NCBI GenBank assembly: GCA_019241425.1
Contig: JAFAXA010000293.1
Location: 1 to 50,582 of the forward strand
Direction: 5' to 3'
DNA length: 50,582 nucleotides
From: Acetobacteraceae bacterium
GTDB taxonomy: Bacteria; Pseudomonadota; Alphaproteobacteria; Acetobacterales; Acetobacteraceae
Shown here: positions 1-50,582 of the stretch, piece after piece
How positions within the stretch are numbered: position 1 is the stretch's first letter
Layout of the letters: each line of letters opens with the position of its first letter
The notes under the pieces: model-generated
The model's database searches: none
What the model saw: the letters and a program-made list of their open reading frames with translations, nothing else
Told to the model about the DNA's origin: nothing
Program-made: the position numbers and the translations under genes

Positions 1-93
1 GACATGCCGAAGGTGGAAGCGCTGAAGCGCGTCTACCCCGACCTGTATCGTCCGGACCCGGTTCTGGTCGCGGAGGCCGCGCCGTCACACTGA
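1..93 (+). CDS. C-terminal end of an unidentified protein (partial)
   Basis: The frame is open from the first base of the window to a TGA and encodes the last 30 residues of a protein, containing PKVEALKRVYPDLYRPDP. This looks like an ordinary soluble C-terminus, but I cannot assign a family from so little. The gene continues to the left of the window. It is followed by about 90 bases with a strong hairpin before the next gene. Confidence 0.5.
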   Translation, partial: DMPKVEALKRVYPDLYRPDPVLVAEAAPSH

Positions 94-155
94 CGGCGAT
101 CGGGGCGTGACTCGACGGGTTCCGTGGTTCACCCTCGGCGCCCGTTCGTTTCGTT

Positions 156-173
156 GATGCGGCACGCCGCATC
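156..173. repeat. Perfect inverted repeat upstream of the racemase-like gene
   Basis: GATGCGGC-AC-GCCGCATC is a perfect inverted repeat with 8-base arms and a 2-base centre. It lies just before the GGGAG ribosome binding site of the gene at 186. It could be a repressor operator or a hairpin in the leader. It could also be a weak terminator for the upstream gene, though no T-run follows. The repeat is seen directly; its function is inferred. Confidence 0.5.
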
Positions 174-185
174 GGGAGCCGCCCG

Positions 186-1298
186 ATGGATCATGGTTCC
201 GCCCACGCCGCACCGTTTCTGACCGTCCGCGACCTGCGCGTGCGCGCCGTCAATGTGCCGGTCGATCCGCCGCTGCAAACGTCACGCGGCCCGTTCCGCC
301 TGGCACCCCTCGTGCTGCTGGATCTCCGAACGGAGGAAGGCGTGACCGGCCGCGCCTACGTGTTCACCTACAGTCCGGCCGCACTCGGCCCGACCGCCGC
401 TCTGGCGGCGAATCTCGGGCCGATGATCGCAGGGGAGCGCCTCGCCCCGGCCGCGCTGTCCCGGACGCTGGCGGCCCGGTTCCAATTGCTGGGAACGGAG
501 GGGCTGCTGGGCATCGCGCTGGCGCTGCTCGACATGGCGTTCTGGGACGCCGCCGCACGCGCGGCAAAGCTGCCGTTGGCGCGGTTGCTGGGCGCGGCGG
601 GTGACGAGCGGGTCCCCGCCTATGCGAGCTTGCGCGGCTGGAGCGCGGGGGACCTCGCCGAAGAGTCGGGACGGGCGGTCGCCGCCGGGTTCCGGGCCGT
701 CAAGCTGAAATTCGGCCATCCGACGCTGGAAGCGGAGCGCGAGGTGTTCCGCGCCGTCCGCTCGGCGGTCGGGGACGGCACGGACATCCTGGTGGACCCG
801 AACCAGTTCTTCAGCGTCCCCGAGGCGATCCGCCGGGCGCACCATTACGCCGATTGGGGCGTGGGATGGCTCGAGGAGCCGGTGCGCGCCGGCGACCTGC
901 GCGGTCACGCAGAGGTGGCGCGGGCCGTGCCGCGCCTGCCAGTGCAGCGGGGCGAGAACGACTGGGGGCCGGAGGGCATCGCCGCCTCGCTCGCCGCCCA
1001 CGCCTCCAGCCTGCTGATGCCTGACGCGATGAAGGTTGGCGGCGTCAGCGGGTGGATGGAGGCGGCCGCGCTCTGCAAGGCTGCCGGCGTTCCGATGAGT
1101 TCGCATCTGTTCATCGAAATCAGCGCCCATCTTCTCGCCGCCACCGCGGGGCGGGACCGGCTCGAATGGCTGGACCTGGCACGGCCGATACTGGCGGCGG
1201 GCAGCCCGGGTTTCGCGGAGGGCAGCGCGACCCCCGGCGACGGCCCGGGCTTCGGCCTGGAATGGGACGAGGAGGCCGTCGCCCGCTATGCGGCGTGA
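186..1298 (+). CDS. Mandelate racemase/muconate lactonizing enzyme family protein
   Basis: Enolase-superfamily enzyme of 370 residues that would abstract a proton alpha to a carboxylate with Mg2+ help. The N-terminal capping domain (about 1-140) is followed by the barrel. All residues of the mandelate racemase subgroup are visible: the K173-x-K175 pair, metal ligands D204, E230 and E257, the D280/H307 dyad and E327. They sit at a constant offset of 9 to 10 from the classical mandelate racemase numbering. The activity is therefore racemase or acid-sugar dehydratase; the substrate cannot be read from sequence. ATG with GGGAG seven bases upstream fixes the start. It stands alone, 92 bases after the preceding gene. 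Confidence 0.85.
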   Translation: MDHGSAHAAPFLTVRDLRVRAVNVPVDPPLQTSRGPFRLAPLVLLDLRTEEGVTGRAYVFTYSPAALGPTAALAANLGPMIAGERLAPAALSRTLAARFQLLGTEGLLGIALALLDMAFWDAAARAAKLPLARLLGAAGDERVPAYASLRGWSAGDLAEESGRAVAAGFRAVKLKFGHPTLEAEREVFRAVRSAVGDGTDILVDPNQFFSVPEAIRRAHHYADWGVGWLEEPVRAGDLRGHAEVARAVPRLPVQRGENDWGPEGIAASLAAHASSLLMPDAMKVGGVSGWMEAAALCKAAGVPMSSHLFIEISAHLLAATAGRDRLEWLDLARPILAAGSPGFAEGSATPGDGPGFGLEWDEEAVARYAA

Positions 1299-1408
1299 GG
1301 CCGCGAGCGGGGCAGGCTAGTGCCGTCTTTTCCTCCGTCGCGGGTGAACCGGGTCACATCCAGTCTCCTGAAGCCGCCGTATGATCCATGTCGCGAGGAG
1401 GAGCGGAC

Positions 1409-1795
1409 ATGCTGCTTTATTCGGAAGGCCGCCACGACGACGGCGATAGCGACGCCGGAATAGCGCTCGGGGGCTTTGGCCAGGGCGTGTTGATCGGCGA
1501 GGAAGACTTCGCTCCGGCTGCGGCGGTCTCAAAGGCCGATGCGCAGCGCCATTGCGGTTCAGAGCCACAGCCCGGGGGCGATACCGCTCCTGCCGGACCC
1601 GACCGCCCGTCCCTCAAGCAGCGGGCCCTGGCCTTCTCCCGAGCCGGCTTGCTGGCGGCCTCGGCGGTCGTGCTGACCTTCTGGATGGCGCACACGCCAT
1701 CCGCGTTGCCGGGCCTGCAGGTCGGCGCGACGGAGGCTCCGTCCGATCTGATAACGCTCGCGCTGGACTCCGTCCCGGTCGTTGCGGACTGGTAA
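1409..1795 (+). CDS. Small hypothetical single-pass membrane protein
   Basis: Unrecognised 128-residue protein. The N-terminal half is hydrophilic and rich in Asp, Gly and Glu (GRHDDGDSDAG). A single hydrophobic segment, roughly LLAASAVVLTFWMA, lies near residue 90, followed by a short tail. The ORF track starts at 1388, but AGGAGG seven bases before the ATG at 1409 makes the later start better. No catalytic motif is visible. Composition and the good ribosome site support a real gene, but the function is unknown. Confidence 0.5.
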   Translation: MLLYSEGRHDDGDSDAGIALGGFGQGVLIGEEDFAPAAAVSKADAQRHCGSEPQPGGDTAPAGPDRPSLKQRALAFSRAGLLAASAVVLTFWMAHTPSALPGLQVGATEAPSDLITLALDSVPVVADW

Positions 1796-1866
1796 GAGGC
1801 GCCGGCCAGGACGGGCGCCGTCGTCGCGCCCATCACGTCGGCCCGGGTTTGTGCTACGCTCCCGCC

Positions 1867-2454
1867 ATGAACGCGCCGCTCCGCACGGGCTGGACCGCCG
1901 AGCAGTTCTTCGCCTGGGAGGGTCACGCGTCCGGGCGCTATGAATTCGACGGTTTCGCTCCGGTGGCGATGACGGGCGGCAGCATCAATCACAGCCGCAT
2001 CACCGGCAATGTGCTCGCGGCGCTGCGAACGCGCCTCGGCGGGGGGCCGTGCGAGGCGCTCGGACCGGATGCGGGTCTCGCGACTGCGGCAGGCGCGATC
2101 CGTTATCCGGATGCCCTGGTCACGTGTTCCCCCCAACCTTCCGGCGCAGCACGCACGGTCACGAACGTCGTTATGGGGTTCGAGGTGCTGAGCGCGGCGT
2201 CGGGGCGTACGGATCGCATCGTGAAGGTGCGCGAATACGCGGCGGTGCCATCGATCCGCCGTTACGTCATCCTGGAATCCCGCAGCGCCGGGTTGCTCGT
2301 GTTCGACCGGGCGGACGCCGCCGAGACCTGGCGGGCGACGACGCTGACCGCCGAGGACGTTCTGCGCATGCCGGAGATCGGCGTGGCCATTCCGGTCGCG
2401 GAATTCTACAGCCGCGTCCAGTTCGGCGACGATCCCGCAACAGCCGGCGGGTAG
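1867..2454 (+). CDS. Uma2 family (DUF820) putative endonuclease
   Basis: 195-residue protein of the Uma2/DUF820 family, which has the PD-(D/E)xK nuclease fold. Typical elements are the N-terminal TAEQFFAWEGH...YEFDG region, the IRYPDALV stretch holding the PD motif, and the later VMGFEVLSAASGRTDR(...)K(...)REYAA block. The track's longer ORF from 1552 runs through another frame's coding region; ATG 1867 gives the normal family start. Uma2 proteins are common in cyanobacteria and scattered in proteobacteria, usually as single genes of unknown biological role. No partner gene is visible here. Confidence 0.8.
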   Translation: MNAPLRTGWTAEQFFAWEGHASGRYEFDGFAPVAMTGGSINHSRITGNVLAALRTRLGGGPCEALGPDAGLATAAGAIRYPDALVTCSPQPSGAARTVTNVVMGFEVLSAASGRTDRIVKVREYAAVPSIRRYVILESRSAGLLVFDRADAAETWRATTLTAEDVLRMPEIGVAIPVAEFYSRVQFGDDPATAGG

Positions 2455-2460
2455 GCGCGC

Positions 2461-3081
2461 TCAGCGCCGCGACAGCGCGAGCTTGGCGCCGAAGGCGAGA
2501 AACACGCAGCCGGCCGCGCGGTCGGCCCGGCGGACGACCGCCGGACGGCGGAGCCATTGGGCCAGAGGCCGGGTGGAAAGGATCAGGGCCATCAGCCACA
2601 ACAGGCCCATCGCCGCGTGCAGGCAGGCGAGCAGGAAGGCCCATGGCGCGACGGCCGAAGCGTGCGGAACGAATTGCGGAAGAAAGGACAGATAGAACGC
2701 GCCGACCTTTGGGTTGAGCAGATTCTGCAGGACGCCCTGCGCGAACGGCAGCGCTCGCGCCGACGCGCTCCCCGCCCCGGCCGGGAAGCGGTTGCGCGGC
2801 CGAAGCAGCATGGAAGCGCCCGTCCAGACCAGATAGGCGGCGCCGGCCCATTTCACCACGGCAAACGCCCACGCCGACCCGGCGAGCAGCGCCCCCAATC
2901 CGATGGCGACCGCGCCGCCCCAGAGCAGGCAGCCCACGACCACCCCGCACGCCGCTTCCGCCGCTGCCCGCGCGCCGTCCGCAGCCGCCGTACGCAGCAC
3001 GAGGGCGGTGTCGAGGCCGGGCGTGACCGTCAGCACGGCCGCCGCAAGCAGGAAGGAAAGCAAGGACTGGGTTGCGGTCAT
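2461..3081 (-). CDS. LysE/RhtB family amino-acid exporter
   Basis: 206-residue inner-membrane protein with about six hydrophobic segments. It opens with the family hallmark LTVTPGLDTALVLR (usually TPGPD) and has the LLNPKVGAFYLSFLPQF block typical of LysE/RhtB exporters. The family exports amino acids such as lysine, homoserine or threonine; the substrate is not predictable here. ATG 3081 is chosen because it puts the family motif at the normal distance from the N-terminus; the track's longer version adds an atypical extension. It is divergent from the CDF gene and shares a 58-base gap with it. Confidence 0.85.
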   Translation of the reverse strand: MTATQSLLSFLLAAAVLTVTPGLDTALVLRTAAADGARAAAEAACGVVVGCLLWGGAVAIGLGALLAGSAWAFAVVKWAGAAYLVWTGASMLLRPRNRFPAGAGSASARALPFAQGVLQNLLNPKVGAFYLSFLPQFVPHASAVAPWAFLLACLHAAMGLLWLMALILSTRPLAQWLRRPAVVRRADRAAGCVFLAFGAKLALSRR

Positions 3082-3139
3082 CGCGGCGGCTATCATAGCC
3101 GTGCGGAACGCGAGAACCATCGCCGGAACAAGGACGGAC

Positions 3140-4108
3140 ATGCCGGGCCACGACCACCACCACGACCACCCCGGCCATCAGCACGGGCCGGGCGGTCATC
3201 ACCATCACGATCACGCGCCGCCGGCCGGGTTCGATGGCGCGTTCGCGATCGGCTCGGCGCTGAATGCGTGCTTCGTGCTGGCCGAGGTGGTGTTCGGATT
3301 CGCCGCGCATTCCGTCGCGCTGCTCGCCGATGCCGCGCATAACCTCGGCGACGTGCTCGGCCTGCTGCTCGCGTGGTGGGCGGCGTGGCTCGGCCGCCGG
3401 CATCCGACGCAGAGCCGCACCTATGGTTATGGGCGCAGCTCGATCCTCGCCTCGCTGACCAACGCCGTGGTGTTGCTGGTCGGCGTCGGCGGCATCACGG
3501 TGGAAGCGGTGCGGCGGCTGATCGAGGGCGTCCCCGCCGGTGACGTCGGCGGCCGGACGGTGATGCTGGTGGCGGCGGCGGGCATCGTCGTGAACGGCGG
3601 CACGGCGCTGCTATTCGCCAAGGGACGCGGGGGCGACCTCAACGTTCGCGGCGCATTTCTGCACATGGCGGCGGACGCCGCGGTTTCGGTGGGCGTCGTT
3701 TTGTCGGGCTTTGTCATTCTGACGACCGGATGGGCGTGGCTGGACCCGCTGGTCAGCCTTGGCATCGCGGCACTCATTCTGGTGTCGACCTGGAGCCTGC
3801 TGCGCGACAGCCTCAACCTGGCGATGGACAAGGTGCCGGAGAATGTCGACGCGGCGCGCGTGCAGGCGTTCCTCGCCGAACTGCCCGGCGTGACCGGGGT
3901 GCATGATCTGCACATCTGGGCGCTCAGCACGACGCACACGGCTTTGACCGTGCATCTGGTGCGGCCGAATGCGGGTACCGACGACGCGTTCGTCCATGGC
4001 GCCTGCCGGGACTTGCGGGAACGATTCGGCATCGGGCACGCAACGATGCAGATCGAGGACGGCGACCCGGCCCATTTCTGCACGTTGGCCCCGGCCGACG
4101 TCGTGTGA
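3140..4108 (+). CDS. CDF family zinc/cobalt/cadmium exporter (CzcD/ZitB-like)
   Basis: 322-residue cation diffusion facilitator that exchanges divalent cations, usually Zn2+, for protons at the inner membrane. The first 30 residues are a His-rich metal-binding tail (HDHHHDHPGHQH). Six membrane segments follow, with the transport-site motifs in ADAAHNLGD (TM2) and HMAADAAVSVG (TM5). The cytoplasmic C-terminal domain starts near VRLIEG/VPENVDAARV and includes GVTGVHDLHIWALS. ATG 3140 is preferred because the track ORF from 2903 runs back over the divergent LysE gene. No metal-responsive regulator is adjacent. Confidence 0.92.
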   Translation: MPGHDHHHDHPGHQHGPGGHHHHDHAPPAGFDGAFAIGSALNACFVLAEVVFGFAAHSVALLADAAHNLGDVLGLLLAWWAAWLGRRHPTQSRTYGYGRSSILASLTNAVVLLVGVGGITVEAVRRLIEGVPAGDVGGRTVMLVAAAGIVVNGGTALLFAKGRGGDLNVRGAFLHMAADAAVSVGVVLSGFVILTTGWAWLDPLVSLGIAALILVSTWSLLRDSLNLAMDKVPENVDAARVQAFLAELPGVTGVHDLHIWALSTTHTALTVHLVRPNAGTDDAFVHGACRDLRERFGIGHATMQIEDGDPAHFCTLAPADVV

Positions 4109-4126
4109 GCCGTCCGGCCGCCGCGC

Positions 4127-4684
4127 TCAGTTCGGGCGCGTGCCGGCCTCCTGCGGCTGTGCGGCGGCGCCGCGCCGCGCCTGCCAGAGCGCGACGAAGT
4201 CGACCGGCTGCAACATCACCGGCGGGAAGCCGCCCTCACGGGTGACGTCGGCCAGGATGTTGCGGGCGAACGGGAACAACAGCCGCGGGCATTCCACCAG
4301 CAAAACCGGCTCGACCGCGTTTTCCGGCACGTTGTTCAGCGTGAACACGCCGGCGAAGGACAGCTCGGCGACAAACACCGTCGCGCGCGGCGCGGCGGTG
4401 GCGCCGGCGGCAGCGGCGTCCTGCCCATTGCCGGCCGGGTTGGGACCTTCCTGCGCTTCGGCGCGCACCAGCAAAGTCACTTCGAAGACGTTCTGATTTT
4501 CGCCGAGCCGGCGGGCCTGCACGTCCAGATTGATGCTGACCAGCGGTTGACTGCGCAGCTGGGTATAAATCTGCGGCGCGTTCGGCACCTCGAAGGAGAG
4601 GTCCTTCACGTATTGGATATTGACCACGAGCGGCACCGGCGGCCCCTGCTCGGTGCCGGTCGGCGGGGTAGTGGCCTCGGACAT
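4127..4684 (-). CDS. secB: Protein-export chaperone SecB
   Basis: 185-residue cytosolic tetrameric chaperone that keeps preproteins unfolded and delivers them to SecA. Family landmarks are VNIQYVKDLSFEVPNAP near the N-terminus, FAGVFTLNNVPE in the middle and LLVECPRLLFPFARNILADVT followed by GGFPPVMLQPVDF at the C-terminus. Start ATG 4684 (MSEATTPPTG) gives normal SecB length. A Gly/Ala/Asn-rich insertion (PNPAGNGQDAAAAGATAA) lengthens the central loop relative to the usual ~155-165 residues. It converges with the CDF gene, 18 bases apart. Confidence 0.95.
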   Translation of the reverse strand: MSEATTPPTGTEQGPPVPLVVNIQYVKDLSFEVPNAPQIYTQLRSQPLVSINLDVQARRLGENQNVFEVTLLVRAEAQEGPNPAGNGQDAAAAGATAAPRATVFVAELSFAGVFTLNNVPENAVEPVLLVECPRLLFPFARNILADVTREGGFPPVMLQPVDFVALWQARRGAAAQPQEAGTRPN

Positions 4685-4766
4685 GCGACGCGCTCCATTC
4701 CATGCAACCCGGCCGATGGAGGCCGGGGCCGCGCCGGTAGCACACCGGGCGCTTCCCCGCCACCTT

Positions 4767-5321
4767 TCAGGGACGCCAAACGATGTCCGGCGGCGGCGGG
4801 GCGGTCGGGTCGGCGCGCAGCCACTCGCCATTCATGAGGCTTCGTCCCGTAAACGCCAGGATAAAACCCCAGTGGCTGACGACGAGCGTTGCGGACCAGT
4901 CCGGCAGCGCCGCCATTTCGGCCCGGAACAATGCCGCGCGGGCGATCACGCCTTCCGCCGCCTCGGTCGCCGCCGGCCACCACACCTCGTCGATCGTCGC
5001 GAAATCGCGGTCGGGCCAGGCCCGTTCAAGCGCGAGGCGGGGCGTGCCGACATCGCAGGTAAAGGCGTAGCGCTCGCGGACCAGCGGGTTGACGAACACG
5101 GGGATGCGGAGGCGAGACGCCACGGTTTCCGCCGTTTGCAAGGTGCGTGTGTAGGGTGACGTGATGATCCGGGCCAGGTTCTCGCCCCGCAAACCCTCGG
5201 CGGCCTGCCGGGCCTGGGCAAGGCCTTCGTCGGTCAGCGACGGATCGACGATCCCCGGATCGCGCCGTGTCCTCGTGAAATGGACGTTGAAGTGGCTTTG
5301 GCCGTGACGGAGCAGGATCAT
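4767..5321 (-). CDS. Histidine phosphatase family protein (phosphoglycerate mutase-like)
   Basis: 184-residue member of the histidine phosphatase superfamily. The N-terminal LLRHGQSHFN motif carries the phosphorylated His. TSPYTRTLQTAE provides the second Arg, RERYAFTCDVG follows, and VVSHWGF near residue 155 holds the second catalytic His. The family includes sugar-phosphate mutases and small phosphatases; the substrate is unknown. The track starts at a TTG (5342); the ATG at 5321 places RHG near the N-terminus as usual. It lies 82 bases upstream of secB on the same strand and may be cotranscribed with it. Confidence 0.85.
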   Translation of the reverse strand: MILLRHGQSHFNVHFTRTRRDPGIVDPSLTDEGLAQARQAAEGLRGENLARIITSPYTRTLQTAETVASRLRIPVFVNPLVRERYAFTCDVGTPRLALERAWPDRDFATIDEVWWPAATEAAEGVIARAALFRAEMAALPDWSATLVVSHWGFILAFTGRSLMNGEWLRADPTAPPPPDIVWRP

Positions 5322-5421
5322 GCGGGGCCGATACAAGCCCAACGGATGTGCCGCAACCGAACGTCGAGCGGTGGCGGCGGCGCGGCACGAGGATCGCCGC
5401 GTCTTACGCGGTGCGGCACGG

Positions 5422-6351
5422 CTAAGCCAGGCGATAAACCCGCCGCGCCGTGCCGAAGAAAAAAGCCTCCTGATCCGCGCGTTTCATAGACGACACGATG
5501 ACTTTGAATCCGTCCAGGATCTCCCCGAAGCTCGCACACAAGCTATCGACCGGAAAATTGCTGCCGAACATCGCCCGCTCCGCGCCGAACAGGTCGAGCG
5601 CCGCGCGGACGATCCAGCCATTGCTTTCCGCCGTCCAGCGCTGCCCGGGCACACCCATGCCGGACAGTTTGACGACGACGTTCGGGCATCGGGCAAACCT
5701 CGCCATGGCGGCGCGCCAAGCGTCCAGGCTCTCCGCATCCCGCTGTGACGGCAGCCCGGCGTGGTTCAGGATGATGGTGGTGCCCGGAAAGTCGCGCGCG
5801 AGATCCACGGCTTCGTCCAAATTCCACCACGGCGTTTGCAGATCGAAGGCGAGGTCGTGCGTCGCCAGCAATGCAAATCCGTCGCGCCAGCTCCGGTCGG
5901 ACATCAGCGTCCGCGCGGTGCCGACCTCCTCCGGGCGGCTCGGCCCCCCCGGCTTATGGCGAACGCTGCGCACCAGCGGAAACGCGGCTTGGCTCGCCAG
6001 CACCTCCGCGACGTCCGGCCTGTTCAGCCACGCTTGCGCGACGATTGCGTTTGGCCAGCCGAACCGCTCGGCGAGGCTGGTCGCGTACCGAGTTTCCCCG
6101 ATCGGGTCGGATGGATCCCACTCCGTTTCGACATAGACGGTCTGCACGATGTCGTGTCCCGCCGCGTCTTGCTTGTATTCGTCCGGCAGATATCGGCGTT
6201 TGATCGCGCTGTAGTCCCCGTAACGGAACGGAATGCGAGCCTCGGGCGCGAGCCATGGATGCGGGTTGATCGCCGGCTCCCAGAAATGATGGTGGGCGTC
6301 CACGATCGGACCATCCCACCACCCGTCCTCGCGATCGACATTGCTCGCCAC
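5422..6351 (-). CDS. Amidohydrolase family lactonase-like hydrolase (COG3618 type)
   Basis: 309-residue TIM-barrel metal hydrolase. The N-terminal IVDAHHHFWEP is the metal-binding HxH motif. ILNHAGLPS carries a further His, and AMFGSNFPVDSL near the end carries the barrel-strand-8 Asp. The family includes L-fucono- and L-rhamnono-lactonases and 2-pyrone-4,6-dicarboxylate lactonase, so lactone opening is likely. I choose GTG 6351, which begins just after the stop of the upstream MFS gene; the track's long ORF runs back through that gene. It is the last gene of the operon and a paralogue of the gene at 9007. Confidence 0.82.
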   Translation of the reverse strand: MASNVDREDGWWDGPIVDAHHHFWEPAINPHPWLAPEARIPFRYGDYSAIKRRYLPDEYKQDAAGHDIVQTVYVETEWDPSDPIGETRYATSLAERFGWPNAIVAQAWLNRPDVAEVLASQAAFPLVRSVRHKPGGPSRPEEVGTARTLMSDRSWRDGFALLATHDLAFDLQTPWWNLDEAVDLARDFPGTTIILNHAGLPSQRDAESLDAWRAAMARFARCPNVVVKLSGMGVPGQRWTAESNGWIVRAALDLFGAERAMFGSNFPVDSLCASFGEILDGFKVIVSSMKRADQEAFFFGTARRVYRLA

Positions 6352-6353
6352 GC

Positions 6354-7661
6354 TCAGGCACTCCGCGCGAGGCGAAGAGCCGGGAATGCGATGAGCGACG
6401 TTCCGACGATATAGAGGGCCGCGCAACCGGCGAAGAACAGCAGCACCGCATAGTAATTGCCGAACAGTTGCAGGATCCCGCCCGTGATGATCGGCACCGC
6501 AATCCCGCTCGAACTGCCGGCGAAATTCATCACGCCGCCGAGCAGCCCGACCTTTTCGCGCGGCGCGAGCACGGTCGGCAGGCTCCAGTACAGGCTGCCC
6601 CAATACAGGAAGAACAACGTGGCGGAGAGGATCGCGACGGCGCCGACCGGGTCCGAAACATACGGCAAGGCGATGAACGCGGAGAGCGTGGCGAGGCCGG
6701 AGAGGCCCAGCATTCCCTTGTACACCGTGCTGCGCGCCCAGCCGCGCGCGAGCAGCGCGTCGGCGGTGAACCCGGCGAACAGCGACCCGGCCATGCCACA
6801 GAGAAAGATGACAAAGGTTGCGTATCCCATTTGCTTCAAATCGAAGCCGCGCGCTTGCGCCAGATAGCTCGGGCCCCAGGTCAGCAGGCCGAAATTGATC
6901 ATCGCCCAGGCCATGCGGCCGACCAGCAATCCGGCCATCGAGCGCGGCGCGATGCGCGGCGGCGCTTCCACCAGAACCGCGCCCGGCTCCGCCGTCGTTG
7001 CGCCGGTGATGTGCGAAAGTTCCGCGGCATTGACGCCGGGATGGGTCGCCGGATCATCCCGCAAATAGCGCCACGCGACTGCGCCGAGCGCGATCGTCGC
7101 AAGCCCCGCGACCAGGAAGGCGAGCCGCCAAGACTGCAACACGAGGATCAGGAAGGAGATGATGACGCCGCCGAACGCCGCACCCAACGGAGCGCCGCTA
7201 TCCATGAACACCGCACCGCGGCCTCGCTCCTGCGGGGAGAGCCAAAGAGAGCTGAGTTTTGCACCCGCCGGGAAAACCGGCGCTTCCGCGGCACCGAGAC
7301 CCACGCGGGTCAGCAGCAGGCTGAGGCCGCCGGTGGCCATCGCCGCCAGTGCCTGGAATGCGCCCCACAACACCGTCGATCCCGCAATGATCCGGCGGGG
7401 GCCGAACCGATCGATCAACCATCCACCGGGGACTTGCAACAGCGCATAGCTCCAGAAGAAAGAACTCAGCAGCACGCCCTGCATGGCCGGAGACAGCGCG
7501 AACTCCCGGCCGATCGTCGGCATGGCGATCGACAGAGTGGTGCGGTCGATCAGGTTGATGACGACGACCACGAAGACGATAGCGAAGATCCGCCACCGCA
7601 CCGTGCTGGACGATTCGGCCGCGCTAAGATCGCGGACGGCCGTGTTTGCCGATTGAGACAT
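6354..7661 (-). CDS. MFS transporter (ACS-type organic-anion symporter)
   Basis: 435-residue, 12-TM major facilitator. The TM1 region NLIDRTTLSIAMPTIGREF and the loop motif GGWLIDRFGPRR (MFS motif A) are typical of the anion:cation symporter family, which carries hexuronates, glucarate and related acids. ATG 7661 is preceded by GGAGG nine bases upstream, so the 700-residue ORF in the track is a fusion of this gene with upstream non-coding frame. It is one of three non-identical MFS genes in the operon, lying between a second MFS gene and a lactonase. Confidence 0.88.
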   Translation of the reverse strand: MSQSANTAVRDLSAAESSSTVRWRIFAIVFVVVVINLIDRTTLSIAMPTIGREFALSPAMQGVLLSSFFWSYALLQVPGGWLIDRFGPRRIIAGSTVLWGAFQALAAMATGGLSLLLTRVGLGAAEAPVFPAGAKLSSLWLSPQERGRGAVFMDSGAPLGAAFGGVIISFLILVLQSWRLAFLVAGLATIALGAVAWRYLRDDPATHPGVNAAELSHITGATTAEPGAVLVEAPPRIAPRSMAGLLVGRMAWAMINFGLLTWGPSYLAQARGFDLKQMGYATFVIFLCGMAGSLFAGFTADALLARGWARSTVYKGMLGLSGLATLSAFIALPYVSDPVGAVAILSATLFFLYWGSLYWSLPTVLAPREKVGLLGGVMNFAGSSSGIAVPIITGGILQLFGNYYAVLLFFAGCAALYIVGTSLIAFPALRLARSA

Positions 7662-7705
7662 TGCTGGTTTCCTCCGGGTAGGACCGTTCTCGTTGCGTGC
7701 GCGGC

Positions 7706-9010
7706 TCAGCGGTTCACCAGCCGCGCCGGGATCAGGAAGATCAGGCCGGCCCCGAGCACGAGCGTCGCCGCGAGGAACAGGATCGCCGGTTCGGTTCCGC
7801 CGGTGGCGGTGGCGGTCCACCCGACAATGGCCGGGCCGAAGAAGCCCGACAGGTTCGCAAACGAGTTGAGCACGGCAAGGCCGCCCGCGGCGGCGACGCC
7901 GCTCAATAGCGCCGTAGGCAGATTCCAGAACAGCGGCGGAATGGCGAGGATGCCGGCGGTCGCGATGCACAGCGCCAGAAGCCCCATCGCCGGTTGATGC
8001 TCGAACACGACGGACAGCACCAGCCCGGCCGCGCCGGCAAGATAGAGGCATGCGAGATGCCAACGCCGCTCGCGCCGCAAATCGCTGCTGCGGCTCACCA
8101 GAACCATCGACACGATGGCGCAAAGGCTCGGGAGCGCCGCCATCAACCCGACGGTGAAAGGGTCGTTCACCCCCATGTTCACGATCAGCGTCGGCAGCCA
8201 GAAGTTCAGCCCGTACAGACACAAATTGCAGATGAAAAAGATGACCGTCATCAGGATGATCAATGGATTGGTCAGCGCCTGACCGAGTGTCAGCACCGGT
8301 TTGGTGGCCCGATCCCGCTCGAGATCGGCCGTGATCGCGGCTTTTTCGGCGGGCGATAGCCAGGCCGCCTCGCTCACCCGATCCTGCAACGCGAGCAACA
8401 GGACCACGCCGATGACGATGCTGGGCAGCGCCTCCAGCGCGAACAGCCATTGCCATCCGCTATAACCCCAGGCTCCCGAGCACGCCTTCAGGATCCATCC
8501 GGAAAGCGGCGCGCCGATGAAACCGGCAACGCCGAGGCCGATGAAGAACAGCCCAACAACGCGGCCGCGCCGCTGCGCCGGAAACCAGGAGCTGAGGTAA
8601 TAGATCACGCCGGGCATGAAGCCCGCCTCCGCCGCGCCGAGCGCGAAGCGCATGGCGTAGAACTGCCACGCCGTGTGCACGAGCAGCGTCAGCGCGGAGA
8701 TCACGCCCCAGGTGAGCATGATGCGCGCCAACCAGACCCGGGCACCAACCCGGTGCAGCATGAGGTTGCTCGGCAGCTCGAACAGGAAGTATCCGAAGAA
8801 GAACACGCCCGCACCGACGCCATAGACGGCGTCGCTGAAATTGAGGTCGGACGCCATTTGCAGCTTGGCAAAGCCGACATTCACCCGATCCAGATAGGCC
8901 GCGAGAAACGCCGCGATCAGGATCGGCACGATCCGCATCGTCGCCTTTCGATAGGCCCGGTCTGCGACGTCCGGCAGTTCTTCTTGCAACGAAACGGCGG
9001 CGCCGCTCAT
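7706..9010 (-). CDS. MFS transporter (ACS family)
   Basis: 434-residue, 12-TM carrier. It has AAYLDRVNVGFAKLQM in TM1, the classic ACS signature also seen in tartrate and phthalate permeases. ELPSNLMLHRVGARVW is the motif A region and FMPGVIYYLSSWFPAQRRGR the mid-domain signature. ATG 9010 overlaps the stop of the upstream amidohydrolase as ATGA, so translation is coupled. It probably imports an organic acid for this operon. It differs clearly in sequence from the carriers at 6354 and 10866, suggesting different substrates or directions. Confidence 0.9.
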   Translation of the reverse strand: MSGAAVSLQEELPDVADRAYRKATMRIVPILIAAFLAAYLDRVNVGFAKLQMASDLNFSDAVYGVGAGVFFFGYFLFELPSNLMLHRVGARVWLARIMLTWGVISALTLLVHTAWQFYAMRFALGAAEAGFMPGVIYYLSSWFPAQRRGRVVGLFFIGLGVAGFIGAPLSGWILKACSGAWGYSGWQWLFALEALPSIVIGVVLLLALQDRVSEAAWLSPAEKAAITADLERDRATKPVLTLGQALTNPLIILMTVIFFICNLCLYGLNFWLPTLIVNMGVNDPFTVGLMAALPSLCAIVSMVLVSRSSDLRRERRWHLACLYLAGAAGLVLSVVFEHQPAMGLLALCIATAGILAIPPLFWNLPTALLSGVAAAGGLAVLNSFANLSGFFGPAIVGWTATATGGTEPAILFLAATLVLGAGLIFLIPARLVNR

Positions 9011-9963
9011 GTCGTTTCTCTCCCTTGTGGCAGGCGATAGGCCCGCCTTGCATTGTCGGCAAATACGGCCCGGATCGTTGCGTCGTCGGGTTCGCCGATC
9101 CCGTCCAGGATCGCATCCACGATCGGGCCGATGTTGGCGCCGAGGCTGCTGACCGGCAGGTTGCTGCCGTACATCACGCGCCCGAGGCCGAAGATCGCGA
9201 CCGCTTCCTGCACCAGCTTTGCCGTGCCGCGCGGGTCGAACCCGCCGCCCGCCAAGCCGAACTCCGACAGCTTCAGGAACGTGCGCGGATGGGACGCGAG
9301 GACGGCGAGGCCGGCGCGCCATGCCGCAAGCCCCTCCGCCGACCGATCCAGCGGCAAGCCGCAGTGATTGACGATCACGGTCAATCCGGGCAGCGGCGCG
9401 ATGGCCTCCGCCGCTTCGGCCAGATGCCAGAACGGCACCCTCAGATCCCAGGACAGGCCGGCGGCCTCCAGCGCCTGCAATCCGGCGTGGACCGCCGCAT
9501 GCTGGAGCGAGCCGGGCTGGCCGCGCACGGAGCTGCCGGGCTCGCTTGCCGTGACGGGTTTGCTGCGAATGCCGCGCATCAGCTTGCTCGCGCTATGGCC
9601 GCGAATGATCGACGCCATGTCTGGCTGCAGGAATGAAACGTGCCCGACGCACGCGCTGGGCAAGCCGGTTTCCTGATGCACCTGCTCGAGCCAGCGCGTT
9701 TCGCCAAGCTGGTCGGCGCGGTCACGCTCGGCCTCGATATGGACGCTGCCCGCGATCCGCATCGGCGCTTGATCGCGGCGCAGATCCTCGACGCCGTAGT
9801 TCCGGCAGATCGCGCGGTACGGGCCGAGGAAGAAGTGCGGCTCGTACCGATCTTGCAGCCAGGGGTACCGGCCGGCCGACAAATCCCACAGATGGTGGTG
9901 GGCATCGACGATCCCATCCGGCAGCGCCGCCGCGACCCGTTGCAGCCCCGCGCCCCCTGTCAT
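9007..9963 (-). CDS. Amidohydrolase family lactonase-like hydrolase (COG3618 type)
   Basis: 318-residue metal-dependent TIM-barrel hydrolase, paralogous to the one at 5422. It has GIVDAHHHLWDL at the N-terminus, VIVNHCGLPLDR in the middle and VMYGSNLPVSSLG near the end. In this copy the position after P in the last motif is V then S, where many relatives have an Asp, as in the FPVD of the paralogue. That may alter metal use. Both ends overlap neighbours as ATGA (9960-9963 and 9007-9010). A lactonase in a sugar-acid or aromatic-acid pathway is the likely role. Confidence 0.82.
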   Translation of the reverse strand: MTGGAGLQRVAAALPDGIVDAHHHLWDLSAGRYPWLQDRYEPHFFLGPYRAICRNYGVEDLRRDQAPMRIAGSVHIEAERDRADQLGETRWLEQVHQETGLPSACVGHVSFLQPDMASIIRGHSASKLMRGIRSKPVTASEPGSSVRGQPGSLQHAAVHAGLQALEAAGLSWDLRVPFWHLAEAAEAIAPLPGLTVIVNHCGLPLDRSAEGLAAWRAGLAVLASHPRTFLKLSEFGLAGGGFDPRGTAKLVQEAVAIFGLGRVMYGSNLPVSSLGANIGPIVDAILDGIGEPDDATIRAVFADNARRAYRLPQGRETT

Positions 9964-10844
9964 GATTCGGCAGGGTTGCGGCGTTCCAATTCGACCAGCA
10001 GCCCGGAATGATCGAGATCACCCGCGTGGGCAAGCAGGCCGCGGAACAGCTCGGCGGTGATCGCCGTGTAGGGCGTGTCCCGGACCGCCAATCGGCCGGC
10101 CGCGTCGAGCGCGTTGTCGAGATCCTTGAGGTGGGTAACGGAGCGGCCTTTGGTCACAAAATCCCGCTCGACCATGCGCTGGCCGTGCAGGTCCAGAACG
10201 CGACTCTCGGCGAAGCCGCCCCGCAGCGCCTCGCGCACCTTGGCCGGGTCCGCCCCGCCGCGCTCGGCAAGCAGCAGCGCTTCCGCGACCGCTCCGATGG
10301 TGACGCCGACGATGATCTGGTTGGCCAGCTTGGCGAGCTGCCCGGCACCGGCCGGGCCGACATGCACCGGCCGGCCCATGGCGCGAAGCACCGGCTCGGC
10401 GCGCGCGTAATCGGCCGCATCGCCGCCGGCCATGATCGCCAAGGTTCCCGCGGTCGCGCCCACTGTGCCACCCGAAACCGGCGCGTCGACATGGCCGACA
10501 CCGAGGGCGGCCAGCCGCTTAGCGTGGTCCTGCGCTTCGAACGGTTTGATCGAACTCATATCCACGACCAGCGTGCCGGGCCGCATCGCGGCCGCCGTAT
10601 TCCGGCCGAACAACACGTCCGTAACGACCGGTCCGTTCTCGAGCATCAGCACGACGATGTCGGCGTCCCGGACCGCCTCGGCCGGCGTTTCCGCGACCGC
10701 GGCGCCATCCCCGGTGAGGGCTTCTGCCTTGGCGCGCGAGCGATTCCACGCGACCACAGGAAACCCGGCCTTGAGCACGTTGCGGGCTTGCGGACCTCCC
10801 ATCAGCCCGACGCCGAGAAAGGCGATGCGCGATTGCTGGGTCAT
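9960..10844 (-). CDS. NAD(P)-dependent beta-hydroxyacid dehydrogenase (HIBADH/GarR family)
   Basis: 294-residue dehydrogenase with an N-terminal Rossmann domain, FLGVGLMGGPQARNV. The substrate-binding signature is HVDAPVSGGTVGA near residue 118, and GQLAKLANQI near residue 168 carries the catalytic Lys. A C-terminal all-helical domain includes LKDLDNALDAA. The family oxidises or reduces beta-hydroxyacids such as 3-hydroxyisobutyrate, tartronate semialdehyde and threonate-type compounds. The stop overlaps the next gene's ATG. The position after PdxA-like and MFS genes fits sugar-acid breakdown; exact substrate unknown. Confidence 0.88.
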   Translation of the reverse strand: MTQQSRIAFLGVGLMGGPQARNVLKAGFPVVAWNRSRAKAEALTGDGAAVAETPAEAVRDADIVVLMLENGPVVTDVLFGRNTAAAMRPGTLVVDMSSIKPFEAQDHAKRLAALGVGHVDAPVSGGTVGATAGTLAIMAGGDAADYARAEPVLRAMGRPVHVGPAGAGQLAKLANQIIVGVTIGAVAEALLLAERGGADPAKVREALRGGFAESRVLDLHGQRMVERDFVTKGRSVTHLKDLDNALDAAGRLAVRDTPYTAITAELFRGLLAHAGDLDHSGLLVELERRNPAES

Positions 10845-10865
10845 GTTTGTCTCTCCTCCTTCCCG

Positions 10866-12143
10866 TCAGGCCAGGGCGGCGGTGACGGCCGCCGGTTCAA
10901 CGACCGGGCGCTGCGGCTTGATCCACATCGTCGCCGCTGCACCGGCCAGCAACAGGCACGCCGAGCCGGCGAACGGCAGCGTCCAGTTGCCGGTGCTGTC
11001 GATGATGATCCCGAACACGATCGGCGAAATGATGCCCGCGATCGCCGAACCGGCGTTCATGAGGCCGCTCGCCGTCCCGGCATAGCGCGGCGCTACGTCC
11101 ATCGGCACGGACCAGATCGGGCCGATCGTCAACTCCAGCATGAAGAAGGCGGCGCTCAGGCTGATGAGCATCAGCGTGAAGTTCGTGCTGAAAAGGACCG
11201 GCAACAGGAACACGAACGCACCGAGCAGGCTGGCCATGATGACGTTGCGGCGCGCCGCCTCGGTGTTGCCGGTGCGTCGCAGGATGCGATCGCTGATGAT
11301 GCCGCCGGCCGTGTCGCCCACCACGCCCGCGAAGAACACGCCGGAGGAGAACAAGGCGGTGCTCTTCAGGTCGAGCCCATAGCCGTGCAGAAAGAACACC
11401 GGCAACCAGGTGAAGAACAGCCAGGCGGTCCAGCCGTAGCAGAAGTAAACAATCATCGTGGGCGCCATGCGTTTGATGACGGCGCCCCACGGCACCGCGT
11501 CCCCCTTTGCGGAAATTTGGCGGAATGCCGGCAATTCGGCGATGTCCTCCGGGCGGATCCCCTTGTGGGCGCGTGGATCGTCGCGGAAGTAAACCCACCA
11601 GACAACGACCCAGACCGCAGTCAGCACGCCCAGAATGACGAAGGATGCGCGCCAGGATAGGGTCAGCATCAGGAAGGTGACGAAGGGCGGTGTGATCGCG
11701 TTGCCCAGCCGCGAGCAGGAATGGGTGACGCCCTGGGCGAATCCGCGCTTCTCGACGGGCGTCCAGTTCGTCAGCGCGCGCGCGGCCGCCGGTAGCGTGG
11801 CGCCTTCGCCGATGCCAAGCACGAAGCGGATCGCGAGCAGCGCGGAAAAGCTCTCGATCAGGCCCATGCCGAGCGTTGTCACAACCCAAATGCCGCCGCA
11901 GACGAGGAGAGTGATGCGTGAGCCGATCCGGTCGGCGATCCAGCCGCCGAACACCTGTGAAACGACATAGGAATAGCCGAAGGCCGAGAATGCGACACCC
12001 AGTTGGGTGTTCGTCATTCCCAGTTCCTTCATGATCGGCCCGGCGGCGGTGGAAAGGTTCACCCGATCCACGTAAAGCAGGAACGACATCGTGCTCAGCA
12101 GGATGAGCACGTTAAGCGGCGCGCCGCGGCGATAGCCGAACAT
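10866..12143 (-). CDS. MFS transporter (ACS family)
   Basis: 425-residue, 12-TM carrier with LLYVDRVNLSTAAGPIMKELG in TM1, GGWIADRIGSR as motif A and FVLGIGEGATLPAAARAL in the mid-domain. These are close to the hexuronate/glucarate group. ATG 12143, with GGGAG ten bases upstream, replaces the track's start at 12329, which would run into the pdxA-like gene. It is the second gene of the operon, directly after the PdxA-like enzyme, and is likely an importer for the pathway substrate. Confidence 0.9.
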   Translation of the reverse strand: MFGYRRGAPLNVLILLSTMSFLLYVDRVNLSTAAGPIMKELGMTNTQLGVAFSAFGYSYVVSQVFGGWIADRIGSRITLLVCGGIWVVTTLGMGLIESFSALLAIRFVLGIGEGATLPAAARALTNWTPVEKRGFAQGVTHSCSRLGNAITPPFVTFLMLTLSWRASFVILGVLTAVWVVVWWVYFRDDPRAHKGIRPEDIAELPAFRQISAKGDAVPWGAVIKRMAPTMIVYFCYGWTAWLFFTWLPVFFLHGYGLDLKSTALFSSGVFFAGVVGDTAGGIISDRILRRTGNTEAARRNVIMASLLGAFVFLLPVLFSTNFTLMLISLSAAFFMLELTIGPIWSVPMDVAPRYAGTASGLMNAGSAIAGIISPIVFGIIIDSTGNWTLPFAGSACLLLAGAAATMWIKPQRPVVEPAAVTAALA

Positions 12144-12175
12144 CGACGTTCTCCCAATTTTCTTCGATCGTAGCG

Positions 12176-12194
12176 GCGGGATTTCGCGTCCCGC
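12176..12194. repeat. Hairpin between pdxA-like gene and first MFS gene
   Basis: GCGGGA-TTTCGCG-TCCCGC forms a 6-base GC stem with a 7-base loop in the 70-base spacer of the operon. No T-run follows on the minus strand, so it is more likely an mRNA-stability or partial-attenuation element than a full terminator. Function is inferred only. Confidence 0.35.
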
Positions 12195-12213
12195 TGCGGC
12201 GACGTCCGGCGAA

Positions 12214-13245
12214 CTAGGCGGCCATGCGGTCCCGGGTCTTGCGCGCCATCTTGGCTGCGAGCAGAACAGCCGCCTTGCTGGCACCGAGATTGGCGACGCC
12301 CTTTCCCGCGATGTCGTAGGCCGAGCCATGAGCCGGCGTGCAGATCGGGAACGGAAAGCCGCCGAGCAAGGTCACGCCACGGTCGAAGCCGATCAGCTTC
12401 ATCGCGATCTGTCCTTGATCGTGATACATCGTCAGCACCGCATCGAACGCACCTTTGACGGCGCGCACGAAGACTGTGTCGGGCGGAAAGGGTCCGTCGG
12501 CATTGATGCCCTCGCGCTGCGCCGCTTCCACTGCGGGACGGATGATCGCGTCGTCCTCGTGGCCGAAATTGCCGCCGTCGCCGGCGTGCGGATTGAGGCC
12601 GGCCACCGCGATCCGCGGTTTTGCCACGCCGGCCTCGCGCAAGGATGCGTCGGTCAGCTTAATGTCGCTAAGCACACGCGGCGTCGTGATGAGAGCCGCG
12701 ACTCTTGAGAGCGGCACGTGCGACGTCACGCGCGCATTCCACAATCCCTCGAGCACGTTGAACTCGCTCGCCGGGCTGTCCACGCCCAGAATTTCGGCGG
12801 TGTAGCCGATCTCGTCGTCATAGGGCGGATGCGACATGCGCATCGCCGCCTTGTTAAACGGCGTGAAGCACACAGCGCCCGCCTTGCCGGCGGCCGCGAG
12901 CTTCAAGCAGGTCGAGAAATTCGCCAGAGCGAACCGTCCGCCCTCGGCCGCAGCGACGCCGCGCTCGATCGTCGCCGGATCGAGATGGCCGAGATCGATC
13001 AGGACCGGCTTTTCGCCCGGGGTCACGTCCGTATCTGGGCCGCGTGTCTCGACATCGAGGGCCACATTGCCGTCGGCGGCGCCTTGGGCCAGCACGCGGC
13101 GATCACCCACAACGAGCAGCGATGCGGCCTCGCGCACCTCCGGGTCGGCGATCAGCTTGGCCGCCAATTCCGGCCCGATCCCGGCTGGATCGCCGATCGC
13201 GAGCGCGATCACAGGCTTCACTCCGTATTGGTTCCCGGCCGTCAT
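12214..13245 (-). CDS. PdxA family 4-phospho-hydroxyacid dehydrogenase
   Basis: 343-residue NAD-dependent dehydrogenase of the PdxA family. It begins IALAIGDPAGIGPELAAKL and has the metal-binding His in FTPFNKAAMRMSH, LNPHAGDGGNFGHED, TMYHDQGQIAMKLIGF and the C-terminal HGSAYDIAGKG. PdxA proper makes vitamin B6 precursor from 4-phosphohydroxythreonine. Catabolic PdxA2 paralogues oxidise 4-phospho-D-threonate or -erythronate. The operon context favours the catabolic type, but the DUF1537 kinase that normally supplies its substrate is not in this window. ATG 13245 has GGAGG seven bases upstream. First gene of the operon, divergent from gntR. Confidence 0.88.
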   Translation of the reverse strand: MTAGNQYGVKPVIALAIGDPAGIGPELAAKLIADPEVREAASLLVVGDRRVLAQGAADGNVALDVETRGPDTDVTPGEKPVLIDLGHLDPATIERGVAAAEGGRFALANFSTCLKLAAAGKAGAVCFTPFNKAAMRMSHPPYDDEIGYTAEILGVDSPASEFNVLEGLWNARVTSHVPLSRVAALITTPRVLSDIKLTDASLREAGVAKPRIAVAGLNPHAGDGGNFGHEDDAIIRPAVEAAQREGINADGPFPPDTVFVRAVKGAFDAVLTMYHDQGQIAMKLIGFDRGVTLLGGFPFPICTPAHGSAYDIAGKGVANLGASKAAVLLAAKMARKTRDRMAA

Positions 13246-13309
13246 GGCGTCGCCTCCCTCTTCTCTGGTCCCGGCCGTCTTAACAGACTTCAAGTTAAAT
13301 GCAAGGTTC

Positions 13310-13319
13310 CTGTATACAG
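13310..13319. promoter_or_regulatory. Palindromic operator candidate for the divergent GntR regulator
   Basis: CTGTATACAG is a perfect 10-base palindrome in the 161-base gap between the catabolic operon and gntR. A second ATACAG half-site lies 10 bases downstream (GCATACAGG). TGTATACA-type palindromes fit the short inverted repeats bound by FCD-type GntR regulators. On the minus strand TTGCAT and TAAGAC are 16 bases apart and could be the operon promoter, with the palindrome immediately upstream of the -35 element. Confidence 0.55.
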
Positions 13320-13406
13320 AACGCAGCATACAGGGTGCGTGTGCGTTGCCATAGACTCGGCGAGTCCGCTACAGAGACGCGAGCGGAACCTCTGGAAGGG
13401 TTAGAC

Positions 13407-14066
13407 GTGGACCAGCTAACAGTCGCTCCGGTCGCCCGCCACACGCTTCACGAAGACCTTGTCGGGCGCATCCGGGACCTCATCATCGAGGGGCAGCTCG
13501 CGCCCGGCACGCGGATCCATGAGGGCCAGCTCGGTGAGGCGCTCGGGGTTTCCCGAACACCGCTCAGGGAGGCGCTGAAATTCCTGGCGAGCGAGGGCCT
13601 GATCGATTTGGTACCGGGGCGCGGCGGCGTCGTCCGTCAGCTCAGCGCGCAGGACGTCCGCAACATGCTGGACGTTCTGGTCGCACTCGAATGCCTGGCC
13701 GGGCGTCTCGCCTGCCGCACTGCGACCGATGAGCAAATCAAGCATGTCCGCTCGCTGCACGACCGCATGATGAAGCTATACGCCAGCCGCAACCGGCTCG
13801 AATACTATAAGCTCAATCAGGCGATCCATTCCGCCATCGCCACTCTCTCCGGCAACGATTTCCTGGCCTCCACCCATGAAGCGATCCAGTCGCGGCTGAA
13901 GCGCATCCGTTTCATCGGAAACGACGAGCCGGATAACTGGGGCGAGGCCGTCGGAGAACATGTCGAAATGATCGAGGCTTTGGAGCGGCGTGACGAGGAA
14001 GCGCTCACCGAGATCCTGACGCGGCACCTCCAGGAAACGTGGAAGCGCGTGCGCCCAATCATCTGA
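13407..14066 (+). CDS. GntR family transcriptional regulator (FadR/FCD subfamily)
   Basis: 219-residue regulator with an N-terminal winged helix (EDLVGRIRDLIIEGQLAPGTRIHEGQL..., recognition region LGVSRTPLREALKFL) and a C-terminal all-helical FCD ligand domain. The FCD His/Asp metal-site residues occur in the NQAIHSAI and GEHVEMIEAL stretches. GTG 13407, with GGAAGGG six bases upstream, is preferred to the track's ATG 13299, which would put the palindrome inside the gene. It is probably the local, ligand-relieved repressor of the divergent operon ending at 5422; the effector would be a pathway acid. Confidence 0.9.
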   Translation: MDQLTVAPVARHTLHEDLVGRIRDLIIEGQLAPGTRIHEGQLGEALGVSRTPLREALKFLASEGLIDLVPGRGGVVRQLSAQDVRNMLDVLVALECLAGRLACRTATDEQIKHVRSLHDRMMKLYASRNRLEYYKLNQAIHSAIATLSGNDFLASTHEAIQSRLKRIRFIGNDEPDNWGEAVGEHVEMIEALERRDEEALTEILTRHLQETWKRVRPII

Positions 14067-14115
14067 CCGGCAACGCCAGGCCTATTCTCCGGCCCGCATC
14101 GATCGAGAGTAGGGT

Positions 14116-14679
14116 TCAGGGCTGGAGGTGCGGATTGGACCACCGGGCCCGCAACAGCCCGCTTTCGGCGGCAACTTCCCATCGTGGCGGCGGCCGCACC
14201 ACCCGCGTCGTCGTGTTTCCAGCGAGCGCGGTCCTGTACTGCGGCGCCAGCGCGAGCGCATGACCGCCTTGTTCCAGGTCCACTTCCTCCCCGGACACCG
14301 CCGTGATTTTCCAGCCTGCGACGATCTGGCCGGGCTCTACGAGCACCGGCTTCGCGCCCCCCGGCGGTTCGAAAATGGCGACACGCTGGCTGGGCGTCGT
14401 GATGATCCCAGCCAGCCGCGGTAGTTCGGCCTGTACGGCGCTCGTTTGTTTGACGTCGGGCCTGCGGTCACGCGCGAAGAGCGGCCGGGCAAGGCTCACC
14501 GTTGCCCAGCGCTCGACGGCACTTGCTTCCGGCGCGGTCGATCGGACCGTGTCGCCTGGAACGCGCCTCGCCTCGCCGGTGCCGCGGCGAACGCCCTGCT
14601 CGTCGTCCGTGCCGAAATGCGACAACTCGGCGGCCACGATCGCCGCGAGCAGACCGCATGTCAGTCCGAGCAGGCGCAT
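14116..14679 (-). CDS. GspC/PulC-like bitopic periplasmic protein
   Basis: 187-residue protein with an N-terminal hydrophobic segment (LLGLTCGLLAAIVAAEL) and a periplasmic part. SLARPLFARDRRP followed by a compact region (ELPRLAGIITTPSQRVAIFEPPG, then VLVEPGQIVAGWKITAV) resembles the homology-region domain of type II secretion GspC/PulC proteins. No other secretion gene is nearby. Its ATG shares a base with the ATPase stop (TGATG), so it is the coupled last gene of the SPFH-ATPase operon. It could be a periplasmic adaptor for that complex. The resemblance is judged by eye only. Confidence 0.6.
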   Translation of the reverse strand: MRLLGLTCGLLAAIVAAELSHFGTDDEQGVRRGTGEARRVPGDTVRSTAPEASAVERWATVSLARPLFARDRRPDVKQTSAVQAELPRLAGIITTPSQRVAIFEPPGGAKPVLVEPGQIVAGWKITAVSGEEVDLEQGGHALALAPQYRTALAGNTTTRVVRPPPRWEVAAESGLLRARWSNPHLQP

Positions 14680-16619
14680 CAATCGCCGGTCTCCGCCAGC
14701 GCCGAACCGAGCGGCTCGTCGAAGCGCAGCAGTCGTCCCGCATTGGCCATTCCGGCCAGGGTACTGAAATTGTGCACAACGGCCGCGACGATCGCTCCTT
14801 CAGGACCCAGCATGCCCGTGCCGGCGAGAGCGACGAGCAGGCACGTCCAACCAAGCCCCATCGCGACGTTCACATGGATGGTGCGGCGGCATCGCCGGCT
14901 CAACCGCAGACACGTGCCAAGGCGACGCAGATCGCTGGTCATCAACACGATGTCAGCCGAGGCGAGCGCAACGTCGGTGCCCTGGGCTCCCATCGCCACA
15001 CCGACGGCCCCCGCCTTCAGGGCAAGGCTGTCATTGATGCCGTCGCCCACGACCAGAGGTCGGTAGCCGTCCTCGAGTTCCCGAAGCACGCGGTCCATCT
15101 TCTGCTGGGGCAAGGCTTCGGCGTAGATCTCCGAAATGCCGAGCGCCTCCCCGATCCGGCGCGCGACGCGCTGGCGATCGCCGGTCAACAACATTTGGCG
15201 CCGCAAGCCGAGTGCCTTCAGTTCGGCGAGCGCGGCGCCCGCCTCGGGGCGAGGCTGGTCAGCCAACATGAGCCAGCCGAGGAAGGTCGTGCCACGGCTC
15301 ACGCCGACAATCGGTCCATCGTGCTCCGGCAGCGGGGTCGTGGGCACGCCGAGTTGCCCGAAAAGCTCCATCCGGCCCAGACACACGGTCTCGCCATTCG
15401 CAGTCGCGGTCAGCCCGAGGCCGCTGACTTCCTGCACATCCCCGAGCGGCAGCCGTTCCGGCGGCGACACAAGACCGGCCAATCCGCGGCTCACCGGGTG
15501 CGAACTGCGGGCACCGAGTGAGGCGGCAAGCCGCACGATCTCGGAGACCGGAACGGTTGCCGCGACCCGCAGGAGAGAAAGCTCCCCGAGCGTGACGGTG
15601 CCCGTCTTGTCGAACACCACGGACGTGACCTCGGCCGCGTGCTCGAGAAAGGCCGACCCTTTGATCAGGATGCCGTGACGGGCGGCAACGGCAATCGCGG
15701 CGATGGCCGTTGCCGGGGCTGCCAGCACCAGTGCGCAGGGACAGGCGGCGACCAGAACCGCCAACATCGCCTGCGAGGATTGCGTCGTGAGCCACGCAGC
15801 AACCGCGATGAGCACGATCAGCGTGATATAGGGCCCGGCAAAACGTTCGAGGATCCGCGTCACCCGGGGCTTCGCCTGCTCCGCTTTCTCCATCAACTGA
15901 ATGATCTTGCCGAGCGTGGTCTCCTGCCCGACGCGGTTCACCCGCATGATCAACGGCCCGCGCAGGTTGATCGATCCGGCCAGCACCGGATCATTGTCCG
16001 AAACATCCGCCGGCACCGATTCACCGGTCAGCGACGCAGTATCCAGGCTGGACCGGCCGCTGATAATGGTGGCGTCCACCGGTGCGCGATCGCCGGCGCG
16101 AAGCTCGATCCGATCGCCGACGCGGATATCAGCCGTCGGCACCTCGGCGACGGTGCCGTCCGCACCGATCCGGCGTGTCGTCGTCGAGACCAGCCGGCTC
16201 ATGGCGCGTATCGCCTCCTGGGACCCGAGGAGGCTCCGTTCTTCCAGCACGTGACCCACTGTCATAACGATCGGAAGGATGGCCGCGGTCATCAGGTCGC
16301 CCGTCGCCCAGGCCGCGATCAATGCGATCGCGACCAGCAGGTCCGTCATGCCGTGCAAGCTCGGCTGAACGACGCTGTTCCAGCCTGCCGACAGGACCGG
16401 AACGGCGACAAGCGCGGCGGCGCCGGCGGCGACCAGGTCCGCGATATACCGCTCGTCGGGAAGCAGGATCCGCCACAGCACGGCGATGCAGAGCAAGCCG
16501 ACCGCCGCCATCGCCAGGAATAGGCGCAGACCGAGCAGCCATTTGGCCCCCGGCCCGAGCAGAGACAGATCGTCGGGATCGAGGCCGCGGGTCTCCGGAG
16601 CGCTTGCGGATACGCTCAT
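14679..16619 (-). CDS. P1B-type cation-translocating ATPase without HMA domain
   Basis: 646-residue membrane pump. Visible landmarks are TGES at 198-201 (actuator), the intramembrane CPC at 293-295, DKTGT at 337-341 (phosphorylated Asp), the SSHP motif at 372-375 and GDGIND at 525-530. The last helices carry VVHNFSTLAGMANAGRLL. The N-terminal HMA metal-binding domain common in CopA and ZntA is absent and replaced by a short hydrophilic stretch. CPC suggests a soft or transition metal, but the HN..S end does not match the classical Zn or Cu signatures I know. Coupled by ATGA to the upstream SPFH gene. Confidence 0.9.
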   Translation of the reverse strand: MSVSASAPETRGLDPDDLSLLGPGAKWLLGLRLFLAMAAVGLLCIAVLWRILLPDERYIADLVAAGAAALVAVPVLSAGWNSVVQPSLHGMTDLLVAIALIAAWATGDLMTAAILPIVMTVGHVLEERSLLGSQEAIRAMSRLVSTTTRRIGADGTVAEVPTADIRVGDRIELRAGDRAPVDATIISGRSSLDTASLTGESVPADVSDNDPVLAGSINLRGPLIMRVNRVGQETTLGKIIQLMEKAEQAKPRVTRILERFAGPYITLIVLIAVAAWLTTQSSQAMLAVLVAACPCALVLAAPATAIAAIAVAARHGILIKGSAFLEHAAEVTSVVFDKTGTVTLGELSLLRVAATVPVSEIVRLAASLGARSSHPVSRGLAGLVSPPERLPLGDVQEVSGLGLTATANGETVCLGRMELFGQLGVPTTPLPEHDGPIVGVSRGTTFLGWLMLADQPRPEAGAALAELKALGLRRQMLLTGDRQRVARRIGEALGISEIYAEALPQQKMDRVLRELEDGYRPLVVGDGINDSLALKAGAVGVAMGAQGTDVALASADIVLMTSDLRRLGTCLRLSRRCRRTIHVNVAMGLGWTCLLVALAGTGMLGPEGAIVAAVVHNFSTLAGMANAGRLLRFDEPLGSALAETGD

Positions 16620-17689
16620 TCGTCCGGTCCCGGGACGATGACGGATTGTCCGTTACGCATATCCACGGTGGTCACGTGACCGACCTTGCGCAGGATGGCG
16701 CCGATGTGGTCGCGGTAATACTGACCGAGCAGACTCTCGCGGTTGGCCGCGTTCAGTTCCGCATGCAACAGACCGATATCGGCGGTCTCCGCCGACGCGG
16801 CGCGGATTTGTTCTTCCGCCGCTGCTTGCGCTTCGCTGCGACTGCGGTCATGCGCGCGCTCGGCTTCCTGCAGGGTGCGCGCGGCATCCGTGCGCGCCGC
16901 TGCCACGGTTTGGTCGGCGATCTGGGAGGCCGTCAACACCCCGTCGAAGGCCGCCTTGGCCATCGGCGGCAGCAACGCCACCATGTCGATACGCGTAACC
17001 TCGACCCCCAGGCCGGCGCCGTTATTCTGCAAAGCCACCAAGCGTTGGTTGACGCTCCTCACCAGTTCCCCACGCAGCGCCTGCCGCCGGGTGGCAAGCT
17101 CGCCGCTCACCGCCGCGTCCGTGTCTTCCGGGCGCGCGACGAGAAAATCGTCGAGGTCGTGGCCGGAAACCGTCGCCACCGCGCTCGCGCGGTAGATCCG
17201 CTGCAAGGCAGGCTCTACATGCTCGCGCGCGAGAACGTAGTCGCCGGGCTCCGCAACACGATAATAGAGCGTCGCTTCGTAGCGGACGACACTGCCATCC
17301 GCGGTGAGAAAATATTGGCCGTTCCAGGCGTCCTTCTGATGCCGGAGCGTGACCACGTCATCCGGCTGACGCACCTCGAAATCGGTCTCGGCTGACGGAC
17401 CGAGGGAGGCGGGCATCGCGATCTTGAGCGCAATCTGGTGATCGTAGGCGGGCAGCAACGTGATCTGCTCGATCGGGTCCGGCCATGCGAGAACCAAACC
17501 CGCATCCTGAACGCGTTCGATCTGGCCGAAGCGCTGCACCACCGCGCGGCTATCCGGCGGTACTTGCCGCACATTGCCGACCGCCCAACCGGCCGCCAGC
17601 AGCAGCACAGCGACAAGACACATGCGAAATCCGAGGCCCACCATGTCGGCGGCGTTGAACCTGGCGCCCGCCTGAAGAACGGGTCTCAC
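16616..17689 (-). CDS. SPFH/band 7 membrane protein (HflK/HflC-like)
   Basis: 357-residue protein with one transmembrane helix near residues 20-40 and then an SPFH (band 7) domain beginning VPPDSRAVVQRFGQIERV. It continues with a coiled-coil stretch rich in Ala, Glu and Arg (VAAARTDAARTLQEAERAHDRSRSEAQAAAEEQIRAA). HflK/HflC proteins form large periplasm-facing ring assemblies that modulate FtsH. GTG 17689 overlaps the upstream stop (GTGA), and its own stop overlaps the ATPase ATG. It is the third SPFH protein of the operon. A role in scaffolding the ATPase is inference. Confidence 0.82.
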   Translation of the reverse strand: MRPVLQAGARFNAADMVGLGFRMCLVAVLLLAAGWAVGNVRQVPPDSRAVVQRFGQIERVQDAGLVLAWPDPIEQITLLPAYDHQIALKIAMPASLGPSAETDFEVRQPDDVVTLRHQKDAWNGQYFLTADGSVVRYEATLYYRVAEPGDYVLAREHVEPALQRIYRASAVATVSGHDLDDFLVARPEDTDAAVSGELATRRQALRGELVRSVNQRLVALQNNGAGLGVEVTRIDMVALLPPMAKAAFDGVLTASQIADQTVAAARTDAARTLQEAERAHDRSRSEAQAAAEEQIRAASAETADIGLLHAELNAANRESLLGQYYRDHIGAILRKVGHVTTVDMRNGQSVIVPGPDE

Positions 17690-18741
17690 CGGAGTTGGCG
17701 TCCTATCGGATCGGACGCCGGTCCCGGCGCCCCCTCGGCCCGCCCGACCTGCAATTCGGAAATCGGCGGCGAATGCGATGGCTCGGATTCCGGCGCGGAT
17801 GGGCCGGGCGCTGCCGGCAGTTCCTCGACAAGCGCCCGGAACGGTTGCGCATCGGTGCGCAGGATGAGGCGCGTCTTCGGACCGATCGTCGCGCCGAGCG
17901 TGTCGAGCGACCGCACCAAGGTGTAGAGTTGAGGGTCAACAGCATACGCCTCGGCATGGATCGTCGCGGCCTTTTCCCGCCCTTTCGCCTTGATTTCGGC
18001 AACTTCCTGCTGCGCCTGCGCGCCAATCAGGCGGGCGTCACGCAAAGCGTCAGACCGGATGGCGGCGGCGGCGCGCAATCCTTCCGCCGTTCGTTGGGCG
18101 GCCACCGTTTCACGCTCCGCTCGCATGCGGGCGACCGTGGCCGCGAGCGTTTCCGCCGGCAGGCTGAGGCGCTCCACCCCCGTTTGAACGATTCGGATGC
18201 CGTACGTGTCCAGGACCTGCTGATAAAGGCTGGCCTGTAGCTGTTGTTCGAACGCCGCCAGCCGCGCCTCGTGCCGATCCGCGTTGATGAGATTGGTGAG
18301 GCTGAAATTGCTGGCCGTCAGTTGCAGCGCTGAGCCGAGAAAGCTGCGAAGCTGACGGGCGATGTCGTCCGGATCGATGTGGCCCGTCCGCAAAAACTGC
18401 TTGATGTGTGCAGGATCACGGTCGACTTGCCAGGCGACATAGGCCTGCACGAGGATGCGCAATCCCTCTCGCGTGCCGACATCCTGCAACCCGCTCGACG
18501 TCGTACGCAGCCGCAGATCGACGGGGATCGTGCCCTCGATCGGCGCCGGCGCTTTCCATGCCAGGCCGGGCTCGGTCAGCACGCGAACCGGTTTTCCGAA
18601 CTGGGTCACAACAACGGCACGATTGGGCGCCACCATCAACAACGCGGAGGTCGCGCCGGCGGCGCACAGGAACGCCACGGCGGCCAAGATGCGCAACGCG
18701 GGGTTCAGCTTTCCGCTTCGACCTGCGGTCTGCGCGCTCAT
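17686..18741 (-). CDS. SPFH/band 7 membrane protein (HflC-like)
   Basis: 351-residue protein with an N-terminal helix (ILAAVAFLCAAGATSALLMVA) and an HflC-like band 7 domain (VVVTQFGKPVRVLTEPGLAWKAP, IPVDLRLRTT, YVAWQVDRDPAHIKQFL). A helical arm follows (MRAERETVAAQRTAEGLRAAAAI), then a Pro/Ser/Glu-rich C-terminal tail. The RAERE...AE pattern of the arm is the classical HflC feature. It overlaps both neighbours by four bases. The genuine FtsH partners hflK-hflC are normally beside hfq/hflX or degP; this copy is in a different context and is likely a paralogue. Confidence 0.86.
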   Translation of the reverse strand: MSAQTAGRSGKLNPALRILAAVAFLCAAGATSALLMVAPNRAVVVTQFGKPVRVLTEPGLAWKAPAPIEGTIPVDLRLRTTSSGLQDVGTREGLRILVQAYVAWQVDRDPAHIKQFLRTGHIDPDDIARQLRSFLGSALQLTASNFSLTNLINADRHEARLAAFEQQLQASLYQQVLDTYGIRIVQTGVERLSLPAETLAATVARMRAERETVAAQRTAEGLRAAAAIRSDALRDARLIGAQAQQEVAEIKAKGREKAATIHAEAYAVDPQLYTLVRSLDTLGATIGPKTRLILRTDAQPFRALVEELPAAPGPSAPESEPSHSPPISELQVGRAEGAPGPASDPIGRQLR

Positions 18742-20636
18742 GGCTCCCTCTCCCCCGACGCGGCGCGAGGTTGCAACCCGTCTCGGGCCCCGCCCGGGGG
18801 TCGCAGATCGACCACGGGCAGTCCCGTGCCGCTCAATCGATGGTCCAGGATTTCGAGCGGGACATTCGCCAATGCCGCCTTGATATCGGTGAAATAGCGC
18901 TCGAGCAGAAACGGCTGGCTTGCTGCGCGGTACGGACGATCATCGGCAATGATCTCGGTCAGACCAGTTTGAGCGGCGCTGATGCTCTCCTGGCTCAGCG
19001 CCGATGCTTCATCGATGGCGCTATGGGCATCCCGCTCGGCAACGCTTCGTGTGGTCTCGGCGCGTCCCCGTTCCGTGGCAATCGAACTCGTCGCGGCGAT
19101 TTCCGCCGCTTGGACATGACGATACGCTAAGGCGGCACCACTGGGCGGGTGAATGGCCTCGATCGTCACCGCAACAATGTCGAGGCCGGAGTCGAGCCGA
19201 TCCAGGGCTTGCTGCAGACCCGCTCGCAGACTGGCCGCGATGATGCCGTGATTCTCGCCGAGTACTGTCGGCAGTGTGCTCGTGGCAAGATAGTCGGCGA
19301 GCAAGCGGCCGGATAGTGAGTGCACCAACACCTCCGGGTCCGCCGTTCGATAGAGCGCGGCTCGCGCAGCGTCATCGGTCAGCCCGACACGATAAAGCAC
19401 CCGGACGGTCACGCTCACGGCCTGAAAGCTTGGTTGCGACCGATCGCCGGCAGCGATCAGATACGGAGCCTCGCCGGGTGTTTGTGAATCCCACAGCCGG
19501 TTGGCGCTCGGCGGCGGATCGCCCTCGGCTGCCGAGGCGTCGGCGACAGGGGAGTCGGCGCCGGCATCGCTGTCCGCGTTGCTGATGAGAACCGCGTGCA
19601 GTGTGCCGTATTCGACGTGGCGGACCGCGCCGAATGGCCGCGGGAGCACCAGATGCAGACCAGGCTGCAGGATCGCGACAACCCGACCAAATCGCTCGTA
19701 GGAGCCCCGTTCATTCAGATCGATCCGCGTGACCCCGGTCAAACCCCAGCAACACAGGAGCATCAACAACAAGACCGGTGCCGCCGCCGCTCGCATGAAG
19801 CGCAACGCCCAGCTCCGGGTGAAGTCCACGCCGAACTCCGATCGCACCACGACGGCCGCGCGTGCGGGCGAGAGCAGTCGGCCACAGAGAAAGCCCGCGA
19901 CAACGCTCGCAATTGGCGCGCGAGCGGCCGTGTGGTCGCGAGATGGCAGGAACCACGATCCCAAAGCCCTGAGCACGAGTTCCAGGCAAACGGCGAGCAA
20001 AGCGGCGGAGATGGCGGAACGACTCCAGTAGACGAGTGCGACGTCCGGAGCGTCCGTCAATGCGAGAAGTGAAGTTGCGAAGAGGCAGCCCACCGGGAGA
20101 AACAGCAAGCCGCCGAGATCGACGGTTTCGGGCAGTTGCTCCGCTGGAATCGCTGCAAGGGAGCGCTGCGCTATGAGGCACGGTGTCGCCAGTATCAGCA
20201 AGGCGCTTGCGACGGCGAAGCCTCCGGGTGATCCCAGCGCTTGCGGAAGGTGAGCACCAGGGGGCCAGTCGCTGATGATCGCCAACGCGGCCGCTCCGGC
20301 GAAAAGGAGAACCACCGCCATCCCCGAGCCCTCAGCAAAGCGCGATTTCACAGAGACCGGCAGACCACGCCGGCGGGCAAGCGCGGCAGCGGCACAGGCA
20401 ACAAGCCCCAGCGCGGCAAGCAGCAACGAGGCCACACCGGCGCCGGCCAAACCGAAGGCGCGGAACGCGTCAAGCCATGGCAGTTTGCAGCGGGCGAGCA
20501 AGGCGGACATCGTACCCGCGGCGGCGAGATACACGAAACCGAGTGTCATCAAGGGGCGAACCAGCCGCGCGGCGACGACGGGCTGCGAAGGAGGCGGAGG
20601 CTCCGGCCGGGGAGACGCTGTGTGGTCTGCGGTCAT
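18738..20636 (-). CDS. Polytopic membrane protein with C-terminal SPFH/HflK-like domain
   Basis: 632-residue protein. After a Pro-rich N-terminus come about six hydrophobic segments over roughly residues 25-300 (for example LMTLGFVYLAAAGTMSALL, VAGFLCGRLLSPARAAVVV, APVLLLMLLCCWGL). Then a band 7-like domain begins GSYERFGRVVAILQPGLHLVLPRPFG, with an acidic low-complexity insertion (SDAGADSPVADASAAEGD) and a final helical arm. Ordinary HflK has one helix, so this is a fused or expanded form. ATG 20636 is used because the TTG at 20735 lies inside the neighbouring phosphoesterase. First gene of the five-gene operon. Confidence 0.78.
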   Translation of the reverse strand: MTADHTASPRPEPPPPSQPVVAARLVRPLMTLGFVYLAAAGTMSALLARCKLPWLDAFRAFGLAGAGVASLLLAALGLVACAAAALARRRGLPVSVKSRFAEGSGMAVVLLFAGAAALAIISDWPPGAHLPQALGSPGGFAVASALLILATPCLIAQRSLAAIPAEQLPETVDLGGLLFLPVGCLFATSLLALTDAPDVALVYWSRSAISAALLAVCLELVLRALGSWFLPSRDHTAARAPIASVVAGFLCGRLLSPARAAVVVRSEFGVDFTRSWALRFMRAAAAPVLLLMLLCCWGLTGVTRIDLNERGSYERFGRVVAILQPGLHLVLPRPFGAVRHVEYGTLHAVLISNADSDAGADSPVADASAAEGDPPPSANRLWDSQTPGEAPYLIAAGDRSQPSFQAVSVTVRVLYRVGLTDDAARAALYRTADPEVLVHSLSGRLLADYLATSTLPTVLGENHGIIAASLRAGLQQALDRLDSGLDIVAVTIEAIHPPSGAALAYRHVQAAEIAATSSIATERGRAETTRSVAERDAHSAIDEASALSQESISAAQTGLTEIIADDRPYRAASQPFLLERYFTDIKAALANVPLEILDHRLSGTGLPVVDLRPPGGARDGLQPRAASGEREP

Positions 20637-20721
20637 TATGCGTGCCGGGGGGCGATCGTCCAAAAACGATGCGCTGCCACCCCGAGCTTGGGACGGCAGC
20701 GCAAGGTTAGATTTCCGCGTG

Positions 20722-22647
20722 TCAGTGGAAGTCAAACATGTCCATCAGATTGCTGATCGCCGGGCTGTTGATCGGTGCGTAGGGGTTGGAGGAGTTCGTG
20801 ATCGGATTCGGAAGATTGTCGCGCCCGTTCTCCGACACCGGAGGAAGCCGCCAGTTCTTTTCCACGAACTTCAGGAACGAGACATGATCGGCGTAGGCGT
20901 GCGATATGCGGCCGCCGCGTGAATAGGGCGACACCACGATGGCCGGGATCCGTGTGCCGTCACCGAAAAAATCGAGCGGCTGGATATAGCCCGAATCCCA
21001 ATACCCACCGCCCTCGTCGAAGGTAACGATGATCGCCGTATGGGTCCAAAGGTCGCGGTTATGCTCCGTGTGTTCGATGATCCTGCGCGTGAACGCCTCG
21101 AAGAGATCGAGCTTCGATGATGCCGGATGACCATCCAGCAACCCATCCGGCTTCACGATCGAGACGGCCGGGAGATGACCCGAACTGATATCCGCTTCCA
21201 GATCCGTCACATCGGCCAGATGCGCCTGGCGCTGGGCCGCATCCGTCATGATGGCGGTCTCGTAGAGGAAAGGATTGCAGATGTTGCAGTAGAGTGACCC
21301 GAGTTCGCTGTTCGGGTCCTTGAGATAGAAGTTCCAGCCGGCCCCATAGTATTTCCATGACAGGCCGGCATCGTTCAGCGTGTCGCCGATCGTGCGCACG
21401 GGCGAGGGCGGGATCGTGAAGGTGGAGGTATTGACGGTGCCGTCACCGAAATATCCGGGATTATAGTTATTGAGAAGGTAGTAGGCGCCCTGTTTGCACC
21501 TCGTTGGCGGCGTATAGGGCAGGCTCGCGAGATAGCTTACGACAGCGCCGACGCCGGGCTGGTTCATGTCGGAGCAGTTGCTGTAGCTGCCGCCGCTGTA
21601 ACCGTCCTGCGTATAGTAGTTGTTTGTGCCAGCTTGCGGGTTCGGGTTTTCGATTTCGTTCGTTGGCGGCGTTGCAATGTTGCCCTGGCCGTCCGTGTAG
21701 TAGATGGCGAGGCCCGTGCCGAGGGCAATGTGATTGGCGCCCGTGCCGCCCATGATCGACTGGTGGAAGTTGTCGCTCATCGTGTAGGTGTCGGCGAGGT
21801 GCTTGAACCACGGCGCATCGCCCTTCGCCATGTTCCAGAAGCCCATAGAGGTGGAACCTTCACCCGTCGTTTGGTTGGTGAAGTTTGCCGGCTGCGGCTT
21901 GCCGTTGCTGCCCGCCCCGATCGTCGTTTCCACCCAGGGGAACAGCGAATTGGTGCAGCCGGACGGGTTCGCCGCCGTGATCGTTGCGGGGGAGCAGTTC
22001 ACCTGCTGCCACATCTGATAGAATCGATGCACGGGGCTGGCGGTGTAGCTGTCATAGGGCAGATTCGGGCCGCTCAGTTGAAACGGACCGTTTGGCAGGG
22101 CCGTCGCGTTCGGAATGCGCGTGTCGACGGAGTCGCTGGGCAGTCCGGTCGCGCCCGTCGTGAGCAGCTTGTAGTCACGCGTCGGCAAGCCATTCTGGAT
22201 CAAAGTTTCCGCCGCGGTCGCAGCGGCGAGCGTTGCGAATGGCGGCGGATTTTCGTCGCTCGCCGCTGTGGGAGCCCCGTCCGTCATCGCGGGCGGCAGC
22301 ACGGAATAGAGCGTCTGTCCGTCCGGGCTGAGCTGGTAGGTGGTGCGGTCCGAGGCTTCCTTCTGCGCCGCTTTTGCGAAGTTCGGGCCGGGAGTCCCGT
22401 CGGCGTTCACGATGCCCTCCGACAGGAGATTGTACACCGTTTGACCAGCCTGGGGCGTGTAGGTGGCGAACACGTGATCAAACGTGCGATTCTCGCCGAT
22501 AATCAGGATGACGTGCTCGATCGGCGTGGTCGGTGTGCGAGCGGCCGACTGTGCGAACGCTGGGCCTACGGTGAGCGATGTCACCGCCAAGGTCGCAAGT
22601 CCGCGACCGAAGGGGTGATTGGATTGCGGCAATAAACGCCTTCTCAT
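20722..22647 (-). CDS. Secreted phosphoesterase (phospholipase C/acid phosphatase AcpA family)
   Basis: 641-residue exported enzyme of the phosphoesterase family (PF04185 type), which hydrolyses phosphomonoesters or phospholipids outside the cytoplasm. A signal peptide with Arg-rich start (MRRRLLPQ) ends near GPAFAQS. Catalytic and metal motifs are IIGENRTFDHVFATY near the N-terminus, SDNFHQSIMGGTGANH in the middle, then PDGLLDGHP and TFDEGGGYWDSG. ATG 22647, with GGAGGG eight bases upstream, is preferred to the TTG used in the track. It ends 86 bases before the SPFH operon start on the same strand, so readthrough is possible. Confidence 0.88.
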   Translation of the reverse strand: MRRRLLPQSNHPFGRGLATLAVTSLTVGPAFAQSAARTPTTPIEHVILIIGENRTFDHVFATYTPQAGQTVYNLLSEGIVNADGTPGPNFAKAAQKEASDRTTYQLSPDGQTLYSVLPPAMTDGAPTAASDENPPPFATLAAATAAETLIQNGLPTRDYKLLTTGATGLPSDSVDTRIPNATALPNGPFQLSGPNLPYDSYTASPVHRFYQMWQQVNCSPATITAANPSGCTNSLFPWVETTIGAGSNGKPQPANFTNQTTGEGSTSMGFWNMAKGDAPWFKHLADTYTMSDNFHQSIMGGTGANHIALGTGLAIYYTDGQGNIATPPTNEIENPNPQAGTNNYYTQDGYSGGSYSNCSDMNQPGVGAVVSYLASLPYTPPTRCKQGAYYLLNNYNPGYFGDGTVNTSTFTIPPSPVRTIGDTLNDAGLSWKYYGAGWNFYLKDPNSELGSLYCNICNPFLYETAIMTDAAQRQAHLADVTDLEADISSGHLPAVSIVKPDGLLDGHPASSKLDLFEAFTRRIIEHTEHNRDLWTHTAIIVTFDEGGGYWDSGYIQPLDFFGDGTRIPAIVVSPYSRGGRISHAYADHVSFLKFVEKNWRLPPVSENGRDNLPNPITNSSNPYAPINSPAISNLMDMFDFH

Positions 22648-23057
22648 CTCGTGTTCCCTCCGCATGCGCAATCCACCGCACGCTCATCACGTGCTTGCGG
22701 ACTCACATTGATGTTTGCCGAGCGTATGTTGCCTTGCCTATATTCCAAACCCCGAAAGGTCAACCACCCCGTTGCGCGAAAATAGCGTATGAAACTTGAA
22801 TTTCCGGTGTATGTCGGATTGATGACGCGCACGGTGACCATCAAATGTCACGCCATTGACGTAGAACGGCATGGGCCGGACGGGCTACACGCCGCCGAGT
22901 TTCGACGAGGGGCGGATGTCCGACATCGCATTGCAGCGTGGTGTCACAGGAGCGTCGCCACGTGGCAGACTGCCTTGCGCAACGGCCGTGCAAGCCGGAC
23001 TTGCGAAGCGGCAGATGAACGGTCAGCGGCGGTTGAGACGCCCACGGTTGGTGTGAC
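22648..23057. other. Intergenic region between phosphoesterase and HAD-ATPase genes
   Basis: 410 bases between divergent genes without a convincing ORF; the short track ORFs here lack family features. It includes an AT-richer stretch upstream of the phosphoesterase and an inverted repeat GTGAC-N8-GTCAC at 22834-22851 that could be a regulator site. The resemblance of that repeat to a Pho box is poor, so I do not call it one. Promoters for both genes presumably lie here. Confidence 0.4.
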
Positions 23058-24770
23058 ATGCATTACGCCGTACTCGCTACCGACTATGACGGCACCATCG
23101 CCCATGACGGTGTTGTGGACGACGCAACACTCGACGCGCTGGAACGCCTGAAGGCCGGACAGCGTCGGCTGGTCCTTGTCACTGGCCGCGAATTGCCCGA
23201 CCTCCAGCGCGAAATGCCGCGCCTCGACCTGTTCGACCGCGTTGTCGCGGAGAATGGTGCTCTGCTTTACACGCCAGCGACGCGGGAACAGAAACCGCTG
23301 GGCGAGGCACCGCCCGCCGCCTTCGTCGAGCGGTTGCGCGCGCTCGAGGTATCGCCCCTCTCCGTCGGGCGGGTCATTGTCGCGAGTTGGGAACCCAACG
23401 AGGGCAAGGTGCTCGACGCCATCCGCGACCTCGGGCTCGAGTTGCAGATCATCTTCAACAAAGGCGCGGTTATGGTGCTGCCCGCCGGGGTCAACAAGGC
23501 AACCGGTCTCCTCGCCGCGCTCTGCGATCTTGGCTTGTCTCCGCTTGACTGCGTGGGGGTCGGTGACGCCGAAAACGACAACGCGTTCCTGGAAGCAAGC
23601 GGATTCTCGGTTGCGGTCGCCAACGCCCTGCCCGCACTCAAGGAGCGGGCGACGTTCGTAACGGAGGGTCAGCGCGGGGCGGGTGTCGCGGAACTGATCG
23701 ACCGCATGCTCGCGGACGATCTGGAGGGGCTCGATACGCATGAGCCGCGCCAAAGTGTCCTGATCGCAGAACCGCGCGACGGCGATGACGGTCCGGCGTT
23801 GCACCTGCAGCCGAAACGGGAAACCCTGCTGCTCGCGGGCGCTTCGGGAGGCGGCAAGTCGACGCTGACGTTGGGACTGTTGGAGCGGCTAGGCGACGCC
23901 GGCTTTCAGTACTGCGTCATCGACCCGGAAGGCGACTACGAGGGCAGCCTAGCCGCCAGCTACGTGGGCGACGCCAGGCAGCCGGCCGACGTGTCGGCAG
24001 TGATGGGAGAGTTGCGCAAGCCTCAGCAAAGCGTGGCCGTCAATCTGCTCGGCGTTCCGCTACAGGACAGGCCGGCTTTCTACGCCGCCCTGCTTCCGGA
24101 GCTGGCGCGGTTGCGCGAGACCACCGGCCGCCCGCATTTCGTTGTGGTCGACGAGGCGCATCATCTGCTGCCGACTGAATGGAATCCCCCGGCGGGAGAT
24201 TTTTCGGCGAGCCTCCAAGGCACGATGTTCGTGACGGTGCATCCGGAGCATCTCTCGCCGCGCGTGCTCGATCGCGTGGACCGGATGCTGGTGATCGGCC
24301 GCGATCCGGCGAAGGCGGCCGGCGCGTTCTGCGGCAGCCGCGGCTTGCATTGCCCCGCACCCGACGTGAAGCTGGAAACCGGGGAGGTGATGACGTTCGC
24401 CGCCGGTGATCCCGATATTCGCGTGATGCGGGTCGTGCCCGGCAACGGCACGCGGCAGCGGCACGTGCGCAAATACGCGGAAGGGAAGCTCGGTGAGGAT
24501 AAGAGCTTCTATTTTCGCGGGCCGGACCGCCGGCTCAATCTGAGGGCGCACAATCTCACGCTCTTTGTGCAGATCGCCGAGGGCGTCGATGCCGAGACAT
24601 GGGAGCATCACCGCCGGGCGGGCGATTTCTCCGAATGGATCGGATCCGCCATCAAGGATGGCGAACTCGCGCGCGCAATCGCCGCCATCGAGCAAAGCGA
24701 AGCGGCGACGGACGACTCACGACGCCAAATCCAGGAAGCAATCGAGGCCAAGTACACCGCACCGGCCTAA
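23058..24770 (+). CDS. HAD-IIB phosphatase fused to HerA-like P-loop ATPase
   Basis: 570-residue two-domain protein. Residues 1-220 are a Cof-type HAD hydrolase with motif I DYDGTIAHDG at 9-18, VTGRE at 41-45, a cap domain, and motif IV VGVGDAENDNAFL at 167-178. After a short linker, residues 250-570 carry Walker A GASGGGKST at 261-269, DPEGDYEG at 289-296 as in HerA/VirB4-type ATPases, and Walker B FVVVDEAHH at 361-369. HAD-IIB enzymes dephosphorylate sugar phosphates or trehalose/sucrose phosphate; the ATPase half may be regulatory or a motor. ATG 23058 fits. Stands alone on this strand. Confidence 0.85.
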   Translation: MHYAVLATDYDGTIAHDGVVDDATLDALERLKAGQRRLVLVTGRELPDLQREMPRLDLFDRVVAENGALLYTPATREQKPLGEAPPAAFVERLRALEVSPLSVGRVIVASWEPNEGKVLDAIRDLGLELQIIFNKGAVMVLPAGVNKATGLLAALCDLGLSPLDCVGVGDAENDNAFLEASGFSVAVANALPALKERATFVTEGQRGAGVAELIDRMLADDLEGLDTHEPRQSVLIAEPRDGDDGPALHLQPKRETLLLAGASGGGKSTLTLGLLERLGDAGFQYCVIDPEGDYEGSLAASYVGDARQPADVSAVMGELRKPQQSVAVNLLGVPLQDRPAFYAALLPELARLRETTGRPHFVVVDEAHHLLPTEWNPPAGDFSASLQGTMFVTVHPEHLSPRVLDRVDRMLVIGRDPAKAAGAFCGSRGLHCPAPDVKLETGEVMTFAAGDPDIRVMRVVPGNGTRQRHVRKYAEGKLGEDKSFYFRGPDRRLNLRAHNLTLFVQIAEGVDAETWEHHRRAGDFSEWIGSAIKDGELARAIAAIEQSEAATDDSRRQIQEAIEAKYTAPA

Positions 24771-24826
24771 TGTCTGCGTAACGCTTGGATCGGAGGCAAG
24801 CCAGCACCGACGGTTGACGACCGCGT

Positions 24827-25042
24827 TTATCGCGCCTGATCGGGAATTGCGGCACGCGCTGCTCGTTCGAGGCTATCTCTGACGGTCGGCTGACGCGAAC
24901 CGTCCCGGGCGCCGCGAGATCGTGACAGCCTGACGGCTTGTGGGTTGCTCTCCGATGGCGAGTCGCCTTCCCAATCAATGTCGGCGTCATCAGGCGTCGA
25001 GAACTCCACGTGCGAGAGGATGCTGCGTATTGGCTCGGTCAT
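24827..25042 (-). CDS. Small hypothetical protein coupled to the glycosyltransferase
   Basis: 71-residue acidic-then-basic protein starting MTEPIRSILSHVEFSTPDDADIDWEG; no family recognised and no hydrophobic segment. The ATG at 25042 overlaps the glycosyltransferase stop as ATGA. A GGAG lies nine bases upstream, which argues for a real coupled gene. The track's 115-residue version starts inside the glycosyltransferase. A small accessory protein of the glycolipid pathway is possible but not shown. Confidence 0.5.
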   Translation of the reverse strand: MTEPIRSILSHVEFSTPDDADIDWEGDSPSESNPQAVRLSRSRGARDGSRQPTVRDSLERAARAAIPDQAR

Positions 25043-26136
25043 GAACGTTTCTCCAATTCGGTTTGCGCAATGGGAGGACGGGCCGGTACGACGGCCAAGT
25101 TCCTGAGAAATGCTTCGGCGCAGGCTCGCCACGAGAACCGTTCTGCGAAGCTGCGGCAAGCCGAGCGGTTGCACCCCAGCGCCGCCAAGCAGGCGCGGCG
25201 CAAATTCCAGTCGGTCGCGCCGACCTCTGGATGCCCGGTCAGCAGATCGATCGGCCCGGTGACCGGAAAGGCCGCAACCGGAGTACCGCAGGCGAGCGCC
25301 TCCAGCAGCACGAGGCCGAATGTGTCGGTGAGCGACGGAAACACAAACAGGTCGGCCTGCGCGTACGCACTGGCGAGCGCCGCTCCATGGCGCTCGCCCA
25401 CGAAAACCACCTTCGGGTAATCCCGTCGGAGGGATGCGAGCTGCGGCCCGTCGCCGACCACCATTTTCGTTCCGGGCAGATCCATATCGAGAAACGCCCG
25501 GATGTTCTTTTCGACCGCGATCCGGCCCACATAAACGCTGAGGGGACGCTCCGGCCCGTCTGATCTGTGCGGCTCCGGTCGGAACAGGTCGATGTCGACC
25601 CCGCGCGACCAGGAACGGATGTTGCGAAAGCCGCGCGTCACCAACTCACGGCGGAGGCTTTCGGCGGCCACAAGCGTGCCTTGCGCCGGGCGATGGAACC
25701 GCCGTAACACAGCGTAGCTGAAACGGACCGGCGCACCGGTGCGCGCCCGCAGATATTCGGGGAAGCGGGTGTGAAACGCCGTCGTGAACGGCATGCCGAC
25801 TCGGAGCGCCCAAGCCCGGGCAGCCCAGCCAAGCGGCCCTTCCGTCGAGATATGCAGCGCGTTCGGTGCGAAGGCCTGGAGCATGGCATTCAGGCGACGG
25901 CGCGGCTTCAGGGCAAGGCGGATCGAGGGATAGCTCGGCAGCGGAACCGTAACGAAACGATCCGGTCCGATCACCTCGGCCACATGACCCATCTTGCGCA
26001 GTTCGTGGAGAACGGTGCGCATCGTGCGGACGACACCGTTCACCTGCGGTTCCCAGGCGTCAGAAACGATCAGGATACGCAGCTTTCCGCCCGCGGCTTG
26101 TTCGGCGAGATCAAGTGACCGGGGCTGGTCGAGCAC
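25039..26136 (-). CDS. GT4 family glycosyltransferase
   Basis: 365-residue GT-B fold glycosyltransferase. The N-terminal half opens LRILIVSDAWEPQVNGVVRT, the hallmark of mannosyl/glucosyl transferases acting on lipids in the MgtA/PimB group. The C-terminal half has the GT4 nucleotide-sugar motif YVGRIAVEKNI, VVGDGPQL and the ADLFVFPSLTDTFGLVLLEALACGTPV signature. GTG 26136 is my best start, overlapping the upstream gene by 26 bases; the Shine-Dalgarno is weak, so the start is uncertain. Coupling to an LpxH-like gene is a common proteobacterial arrangement for making glycosylated diacylglycerol lipids. Confidence 0.85.
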   Translation of the reverse strand: MLDQPRSLDLAEQAAGGKLRILIVSDAWEPQVNGVVRTMRTVLHELRKMGHVAEVIGPDRFVTVPLPSYPSIRLALKPRRRLNAMLQAFAPNALHISTEGPLGWAARAWALRVGMPFTTAFHTRFPEYLRARTGAPVRFSYAVLRRFHRPAQGTLVAAESLRRELVTRGFRNIRSWSRGVDIDLFRPEPHRSDGPERPLSVYVGRIAVEKNIRAFLDMDLPGTKMVVGDGPQLASLRRDYPKVVFVGERHGAALASAYAQADLFVFPSLTDTFGLVLLEALACGTPVAAFPVTGPIDLLTGHPEVGATDWNLRRACLAALGCNRSACRSFAERFSWRACAEAFLRNLAVVPARPPIAQTELEKRS

Positions 26137-26938
26137 GCGCGCGTTCCGTCGGTGAGCTGAAAAACGAAAGCTGGTTTTCGGCGACCCAGTCGAGCAATTC
26201 GAGGCGGCCGTCCTCATGCTCCACCAGTGCCGTGCAGCTTTCGACCCAATCGCCGTCATTGACATACAGCACGCCGCCGATGTCTCGCATCTGGGCATGA
26301 TGAATGTGGCCGCAGACGACGCCGTCATAGCCGCGCCGCTGCGCTTCGCCGGCGAGAGCGGCCTCGAACCGATCGATCGCCTTCACCGCGCCTTTCACCT
26401 GCCGCTTCGCCCAGGCGGAAAGGGACCAGTAGGGATAGCCGAGTCGCCGCCGCGCAGCGTTGAACCATCGATTGACGACGAGCGCCGCCGTGTACGCGCC
26501 GTCGCCGAGAAGCGCCAGAAACTTTGCGTAGCGCACCACGCTGTCGAACTCGTCGCCATGCATGATCAGCAGCTTGAGCCCGATTACGGTCTGGTGCGTT
26601 GCCTCCTTGCGGAGCTTGATCCCGGCGACCTCCAAATTGAGCGGCAGCCATGCGCGGAACATCTCGTCGTGATTGCCGGGAATGTAGACGATCTCTGTGC
26701 CCGCCTTGGCATGCGAGAGTAGAAGGCGAAGCACTTCGTCGTGTCCCTCGTCCCAGTACCAGGACCGGCGCAGCCGCCAGCCGTCGAGAATGTCGCCGAC
26801 CAGATACAGATGTTCGCACCGAACGCTGCCGAGGAAATCCGCCAGAAAGTCGGTCCGGCAGCCTTTCGTTCCCAGATGCGTATCGGACAGAAAGATGGCA
26901 CGATAGCGCCGCACCCGAGGTGGCGGAATGGCGTTCAT
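26111..26938 (-). CDS. LpxH-like metallophosphoesterase (UDP-2,3-diacylglucosamine diphosphatase family)
   Basis: 275-residue calcineurin-type phosphoesterase. Metal-binding motifs occur in order: FLSDTHLGTKGC (DxH), LVGDILDGW (GD), IPGNHDEMF (GNHD), IMHGDEFDSV and VVCGHIHHAQMR. This is the LpxH/YbbF-like group in which members hydrolyse the pyrophosphate of UDP-diacylglucosamine, though many annotated members act on other substrates. A true lipid A role is uncertain because the gene sits with a glycosyltransferase. ATG 26938 (MNAIPPP) is chosen over an upstream GTG; neither has a strong ribosome site. Confidence 0.82.
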   Translation of the reverse strand: MNAIPPPRVRRYRAIFLSDTHLGTKGCRTDFLADFLGSVRCEHLYLVGDILDGWRLRRSWYWDEGHDEVLRLLLSHAKAGTEIVYIPGNHDEMFRAWLPLNLEVAGIKLRKEATHQTVIGLKLLIMHGDEFDSVVRYAKFLALLGDGAYTAALVVNRWFNAARRRLGYPYWSLSAWAKRQVKGAVKAIDRFEAALAGEAQRRGYDGVVCGHIHHAQMRDIGGVLYVNDGDWVESCTALVEHEDGRLELLDWVAENQLSFFSSPTERARARPAPVT

Positions 26939-27144
26939 CCGGGGGCAGATCCGATTCGCTTCGTTTCCGAGCCGCACGGTGCTGATACGCGCGATTGCGA
27001 TTTATGCACGTGAACCTTGAATGACGCGGGTGCAATTGCCACGCCCGGTCGGACCGTCATCGCATTGACCCGGTATCTTCACCAGGCCGTCATGCCTCCA
27101 ATGTCATGCTGCGAGTTTGGCCGGCGCACCGCGTGCGGCTTCGC

Positions 27145-28032
27145 ATGCGCGGGCGGCTCTCGATGATCGTTTTATTCAACCCAGCGGCCGGCCGCCGCAG
27201 AGCGCATCTGCTATGGCGCGTGCTGGACGTGTTGTCGGCGAACGGAACGCGGCTGGAAATCACCGAAACGACTGGTCGCGGCCACGCAACGGAACTCGCA
27301 CGCCAGGCGGCGCAGGCTGGCGCACCGCTGGTGGTGGCGGCAGGCGGCGACGGCACGATTGCGGAAGTCGCTTCCGGGCTGATTGGAACGACAACCCGGC
27401 TCGGCGTCATCCCGCTCGGCACAGCCAATGTGCTCGCGCAGGAACTCCGACTTTCTGTCGAGCCACGCGCCGTCGCCGCCGCACTCGCCTTCGGCCGCAC
27501 CCGACTGCTTTGGCCGGGGCTCGCGGACACTCAGAGCGGCTCGCGCACCTTCGTGCAAATGATCGGCGCCGGGCTGGACGCGCAGGTCGTGCACCGGCTC
27601 TGCTTACCGCTGAAGCGAGCGATCGGGCGCGGCGCTTATGTGCTGCAAACGTTACGCGAAAGCACTCGCTACCAGTACCCGCCGCTGCGGGTAACGCTGG
27701 ACGGCGCGGCGACCGAGACGGCCAGCGTCATCGTGACGAAAGGCCGCCTTTACGCCGGCAACTTCACCTTGGCGCCGCTCGCCCGCCCCGAGGAGCCTGG
27801 TTTCTGGGTCGCATTGTTCGACAAAGGCGGAATGTTGCCAGCGCTCGGCTACGGGGCGGCGCTGACGTTGGACCTGCTCCCGCGGATGCCCGGGTGCAGG
27901 TTGGTGCGTGCTTCGCGCGTCGAGATCCGGGGCGCTGATGCGACTCCGGCACAGGCGGACGGCGACCCGGCGGGCGTCACGCCCATCGTGATCACCGACG
28001 CGGAGAAGCCAATCGAGGTCGTGACCGGATGA
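27145..28032 (+). CDS. Diacylglycerol kinase catalytic-domain (YegS/BmrU-like) lipid kinase
   Basis: About 295 residues. The N-terminal IVLFNPAAGRRR loop and VVAAGGDGTIAEVASGL carry the nucleotide-binding GGDGT motif, and VIPLGTANVLAQEL is the second DAGK signature. The C-terminal beta-sandwich domain includes GRLYAGNFTLAPLA. Members phosphorylate diacylglycerol, sphingoid bases or related lipids. Start uncertain: ATGs at 27106, 27145 and 27163 are all possible and none has a good Shine-Dalgarno. It is divergent from the LpxH-like/glycosyltransferase pair across a 206-base gap. Confidence 0.85.
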   Translation: MRGRLSMIVLFNPAAGRRRAHLLWRVLDVLSANGTRLEITETTGRGHATELARQAAQAGAPLVVAAGGDGTIAEVASGLIGTTTRLGVIPLGTANVLAQELRLSVEPRAVAAALAFGRTRLLWPGLADTQSGSRTFVQMIGAGLDAQVVHRLCLPLKRAIGRGAYVLQTLRESTRYQYPPLRVTLDGAATETASVIVTKGRLYAGNFTLAPLARPEEPGFWVALFDKGGMLPALGYGAALTLDLLPRMPGCRLVRASRVEIRGADATPAQADGDPAGVTPIVITDAEKPIEVVTG

Positions 28033-28050
28033 GCCGGGTCACGGTCGCGG

Positions 28051-28076
28051 CCGGCTGATCTCTCCGGCTGATCTCT
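28051..28076. repeat. 13-base perfect tandem duplication
   Basis: CCGGCTGATCTCT is repeated twice head to tail with no mismatch, just after the lipid kinase gene. It is probably a replication slippage product. It lies in the 280-base gap before pmtA, which otherwise shows no gene. Confidence 0.7.
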
Positions 28077-28312
28077 GTTGTTCGTCGGAGCGTAGAACCG
28101 GGCTGCGATTCACCGCCGCGCTTGTCAGTGACGTTCGAGTGTCATTCCTTCGTCACGGGGGTCGTGCCACACTGCCATCAAACCGTCACTGTGCGTCGAC
28201 TTGGTACCGATGCGAATCTGTGTTTCCTGTCGAATCGCGTCCGCCGCACGAATCCGGCGCGGTCACAGACGCATTCCGTGCAACGCGGTTTGGCGTTCAG
28301 AGAGTTCGGGGA

Positions 28313-29014
28313 ATGACGGTCGAGCTAAGCAAGAACGCGGTTGTCCAGGCATACGGGCGATGGGCGCCCATCTACGATGTGGTTTTCGGCCCGGTATTCC
28401 GGACCGGGCGGCAGGTTTCGGTCCGTGCCGCCGAGCGGATCGGTGGCCGCATTCTGGAAGTTGGAGTGGGTACCGGGCTTTCGCTTTCGAGCTACTCCCG
28501 AGCCAATTCGGTTTCGGGCGTCGATATCTCCGAACCGATGCTGGCGAAGGCGCGACGGCGCGTCGCCCGGTTGGGCTTGGACCATGTCGACGCGCTCGAC
28601 GTCATGGACGCCGAACATTTGAGCTTTCCCGATGCGTCGTTCGACGTGGTGGTCGCTCAGTACGTCGTGACCGCGGTGCCCCACCCCGAACGGGCGTTGG
28701 ACGAATTCGTGCGTGTCCTGAGGCCTGGCGGCGAACTCGTCATCACCAGCCGTATCGGGGCTGAGTCGGGATTCCGTGGCGTTGCGGAAAAGGCGTTGAT
28801 GCCGATCACCGGCTGGCTCGGCTTCAGAACGGATTTTCCTTGGGATCGTTACACCCGCTGGGCCGCTGCTCGGTCAGACGTACGGCTCCTGGAACGTCGC
28901 CCGATACCGCCGTTTGGTCATTTCTCCCTTGTTCGCTTTACGAAACAGGAAGCGGGCGGCGCTGGGTCGCCCGGCGCGGAACGCAATCCACAAACATATG
29001 AGGACGTGGGATGA
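28313..29014 (+). CDS. pmtA: Phosphatidylethanolamine N-methyltransferase-like SAM methyltransferase
   Basis: 233-residue class I methyltransferase resembling the Rhodobacter-type PmtA that converts phosphatidylethanolamine to phosphatidylcholine with S-adenosylmethionine. The N-terminal YGRWAPIYDVVFGPVF is a PmtA hallmark. The SAM motif is ILEVGVGTGLSL, followed by VSGVDISEPMLAKARRR and FDVVVAQYVVTAVPHPE. The ATG at 28313 follows GGGGA closely and restores the family start; the track ORF from 28139 is an upstream extension. The stop overlaps the next gene as ATGA. With psd 2.4 kb downstream supplying phosphatidylethanolamine, the lipid role is coherent. Confidence 0.85.
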   Translation: MTVELSKNAVVQAYGRWAPIYDVVFGPVFRTGRQVSVRAAERIGGRILEVGVGTGLSLSSYSRANSVSGVDISEPMLAKARRRVARLGLDHVDALDVMDAEHLSFPDASFDVVVAQYVVTAVPHPERALDEFVRVLRPGGELVITSRIGAESGFRGVAEKALMPITGWLGFRTDFPWDRYTRWAAARSDVRLLERRPIPPFGHFSLVRFTKQEAGGAGSPGAERNPQTYEDVG

Positions 29015-29622
29015 GAGGCTTCTTGGATCATCTGCGCGTGCAGCGCTGGGACGATCATCGCTACTACCATCATAGCCGGATCAACCAGTCCCTTCACCTG
29101 GTCAGCGCACTGAGTTTTTTGTGCGCCTATGTCATTGCCTTCAAGGATCCCGCGAAGGCCGCGCTCGTCGGTTGGCTGGTCGCGATGACCAGCCGGCAAA
29201 TCGGCCATCTTTTCTTCGAGCCGAAGGGCTATGACGAAGTGAATCAAGCGACCCACGAGCACAAGGAGGAGATCAAGGTCGGCTACAATCTCCACCGCAA
29301 GATCGTGCTCCTCACGATCTGGGCGCTGTCGCCGTTGCTGCTGATCCTCATGACCAAGCTTCCGTTCCCGTTCCCGACCTATGACAATGCCAGCGAGTTC
29401 GTGCGCAATCTCGGTTATCTATGGCTTGCGATCGGCGTCGGCGGTCTGCTGTTCCGCAGTTTTCACTTGTTCCTGATCAGGGATCTGCAGACCGGCTTGG
29501 TGTGGGCGGTGAAGATCCTCACCGATCCGTTCCATGACGTAAAATTATATTATCGAGCACCGTCCTATTTGCTGCGCGGCGAGCTGTTTGATACCCAGAC
29601 ACTTCAGGATTGTCACAGGTAG
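29011..29622 (+). CDS. Mpo1-like (DUF962) membrane protein
   Basis: 203-residue polytopic membrane protein. YYHHSRINQSLHLVSAL matches the H-H-x3-N-x3-H pattern of yeast Mpo1/DUF962 proteins. RQIGHLFFEPKGYDEVN matches their second conserved block, QxxGHxxFE. Mpo1 is an Fe(II)-dependent dioxygenase of 2-hydroxy fatty acid alpha-oxidation in sphingoid-base breakdown. Three further hydrophobic segments follow, roughly IVLLTIWALSPLLLIL, LGYLWLAIGVGGLL and a C-terminal amphipathic part. ATGA overlap with pmtA suggests coupled lipid work. Family assignment is by motif only. Confidence 0.65.
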   Translation: MRGFLDHLRVQRWDDHRYYHHSRINQSLHLVSALSFLCAYVIAFKDPAKAALVGWLVAMTSRQIGHLFFEPKGYDEVNQATHEHKEEIKVGYNLHRKIVLLTIWALSPLLLILMTKLPFPFPTYDNASEFVRNLGYLWLAIGVGGLLFRSFHLFLIRDLQTGLVWAVKILTDPFHDVKLYYRAPSYLLRGELFDTQTLQDCHR

Positions 29623-31376
29623 CCGGGGCTCGGCCCGGAACCTCCGTCAGCACTCCGCTGCGAGGCCGGCGCGTCGTCCGGGACGACGTCGCCGCCTTCG
29701 CCGAAGGTCGCACGTGCGGTCCAACTGCGGCGCCGCATGACCGCCATCTCCCGCAATATCTGGCGGCGGATCGCCTTGTTGCTGGCGGCGGGGTCCGTTC
29801 GCCACCATCCGTCGCGCTCCATCGCTTTGGCTGCGGCCACGAAGCGGCGGGCAACTTCGGCGAAGTCCTCATCGGTGTAGTTGAGGCTGAAAATGAGCCG
29901 CCCGGTGCCAACCCAACTAAGTGCCAGACCTTCCGCTCCCATATAGTATTGCAGCATCCAGTTGTAGCGGGACGGCCGTGGATAGCGGACGGTCCAGATC
30001 GACGAAAGATGCTCGACGGAGACCGGCAGCTCGGCGTCACGCAAGCTCGCATTGAGCTGAGAGGCTCGGCTGGCCCAGACATCATCGAGGCCTCGATACA
30101 GCCGAAGCACCTCCGCGGTCTCGAGGGCGCGCAGGAACTCATTCATCGCACCCATCACGTAGGGATGGGAATTGAACGTGCCGCGGGCGAGACAAACATC
30201 AGCCGGCCTTCCTTCGCGCGTCCTGCGCATGAACGCACGCCGTCCGCACAACACCCCAACCGGCAAACCGCCGCCAAGCGTCTTGCCGTAGGTCACGAGA
30301 TCGGCGCGGACGCCGAAATATTCCTGCGCGCCGCCAGGTGCGAGACGAAACCCGACGAACACTTCGTCGAAGATCAAAACGATACCGCGCGCGGTGCACA
30401 ATTCCCGGAGTTGCCGCAGCCACTGCGCGTAGTTCTCGAGGTCGGGGTGCGCTTCGGCACTGGCGCCGACGAGCGCCCCGTCGCTCGGGGCGGCCTGGTT
30501 GGGATGCAAGGCTTGCAGCGGATTGACCAGCACGCAAGCGATGTCCCGGCGGGTCCGCAAGACCCGGAGCGTGTGGTCGGACATGTCGGCCAGCGTGTAG
30601 GTGTCCCGCTCGAGGGCGGGGTTGCCGATCCCTGGTTGAACCGCGCCCCACCAGCCGTGATACGCGCCGCAGAAGCGCACCAGATGGGAGCGCCGGGTAT
30701 GGTAACGTGCGAGTCGCACCGCTTGCATCACGGCCTCGGTGCCGGACATGTGGAACGAGACCTCGTCCAAGCCGGATATCCGGCAAAGGCGCTCGACATT
30801 GTCGTGCAGGGCAGGGTGATACGAGCCGAGCACCGGGCCAAGGTCGCCGACCAGAGCGGCGCCGCGCGCAATGCACGCTTTGTAGAAATCATACCCGAGC
30901 AGGTTCACGCCGTACGAACCGCCGACGTCGTACATCACGTTACCGTCGAGATCGGTGACCGTAACGCCGCCGGCCGAGGAGAGCACCGAGCCCGGGGAGA
31001 GGCGTTCCTGCACGAAGCGGCTGAACTGGAAGGGCACCCGGTATGCGCTCGTGAATTGCAGGTCGGAGGCGCGGCGGGCGATCGCTGCGGTTGCCGCACG
31101 TGTTCGGCTGAATTTTTGGGCGTAGAGTTCGGACAAACGCCGGAAGCCTTCCTCGCGGCGGATCGCGATCACCTCGGGCGAATTATCGCACCGGAAGAAA
31201 CTACGCTCGTCGTATTCATAAAAAGGGAGGACCGAGGCGATGCGGCGGCTGATGCGCGGATGCCCGGCAAGCGACGGGTGCTTGGCCCGTGACAACAGGA
31301 AGCGACTTCTTGCCCGTGCCGCCAGTCCGCCCACCGCCATCGCGCCCGCGAGAACGCCGACCGTGCTCACCACCAC
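29613..31376 (-). CDS. Membrane-anchored class III aminotransferase (GSA-aminotransferase-like)
   Basis: 587-residue PLP enzyme. The first 20 residues are hydrophobic (VSTVGVLAGAMAVGGLAA), suggesting a membrane anchor. The class III core follows: YDVGGSYGVNLLGYD, MSGTEAVMQAVRLAR, CGAYHGWW, IFDEVFVGFR at 335-344 and TYGKTLGGGLP with the PLP lysine at 365. The family transfers amino groups on aldehyde- or keto-containing substrates. The N-terminal ~110 residues and C-terminal ~50 exceed the usual ~430-residue core. GTG 31376 lies next to divergent psd, 27 bases apart; the 3' end overlaps the Mpo1-like gene by 10 bases. Confidence 0.85.
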   Translation of the reverse strand: MVVSTVGVLAGAMAVGGLAARARSRFLLSRAKHPSLAGHPRISRRIASVLPFYEYDERSFFRCDNSPEVIAIRREEGFRRLSELYAQKFSRTRAATAAIARRASDLQFTSAYRVPFQFSRFVQERLSPGSVLSSAGGVTVTDLDGNVMYDVGGSYGVNLLGYDFYKACIARGAALVGDLGPVLGSYHPALHDNVERLCRISGLDEVSFHMSGTEAVMQAVRLARYHTRRSHLVRFCGAYHGWWGAVQPGIGNPALERDTYTLADMSDHTLRVLRTRRDIACVLVNPLQALHPNQAAPSDGALVGASAEAHPDLENYAQWLRQLRELCTARGIVLIFDEVFVGFRLAPGGAQEYFGVRADLVTYGKTLGGGLPVGVLCGRRAFMRRTREGRPADVCLARGTFNSHPYVMGAMNEFLRALETAEVLRLYRGLDDVWASRASQLNASLRDAELPVSVEHLSSIWTVRYPRPSRYNWMLQYYMGAEGLALSWVGTGRLIFSLNYTDEDFAEVARRFVAAAKAMERDGWWRTDPAASNKAIRRQILREMAVMRRRSWTARATFGEGGDVVPDDAPASQRSADGGSGPSPGYL

Positions 31377-31403
31377 GGGCGGGTTCCCGGTGATGATCGT
31401 CCG

Positions 31404-32318
31404 ATGACCGGCATACGCCGGGCCGTTCGGCTATTTGCGCGGGGAGAGACCGTCAACTTCCTGCTGACCAATCGCATTCCGCGGCGTTTTGCGACGCAGT
31501 TCTTCGGGCGGTTCAGCCGCATCGAAAACCCCGTGGTGCGCACGCTCTCGATCGGTGCCTGGCGACTGTTTGCGGATCTCGATCTCAGCGACGCGCGCGA
31601 TAAGCGATTCCGCAGTTTGCACCATTGCTTCGTCAGGAAATTGCGGGACGAGGCGCGGCCCGCAGATGCCGACCCCGACCTGCTCGTCAGCCCTTGCGAC
31701 GCAATCGTCGGTGAATGCGGTTCCATCGAAAACACGACGTTGCTCCAGGTCAAAGGCTCTTCTTACCAGTTGCACGAACTACTCGGCGAGGGAGATGATG
31801 GACACGAGTACAGGAACGGATGCTATGCGACACTGCGCTTAACCTCTTCGATGTATCATCGATTCCACGCGCCGCACGACTGCCGGATCGAGTCGGTCAC
31901 CTATATCCCGGGCGACACGTGGAACGTCAATCCGCCCGCACTCAAACGCGTCGAGCACCTGTTCTGCAAGAACGAGCGCGCCGTCATAAAAACGCAAATG
32001 TCGGGGCATCCGGTCGCGATCGTTCCCGTTGCCGCCATTCTGGTCGCGGGCATTCGCTTCAGCTTTATGGAAACCGACTTCGACCTGCGCCGCGGGGGCG
32101 CGCGGACGATCCGGCTCGATCAGCCTTTGCGCAAGGGTCAGGAGATGGGCTGGTTCGAGCACGGGTCGACGATCCTCGTCTTCGCCCCGAGCGGATTCAG
32201 CCTTTGCGAAACGGTACGGGATGGGACCCGCATTCGCGCTGGACAACCTTTGATGCGGCTGCCGGAACGAACGGAATCCTCCGCCATTCGCGACGATCCC
32301 TCAGGCAAGGCCGGCTAG
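31404..32318 (+). CDS. psd: Phosphatidylserine decarboxylase
   Basis: 304-residue proenzyme that decarboxylates phosphatidylserine to phosphatidylethanolamine at the inner membrane. The catalytic set is visible: D99 in VSPCDAIVGE, H155 in YHRFHAP and S255 in HGSTILVF. Self-cleavage before S255 would make the pyruvoyl group and leave a ~50-residue alpha chain, as in other Psd enzymes. VKGSSYQLHELLG and MEMGWF-like EMGWFEHG flank the active site. Start ATG 31404, 27 bases from the divergent aminotransferase. It pairs functionally with pmtA, which would use its product. Confidence 0.93.
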   Translation: MTGIRRAVRLFARGETVNFLLTNRIPRRFATQFFGRFSRIENPVVRTLSIGAWRLFADLDLSDARDKRFRSLHHCFVRKLRDEARPADADPDLLVSPCDAIVGECGSIENTTLLQVKGSSYQLHELLGEGDDGHEYRNGCYATLRLTSSMYHRFHAPHDCRIESVTYIPGDTWNVNPPALKRVEHLFCKNERAVIKTQMSGHPVAIVPVAAILVAGIRFSFMETDFDLRRGGARTIRLDQPLRKGQEMGWFEHGSTILVFAPSGFSLCETVRDGTRIRAGQPLMRLPERTESSAIRDDPSGKAG

Positions 32319-33022
32319 CCACATACGGTCTGCCTAAGCAAACGGCGGTGCGCGGCAGAACGGTCATACTCGCTCTGAAACCAACCGGCCCTGCTGGTCT
32401 CGCGCACAGGCTTGTCAGTAGCGTCGAGATCGCGACTGATCTGCTCGGGTGGCGCCCATGCGCGTCCAGAGGCCGCCAACGCGTCGCCCCGTGCGTTGGT
32501 AGACGGCGAGCGTGACCGACCCGGGCGCTCCTGGTTCCCCAGCCAAAGGCATACCTTGGGATCGCCGAGGACGTCGGCAGAGCCAGCCGCCCTTGTTCGC
32601 CAGGGCTCGCTGCCGGTCGGGGTGCACCGGCATCCCCAAGTGCCACCACGAGGTCATCCAGCCCACAAACCACGACGTCACCCCGGATCGCCCGCGGGAG
32701 GATTGGGTGCCCCGGCGGCCCGATTGCCCGGCCTGTCCGCCCTTCCCTTAACGTGTGAGACTGTGCCGATTCGGCTTGATACCGCGATCAACCGCACAAA
32801 CCTTTGGCTCCGGAGATCGACCCAACTCTCCATCCTTGCGCTTGAACGCGCGCCGATCACGCACGAGTCAATCCGCGCCCGGCAGAACCGTGGGGTTGAG
32901 CACTTTCAATCCGCACGAGATTGTGCATTGGAGCGACGACGTCATCCCGGCGTGACTGTGGATCGCGCCGCCAACTCGGCGAGTGACAGCGTTTTAACGA
33001 TCGTCCGAAATCAAACCTGACG
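32319..33022. other. 704-base stretch without a supported gene
   Basis: Between psd and a small membrane protein. ORFs in several frames exist (up to 202 residues), but all are Arg/Pro-rich with no family motif, consistent with GC-rich non-coding DNA. One minus-strand frame (32415-32681, with FVGWMTSWWHLGMPVHPDRQ) looks slightly protein-like and might be a decayed gene; I could not identify it. No tRNA, inverted-repeat ends or array is seen. Confidence 0.35.
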
Positions 33023-33379
33023 TCATCTCCAGCATAGAGTCTGCACCGCGACATTGGCCAGCATGGTCGCGGAAGCGAGGACGAGCGCCACTGGCATCCA
33101 CCGTTTTGCACGCTGCGGTTGCCGATCCCGCCCTGCCAACATGACGAAATAATAACGGCCCCACGGCAGGGCCACCGAGCGGCGGACGTCGAGACTATGG
33201 CCGACCGCATACCGCATTCCGAACGCGCGATGGATCGCCTGTAGCTGGGCGGGGGTGAAGCTGGCCGCCACGTCGGGCGCCGTCCGCGCGAGAAAGCGTT
33301 GAAGGAAACGGCTTTTCGAGTCGTCCGGCGCGGCAGGTCGGGCTGTGTGGAGAGTGCGCGGGATCATGGGACAAAGCAT
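33023..33379 (-). CDS. Small conserved-looking membrane protein
   Basis: 118 residues (ATG 33379; ATG 33367 is equally possible, neither with a ribosome site). The middle, ARTAPDVAASFTPAQLQAIHRAF then HSLDVRRSVALPWGRYYFVMLAG, has the alternating pattern of a real protein domain. The C-terminus has one transmembrane segment (MPVALVLASATMLANVAV). I recall similar small proteins annotated as hypothetical but cannot name a family. Isolated, facing the marR upstream region. Confidence 0.5.
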   Translation of the reverse strand: MLCPMIPRTLHTARPAAPDDSKSRFLQRFLARTAPDVAASFTPAQLQAIHRAFGMRYAVGHSLDVRRSVALPWGRYYFVMLAGRDRQPQRAKRWMPVALVLASATMLANVAVQTLCWR

Positions 33380-33468
33380 GAACGAGGAGGCTTAAGCGGC
33401 AATGAACACGTTTTGTTCTCGTGGAGAAGGAGCCGATTGCAACGCCTCGGGTCGGGTTGCAAAAAAAT

Positions 33469-33497
33469 GGTTGCAGCACAGCTTACAATTGTATGAT
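33469..33497 (+). promoter_or_regulatory. Candidate promoter with palindrome upstream of marR
   Basis: TATGAT at 33492-33497 is a fair -10 element; the -35 (GGTTGC or TTGCAG) is poor. The perfect palindrome TACAATTGTA (33484-33493) overlaps the -10, as expected for a MarR-type operator. Just upstream GGTTGCA is repeated 16 bases apart. The next start codons are the small ORF at 33664 and marR at 33825, so a long leader would follow. Function inferred. Confidence 0.35.
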
Positions 33498-33663
33498 CTC
33501 ACTTTACCTCGCCGCCATTTGCTGTAACAAAAGAAAGCGGCAGGCCGGAAGCGGGCCGAATCGGACCCTTCGGTCTAGCGTCTCTTCTCCACATCGCCGG
33601 CTCCGGCGAGCGAGGATTCGCGCGACTGGTCCCTGTTGAAACTAACGATTGAGGGGAAAGACT

Positions 33664-33777
33664 ATGCGCTTTGTTGGGAACGAAACACTTCATCGTGTCT
33701 TTGCCAGGAATATCCTGGCGAACTCAGGAAGATGCCTTATCTTCGGCTCAACAATAGCCGCGCAAATGCGGCCGTAA
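33664..33777 (+). CDS. Possible 37-residue small protein or leader peptide
   Basis: ATG preceded at six bases by AGGGGA in AGGGGAAAGACT, one of the best ribosome sites in the window, and followed by 37 codons to TAA. The peptide starts MRFVGNETLHRVFARNIL and is basic with no clear helix. It is below the track's size limit. It ends 47 bases before marR and could be a leader peptide or the remnant of a gene. The rest of 33380-33824 is AT-richer and holds no other gene I can support. Confidence 0.35.
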   Translation: MRFVGNETLHRVFARNILANSGRCLIFGSTIAAQMRP

Positions 33778-33824
33778 CCGTACCGGGTTGATCAACTGCT
33801 GCTCCTAAAGGGGATCGGGGTGCC

Positions 33825-34331
33825 ATGAATACAAAATTGTCTGAGCTTGCCGTGGAAGATTCGGGTGATTTCAAGCTCGAGGAGTTCCTGCCCTTCCAGC
33901 TCGCCGCGACGACAAGCCGCGTTTCGCGCATGTTCGCGAAGCGTTTCGCGGAGGAACTCGGCCTGTCCATTCCGGAATGGCGCGTGCTCGCGGTCGTAGG
34001 GCGGTTCGGAACCGCCTCGCCGAGCATGGTCAGCGAATGGGCGGCGATGGACAAGGTCAAGGTCAGCCGGGCCGCCGCGACGCTGGTGGCGCGCGGCCTC
34101 CTGAAGCAGACCCAGGACCCTTCGGACGGGCGCGCTCGCCTCCTTCGCCTGACCCGTAAGGGAACCGGCGTGCACCATGCGGCCGTGCCGCTCGCGCGCG
34201 AACTGGAGGAAAATCTCGCCTCCGGCTTGTCGCGGGGAGACTGGGGCACCCTCCAGCGTGTGCTGCTCCGCATGAGCGCGCATGTCGAAAGCATCACCGG
34301 CGGCGTCGACGGCGACGAACCGGAAGAGTAG
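33825..34331 (+). CDS. MarR family transcriptional regulator
   Basis: 168-residue winged-helix regulator. The core runs from FQLAATTSRVSRMFAKRFAEELGLSIPEWRVL through the recognition region VSEWAAMDKVKVSRAAATLVARGLL to the wing TQDPSDGRARLLRLT, the D-x-R-x wing motif of MarR proteins. MarR dimers usually repress genes for stress, efflux or aromatic catabolism. The ribosome site AAGGGGA lies nine bases before the ATG. Hsp33 starts 70 bases downstream on the same strand. The target is probably its own promoter (see the palindrome at 33484). Confidence 0.9.
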   Translation: MNTKLSELAVEDSGDFKLEEFLPFQLAATTSRVSRMFAKRFAEELGLSIPEWRVLAVVGRFGTASPSMVSEWAAMDKVKVSRAAATLVARGLLKQTQDPSDGRARLLRLTRKGTGVHHAAVPLARELEENLASGLSRGDWGTLQRVLLRMSAHVESITGGVDGDEPEE

Positions 34332-34401
34332 TCGCGGGGTTTCGCAGGGCCGGCATCAACCCCGGTGGTGGAGAGAGGCGGGCATGCCTATTCTTTAGGT
34401 C

Positions 34402-35391
34402 ATGCCTTTCTCTCCCCTTCCCGAGACCCCCGCCTTTCTGGACCGGGGCCGTCCCGACGTGCCGGACATCGTCGTTCCGCGCGGCATCACGCCCTTCTAT
34501 CTGCCGAGGCGCCCGGTGCGCGGCCGGCTGATCCGCTTCGGCGGATTGGCGGACGCCCTGTTGACGCGTCACCACCACCATCCTGCCGTCACCCGCCTTG
34601 CCGGCGAGGCCCTCGCACTGGCGGCCGGGCTCGCCACCGCGCTCAAGTTCCAGGGCTCGTTCAGCGTTCAGGCGAAGGGCGACGGCGCGGTGCCGATGCT
34701 GCTCGCCGACTGCACGGATGGCGGGGCACTCCGCGGTTATGCGCGTCCCGAGCCCGAACGTCTTGCCAAGACGCTCGAACAGGGGCCGGAGCCGACCGCC
34801 CGCGGCCTGCTCGGCGCGGGTTACCTGGCCTTCACCGTCGACCAAGGCAGCGACCGTGAGCGCCATCAGGGCATCGTCGCCGTCGAGGGTGAGACGCTGG
34901 CCGAGATGGCGCTGCACTATTTCGCAACCAGCGAGCAACTTCGCTGCCATGTCCATCTGGCCTGCGACAAGGGCCCGGATGGCTGGCGCGCCGGCGCGCT
35001 GATCCTCGAACGCGTGGCGCAGGATGGCGGTCTCGAGCTACCCGCCGAGGGCGAGGATGACACGCAGGACGAGGAAAGCTGGCGCACCGCGACCGTCCTC
35101 GCGGCGACATTGACGGACGCGGAACTGCTCGACGAAGAATTGCCCTCCGAGCGCCTGCTCTACCGGCTGTTCGGCAGCGAGGGCGGGGTCGTGCTCGAAC
35201 GGTCGCGGGCGCTGTCCTATGGCTGCCGCTGCTCGCGCGCCCGCCTTCTCAACATCCTGAAGGGCTTTCCGGCCGAGGACCTCGATCACATGACCCGCGA
35301 GGACGGCCAGATCGCCATGACCTGCGAGTTCTGCAACTACGATTTCCTGTTTCCTCGAACGGATGTCCGGGGCAAGGACGAAGCGGCCTGA
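34402..35391 (+). CDS. hslO: Redox-regulated chaperone Hsp33
   Basis: 329-residue Hsp33 holdase, activated by oxidation and heat. The N-terminal domain includes RGRLIRFGGLADALLTRH and the LKFQGSFSVQAKGDGAVPMLLADCTDGGALRGYAR block. The C-terminal zinc switch has all four cysteines, YGCRCSRARL and MTCEFCNYDF (CxC...CxxC). It lies 70 bases after marR. The lipoprotein gene starts one base after its stop (TGAGATG), so the two are probably cotranscribed. Confidence 0.95.
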   Translation: MPFSPLPETPAFLDRGRPDVPDIVVPRGITPFYLPRRPVRGRLIRFGGLADALLTRHHHHPAVTRLAGEALALAAGLATALKFQGSFSVQAKGDGAVPMLLADCTDGGALRGYARPEPERLAKTLEQGPEPTARGLLGAGYLAFTVDQGSDRERHQGIVAVEGETLAEMALHYFATSEQLRCHVHLACDKGPDGWRAGALILERVAQDGGLELPAEGEDDTQDEESWRTATVLAATLTDAELLDEELPSERLLYRLFGSEGGVVLERSRALSYGCRCSRARLLNILKGFPAEDLDHMTREDGQIAMTCEFCNYDFLFPRTDVRGKDEAA

Positions 35392-35392
35392 G

Positions 35393-36004
35393 ATGGCCGG
35401 ATCGGGCCTGCCGCGCCGCGTCCTCCTCGCCATGCCGCCCCTGCTCGGGGTTGCGGCCTGCACCGGCGGGCGCGAGCCGCCACTGACAAGCCCGGGGACG
35501 AACTTCCCGGCGCTGTCATACGAGTACCTCACGCCGATCCGGCTCAAAGTCGCGACGGTGGATGTCGAGAACCAGTTCGTACCCTCGCCCGGCGATCTCG
35601 GCCGCTTTTCCCCTGCACCACCCGACGCGGTACTGGCGCAGATGGGGCGGACGCGCTTGGGCGCGTTCGGGGCCGAGGGCCGGGCCGCTTTCGTCATTCT
35701 CGATGCGTCCCTGACCCGGGCGGGCGATTCCTATTTCGGCAATTTCGCGGTCGAGCTCGACGTCTATACCGGTGCCGACCGCGCCGGGTTTGCACAGGCG
35801 CGCGTGACCCGCAGCCGCACGATCGACCCGACGACGCCCCGGGACGCTGCACTCTATGCACTCACCCGCGATCTGATGGACGGCATGAACGTCGAGTTCG
35901 AGTATCAGGTCCGGCAGTCGCTGCGGGACTGGATTGCGACGGTGCCCGATGCGACCGCACCGCAGATCGAGCAACAGGAGCTGGCCCCGCCGCCTCCGAG
36001 CTGA
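35393..36004 (+). CDS. Hypothetical lipoprotein
   Basis: 203 residues. An N-terminal signal with PRRVLLAMPPLLGVAAC ends in a lipobox (VAAC), so it should be lipidated and held at a membrane facing the periplasm. The mature part has no motif I recognise; DVENQFVPSPGDLGRF and an acidic Pro-rich C-terminus (ELAPPPPS) stand out. ATG 35393 is chosen over the track's 35363 because it starts the signal peptide correctly and sits next to the Hsp33 stop. Hsp33-lipoprotein coupling may be a lineage feature. Confidence 0.72.
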   Translation: MAGSGLPRRVLLAMPPLLGVAACTGGREPPLTSPGTNFPALSYEYLTPIRLKVATVDVENQFVPSPGDLGRFSPAPPDAVLAQMGRTRLGAFGAEGRAAFVILDASLTRAGDSYFGNFAVELDVYTGADRAGFAQARVTRSRTIDPTTPRDAALYALTRDLMDGMNVEFEYQVRQSLRDWIATVPDATAPQIEQQELAPPPPS

Positions 36005-36097
36005 GCTGTCGGGCGCACAGACTCCGGCGTTACCCGCTGCATGGATCGGATCCGCCCGGCCGCCAGTTGTGTGCGGTGGCGCTGCAACCTGCGAGCC

Positions 36098-36127
36098 TTG
36101 TACATCCGCCTCTGGATCGGCTAGGAT
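36098..36127 (+). promoter_or_regulatory. Candidate sigma-70-type promoter for the methyltransferase gene
   Basis: TTGTAC and TAGGAT are 18 bases apart in the 157-base gap after the lipoprotein, 35 bases before the methyltransferase ATG. Each hexamer has mismatches to consensus (TTGACA/TATAAT), so this is weak sequence-only evidence. Confidence 0.3.
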
Positions 36128-36161
36128 ACGTGTTCCCGAGTCGCGCCGAGCGGACATCCCG

Positions 36162-37067
36162 ATGCCATTCGATTCCGGGCCGCGCTCCCGCCGGCCGCCG
36201 TCCCGCGCACGCCGTTCCGAGATCGGACGCCAGACCGTGGTCGAAGGCGACTGCCTCGCCGAGCTGCGGGCGATGAAAGCAGCCTCCGTCGATGTCGTGA
36301 TCACCTCGCCGCCATACAATATCGGCGTCGCCTATCGCAGTTACCACGACCGGCGTCCCCGCGCCGCCTACCTCGCCTGGCTTTCCGAGGTGGGCGACGC
36401 CATCCGCCACGTCCTGAAGCCGGACGGCTCGTTCTTCCTCAATGTCGGCAGCACGAATGCCGATCCCTGGGTGGCACTCGACGTTGCCGGCGCCTTCCGC
36501 GACCTTTTCGTGCTGCAGAACCAGATCGTTTGGGTGAAGTCGGTCAGCGTGGGCGACGACACGATCGGCCACTTCAAGCCGATCATCAGCCGTCGCTATC
36601 TCAACAACAATCACGAGGCCGTCTTTCAATTCACGCATAAGGGTGATGTCACGATCGACCGGCTCGCGATCGGCGTGCCCTTCAAGGACAAATCGAACAT
36701 CACGCGGTGGGGCCACGCGCGCGACCGGCGCTGCGCCGGGAACGTCTGGTTCATTCCGTATCAGACCGTGAAGTCGAAGGCGCAGAAATTCGACCACCCG
36801 GCCGGCTTCCCCGTGGAGCTGCCCGCCCGTTGCATCCGCCTGCACGGCGTTGCCGATGCCGTGGTGCTCGACCCGTTTTGCGGTGCAGGCTCGACCTTGG
36901 TGGCTGCGGAGACGCTGGGCCGCCGAGGCATCGGCATCGAGATCGACCCTCATTACGCCAGGGCGGCTATCGCGCGCCTTCGGGAGATCGCCAATGGCAA
37001 GGCACAGGCTGACAATCCTCGAAGCCGAACTGTCCACACCGGCGATCGGTCTCGCGCTCGGCCTTAG
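36162..37067 (+). CDS. Beta-class DNA methyltransferase (N6-adenine or N4-cytosine)
   Basis: 301-residue site-specific methyltransferase. Motif IV TSPPYNIG at 48-55 comes before the SAM motif I DPFCGAGST at 237-245, the beta-class order. The target-recognition region between them includes FKPIISRRYLNNNHEAVFQF and RRCAGNVWFIPYQTVKSK. SPPY fits N6-adenine or N4-cytosine methylation; the site is unknown. The track start 35934 overlaps the lipoprotein; ATG 36162 gives a normal N-terminus. The last 74 bases overlap the next gene, which may be its restriction partner. Confidence 0.9.
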   Translation: MPFDSGPRSRRPPSRARRSEIGRQTVVEGDCLAELRAMKAASVDVVITSPPYNIGVAYRSYHDRRPRAAYLAWLSEVGDAIRHVLKPDGSFFLNVGSTNADPWVALDVAGAFRDLFVLQNQIVWVKSVSVGDDTIGHFKPIISRRYLNNNHEAVFQFTHKGDVTIDRLAIGVPFKDKSNITRWGHARDRRCAGNVWFIPYQTVKSKAQKFDHPAGFPVELPARCIRLHGVADAVVLDPFCGAGSTLVAAETLGRRGIGIEIDPHYARAAIARLREIANGKAQADNPRSRTVHTGDRSRARP

Positions 37068-37587
37068 CCCCGACGAGGTGATCCGCAAGTTCAGCGATCC
37101 TCGCGTCACCTCCTGGTTTGCCGAAATCTGGGGCGAGCGCCTGTTCCGCTACAAGGCGCATGACAGCAGCAATCATCCCGGTTCGGATGCGCAGGTCGAA
37201 CTCGGAGCGCTCGGCCGCTTCGACATCAGCGTGCGCTGCTTCAACCGCAATACGATCAAGTTTCAGAAATCCAAGTTCATCGGATCGGGGCGCAGCGCCA
37301 CGCTGGAAGACTTGATCGAGTCGGTCGAAAGCGTCGAGCGCGTCGTGGTGGTGGATCTGCGCCGGTGGCCGAAACTTCGCTTCGTGCCGCTCGATTCGAA
37401 GCCGCTGCTCCGGCTGATCCGCCTCGGCCGCCTCACGCCGACCGGGATCTCGCCCAACCGTTTCGACACGTGGCTCGCCACGTCATTCGACATCGCGGTG
37501 CGGCAAACCACGTTGGAGGATGCGTCGGCGCTGCCATCGCCCCCAGCAGCGACGAGGCCCGCTCGTCCGGCCGATCTGTTCGGCTAA
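36994..37587 (+). CDS. Putative restriction endonuclease partner of the methyltransferase
   Basis: 197-residue protein, family unrecognised. ATG 36994 has GGGAG eight bases upstream and lies inside the 3' end of the methyltransferase gene in another frame, typical of linked restriction-modification genes. SWFAEIWGERL and SDAQVELGALGRFDISVRC(...)KFQKSKFIG could supply the acidic and Lys residues of a PD-(D/E)xK nuclease, but the motif is not clear. The size suits a type II enzyme. It could instead be an unrelated accessory protein. Confidence 0.6.
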   Translation: MARHRLTILEAELSTPAIGLALGLSPDEVIRKFSDPRVTSWFAEIWGERLFRYKAHDSSNHPGSDAQVELGALGRFDISVRCFNRNTIKFQKSKFIGSGRSATLEDLIESVESVERVVVVDLRRWPKLRFVPLDSKPLLRLIRLGRLTPTGISPNRFDTWLATSFDIAVRQTTLEDASALPSPPAATRPARPADLFG

Positions 37588-37614
37588 TATCGCCACCACC
37601 GCAGGGAGGAAACC

Positions 37615-38364
37615 ATGCCCGGAACACTCGCAGGCAAGACCGCCGTCATCACCGCCGCCGCGCAAGGGATCGGCCGCGCGTCCGCCGAACTTTTCGGCCG
37701 CGAGGGCGCGCGCGTGATCGCGACCGACATCAACGAAGGCCTGCTCGCCTCGCTCACTGGGCCCGGCATCGAGACGCGCCGGCTGGACGTGCTGGACCGC
37801 GCCGCGATCGACGATCTCGCCGGCGACCTCGGCCCGGTCGACGTGCTGTTCAACTGCGCGGGCTATGTCCACCACGGCACGATCCTCGAATGCGAGGAAC
37901 AAGACTGGGAGTTCTCCTTCGCCCTGAACACGCGGGCGATGTTTCGCACCATCCGCGCCTTCCTGCCGGCGATGCTCGCGAAGGGCGGCGGCTCCATCAT
38001 CAACATGTCCTCGATCGCGGGACCGAAAGGCGTTCCGGTCCGCTGCGCGTATGCGGCGAGCAAGGCGGCGGTGATCGGCCTCACCAAATCTGTGGCCGCG
38101 GATTTCGTCACCAGAGGCATTCGGTGCAACGCGATCTGCCCCGGCACCGTCGCCTCGCCCTCGCTCGAAGAGCGCATCGCCGCGCAAGCAAAAGACGGCG
38201 GCGTTCCGGTTGAGCGAATCCGCCACGCCTTCACCAGCCGCCAACCAATGGGCCGTCTCGGCAAGCCCGAAGAAATCGCGGCGCTCGCGCTCTATCTCGC
38301 CTCGGACGCCGCCGGCTTCACCACCGGCCAGGCCCACATCATCGATGGCGGCTGGTCGAATTAG
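37615..38364 (+). CDS. SDR family dehydrogenase (2-keto-3-deoxy-L-fuconate dehydrogenase/DHRS6-like)
   Basis: 249-residue short-chain dehydrogenase. The cofactor loop is TAAAQGIGRA, an acidic residue in IATDIN favours NAD, then NCAGYVHHGTIL, Ser in NMSSIAG and the YAASK catalytic pair, ending GQAHIIDGGWSN. VHHGTIL and the C-terminus closely resemble the group that oxidises 2-keto-3-deoxy-L-fuconate or 3-hydroxybutyrate (DHRS6). An AGGGAGGAAACC ribosome site precedes the ATG. It converges with the IlvD-type dehydratase, which could feed a 2-keto-3-deoxy acid to it. Confidence 0.82.
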   Translation: MPGTLAGKTAVITAAAQGIGRASAELFGREGARVIATDINEGLLASLTGPGIETRRLDVLDRAAIDDLAGDLGPVDVLFNCAGYVHHGTILECEEQDWEFSFALNTRAMFRTIRAFLPAMLAKGGGSIINMSSIAGPKGVPVRCAYAASKAAVIGLTKSVAADFVTRGIRCNAICPGTVASPSLEERIAAQAKDGGVPVERIRHAFTSRQPMGRLGKPEEIAALALYLASDAAGFTTGQAHIIDGGWSN

Positions 38365-38392
38365 ACGGGCAACGCATCGCCACGGAAAGTGC

Positions 38393-38420
38393 CGCCGGAA
38401 CGCAAACAGCGAGTCCGGCG
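38393..38420. terminator. Possible bidirectional stem-loop between convergent genes
   Basis: CGCCGGA and TCCGGCG form a 7-base GC stem around a 14-base loop in the 59-base gap between the SDR and the dehydratase. No T-run follows on either strand, so it would be a weak terminator at best. Confidence 0.3.
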
Positions 38421-38423
38421 CCG

Positions 38424-40130
38424 TTACGGTCCAGGCAGATCGGTGATGGCGCCACGCGACGCATCGGCGACCAGCCGTGCATATTTGGCGAGAATGCCGT
38501 TCGAATAGCGGGGCGGTGGCGCTGTCCATCCGGCCAGCCGATCTGCTAGTTGCGCCTCGGTCAGCGCGACGTCGAGGCGGCGGCGCCCGACATCGATGGT
38601 GATCTGGTCACCCTCCGCAAGCGCCGCGATCGGCCCCCGCTCGACGGCCTCCGGCACGATATGGCCGATCACGAAACCACGTGTCGCACCGGAAAAGCGG
38701 CCATCGGTTATCAGCGCGACGCTCTCGCCCAGCCCGGCCCCTTGCAGCGCTCCCGTCACGAGCTGCATTTCGCGCATGCCCGGGCCCCCTTTCGGGCCCT
38801 CATTGCGCAACACCATGACGTCGTTCGGCTGGATGTGTCCTGCTTTGATGGCGGCGAACGCCTCCTCCTCCCGCTCGAACACCCGCGCCGGGCCGGTGTG
38901 CATGGATTTCGATTGGCCCGATAGCTTGATCACGCAACCACCGGGCGCGAGATTGCCGCGCAGGATGGCGATGCCGCCCTGCGGCTTGAGAGGCCGGTTC
39001 AACGGCCGCACAACTGGCTGCCCAAGCGGCTCCGTTGCCGCCTCGATCATCTCTCCCAGCGAGCAACCGGCCACCGTGCGCTCGCCGCGGTGCAGCAGAC
39101 CTGCCTCGGCCAATCGCTTGCCGACCACCGCCATGCCGCCGGCCGCGTGCATCTCGGGTGCGGTGTAGGTGCCCCAGGGCCGCAGATCCGCGAGCACCGG
39201 CGTGTTGCGAGAAATGCGGTCGAAATCGTCCAGCGCGAGCGCGACGCCGAAATCATGCGCGATCGCGAGCAGGTGCAGCACGGCATTGGTTGATCCGCCG
39301 GTCGCCATGACGCCGCTGATCGCGTTCTCGAAGCTAAGCCGGCTAACGATCGATCGCGGCGTTACGCCGGCGTTGACGAGATCCACCGCGAGCCGCCCGC
39401 ATGCAGTCGCCGCATCGAGCTTGCCCGTATCTTCGGCGGGAATACCGTTCCACCCCATCGCCGACAGGCCGAGCATCTCGCACGCTGTCGCCATCGTGTT
39501 GGCGGTGAACTGGCCCCCGCACGCGCCGGCGCCGGGGCAGGCGTGATCCTCGACGTCCTGGAGATCCTCCGCTGAGATCTTGCCGGCATTGAACGCGCCC
39601 AGCGCCTCGTACGCGTCCTGGATCGTCAGATTGCGGCCGGTGAACGGGTTGCCGGAGCGAACGCAGCGCCCGGCGGCGATGCTGCCGCCATACAGCATGC
39701 AACCCGGTATGTTGACCCGGCCGAGCGCCATCGCCATCGCGGGCACGGTCTTGTCGCAGCCGGAGATCGTCACCAGCCCGTCGAACATGTGGCCGCGCGC
39801 AACCAACTCCACGGAATCGGCGATGAGATCGCGGCTGACCAGGGAGGTTTTCATCCCCTCGGTGCCGGTCGTGATCCCGTCATTGATGGCGACCGTGTTC
39901 ACTTCGATCGGCGTGCCACCGGCTTCGCGCACACCCTCCGCCACGCGCTCGGCAAGCGCGCGATGGTTCCAGTTGCACGGCATCGTGCCGATCCAGCAAT
40001 GCGCAATGCCGATTTGCGGGCGGGACAGGCTTTCATCCGTGAAGCCGACCGCCTTCATCATCGCGCGTGCGACGGTCCGGTCCGGCCCATCCAGGAGGAT
40101 GCGGCTTCGCTGCCGCGGGTCGATCGCCAT
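38424..40130 (-). CDS. ilvD: IlvD/Edd family dehydratase
   Basis: 568-residue iron-sulfur dehydratase. Cys and signature motifs are PCNWNHRALAERV, SGCDKTVPAMAMAL, DHACPGAGACGGQFTANTM, RNEGPKGGPGM and ITDGRFSGATRG. These match dihydroxy-acid dehydratase (branched-chain amino acid synthesis) and related sugar-acid dehydratases that make 2-keto-3-deoxy acids. Gene context (SDR, RraA-type aldolase, PQQ dehydrogenase) suggests the sugar-acid role, so the symbol is a family label. Start ATG 40130. Last gene of the GntR-led operon, 47 bases after the RraA gene. Confidence 0.85.
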   Translation of the reverse strand: MAIDPRQRSRILLDGPDRTVARAMMKAVGFTDESLSRPQIGIAHCWIGTMPCNWNHRALAERVAEGVREAGGTPIEVNTVAINDGITTGTEGMKTSLVSRDLIADSVELVARGHMFDGLVTISGCDKTVPAMAMALGRVNIPGCMLYGGSIAAGRCVRSGNPFTGRNLTIQDAYEALGAFNAGKISAEDLQDVEDHACPGAGACGGQFTANTMATACEMLGLSAMGWNGIPAEDTGKLDAATACGRLAVDLVNAGVTPRSIVSRLSFENAISGVMATGGSTNAVLHLLAIAHDFGVALALDDFDRISRNTPVLADLRPWGTYTAPEMHAAGGMAVVGKRLAEAGLLHRGERTVAGCSLGEMIEAATEPLGQPVVRPLNRPLKPQGGIAILRGNLAPGGCVIKLSGQSKSMHTGPARVFEREEEAFAAIKAGHIQPNDVMVLRNEGPKGGPGMREMQLVTGALQGAGLGESVALITDGRFSGATRGFVIGHIVPEAVERGPIAALAEGDQITIDVGRRRLDVALTEAQLADRLAGWTAPPPRYSNGILAKYARLVADASRGAITDLPGP

Positions 40131-40177
40131 TGCCGGATGCTCGCTGATCGGAACGCGTTGGGGGAGAGCTTCGTGCG

Positions 40178-40843
40178 TCAGATAGCGGACGGCACGTTGA
40201 ACACATCGAGCGTGGAGCGGCCCGTCATCAGCTCGCGCTCCCAGCCATGCTCGGCCTGCACCCGCGCAAGAGCGGCCTCGAGCCGCGCTTCCGCCTCCTC
40301 GCGCGGTATCACGACCAGCCCGTCATCATCGCCCAAAATCAGATCGCCCGGCGCGACCCGTGCGCCCGCGAATGAAATCGCCTCATTCACGATGCCCCCC
40401 TCCATCGAGGACGGCCCTCGCGGGTTCACGTGTCGCGTGAAAACCGGGAAATCCTCCCATTCGCGCAACCGTCCGCTGTCGCGCACGGCGCCGTTGACGA
40501 TCACGCCCGCGACGCCCTTCAGCCGCGCCGAGCCGCTCAGAAGTTCACCGATGATCGCCGGATTGTTGCGACCGCCGCACTCCACGACGACGACGTCCCC
40601 CGCCTCCGCCACAGCGATCGCGTGATGCACGGCGCCGTAATCGGTGCCGGTGCAAAGAGCCGTCACCGCGGTTCCAACCAGCCGCCGGCCGGCCGCAAAT
40701 GCGCGCAACGGCCGGATCGCCGGATCGATCACCGTATGGCCGCCGAGAACATCCGTGGCGACACTTGCCGGCACCTCGGACCAACGGGCAACGACCTCGC
40801 GCGAAACGGGCGCTGTGGGACGAGGATGAACGCGAGTGGGCAT
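40178..40843 (-). CDS. RraA family protein (4-hydroxy-4-methyl-2-oxoglutarate aldolase-like)
   Basis: 221-residue member of the RraA/HMG-aldolase fold. GRNNPAIIGELLSGSARLKGVAGVIVNGAVRDS holds the GE...A..G and the Arg-Asp pair used by the aldolases. GARVAPGDLILGDDDGLVVIP is the other conserved block. Such enzymes cleave 4-carboxy-4-hydroxy-2-oxoacids to pyruvate or act on oxaloacetate; RraA itself binds RNase E. Here catabolic use is likely. Two adjacent ATGs exist; 40843 has AGGAG at better spacing than 40846. Confidence 0.82.
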   Translation of the reverse strand: MPTRVHPRPTAPVSREVVARWSEVPASVATDVLGGHTVIDPAIRPLRAFAAGRRLVGTAVTALCTGTDYGAVHHAIAVAEAGDVVVVECGGRNNPAIIGELLSGSARLKGVAGVIVNGAVRDSGRLREWEDFPVFTRHVNPRGPSSMEGGIVNEAISFAGARVAPGDLILGDDDGLVVIPREEAEARLEAALARVQAEHGWERELMTGRSTLDVFNVPSAI

Positions 40844-40926
40844 CATCTGCTCCTGTGTCGTGAACCGGTCAGGCAATCAGTTACCGCATCAGCTTCACGG
40901 ATCGGCCCGCGTCTCCGGCACGTCGT

Positions 40927-42180
40927 TCACTGCTCCTCCTGCACCGAATGCAGGAAGGCCAGGATCGACTTGAATTGGTCATCCGTGAAAACGCCGGTCC
41001 AGTTCGGCATGCCCTTGTCGGGACGACCATTGGTGACAGTGACGAAAAACACCTGGTCCATGGTCTCGCCGTAGCGATGGTGCAGCAGGCGCAGATTGAT
41101 GCGGCGTTCGGCCTGGACCGCATCCGGACCGTGGCAATGCGCGCAGGTGCTGTTGAACAGATCCGCGCCCTGATGAACCGTGTCGGCATCAGCGACCGCA
41201 GCGTTCTGGCTGCTCGAAGCGGAGCCGGCGCCCTCGCCGGCCGGCAGTTGCGGCATCGGACGGGCGCCGGGCGGCAGCGGCGCGCCTTTGCTGACGGACG
41301 GGATCTGAAGATCTTCGCCGAAACCGACACCGCCCTCCGCCGCCGCCGTCCGGACCGGCGCCGAATCGGCGATCGGAAACCCGTAGCGTTTGGCGAGAGC
41401 GCGGATCACCGCCCCGTCTTGCGCGAGGGCGCCGTCGACCTTGTCGCGCAACGCGTCCTCGCCGGGCGCAAAGGCGATCGCCGCATTCCACCGCATCCCG
41501 TCCGCCGCGAGCGGCAGGACGCGATAACGGGAGTCCTTGGGGCTGGCGTTCGCGTAGCCAGCAGAGGGCCCCCATAACAGGGCTGCATCGGCGCGTCCGT
41601 CTTCGAGCGCCTGCAAACCTTCTTCGGGCGACGTTACAGTGACGGCGTCGACATCTTCTCGTTTCGCCATCAAGGCTTGCGCCGGCGATCCGAACTGGAC
41701 CGCGACGCGCTTGCCGGAAAGCGCGGGCAAGTCGGCAAGCGGCGAATCGACGCGCGTCACCAGCGCGTAGCCGACCTCGATCACGGGCGCGGACACCGTC
41801 ATGCGATTCTTGCCGCCGCCCTCCGACCCGGATGGCACGCCGAAGAACATGTCGCATTTGCCCGCCAACAGCGTCGTCCGCAGCATGCGCTTCGGCGCGT
41901 ACGTCGCCGCCCACACCACGTCCAGCGGACGCCCGAGCTGCTCCGCCAGATGCTCCGCCAATTCAAGGTAGAATCCTGGCCTCGCACCGGCGTTGCCCGT
42001 GAACGGCAGATTGTCCGGGTCGGCGCAGACCCGCAACGGCGCGCCTTCGTTCGGAGCGGCGGCGATACCCCTCCCAGCAACGCCGCACACGGCGAGCGCG
42101 AGCCCGATCGCGACGGCGGTGGTCCGCGCCATAGAGGACCGACCGGCCCCTGCGCCCTTTCCTTGCGTTGTCGCGTTCAT
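40927..42180 (-). CDS. Fusion of XoxJ-like periplasmic binding protein and c-type cytochrome
   Basis: 417 residues with a signal peptide (VAIGLALAVCGVAG...). Residues 45-270 are a family-3 solute-binding fold of the quinoprotein-associated (MoxJ/XoxJ) type, starting LRVCADPDNLPFTG with GFYLELAEHLAEQLGR and MFFGVPSG. After a Pro/Ser linker, residues 335-417 are a class I cytochrome c with CAHCH at 346-350 and the likely axial Met in KGMPNW. MoxJ/XoxJ and cytochrome cL/XoxG are normally separate partners of PQQ dehydrogenases. It starts five bases after the dehydrogenase stop, so it probably takes electrons from that enzyme. Confidence 0.86.
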   Translation of the reverse strand: MNATTQGKGAGAGRSSMARTTAVAIGLALAVCGVAGRGIAAAPNEGAPLRVCADPDNLPFTGNAGARPGFYLELAEHLAEQLGRPLDVVWAATYAPKRMLRTTLLAGKCDMFFGVPSGSEGGGKNRMTVSAPVIEVGYALVTRVDSPLADLPALSGKRVAVQFGSPAQALMAKREDVDAVTVTSPEEGLQALEDGRADAALLWGPSAGYANASPKDSRYRVLPLAADGMRWNAAIAFAPGEDALRDKVDGALAQDGAVIRALAKRYGFPIADSAPVRTAAAEGGVGFGEDLQIPSVSKGAPLPPGARPMPQLPAGEGAGSASSSQNAAVADADTVHQGADLFNSTCAHCHGPDAVQAERRINLRLLHHRYGETMDQVFFVTVTNGRPDKGMPNWTGVFTDDQFKSILAFLHSVQEEQ

Positions 42181-42185
42181 GGCGC

Positions 42186-43886
42186 TTAATCCGGCAAGGC
42201 GAAAACAAGCAGCGCCCCGCCTTCCGGCGTGAGTGCGGCAATCTGTTTGCCGGGGTCCCCCATCGCCGCGGGCTGCGAAACGGTGCGACCGACGACAACG
42301 CCGACATACTGCTTGCCGTCAACCTCGAAGCTCATACCGCCCGCGCCGATGCCGGTGCCGACATTGATCTGCCAGAGATTCTGACCGGTCCTGGCGTTCA
42401 GCGCATGGAAGATGCCGGTAATGTCGCCGAAGAACACGAGGTTTCCGGCAGTCGTCATCGTGCCACCGTTATAGGGCAGCGGCAATTTTATCTCCCAAGC
42501 CTTTTTGCGCGCGACCGGATCCCACGCCATCAGGGCGCCGCTATAGCCGCCCGGACCCGCATAAACGTTGAAGTCCGAACCGAGGTAGAACACGCCGCGC
42601 CGATAGGCGATCTCGACGCTCTTCATGTCGGTGCACATGTTGTTGGCGGCGATGTAGGCGAGGCCGGTATCGGGATTGAATGAGATAGGCTGCCAGTTCT
42701 TGCCGCCGATCCAGGCCGGGCAGACGCCGGTAACCGGATGGCCCATGGATGGCCGGTTGGCGGGATCGATGATGGGCGTGCCGTTCTCGACGTCGTAACC
42801 CTTGGCCCAGTTCACGGGAACGAACGGATCGGCCGACACGAGTTGGCCGGTGTCCCGGTTGAGCACGAACAAGAACCCGTTCCGGTCGGCCTTCATCAAG
42901 GCGGGCAGCGTCTTGCCGTTCACCGGCAGATCCGCGAGCACCGCCTCGTTCACCCCGTCATAGTCCCAAACGTCCGCCGGTGTCTCCTGAAACCACCATT
43001 TGATGGCGCCGGTCTTCGGGTCGAGCGCGAGCGTGCTCGCGCTGTAGAGATTGGACAGCTTGCCGTAATTGGCCGAGCCGGCGCTGCGCACCGAATCATT
43101 CCACGGGCCGGGGTTGCTGGTGCCCCAGAACAACGTGTCTGTCTTCGGGTCGTATGAGCCCACGCCCCAGGCCGCCGCGCCGCCGTGCTCGGCGCTGTCT
43201 CCTTTCCACGTATCGCCGTTCGGCTCGTCCTTGGCGGCCGTGAGCCACGTTTTCCAGATCTGCTTGCCGGTCGCCGCATCGTAGCCCTGCAGCGCGCCGC
43301 GCGCCCCGTAATCGCCGCCGGCAAAGCCGGTGATGACGACGTTGCCCACCACCACGGGCGGCGATGTGATCGCCGAGCCCTGCTTGTAGTCGACGACCTG
43401 CGCGTTCCACAGTTCTTCGCCCGTTTTCGCATCGAGCGCGACCAGATGCCCGTCCAGGCGCCCGAGGAAGATCTTGCCGTCCGCGTAGCTGACGCCGCGG
43501 CTGTCGACATCGCAGCACGCGTATTGAATCATGTCGTCGGGAAGCTCGGGCTGATACTGCCACTTGATACGGCCGGTTTTTGCGTTCAGCGCGAAGACGG
43601 TCTTGGGTCCCCATGAACTGGAAACATACATCGTGTCCCCGATCACGATCGGGGTGGCCTCGTTGGAGCGGAGTGAGCCGAGTTGCAGGGTATACGCCAG
43701 CCGCAGCTTCGAAACGTTCGCGTCATTGATTTGCGTGAGCGGGCTGTAGCGGGTGTTCGCGTAGGTCCGGCCGTAGGTGCTCCACTCGCCGGGCTGGTCG
43801 TCGGCGGCCGACGCCGCGACCGGCGCCCCGAGGATGCACAAGGCGGCGAGCGCCGCCGACCGCAGAAGCGTTGAGCGCGTTTTCAT
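42186..43886 (-). CDS. PQQ-dependent alcohol dehydrogenase with lanthanide signature
   Basis: 566-residue periplasmic quinoprotein with signal peptide ending ASAADD. The beta-propeller repeats (for example VFALNAKTGRIKWQY and LVALDAKTGEELW) and the vicinal disulfide CC at 124-125 are present. The catalytic region DVWDYDGVNE has D308 and, two residues later, D310, the extra Asp that marks lanthanide-dependent enzymes (XoxF/PedH). SNPGPWN holds the Asn ligand. The usual Glu ligand in GGEFG-type motifs is Asp here (GGDYGARG). AAGGAGGAAGG before ATG 43886 is a strong ribosome site. Substrate alcohol unknown. Confidence 0.9.
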   Translation of the reverse strand: MKTRSTLLRSAALAALCILGAPVAASAADDQPGEWSTYGRTYANTRYSPLTQINDANVSKLRLAYTLQLGSLRSNEATPIVIGDTMYVSSSWGPKTVFALNAKTGRIKWQYQPELPDDMIQYACCDVDSRGVSYADGKIFLGRLDGHLVALDAKTGEELWNAQVVDYKQGSAITSPPVVVGNVVITGFAGGDYGARGALQGYDAATGKQIWKTWLTAAKDEPNGDTWKGDSAEHGGAAAWGVGSYDPKTDTLFWGTSNPGPWNDSVRSAGSANYGKLSNLYSASTLALDPKTGAIKWWFQETPADVWDYDGVNEAVLADLPVNGKTLPALMKADRNGFLFVLNRDTGQLVSADPFVPVNWAKGYDVENGTPIIDPANRPSMGHPVTGVCPAWIGGKNWQPISFNPDTGLAYIAANNMCTDMKSVEIAYRRGVFYLGSDFNVYAGPGGYSGALMAWDPVARKKAWEIKLPLPYNGGTMTTAGNLVFFGDITGIFHALNARTGQNLWQINVGTGIGAGGMSFEVDGKQYVGVVVGRTVSQPAAMGDPGKQIAALTPEGGALLVFALPD

Positions 43887-43943
43887 ATGGGACCTTCCTC
43901 CTTCTATTTGTTTCCGTCTACCCGCAGGCGACCGCGCGTGCGA

Positions 43944-44738
43944 TCAGGATGACGTCCGGATCGGTTTGTCCTTGGCTGGATCGAATGGAAACATCAGCCC
44001 GGCCGCCAGAAAACCCCCATCGACGTTCAGCGTGTGGCCGGTGACGTAGGACGCGTCGTCCGACGCCAGAAAGACGGCCGCCGCCGCGATTTCGGCGGGC
44101 TCACCATAGCGGCGCTGCGGAATCAGGCGGTGATAGGCGTCGACCGTTTCCGGCGTGTGCATTCCCTTGCCGGTTTCGGTCATGATCGGACCGGGCGCGA
44201 TGGCGTTGACGGTGATGCCGTGCTCGGCGAATTCCACCGCCATGATTTTCGTCAGCACCTCCAGCCCGGCCTTGGAGGCGCCGTAGGCCGAGCGCCCGAC
44301 GCCGCCTTTTTGGCCGGACAGAGACACGATGTTGACGATCTTGCCGCCGGTACCCTGCGCGATCATGCGACGCGCAGCAAGCTGGCTGCAAAGCATCGCC
44401 CCGGTCAGGTTGATGCGGATGATGCGCTCCCACTCCTCCAGCTCGATGTCGAGCACGAGGCGGGTCGCGCCAATCCCGGCATTGTTGACCAGGATGTCGA
44501 TGCGCCCGAGCGTCTCCGCCGCCCTGTCGAACAGGGCCCGAACATCTTGCGGGTTTGCGACGTCGGCGCGGATCGCGACCGCCGCGGCACCGATCTCTCC
44601 TGCGGTCCTGTCGGCCTCGTCGCCGTCGCGGTCGGTGACCACGACCCGCGCTCCCTCCCGGGCGAACGCTTCGGCGATGGCCCGCCCGATACCGCGCGCC
44701 GATCCCGTGACGACGGCCACCTTATCTTGCAGCTTCAT
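43944..44738 (-). CDS. SDR family oxidoreductase
   Basis: 264-residue classical short-chain dehydrogenase. It has VAVVTGSARGIGRAIAEAF as cofactor loop, D in VVVTDRDG favouring NAD, NNAGIG, the catalytic Ser in NIVSLSG, YGASK, and the C-terminal YVTGHTLNVDGGF. ATG 44738 (MKLQDK), with GGACGG nine bases upstream, is chosen over the track's 44750. Second SDR of the operon; it probably oxidises a hydroxy intermediate. It is not a close copy of the neighbour at 44824. Confidence 0.87.
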   Translation of the reverse strand: MKLQDKVAVVTGSARGIGRAIAEAFAREGARVVVTDRDGDEADRTAGEIGAAAVAIRADVANPQDVRALFDRAAETLGRIDILVNNAGIGATRLVLDIELEEWERIIRINLTGAMLCSQLAARRMIAQGTGGKIVNIVSLSGQKGGVGRSAYGASKAGLEVLTKIMAVEFAEHGITVNAIAPGPIMTETGKGMHTPETVDAYHRLIPQRRYGEPAEIAAAAVFLASDDASYVTGHTLNVDGGFLAAGLMFPFDPAKDKPIRTSS

Positions 44739-44823
44739 ATGTCCGTCCATCGGTTGTCGGCCGCAGCAACGCGGCAGCCTCGACCTTTAAAAGTGAAAAG
44801 GACGGTGCCCATCGATCCGCGAC

Positions 44824-45666
44824 TCACGCCGCCCGGCAACTGAGGCCGCCGTCCACCGGAAGGCAGACGCCGGTTATGTAATTGGCCTCGTCCGACGCAA
44901 GGAACACGGCGGCGGCGGCGATGTCCCATGCGGTTCCCATGCGGCCCATCGGGCAGGCTTCATCCCGCGCCTTCTTCATGGCCGCGGCATCGGCGTATTG
45001 GCCGCTGATCTGCTGGTAGATGAGCGGCGTGTTCATGAGGCCAGGCATGATCGCATTCACCCGGATTCCCTGCGACGCGTATTGCAGCGCGAGTCCTTGC
45101 GTGAACTGATTGAGGCCCGCTTTCGCCGCGTAATACGCGGAATAGGGATACCCGGTGTAGCGGATCGCCGCGATCGAGGAGATGTTGACGATCGCGCCCT
45201 TGCGGCGCTCGATCATCCTCGGAAGTACGTGCTTGCAGGTCAGGAACGCGCTGGTCAGATTGACATCGAGCACGGTGTGCCACTGCTCTTCCGTCAGCTC
45301 GACGGGCCCTCCCATGATCGTTGTGCCGACGTTGTTGTGCAGCACGTCAATGCGCCCGTGCCGGGCCATCACCGCGTCGACGACCGCCTTCACGGCCGCC
45401 GTCTCCGTTGCATCAACGTCAAAAATCTCAGCGCGACCGCCGAGATCGGCAATGATCGATCCGGTCGCCTCCGCCGCCTCTCGATCGCGGTCAACGGCGA
45501 TCACCGTCGCGCCCTCGCGGGCGTAAGCAACCGACGTCGCTTTGCCGTTGCCCCAGCCCTCGCCGACGCTGCCCGCGCCGAACACCAGGACGACCCTTCC
45601 CTCCAACCGTCCGCGCCCGGCGGGAATCTCGGCCGACATCGCATTGGCGGGCCGCAGTGGGGTCAT
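44824..45666 (-). CDS. SDR family oxidoreductase with atypical glycine motif
   Basis: 280-residue short-chain dehydrogenase. The cofactor loop VFGAGSVGEGWGNGKATSV departs from TGxxxGxG by an insertion, and the NNAG motif is HNNVGT. The catalytic Ser (NISSIAA) and YYAAK are intact, and the end is NYITGVCLPVDGGL. The variant is seen in a subgroup of SDRs of uncertain substrate. Its ATG overlaps the regulator stop (ATGA), so it is coupled to gntR as the second gene of the operon. Confidence 0.83.
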   Translation of the reverse strand: MTPLRPANAMSAEIPAGRGRLEGRVVLVFGAGSVGEGWGNGKATSVAYAREGATVIAVDRDREAAEATGSIIADLGGRAEIFDVDATETAAVKAVVDAVMARHGRIDVLHNNVGTTIMGGPVELTEEQWHTVLDVNLTSAFLTCKHVLPRMIERRKGAIVNISSIAAIRYTGYPYSAYYAAKAGLNQFTQGLALQYASQGIRVNAIMPGLMNTPLIYQQISGQYADAAAMKKARDEACPMGRMGTAWDIAAAAVFLASDEANYITGVCLPVDGGLSCRAA

Positions 45667-46388
45667 CGGGGCAACTCATGTCCAGACATGTTGCGCTGGT
45701 CCGGATCGAGCGTGAACCGGCGTCCCCAATCGAGGTGCGACCTCATACGGACCTCGGCTTCGTCCACCTTGCCGGCGCGCACGGCGTCAAAGATCCCGCG
45801 ATGCTGGGCGGCGTTCGTCACCAGCCGTTCAGGATGCGCGCGGTGCATTCGCCGCGACAGCCGGTACATCTTGTCGCGGAGCTGGCGGAGGGCGCGCTCC
45901 ATTTCGGGGTTGCCGTGAAATGCCGCGAGCACCGTGTGGAACTCTAGATCCAGCACATGGTAGCGTCCGGTGTTACCGCTGGCCGCCGAAGTCTCCTGCT
46001 CGTCCAGGATGTCCTCGATCTGATTGGCTTGCGCATCCGACAGGCGACCGGCGAGCGATCGTACGACGTGACACTCGATCACCAACCGCAGTTCGTAGAA
46101 GTCCAGGATCTCCCGCGCGGCGATCTCCGGCAGCCGGAAACCGCTGTTCGGACTGACCAGGATCAAACCCTCGGCGCGTAAGCGCTCCAACGCGGAGCGC
46201 ACTGGTGCGAGACCAAGGCCGAGCCGCGCCGCCAAAGCGCGCTCCGAATAGAACGCGTCCGGGTTTTCCTGCAGGAGATGCGCCTTGATTTTCGCGTATG
46301 CCTCGTCCCTTAGCAGGGGGCGAGCCTCACCGGACGGCGTGACGGGGTAATGGCGGTTGGCCCTCGCAACAGCCGTCAGAACCGACAT
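45663..46388 (-). CDS. GntR family transcriptional regulator (FCD subfamily)
   Basis: 241-residue regulator. The winged helix spans AYAKIKAHLLQENPDAFYSERALAARLGLGLAPVRSALERLRAEGLI. The FCD domain follows with DFYELRLVIECHVVRSLAGRL, the HVLDLEFHTVL metal/ligand helix and VTNAAQHRGIFDAVRAG. ATG 46388 (MSVLTAV) is preferred; the track's 46454 start lies within the palindromes. First gene of the operon that ends at 38424. Likely autoregulatory and controlling the divergent oxidase gene as well. Confidence 0.88.
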   Translation of the reverse strand: MSVLTAVARANRHYPVTPSGEARPLLRDEAYAKIKAHLLQENPDAFYSERALAARLGLGLAPVRSALERLRAEGLILVSPNSGFRLPEIAAREILDFYELRLVIECHVVRSLAGRLSDAQANQIEDILDEQETSAASGNTGRYHVLDLEFHTVLAAFHGNPEMERALRQLRDKMYRLSRRMHRAHPERLVTNAAQHRGIFDAVRAGKVDEAEVRMRSHLDWGRRFTLDPDQRNMSGHELPR

Positions 46389-46448
46389 TCGAGCGTTCGC
46401 TCCCGGCGGAAGCCTGTTTGCCCAGCTTTCCTTGCAACAGCTCGTAAC

Positions 46449-46466
46449 TGACATGTCAACGCGTTG
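46449..46466. promoter_or_regulatory. Two overlapping palindromes, candidate GntR operator and promoter
   Basis: TGACATGTCA (46449-46458) and CAACGCGTTG (46457-46466) are perfect 10-base palindromes overlapping by two bases. On the minus strand the same segment reads TTGACA-ACGCG-TTGACA, two perfect -35-like hexamers, about 60 bases upstream of the regulator ATG. This is where a repressor of the operon would bind. The remaining bases of the 292-base divergent gap show no gene. Confidence 0.5.
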
Positions 46467-46680
46467 TCAATGGTATCGTTTCAGCCTTTCTGAGCAGGAG
46501 GCGCAGGCGGCTCTGTCCGGTCTGCGAGTCCCCCGTCACCCAGGAGAACGCAAGCTTGGCGCCGAGGCGAAGGCTGCACTAACGTCGCCGAACGCCGCCC
46601 GGCGGGGTCGTTCAGGCACATGGTCCGCCAAGACGCAAGGGCGGGGCGAAGCTCCGTGCAGGCAGAGGGGAGTGCCAGTC

Positions 46681-47934
46681 ATGACCAATGCGACGCGAGC
46701 AGACATCCGGGACGTCCCGCTCGCGGTATCATCGACGGGGGCGGGTCGCGACCGCGACACCCCGGCGGCCTCCGGGCGTTTCAAACGCCTCTACAACATC
46801 GCCGAAATCCGCAAGGCGGCACTTTCCGCCCTACCACGGCCGGTGTTCGATTTCGCGGACGGTGCGGCCGAAGATGAGCGCACGTTGCGGCGTAATGTCG
46901 AAGCATTCGCCGACGTTGCGCTGCTGCCCCGGCCGTTGAACGGCGCCGCCTCCTGCGATCTCTCGGTTGAACTGTTCGGCCGGCGGCTGGCGATGCCGCT
47001 CGTCATCGCGCCCACCGGCCTCGCCGGTTTGTTCTGGCCCGACGGCGAGCGGGAGTCGGCACGGGCAGCTTCCGCGAGCGGCATCGCTTATTGCGCAAGC
47101 CACGGATCGGTCTGCACGCTCGAGGAGATTGCCGGCACCGGCGTCGAGCCGCGATGGATGCAGGTCTTCGTCTACAAGGACCGAGGCTTCACGCGCGAGA
47201 TGGTGGAACGCGCCGACGCGGCGCGCTACTCGGCCCTGGTTCTCACCATCGACAATCAGTTGCTCGGCAATCGCGAGCGGGATTTGCGAAACGGCTTCAC
47301 CATCCCGCCCCGGTTCGGGCTCGCGGGAACGCTCTCGACCGCCACCAAGGTGCCATGGCTGCTGCGCATGCGGACGGCGTTGCCGCGCTTGACTTTCGGC
47401 AACTATGTGCGGCCGGGCCATGCGAACGACATTGCATCGCTCGCCGGCCGGCTGGCCGAGCTGCTCGATCCCGGCCTGTCCTGGGCGGAGGTCGATTGGC
47501 TGCGCAAAATTTGGCGGGGGCCGTTTATCATCAAAGGCGTGCTCCACCCCGATGAGGCGCGCGAGGCCGTGCAACGCGGCGCTGACGGTATCGTCGTGTC
47601 GAACCACGGCGGACGCCAGCTCGATGGCAGTCCGGCCAGCTTCGATGCGCTGCCGGCGATCCTCGAGGCCGTCAGTGGTCGCATCCCGGTGCTGATGGAC
47701 GGCGGCGTGCGCCGTGGCAGCGACGTCGTGAAAGCGGTTGCGAGCGGCGCCGCCGCCTGCCTGATCGGACGCCCGCAGCTTTGGGCGCTGGCGGTCGGCG
47801 GAATGGCGGGGGTGCAGCACATGCTCGGCATCTTTCGCCGCGAGATCGATCGAACGATGGGCCTGATGGGCGTGAGCCGAACGAGCGATCTCGGCCCGCA
47901 CTGCCTTGTGCCATCGCGATTCGGGCGGCGCTGA
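46681..47934 (+). CDS. FMN-dependent alpha-hydroxyacid oxidase/dehydrogenase
   Basis: 417-residue enzyme of the lactate/mandelate/glycolate oxidase family. YNIAEIRKAALSALPRPVFDFADGAAEDE opens the barrel; RPLNGAA and LVIAPTGLAGL follow. Catalytic His and Arg lie in SNHGGRQLDGSPAS, and DGGVRRGSDVVKA binds FMN phosphate. ATG 46681 has GAGGGGAG eight bases upstream; the track ORF from 46357 is an extension into the regulatory gap. It is divergent from the GntR operon and oxidises a 2-hydroxyacid to the 2-oxoacid, such as lactate, glycolate or mandelate. Confidence 0.88.
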   Translation: MTNATRADIRDVPLAVSSTGAGRDRDTPAASGRFKRLYNIAEIRKAALSALPRPVFDFADGAAEDERTLRRNVEAFADVALLPRPLNGAASCDLSVELFGRRLAMPLVIAPTGLAGLFWPDGERESARAASASGIAYCASHGSVCTLEEIAGTGVEPRWMQVFVYKDRGFTREMVERADAARYSALVLTIDNQLLGNRERDLRNGFTIPPRFGLAGTLSTATKVPWLLRMRTALPRLTFGNYVRPGHANDIASLAGRLAELLDPGLSWAEVDWLRKIWRGPFIIKGVLHPDEAREAVQRGADGIVVSNHGGRQLDGSPASFDALPAILEAVSGRIPVLMDGGVRRGSDVVKAVASGAAACLIGRPQLWALAVGGMAGVQHMLGIFRREIDRTMGLMGVSRTSDLGPHCLVPSRFGRR

Positions 47935-47973
47935 TCCGGCGTCCGTTCGCCCGAACAACCGGAGACGACACTC

Positions 47974-48450
47974 GTGAAGATATATTCGCGCTCGTTACTG
48001 ATGTTTGTCGTGTTGGGATCGTTGGCGCTGGGATCAGCCCCGGCCGCGCGGGCGGACTGGGCCTACACGCATTGGGGGATGACGCCGGAGCAGGTCGTTG
48101 CCGCCTCGGGCGGCACGGTCACTCTGTTGACCTCATCAGAGCGCACCCGGAACGAGTACGACGGCTGGGAGCTGGCGGCGCAAGGCTTCTACGCGACCGG
48201 CTCGTTGAGGCTGCCGGTCGGCTTCACTTTCGACACCAAAGGAGGCGGCCTGAAATGCGTCATGTTCAACGCGATGGGAGATGAGGTCGCGGCGCTGCGC
48301 CTGATCATGCAGGAGCAACACGGCAAGCCGGCGCGTGAGAGCAGCTTCGCGTCCTCGACGACCGCGACCTGGCACACGCCGGACAACATCGAATTGCTAG
48401 CGGGCGAACAGCCGCTGGCCGCCGTTGTGACGCAGTGCCGGCCGAAATGA
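47974..48450 (+). CDS. Secreted hypothetical protein
   Basis: 158 residues starting at GTG 47974 (GGAG about ten bases upstream). A signal peptide (SLLMFVVLGSLALGS...) is cleaved near ARA-DW. The mature part, about 130 residues, contains WAYTHWGMTPEQVVAASGG. The HWGMTPEQV pattern recurs in small exported proteins with no known function. Two cysteines (C in KCVMF and the last one, TQCRPK) could form a disulfide. 39 bases after the oxidase gene, so possibly cotranscribed with it. Confidence 0.65.
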   Translation: MKIYSRSLLMFVVLGSLALGSAPAARADWAYTHWGMTPEQVVAASGGTVTLLTSSERTRNEYDGWELAAQGFYATGSLRLPVGFTFDTKGGGLKCVMFNAMGDEVAALRLIMQEQHGKPARESSFASSTTATWHTPDNIELLAGEQPLAAVVTQCRPK

Positions 48451-48517
48451 CGCCGAGCGCCGCACCGGAGACCTGGCTGGGACGCACGTTCCGGGCACGT
48501 CACCGTGCTGCGACGGC

Positions 48518-49750
48518 TCACGTGTGAACGAACTGGCAGCCTCCCTCGCGCAGGGGACGCAGCGCCTCATCGGCGGGTGTCGTCGCCGCAAGCTTGTAAA
48601 GATCCCAAGCGCTCTTGCTTTCGGACGGCTTTTTCACCTCGAACAAATAGGCCGGAAACATGCCGCGCCCGTCTTCCCGAACCTTGCCCTTGCCGAACGC
48701 GTCGTCCTCGGTCGGCACCTGCTTCATGCGTGCAACGGTCGCGGCGCCGCTCTTCTTGGCCTCGGCGGCCCCCATCTCCGAAGCGACCTTCAGATAGTGC
48801 ATGACGCTGGAATAGGTGCTTGCGTGCGCCTGATTCGGATAGTTGTTCGGCGTCGACGGGAGCACGCGCTTGGTGAAGGCGCGCGTCCGATCGTTGAGAT
48901 CCCAATAGAACGACTCGGTGAGATGCAGGCCTTGCGCGGTTTCCAGCCCGATCGATTTGACGCCGTCGATGAAGATCAGCAACGGTGCGATCTGCATGCC
49001 GCCCTGCGGTAACCCGAACTCATGGGCTTGGTTGATGCAGTTCACCTGGTCCAGACCTGCATTCGCCAAGCCGAGGACCTTCGCCCCGCTGGCCTGAGCC
49101 TGCGCCATGTAGGACGCGAAATCGGTGGTCTCCGGGAACGCGTAGCGTGCCCTGCCGACGACCTTGCCGCCCGACTTGGTGACGAGAGCGGCCGTCTGCT
49201 CCTCGAGCGAATGGCCGAAGGCGTAGTCGGCGGTGATGAAAAACCAGCTGTCCCCGCCGGCCTTCACAATTGCCCCGCCCGTGGATCGCGCCAGGGAATA
49301 GGTATCGAAACTCCAGACGATGGTGTTGGGCGAGCATTGGGATCCGGTGAGTGCAACCGAAGTTGCGCTCGCGTTGAGGTGAATCTTGTCTTTCTCGCGC
49401 GCGATCTGCGACACCGCCAGGGCGACCGACGAGTTCGGCACGTCGGAAATGACATCGACCCCGTCATTGTCGATCCAGGCCCGGGCGATGCTCGCGCCGA
49501 TGTCGGCCTTGTTCTGGTGGTCGGCCTGCAACACCTCGACGTCCAGGCGGTTTCCGCCGGCCGCGGCGAAATCGGCCACCGCCTGCCTTGCGCAAGCGAT
49601 CGATGTCGGCCCGGTCGCGTCGCGATAGGGTCCGGACAGGTCGGTCAGCACGCCGATACGGAGCTTTGGTGTCTGGCTCCGCGCCGCCGTCACGGGCAAC
49701 GTCGTGGCCAGAGCCGTTGAAACAAATGCCCGGCGTGAGATCCCCACCAC
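48518..49750 (-). CDS. ABC transporter periplasmic binding protein (branched-chain amino acid/HAAT type)
   Basis: 410-residue periplasmic binding protein. The N-terminus SRRAFVSTALATTLPV looks like a twin-arginine signal. The mature fold starts KLRIGVLTDLSGPYRDATGP and continues VEVLQADHQNKADIG, then FFITADYAFGHSLEEQ, all typical of LivK/AmiC-type proteins. Ligand could be an amino acid, amide or aromatic acid. No permease or ATPase genes are in the window, so it may work with a distant transporter. Start is GTG (49750 or 49747) after GGGGAGGCG. Confidence 0.87.
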   Translation of the reverse strand: MVGISRRAFVSTALATTLPVTAARSQTPKLRIGVLTDLSGPYRDATGPTSIACARQAVADFAAAGGNRLDVEVLQADHQNKADIGASIARAWIDNDGVDVISDVPNSSVALAVSQIAREKDKIHLNASATSVALTGSQCSPNTIVWSFDTYSLARSTGGAIVKAGGDSWFFITADYAFGHSLEEQTAALVTKSGGKVVGRARYAFPETTDFASYMAQAQASGAKVLGLANAGLDQVNCINQAHEFGLPQGGMQIAPLLIFIDGVKSIGLETAQGLHLTESFYWDLNDRTRAFTKRVLPSTPNNYPNQAHASTYSSVMHYLKVASEMGAAEAKKSGAATVARMKQVPTEDDAFGKGKVREDGRGMFPAYLFEVKKPSESKSAWDLYKLAATTPADEALRPLREGGCQFVHT

Positions 49751-49819
49751 CGCCTCCCCTGCGCTATTGAGCGTTCGCTTGCGCCGACTATGCGCGCGCG
49801 GCCCGCTCCCGGTCCAGCA

Positions 49820-49835
49820 GGGCGGCTCGCCGCCC
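49820..49835. terminator. GC hairpin after the dihydrolipoamide dehydrogenase gene
   Basis: GGGCGG-CTCG-CCGCCC is a 6-base stem with a tetraloop, 18 bases past the stop of the gene read from the right. No T-run follows, so its role as a terminator is only suggested by position. Confidence 0.3.
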
Positions 49836-49852
49836 CGGGCTTGGACGGCCGC

Positions 49853-50582
49853 TCAGATGTGGATGGCGTGACCGAGCGCGCGCAGCGCCGATTCGTGGAA
49901 TCCCTCGCTGAGCGTCGGGTGGACATGGATCCTGCCGGCGATGTCCTCCAGCACCGCGCCCATTTCGATTGCGGTGACGAATTGCCCCGACCAATTTAGA
50001 GACGTGCGCGCCAACGGCCTGCACGCCGATTACGCGGTGATTGTCGCGCCGCGCAACCACGCGGACGAAGCCGCCCTCCTCCCCGGCCTCCATCGAGAGC
50101 GCGCGCCCGTTGGCGGCGAACGGGAACAGGCCGGTCATGCAGTCGATGCCGGAATCGGCAGCCTCGGCCGGCGAAAGGCCGGCGCTCACGATCTCCGGTT
50201 CGGTGAAGCAAACAGCCGCGACGGTCGCCGGGGCGAAGCGCCGCCGCGCGCCGGCGATGATGTCCGCGACCATCTCGCCCAGGGCGGACGCTTTATGCGC
50301 GAGCATCGGTTCGCCGACGAGGTCGCCGATTGCCCACACGTTCCGCACCGAGGTCCGGCAGCAATCGTCCACCCTCACGAACGGACCGCGCATGTCAACG
50401 GCCATACGCTCCAGTCCCCATCCCTTGGTGCGCGGCCTGCGACCCACTGTGCCGAACACGGCATCCCCGAGGACTTCGTGCTTCGTGCCGTCCTTCGTTT
50501 GCACCTGCACGGCCGAGCGATTGCCGCCATTCACGAGACCCGTCGCCTTGGCGCGCAGAAACACGGCCACGCCCGCCCGCTC
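49853..50582 (-). pseudogene. lpd: Dihydrolipoamide dehydrogenase, partial and frameshifted
   Basis: The gene runs in from beyond the right edge. The readable frame has the NAD/FAD domain (AIGDLVGEPMLAHKASALGE) and part of the dimer domain ([33 protein letters not shown]). After that, frame 1 turns to Arg-rich nonsense. One base over, the expected end is intact: [24 protein letters not shown], then stop at 49853. The break is a four-C run at 49985-49988 (plus strand) where three would keep the frame. The catalytic His-Glu pair (HPTLSE) is lost in the frame as written. Either a true mutation or a sequencing error. Confidence 0.8.

Follow-up and report, generated by a model that had tools for sequence, protein, structure and literature searches.

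The window, i.e., the entire 50,582-nucleotide stretch of Acetobacteraceae DNA analyzed here, is contig 128 of a 350-contig, 3.58-Mb genome. Its forward strand contains, at positions 23058 to 24770, a single ATG-started ORF for a protein of 570 amino acid residues, whose nearest homologues come from members of the Acetobacteraceae. The GC content at the three codon positions of this ORF (0.74/0.45/0.78) is coding-like, and the GC content of the gene, 65.7%, compares to 65.9% for the window. The initial annotation described this gene as a phosphatase of the haloacid dehalogenase-like (HAD) type fused to a HerA-like ATPase, overlooking a third, C-terminal domain at about residues 465 to 570. The features of the gene and its two neighbors are as follows:

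23058-24770, plus strand: the whole gene, encoding the 570-aa HAD / HerA-like ATPase / OrfY-like protein (ORF; full-length homologues; AlphaFold model with pLDDT 92.4 and pTM 0.81)
23058-23720, plus strand: HAD-IIB (C2B-capped) phosphatase domain, residues 1-221 (Pfam Hydrolase_3, E = 1.9e-25; NCBIfam HAD-SF-IIB above its cutoff; Foldseek match to PH1421, PDB entry 1wr8, E = 1.9e-17, TM score by target 0.83-0.84)
23082-23090, plus strand: HAD motif I, D9-Y-D11, nucleophile and acid/base (invariant in 68 homologues)
23496-23498, plus strand: HAD motif III Lys, K147 (invariant)
23565-23579, plus strand: HAD motif IV, D170-A-E-N-D174, Mg binding (D170, N173, and D174 invariant)
23745-24437, plus strand: compact HerA-like P-loop ATPase domain, about residues 230-460 (DUF87; profile matches to HerA chains; Foldseek)
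23838-23861, plus strand: Walker A motif GASGGGKS, residues 261-268 (G261, S263, G266, and K267 invariant in 68 homologues)
23922-23942, plus strand: HerA-type second-strand motif DPEGDYE, residues 289-295 (D289 nearly invariant, P290 to Y294 invariant)
24141-24164, plus strand: Walker B motif VVVDEAHH, residues 362-369 (D365, E366, H368, and H369 invariant)
24450-24767, plus strand: C-terminal helical domain, OrfY/DUF5752-like, residues 465-570 (invariant residues; 4cso profile; DUF5752; Foldseek)
20725-22671, minus strand: divergently transcribed gene of the phospholipase C/acid phosphatase type (domain search)
25042-26328, minus strand: gene for a GT4 glycosyltransferase (domain search)

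The motifs of both enzymes (D9-x-D11, K147, and D170-x3-D174 in the HAD domain; GASGGGKS, DPEGDYE, and VVVDEAHH in the ATPase) are located where the initial annotation had placed them. They are far above chance, judging from the Hydrolase_3 E value and the invariance or near-invariance of the catalytic, Walker A, and Walker B residues in the 68 full-length homologues, among which D9, D11, K147, D170, N173, and D174 never vary. In an alignment of 58 rows, D9 and D11 are found in 57, the remaining row being gapped, and Thr/Ser42, K147, D170, and D174 are found in all 58. The N-terminal domain passes the cutoff of the NCBIfam HAD-IIB model TIGR01484 (80.4 bits versus 41.8), and the strands and helices of the C2B cap are present in the AlphaFold model, with 1wr8 as the best fold match. 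The original assignment to a HAD domain with all motifs was correct. Its narrower designation as Cof-type does not hold, as the score for TIGR00099, 79.1 bits, is below the cutoff of 137. The nearest equivalog model, archaeal phosphoglycolate phosphatase (TIGR01487; E = 1.2e-24), also falls short of its cutoff (87.4 versus 122.75 bits). The NCBIfam profile search returned no match to the OtsB model, and canonical trehalose-6-phosphate phosphatase structures rank below PH1421 and the Cof types in the Foldseek output. PH1421 is the closest solved relative of this domain by both profile (4.3e-23) and fold (1.9e-17). Enzymes of the PH1421/TA0175 type (1wr8 and 1kyt) have the same core fold, the same cap type, and all four catalytic motifs, but show 26% identity to the window protein, whose HAD domain is fused to two additional domains. 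Another difference from PH1421 is in the cap, where the FNKGAVMVLP stretch contains family-specific residues (N134, M139, and P142 are invariant and K135 nearly so) that presumably set the substrate choice.

The middle domain matches DUF87, the central domain of HerA, in all 16 sampled family members at E values of 0.01 or lower (best, 5.8e-10); the window copy alone scores 19.6 bits, which is under the cutoff of 23.2. Comparison of the family profile with the PDB retrieved the HerA chains 8j4u (1.8e-5) and 8wiv (1.7e-4). A Foldseek search with the AlphaFold model found HerA 8wiv (4.5e-12) and the SIR2-HerA structure 8woc (6.0e-10), and HerA was the sole non-HAD fold among the best 50 rows. 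A P-loop kinase or ABC-type identity was rejected, as matches to ABCB1 and APS kinase span only the P-loop region and Foldseek gives HerA. With the HerA proteins, including those of the SIR2-HerA and DUF4297-HerA systems, this domain shares the RecA-like core, Walker A, the DPEGDY motif in the second strand, and the Asp-Glu pair of Walker B. The HerA architecture also includes a HAS barrel and a helix bundle (PMC11291478), both of which are absent from the AlphaFold model of the window protein. Residues 1 to 221 of the model are taken up by the HAD domain, with ∼30 residues between it and the Walker A strand. The segment between the second strand and Walker B (residues 295 to 361), which in HerA contains a four-helix bundle, consists of two strands and two helices (H312-319 and H335-356). 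The window protein further differs from HerA in having a HAD domain at its N terminus and a different C-terminal domain. As modeled, the middle domain is HerA-like without being a HerA, and the fusion combines a genuine HAD-IIB phosphatase with an ATPase of the HerA-like type in which two of the HerA features tested, the HAS barrel and the four-helix bundle, are absent. Free-standing compact DUF87 ATPases of 475 to 560 aa, also encoded in Acetobacteraceae (loci L104 to L107), are 33 to 41% identical to it over the P-loop region. They have the same DPEGD motif and likewise lack the large insertion, but contain neither the HAD nor the OrfY-like domain.

The C-terminal domain is conserved as well as the catalytic ones, with a mean column identity of 65% and with R468, H469, Y473, N499, H518, and W527 invariant in the 68 homologues. 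Its profile matches OrfY of Thermoproteus tenax (4cso; 3.3e-5), and DUF5752 is matched by 22 of 25 family members (best, 2.6e-6), the window copy scoring 19.5 bits against a cutoff of 23. A separate model of this domain (pLDDT 89.9) has 4cso as its top Foldseek match, with a probability of 0.97 and a TM score by query of 0.57 but an E value of 0.37. Each of these matches is weak alone; the profile, DUF5752, and fold comparisons agree, and the domain probably resembles OrfY/DUF5752. OrfY carries this domain unit twice, as seen from two profile stretches, and has neither the HAD nor the ATPase domain. In the genome of the window, in eight genomes from other phyla, and in the class-level set, each genome has a single copy of the C-terminal domain, always within a long frame that matches the fusion, as expected of a dedicated module. 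The sole candidate for a stand-alone copy, L108 (G017:C64, about positions 597 to 761, minus strand), was discarded, as it appears to be a short leftover of a degraded fusion. In L108, the start of the HAD domain (residues 1 to 24) runs into the C-terminal end (residues 506 to 545, with a stop); it is probably a decayed, internally deleted fusion copy.

The presence of the HAD and HerA-like ATPase domains in a single chain is borne out by the sequence, the profiles, the AlphaFold model, and Foldseek. The sugar phosphate substrate, the DNA or protein motor role, and the regulated or signaling function put forward in the initial annotation are hypothetical, and the DNA-handling modules of HerA are missing. 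Full-length homologues are encoded in at least 80 genomes from at least 9 phyla or candidate phyla, which excludes an assembly error joining two genes, the possibility that the initial annotation had singled out. In a scan of GTDB genomes, nearly all of the best 80 of 140 loci matched the whole query, with 45 to 63% identity, and the genomes involved include finished or well-assembled ones, such as those of Calothrix PCC 7716 and Thermosporothrix. The protein has a three-domain anatomy, both of its enzymes retain their catalytic residues, and the whole is conserved as a unit. It is found in about 5 of 100 sampled genomes of the Acetobacteraceae and in 4 of 289 in its class. In a quick tree, the phylum labels require 17 changes, compared to a minimum of 8 and a mean of 44 for shuffled labels, so that the sequences cluster by phylum, albeit imperfectly. 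This pattern is consistent with an ancient family that has undergone some transfer, although such a tree proves no single event. A plasmid of Nostoc sp. C052, pC052_B, encodes a HAD-only copy of 221 aa (L097, positions 8001 to 8666), which shares 81% identity with the Nostoc fusion and ends precisely at the boundary between the HAD and ATPase domains. The ATPase is therefore not always retained; this copy may be decaying. In a close Acetobacteraceae homologue (L012, positions 3174 to 4878), the C-terminal domain shifts frame after residue 500, through either an error in sequencing or a genuine frameshift.

In the window, the fusion gene stands alone between two minus-strand genes, and none of its neighbors is a recognizable stress gene. 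In Acidisphaera (L007), a homologue of the phospholipase C/acid phosphatase-type product (75% identity) is encoded ∼2.4 kb downstream of the fusion. On the other side, the GT4 glycosyltransferase gene overlaps a gene for an LpxH-like metallophosphoesterase (positions 25042 to 26977, minus strand), and the two probably form a single lipid or glycan operon. Farther away, positions 16616 to 20735 (minus strand) contain three consecutive Band_7/SPFH (HflK/HflC-like) genes; one of the products, of 665 aa, has a long, apparently multispanning N-terminal region ahead of its Band_7 domain at residues 337 to 558. All-against-all clustering of neighboring ORFs and Pfam tallies revealed no conserved operon partner beyond common families; the large "clusters" located inside the fusion gene were antisense shadow ORFs of the fusion itself. 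Plasmid copies, annotated as "HAD-IIB family hydrolase" or "HAD hydrolase family protein," are found near genes for Dps, BON, rubredoxin, and hemerythrin; for USP, CBS, and phosphoketolase; or for Mn catalase and hemerythrin. On two Aminobacter plasmids, the fusion is accompanied by genes for trehalose-6-phosphate synthase, amylo-alpha-1,6-glucosidase, and a GT4 glycosyltransferase. These two loci are near identical and the trehalose genes are confined to them, so a trehalose operon was rejected as the general context. The stress- and carbohydrate-related setting of the annotated plasmid copies is a lead only. A phage or defense origin was also rejected: viral and phage collections contained no full-length copy, immediate neighbors gave only scattered matches to sigma-54 activator and helicase models, with no recurrent defense genes, and the PADLOC models matching the fusion protein did so weakly (mad8, 4.4e-8; HerA, 3.9e-4).

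The active sites of both enzymes are preserved in nine phyla and kept in one chain, and therefore both activities are probably used together. Among solved structures, compact archaeal small-molecule phosphatases (1wr8 and 1kyt) come closest to the HAD fold, and the HerA chains of HerA and SIR2-HerA come closest to the ATPase fold. The best explanation, to which we assign a probability of roughly one-half, is that the protein acts in the cytoplasm as a stress-associated phosphatase of small molecules, with a HerA-type ATPase as its platform. As regards its substrate class, oligomerization, ATP coupling, stress role, and regulation, we infer the following. The HAD-IIB domain would dephosphorylate a small metabolite, probably a sugar phosphate or an organic acid phosphate, through the usual aspartyl-phosphate mechanism with D9 as the nucleophile, D11 as the acid/base, the participation of K147, and Mg bound at D170 and D174. 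The HerA-like domain, devoid of the DNA-handling modules of true HerA, can be expected to bind and hydrolyze ATP and probably to form a ring or another oligomer. In DUF4297-HerA, the HerA hexamer has the effector enzyme docked on its HAS face, and assembly switches the activities on (PMC11291478). In the fusion, the HAD domain stands in place of the HAS barrel, on the side where the partner enzyme docks. The oligomer would then position several HAD domains where HerA complexes have the HAS barrel and docked partner enzymes, and phosphatase activity or assembly could be coupled to cellular ATP; the OrfY-like domain would serve in regulation or in the binding of a partner. Counting against this explanation are the lack of an operon partner or substrate clue, the absence of stress genes around the fusion in the window, and the HAD-only Nostoc copy.

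The Nostoc copy would be easier to accommodate if the chain simply combined two uncoupled enzymes, with the HAD domain being a housekeeping phosphatase of the phosphoglycolate type. The nearest equivalog, TIGR01487, agrees with that assignment but stays below its cutoff, and conservation over the whole length in nearly all copies, together with the dedicated C-terminal domain, argues for coupling, which makes this arrangement unlikely. Membership of the P-loop domain in a superfamily of DNA motors brings up a nucleic acid enzyme, in which the HerA-like domain would move along DNA or RNA and the HAD domain would remove terminal phosphates, similarly to polynucleotide kinase/phosphatase. Fusions of HAD and P-loop domains for end processing do exist, as in PNKP. 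However, this role appears quite improbable: the C2B-capped HAD domain has its closest relatives among metabolite phosphatases, the ATPase lacks both the HAS barrel and the helix bundle seen in HerA, its P-loop is of the HerA type and not the kinase type, and no DNA repair operon is conserved around the fusion.

There is likewise little chance that the fusion is a single-chain anti-phage or conflict protein, an analogue of SIR2-HerA or DUF4297-HerA with HAD as the effector. The closest ATPase folds do come from HerA of defense complexes, the PADLOC matches point the same way, and the presence of the fusion in the family is patchy, but immediate neighbors are not defense genes, no full-length phage or viral copy was found, and the copies diverge evenly across phyla and cluster by phylum. 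Comparably slim are the prospects for a phosphatase acting on trehalose-6-phosphate or a related glycoside phosphate in the synthesis of stress solutes, in which the OrfY-like domain would be a partner module of the trehalose pathway. The Aminobacter plasmid neighborhoods and the appearance of trehalose-6-phosphate phosphatases farther down the Foldseek list favor this assignment, whereas the synthase adjacency is limited to two near-identical loci, OtsB is not matched, and the canonical structures score below PH1421 and the Cof types.

All three kinds of domains are known, and proteins of this family are already present in the databases under a generic name. The original view of the HAD-ATPase pairing as unusual was right in that no description of the three-part architecture (HAD/HerA, OrfY, DUF5752) was found in the open-access literature; the fusion is nevertheless widespread under its plain database label. 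An extension of the small-molecule phosphatase reading, which we offer tentatively and consider rather doubtful, is that a DNA-free ring of the HerA family serves as an ATP-gated scaffold for a metabolic phosphatase within a single chain. Such proteins would constitute a new class of energy-sensing enzymes across phyla, with the OrfY-like domain as a recruited dedicated regulator.

HerA-type ATPases are familiar in two roles, as motors acting at DNA ends and as scaffolds for anti-phage enzymes. If the interpretation favored here is correct, a conserved HerA-type fold without the DNA-related parts, fused to a metabolite phosphatase, would extend the roles of this motor fold to the control of metabolism. 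A function would thereby be provided for a family now concealed by the name "HAD-IIB family hydrolase," and the fusion would give a bacterial context to the orphan OrfY/DUF5752 fold.
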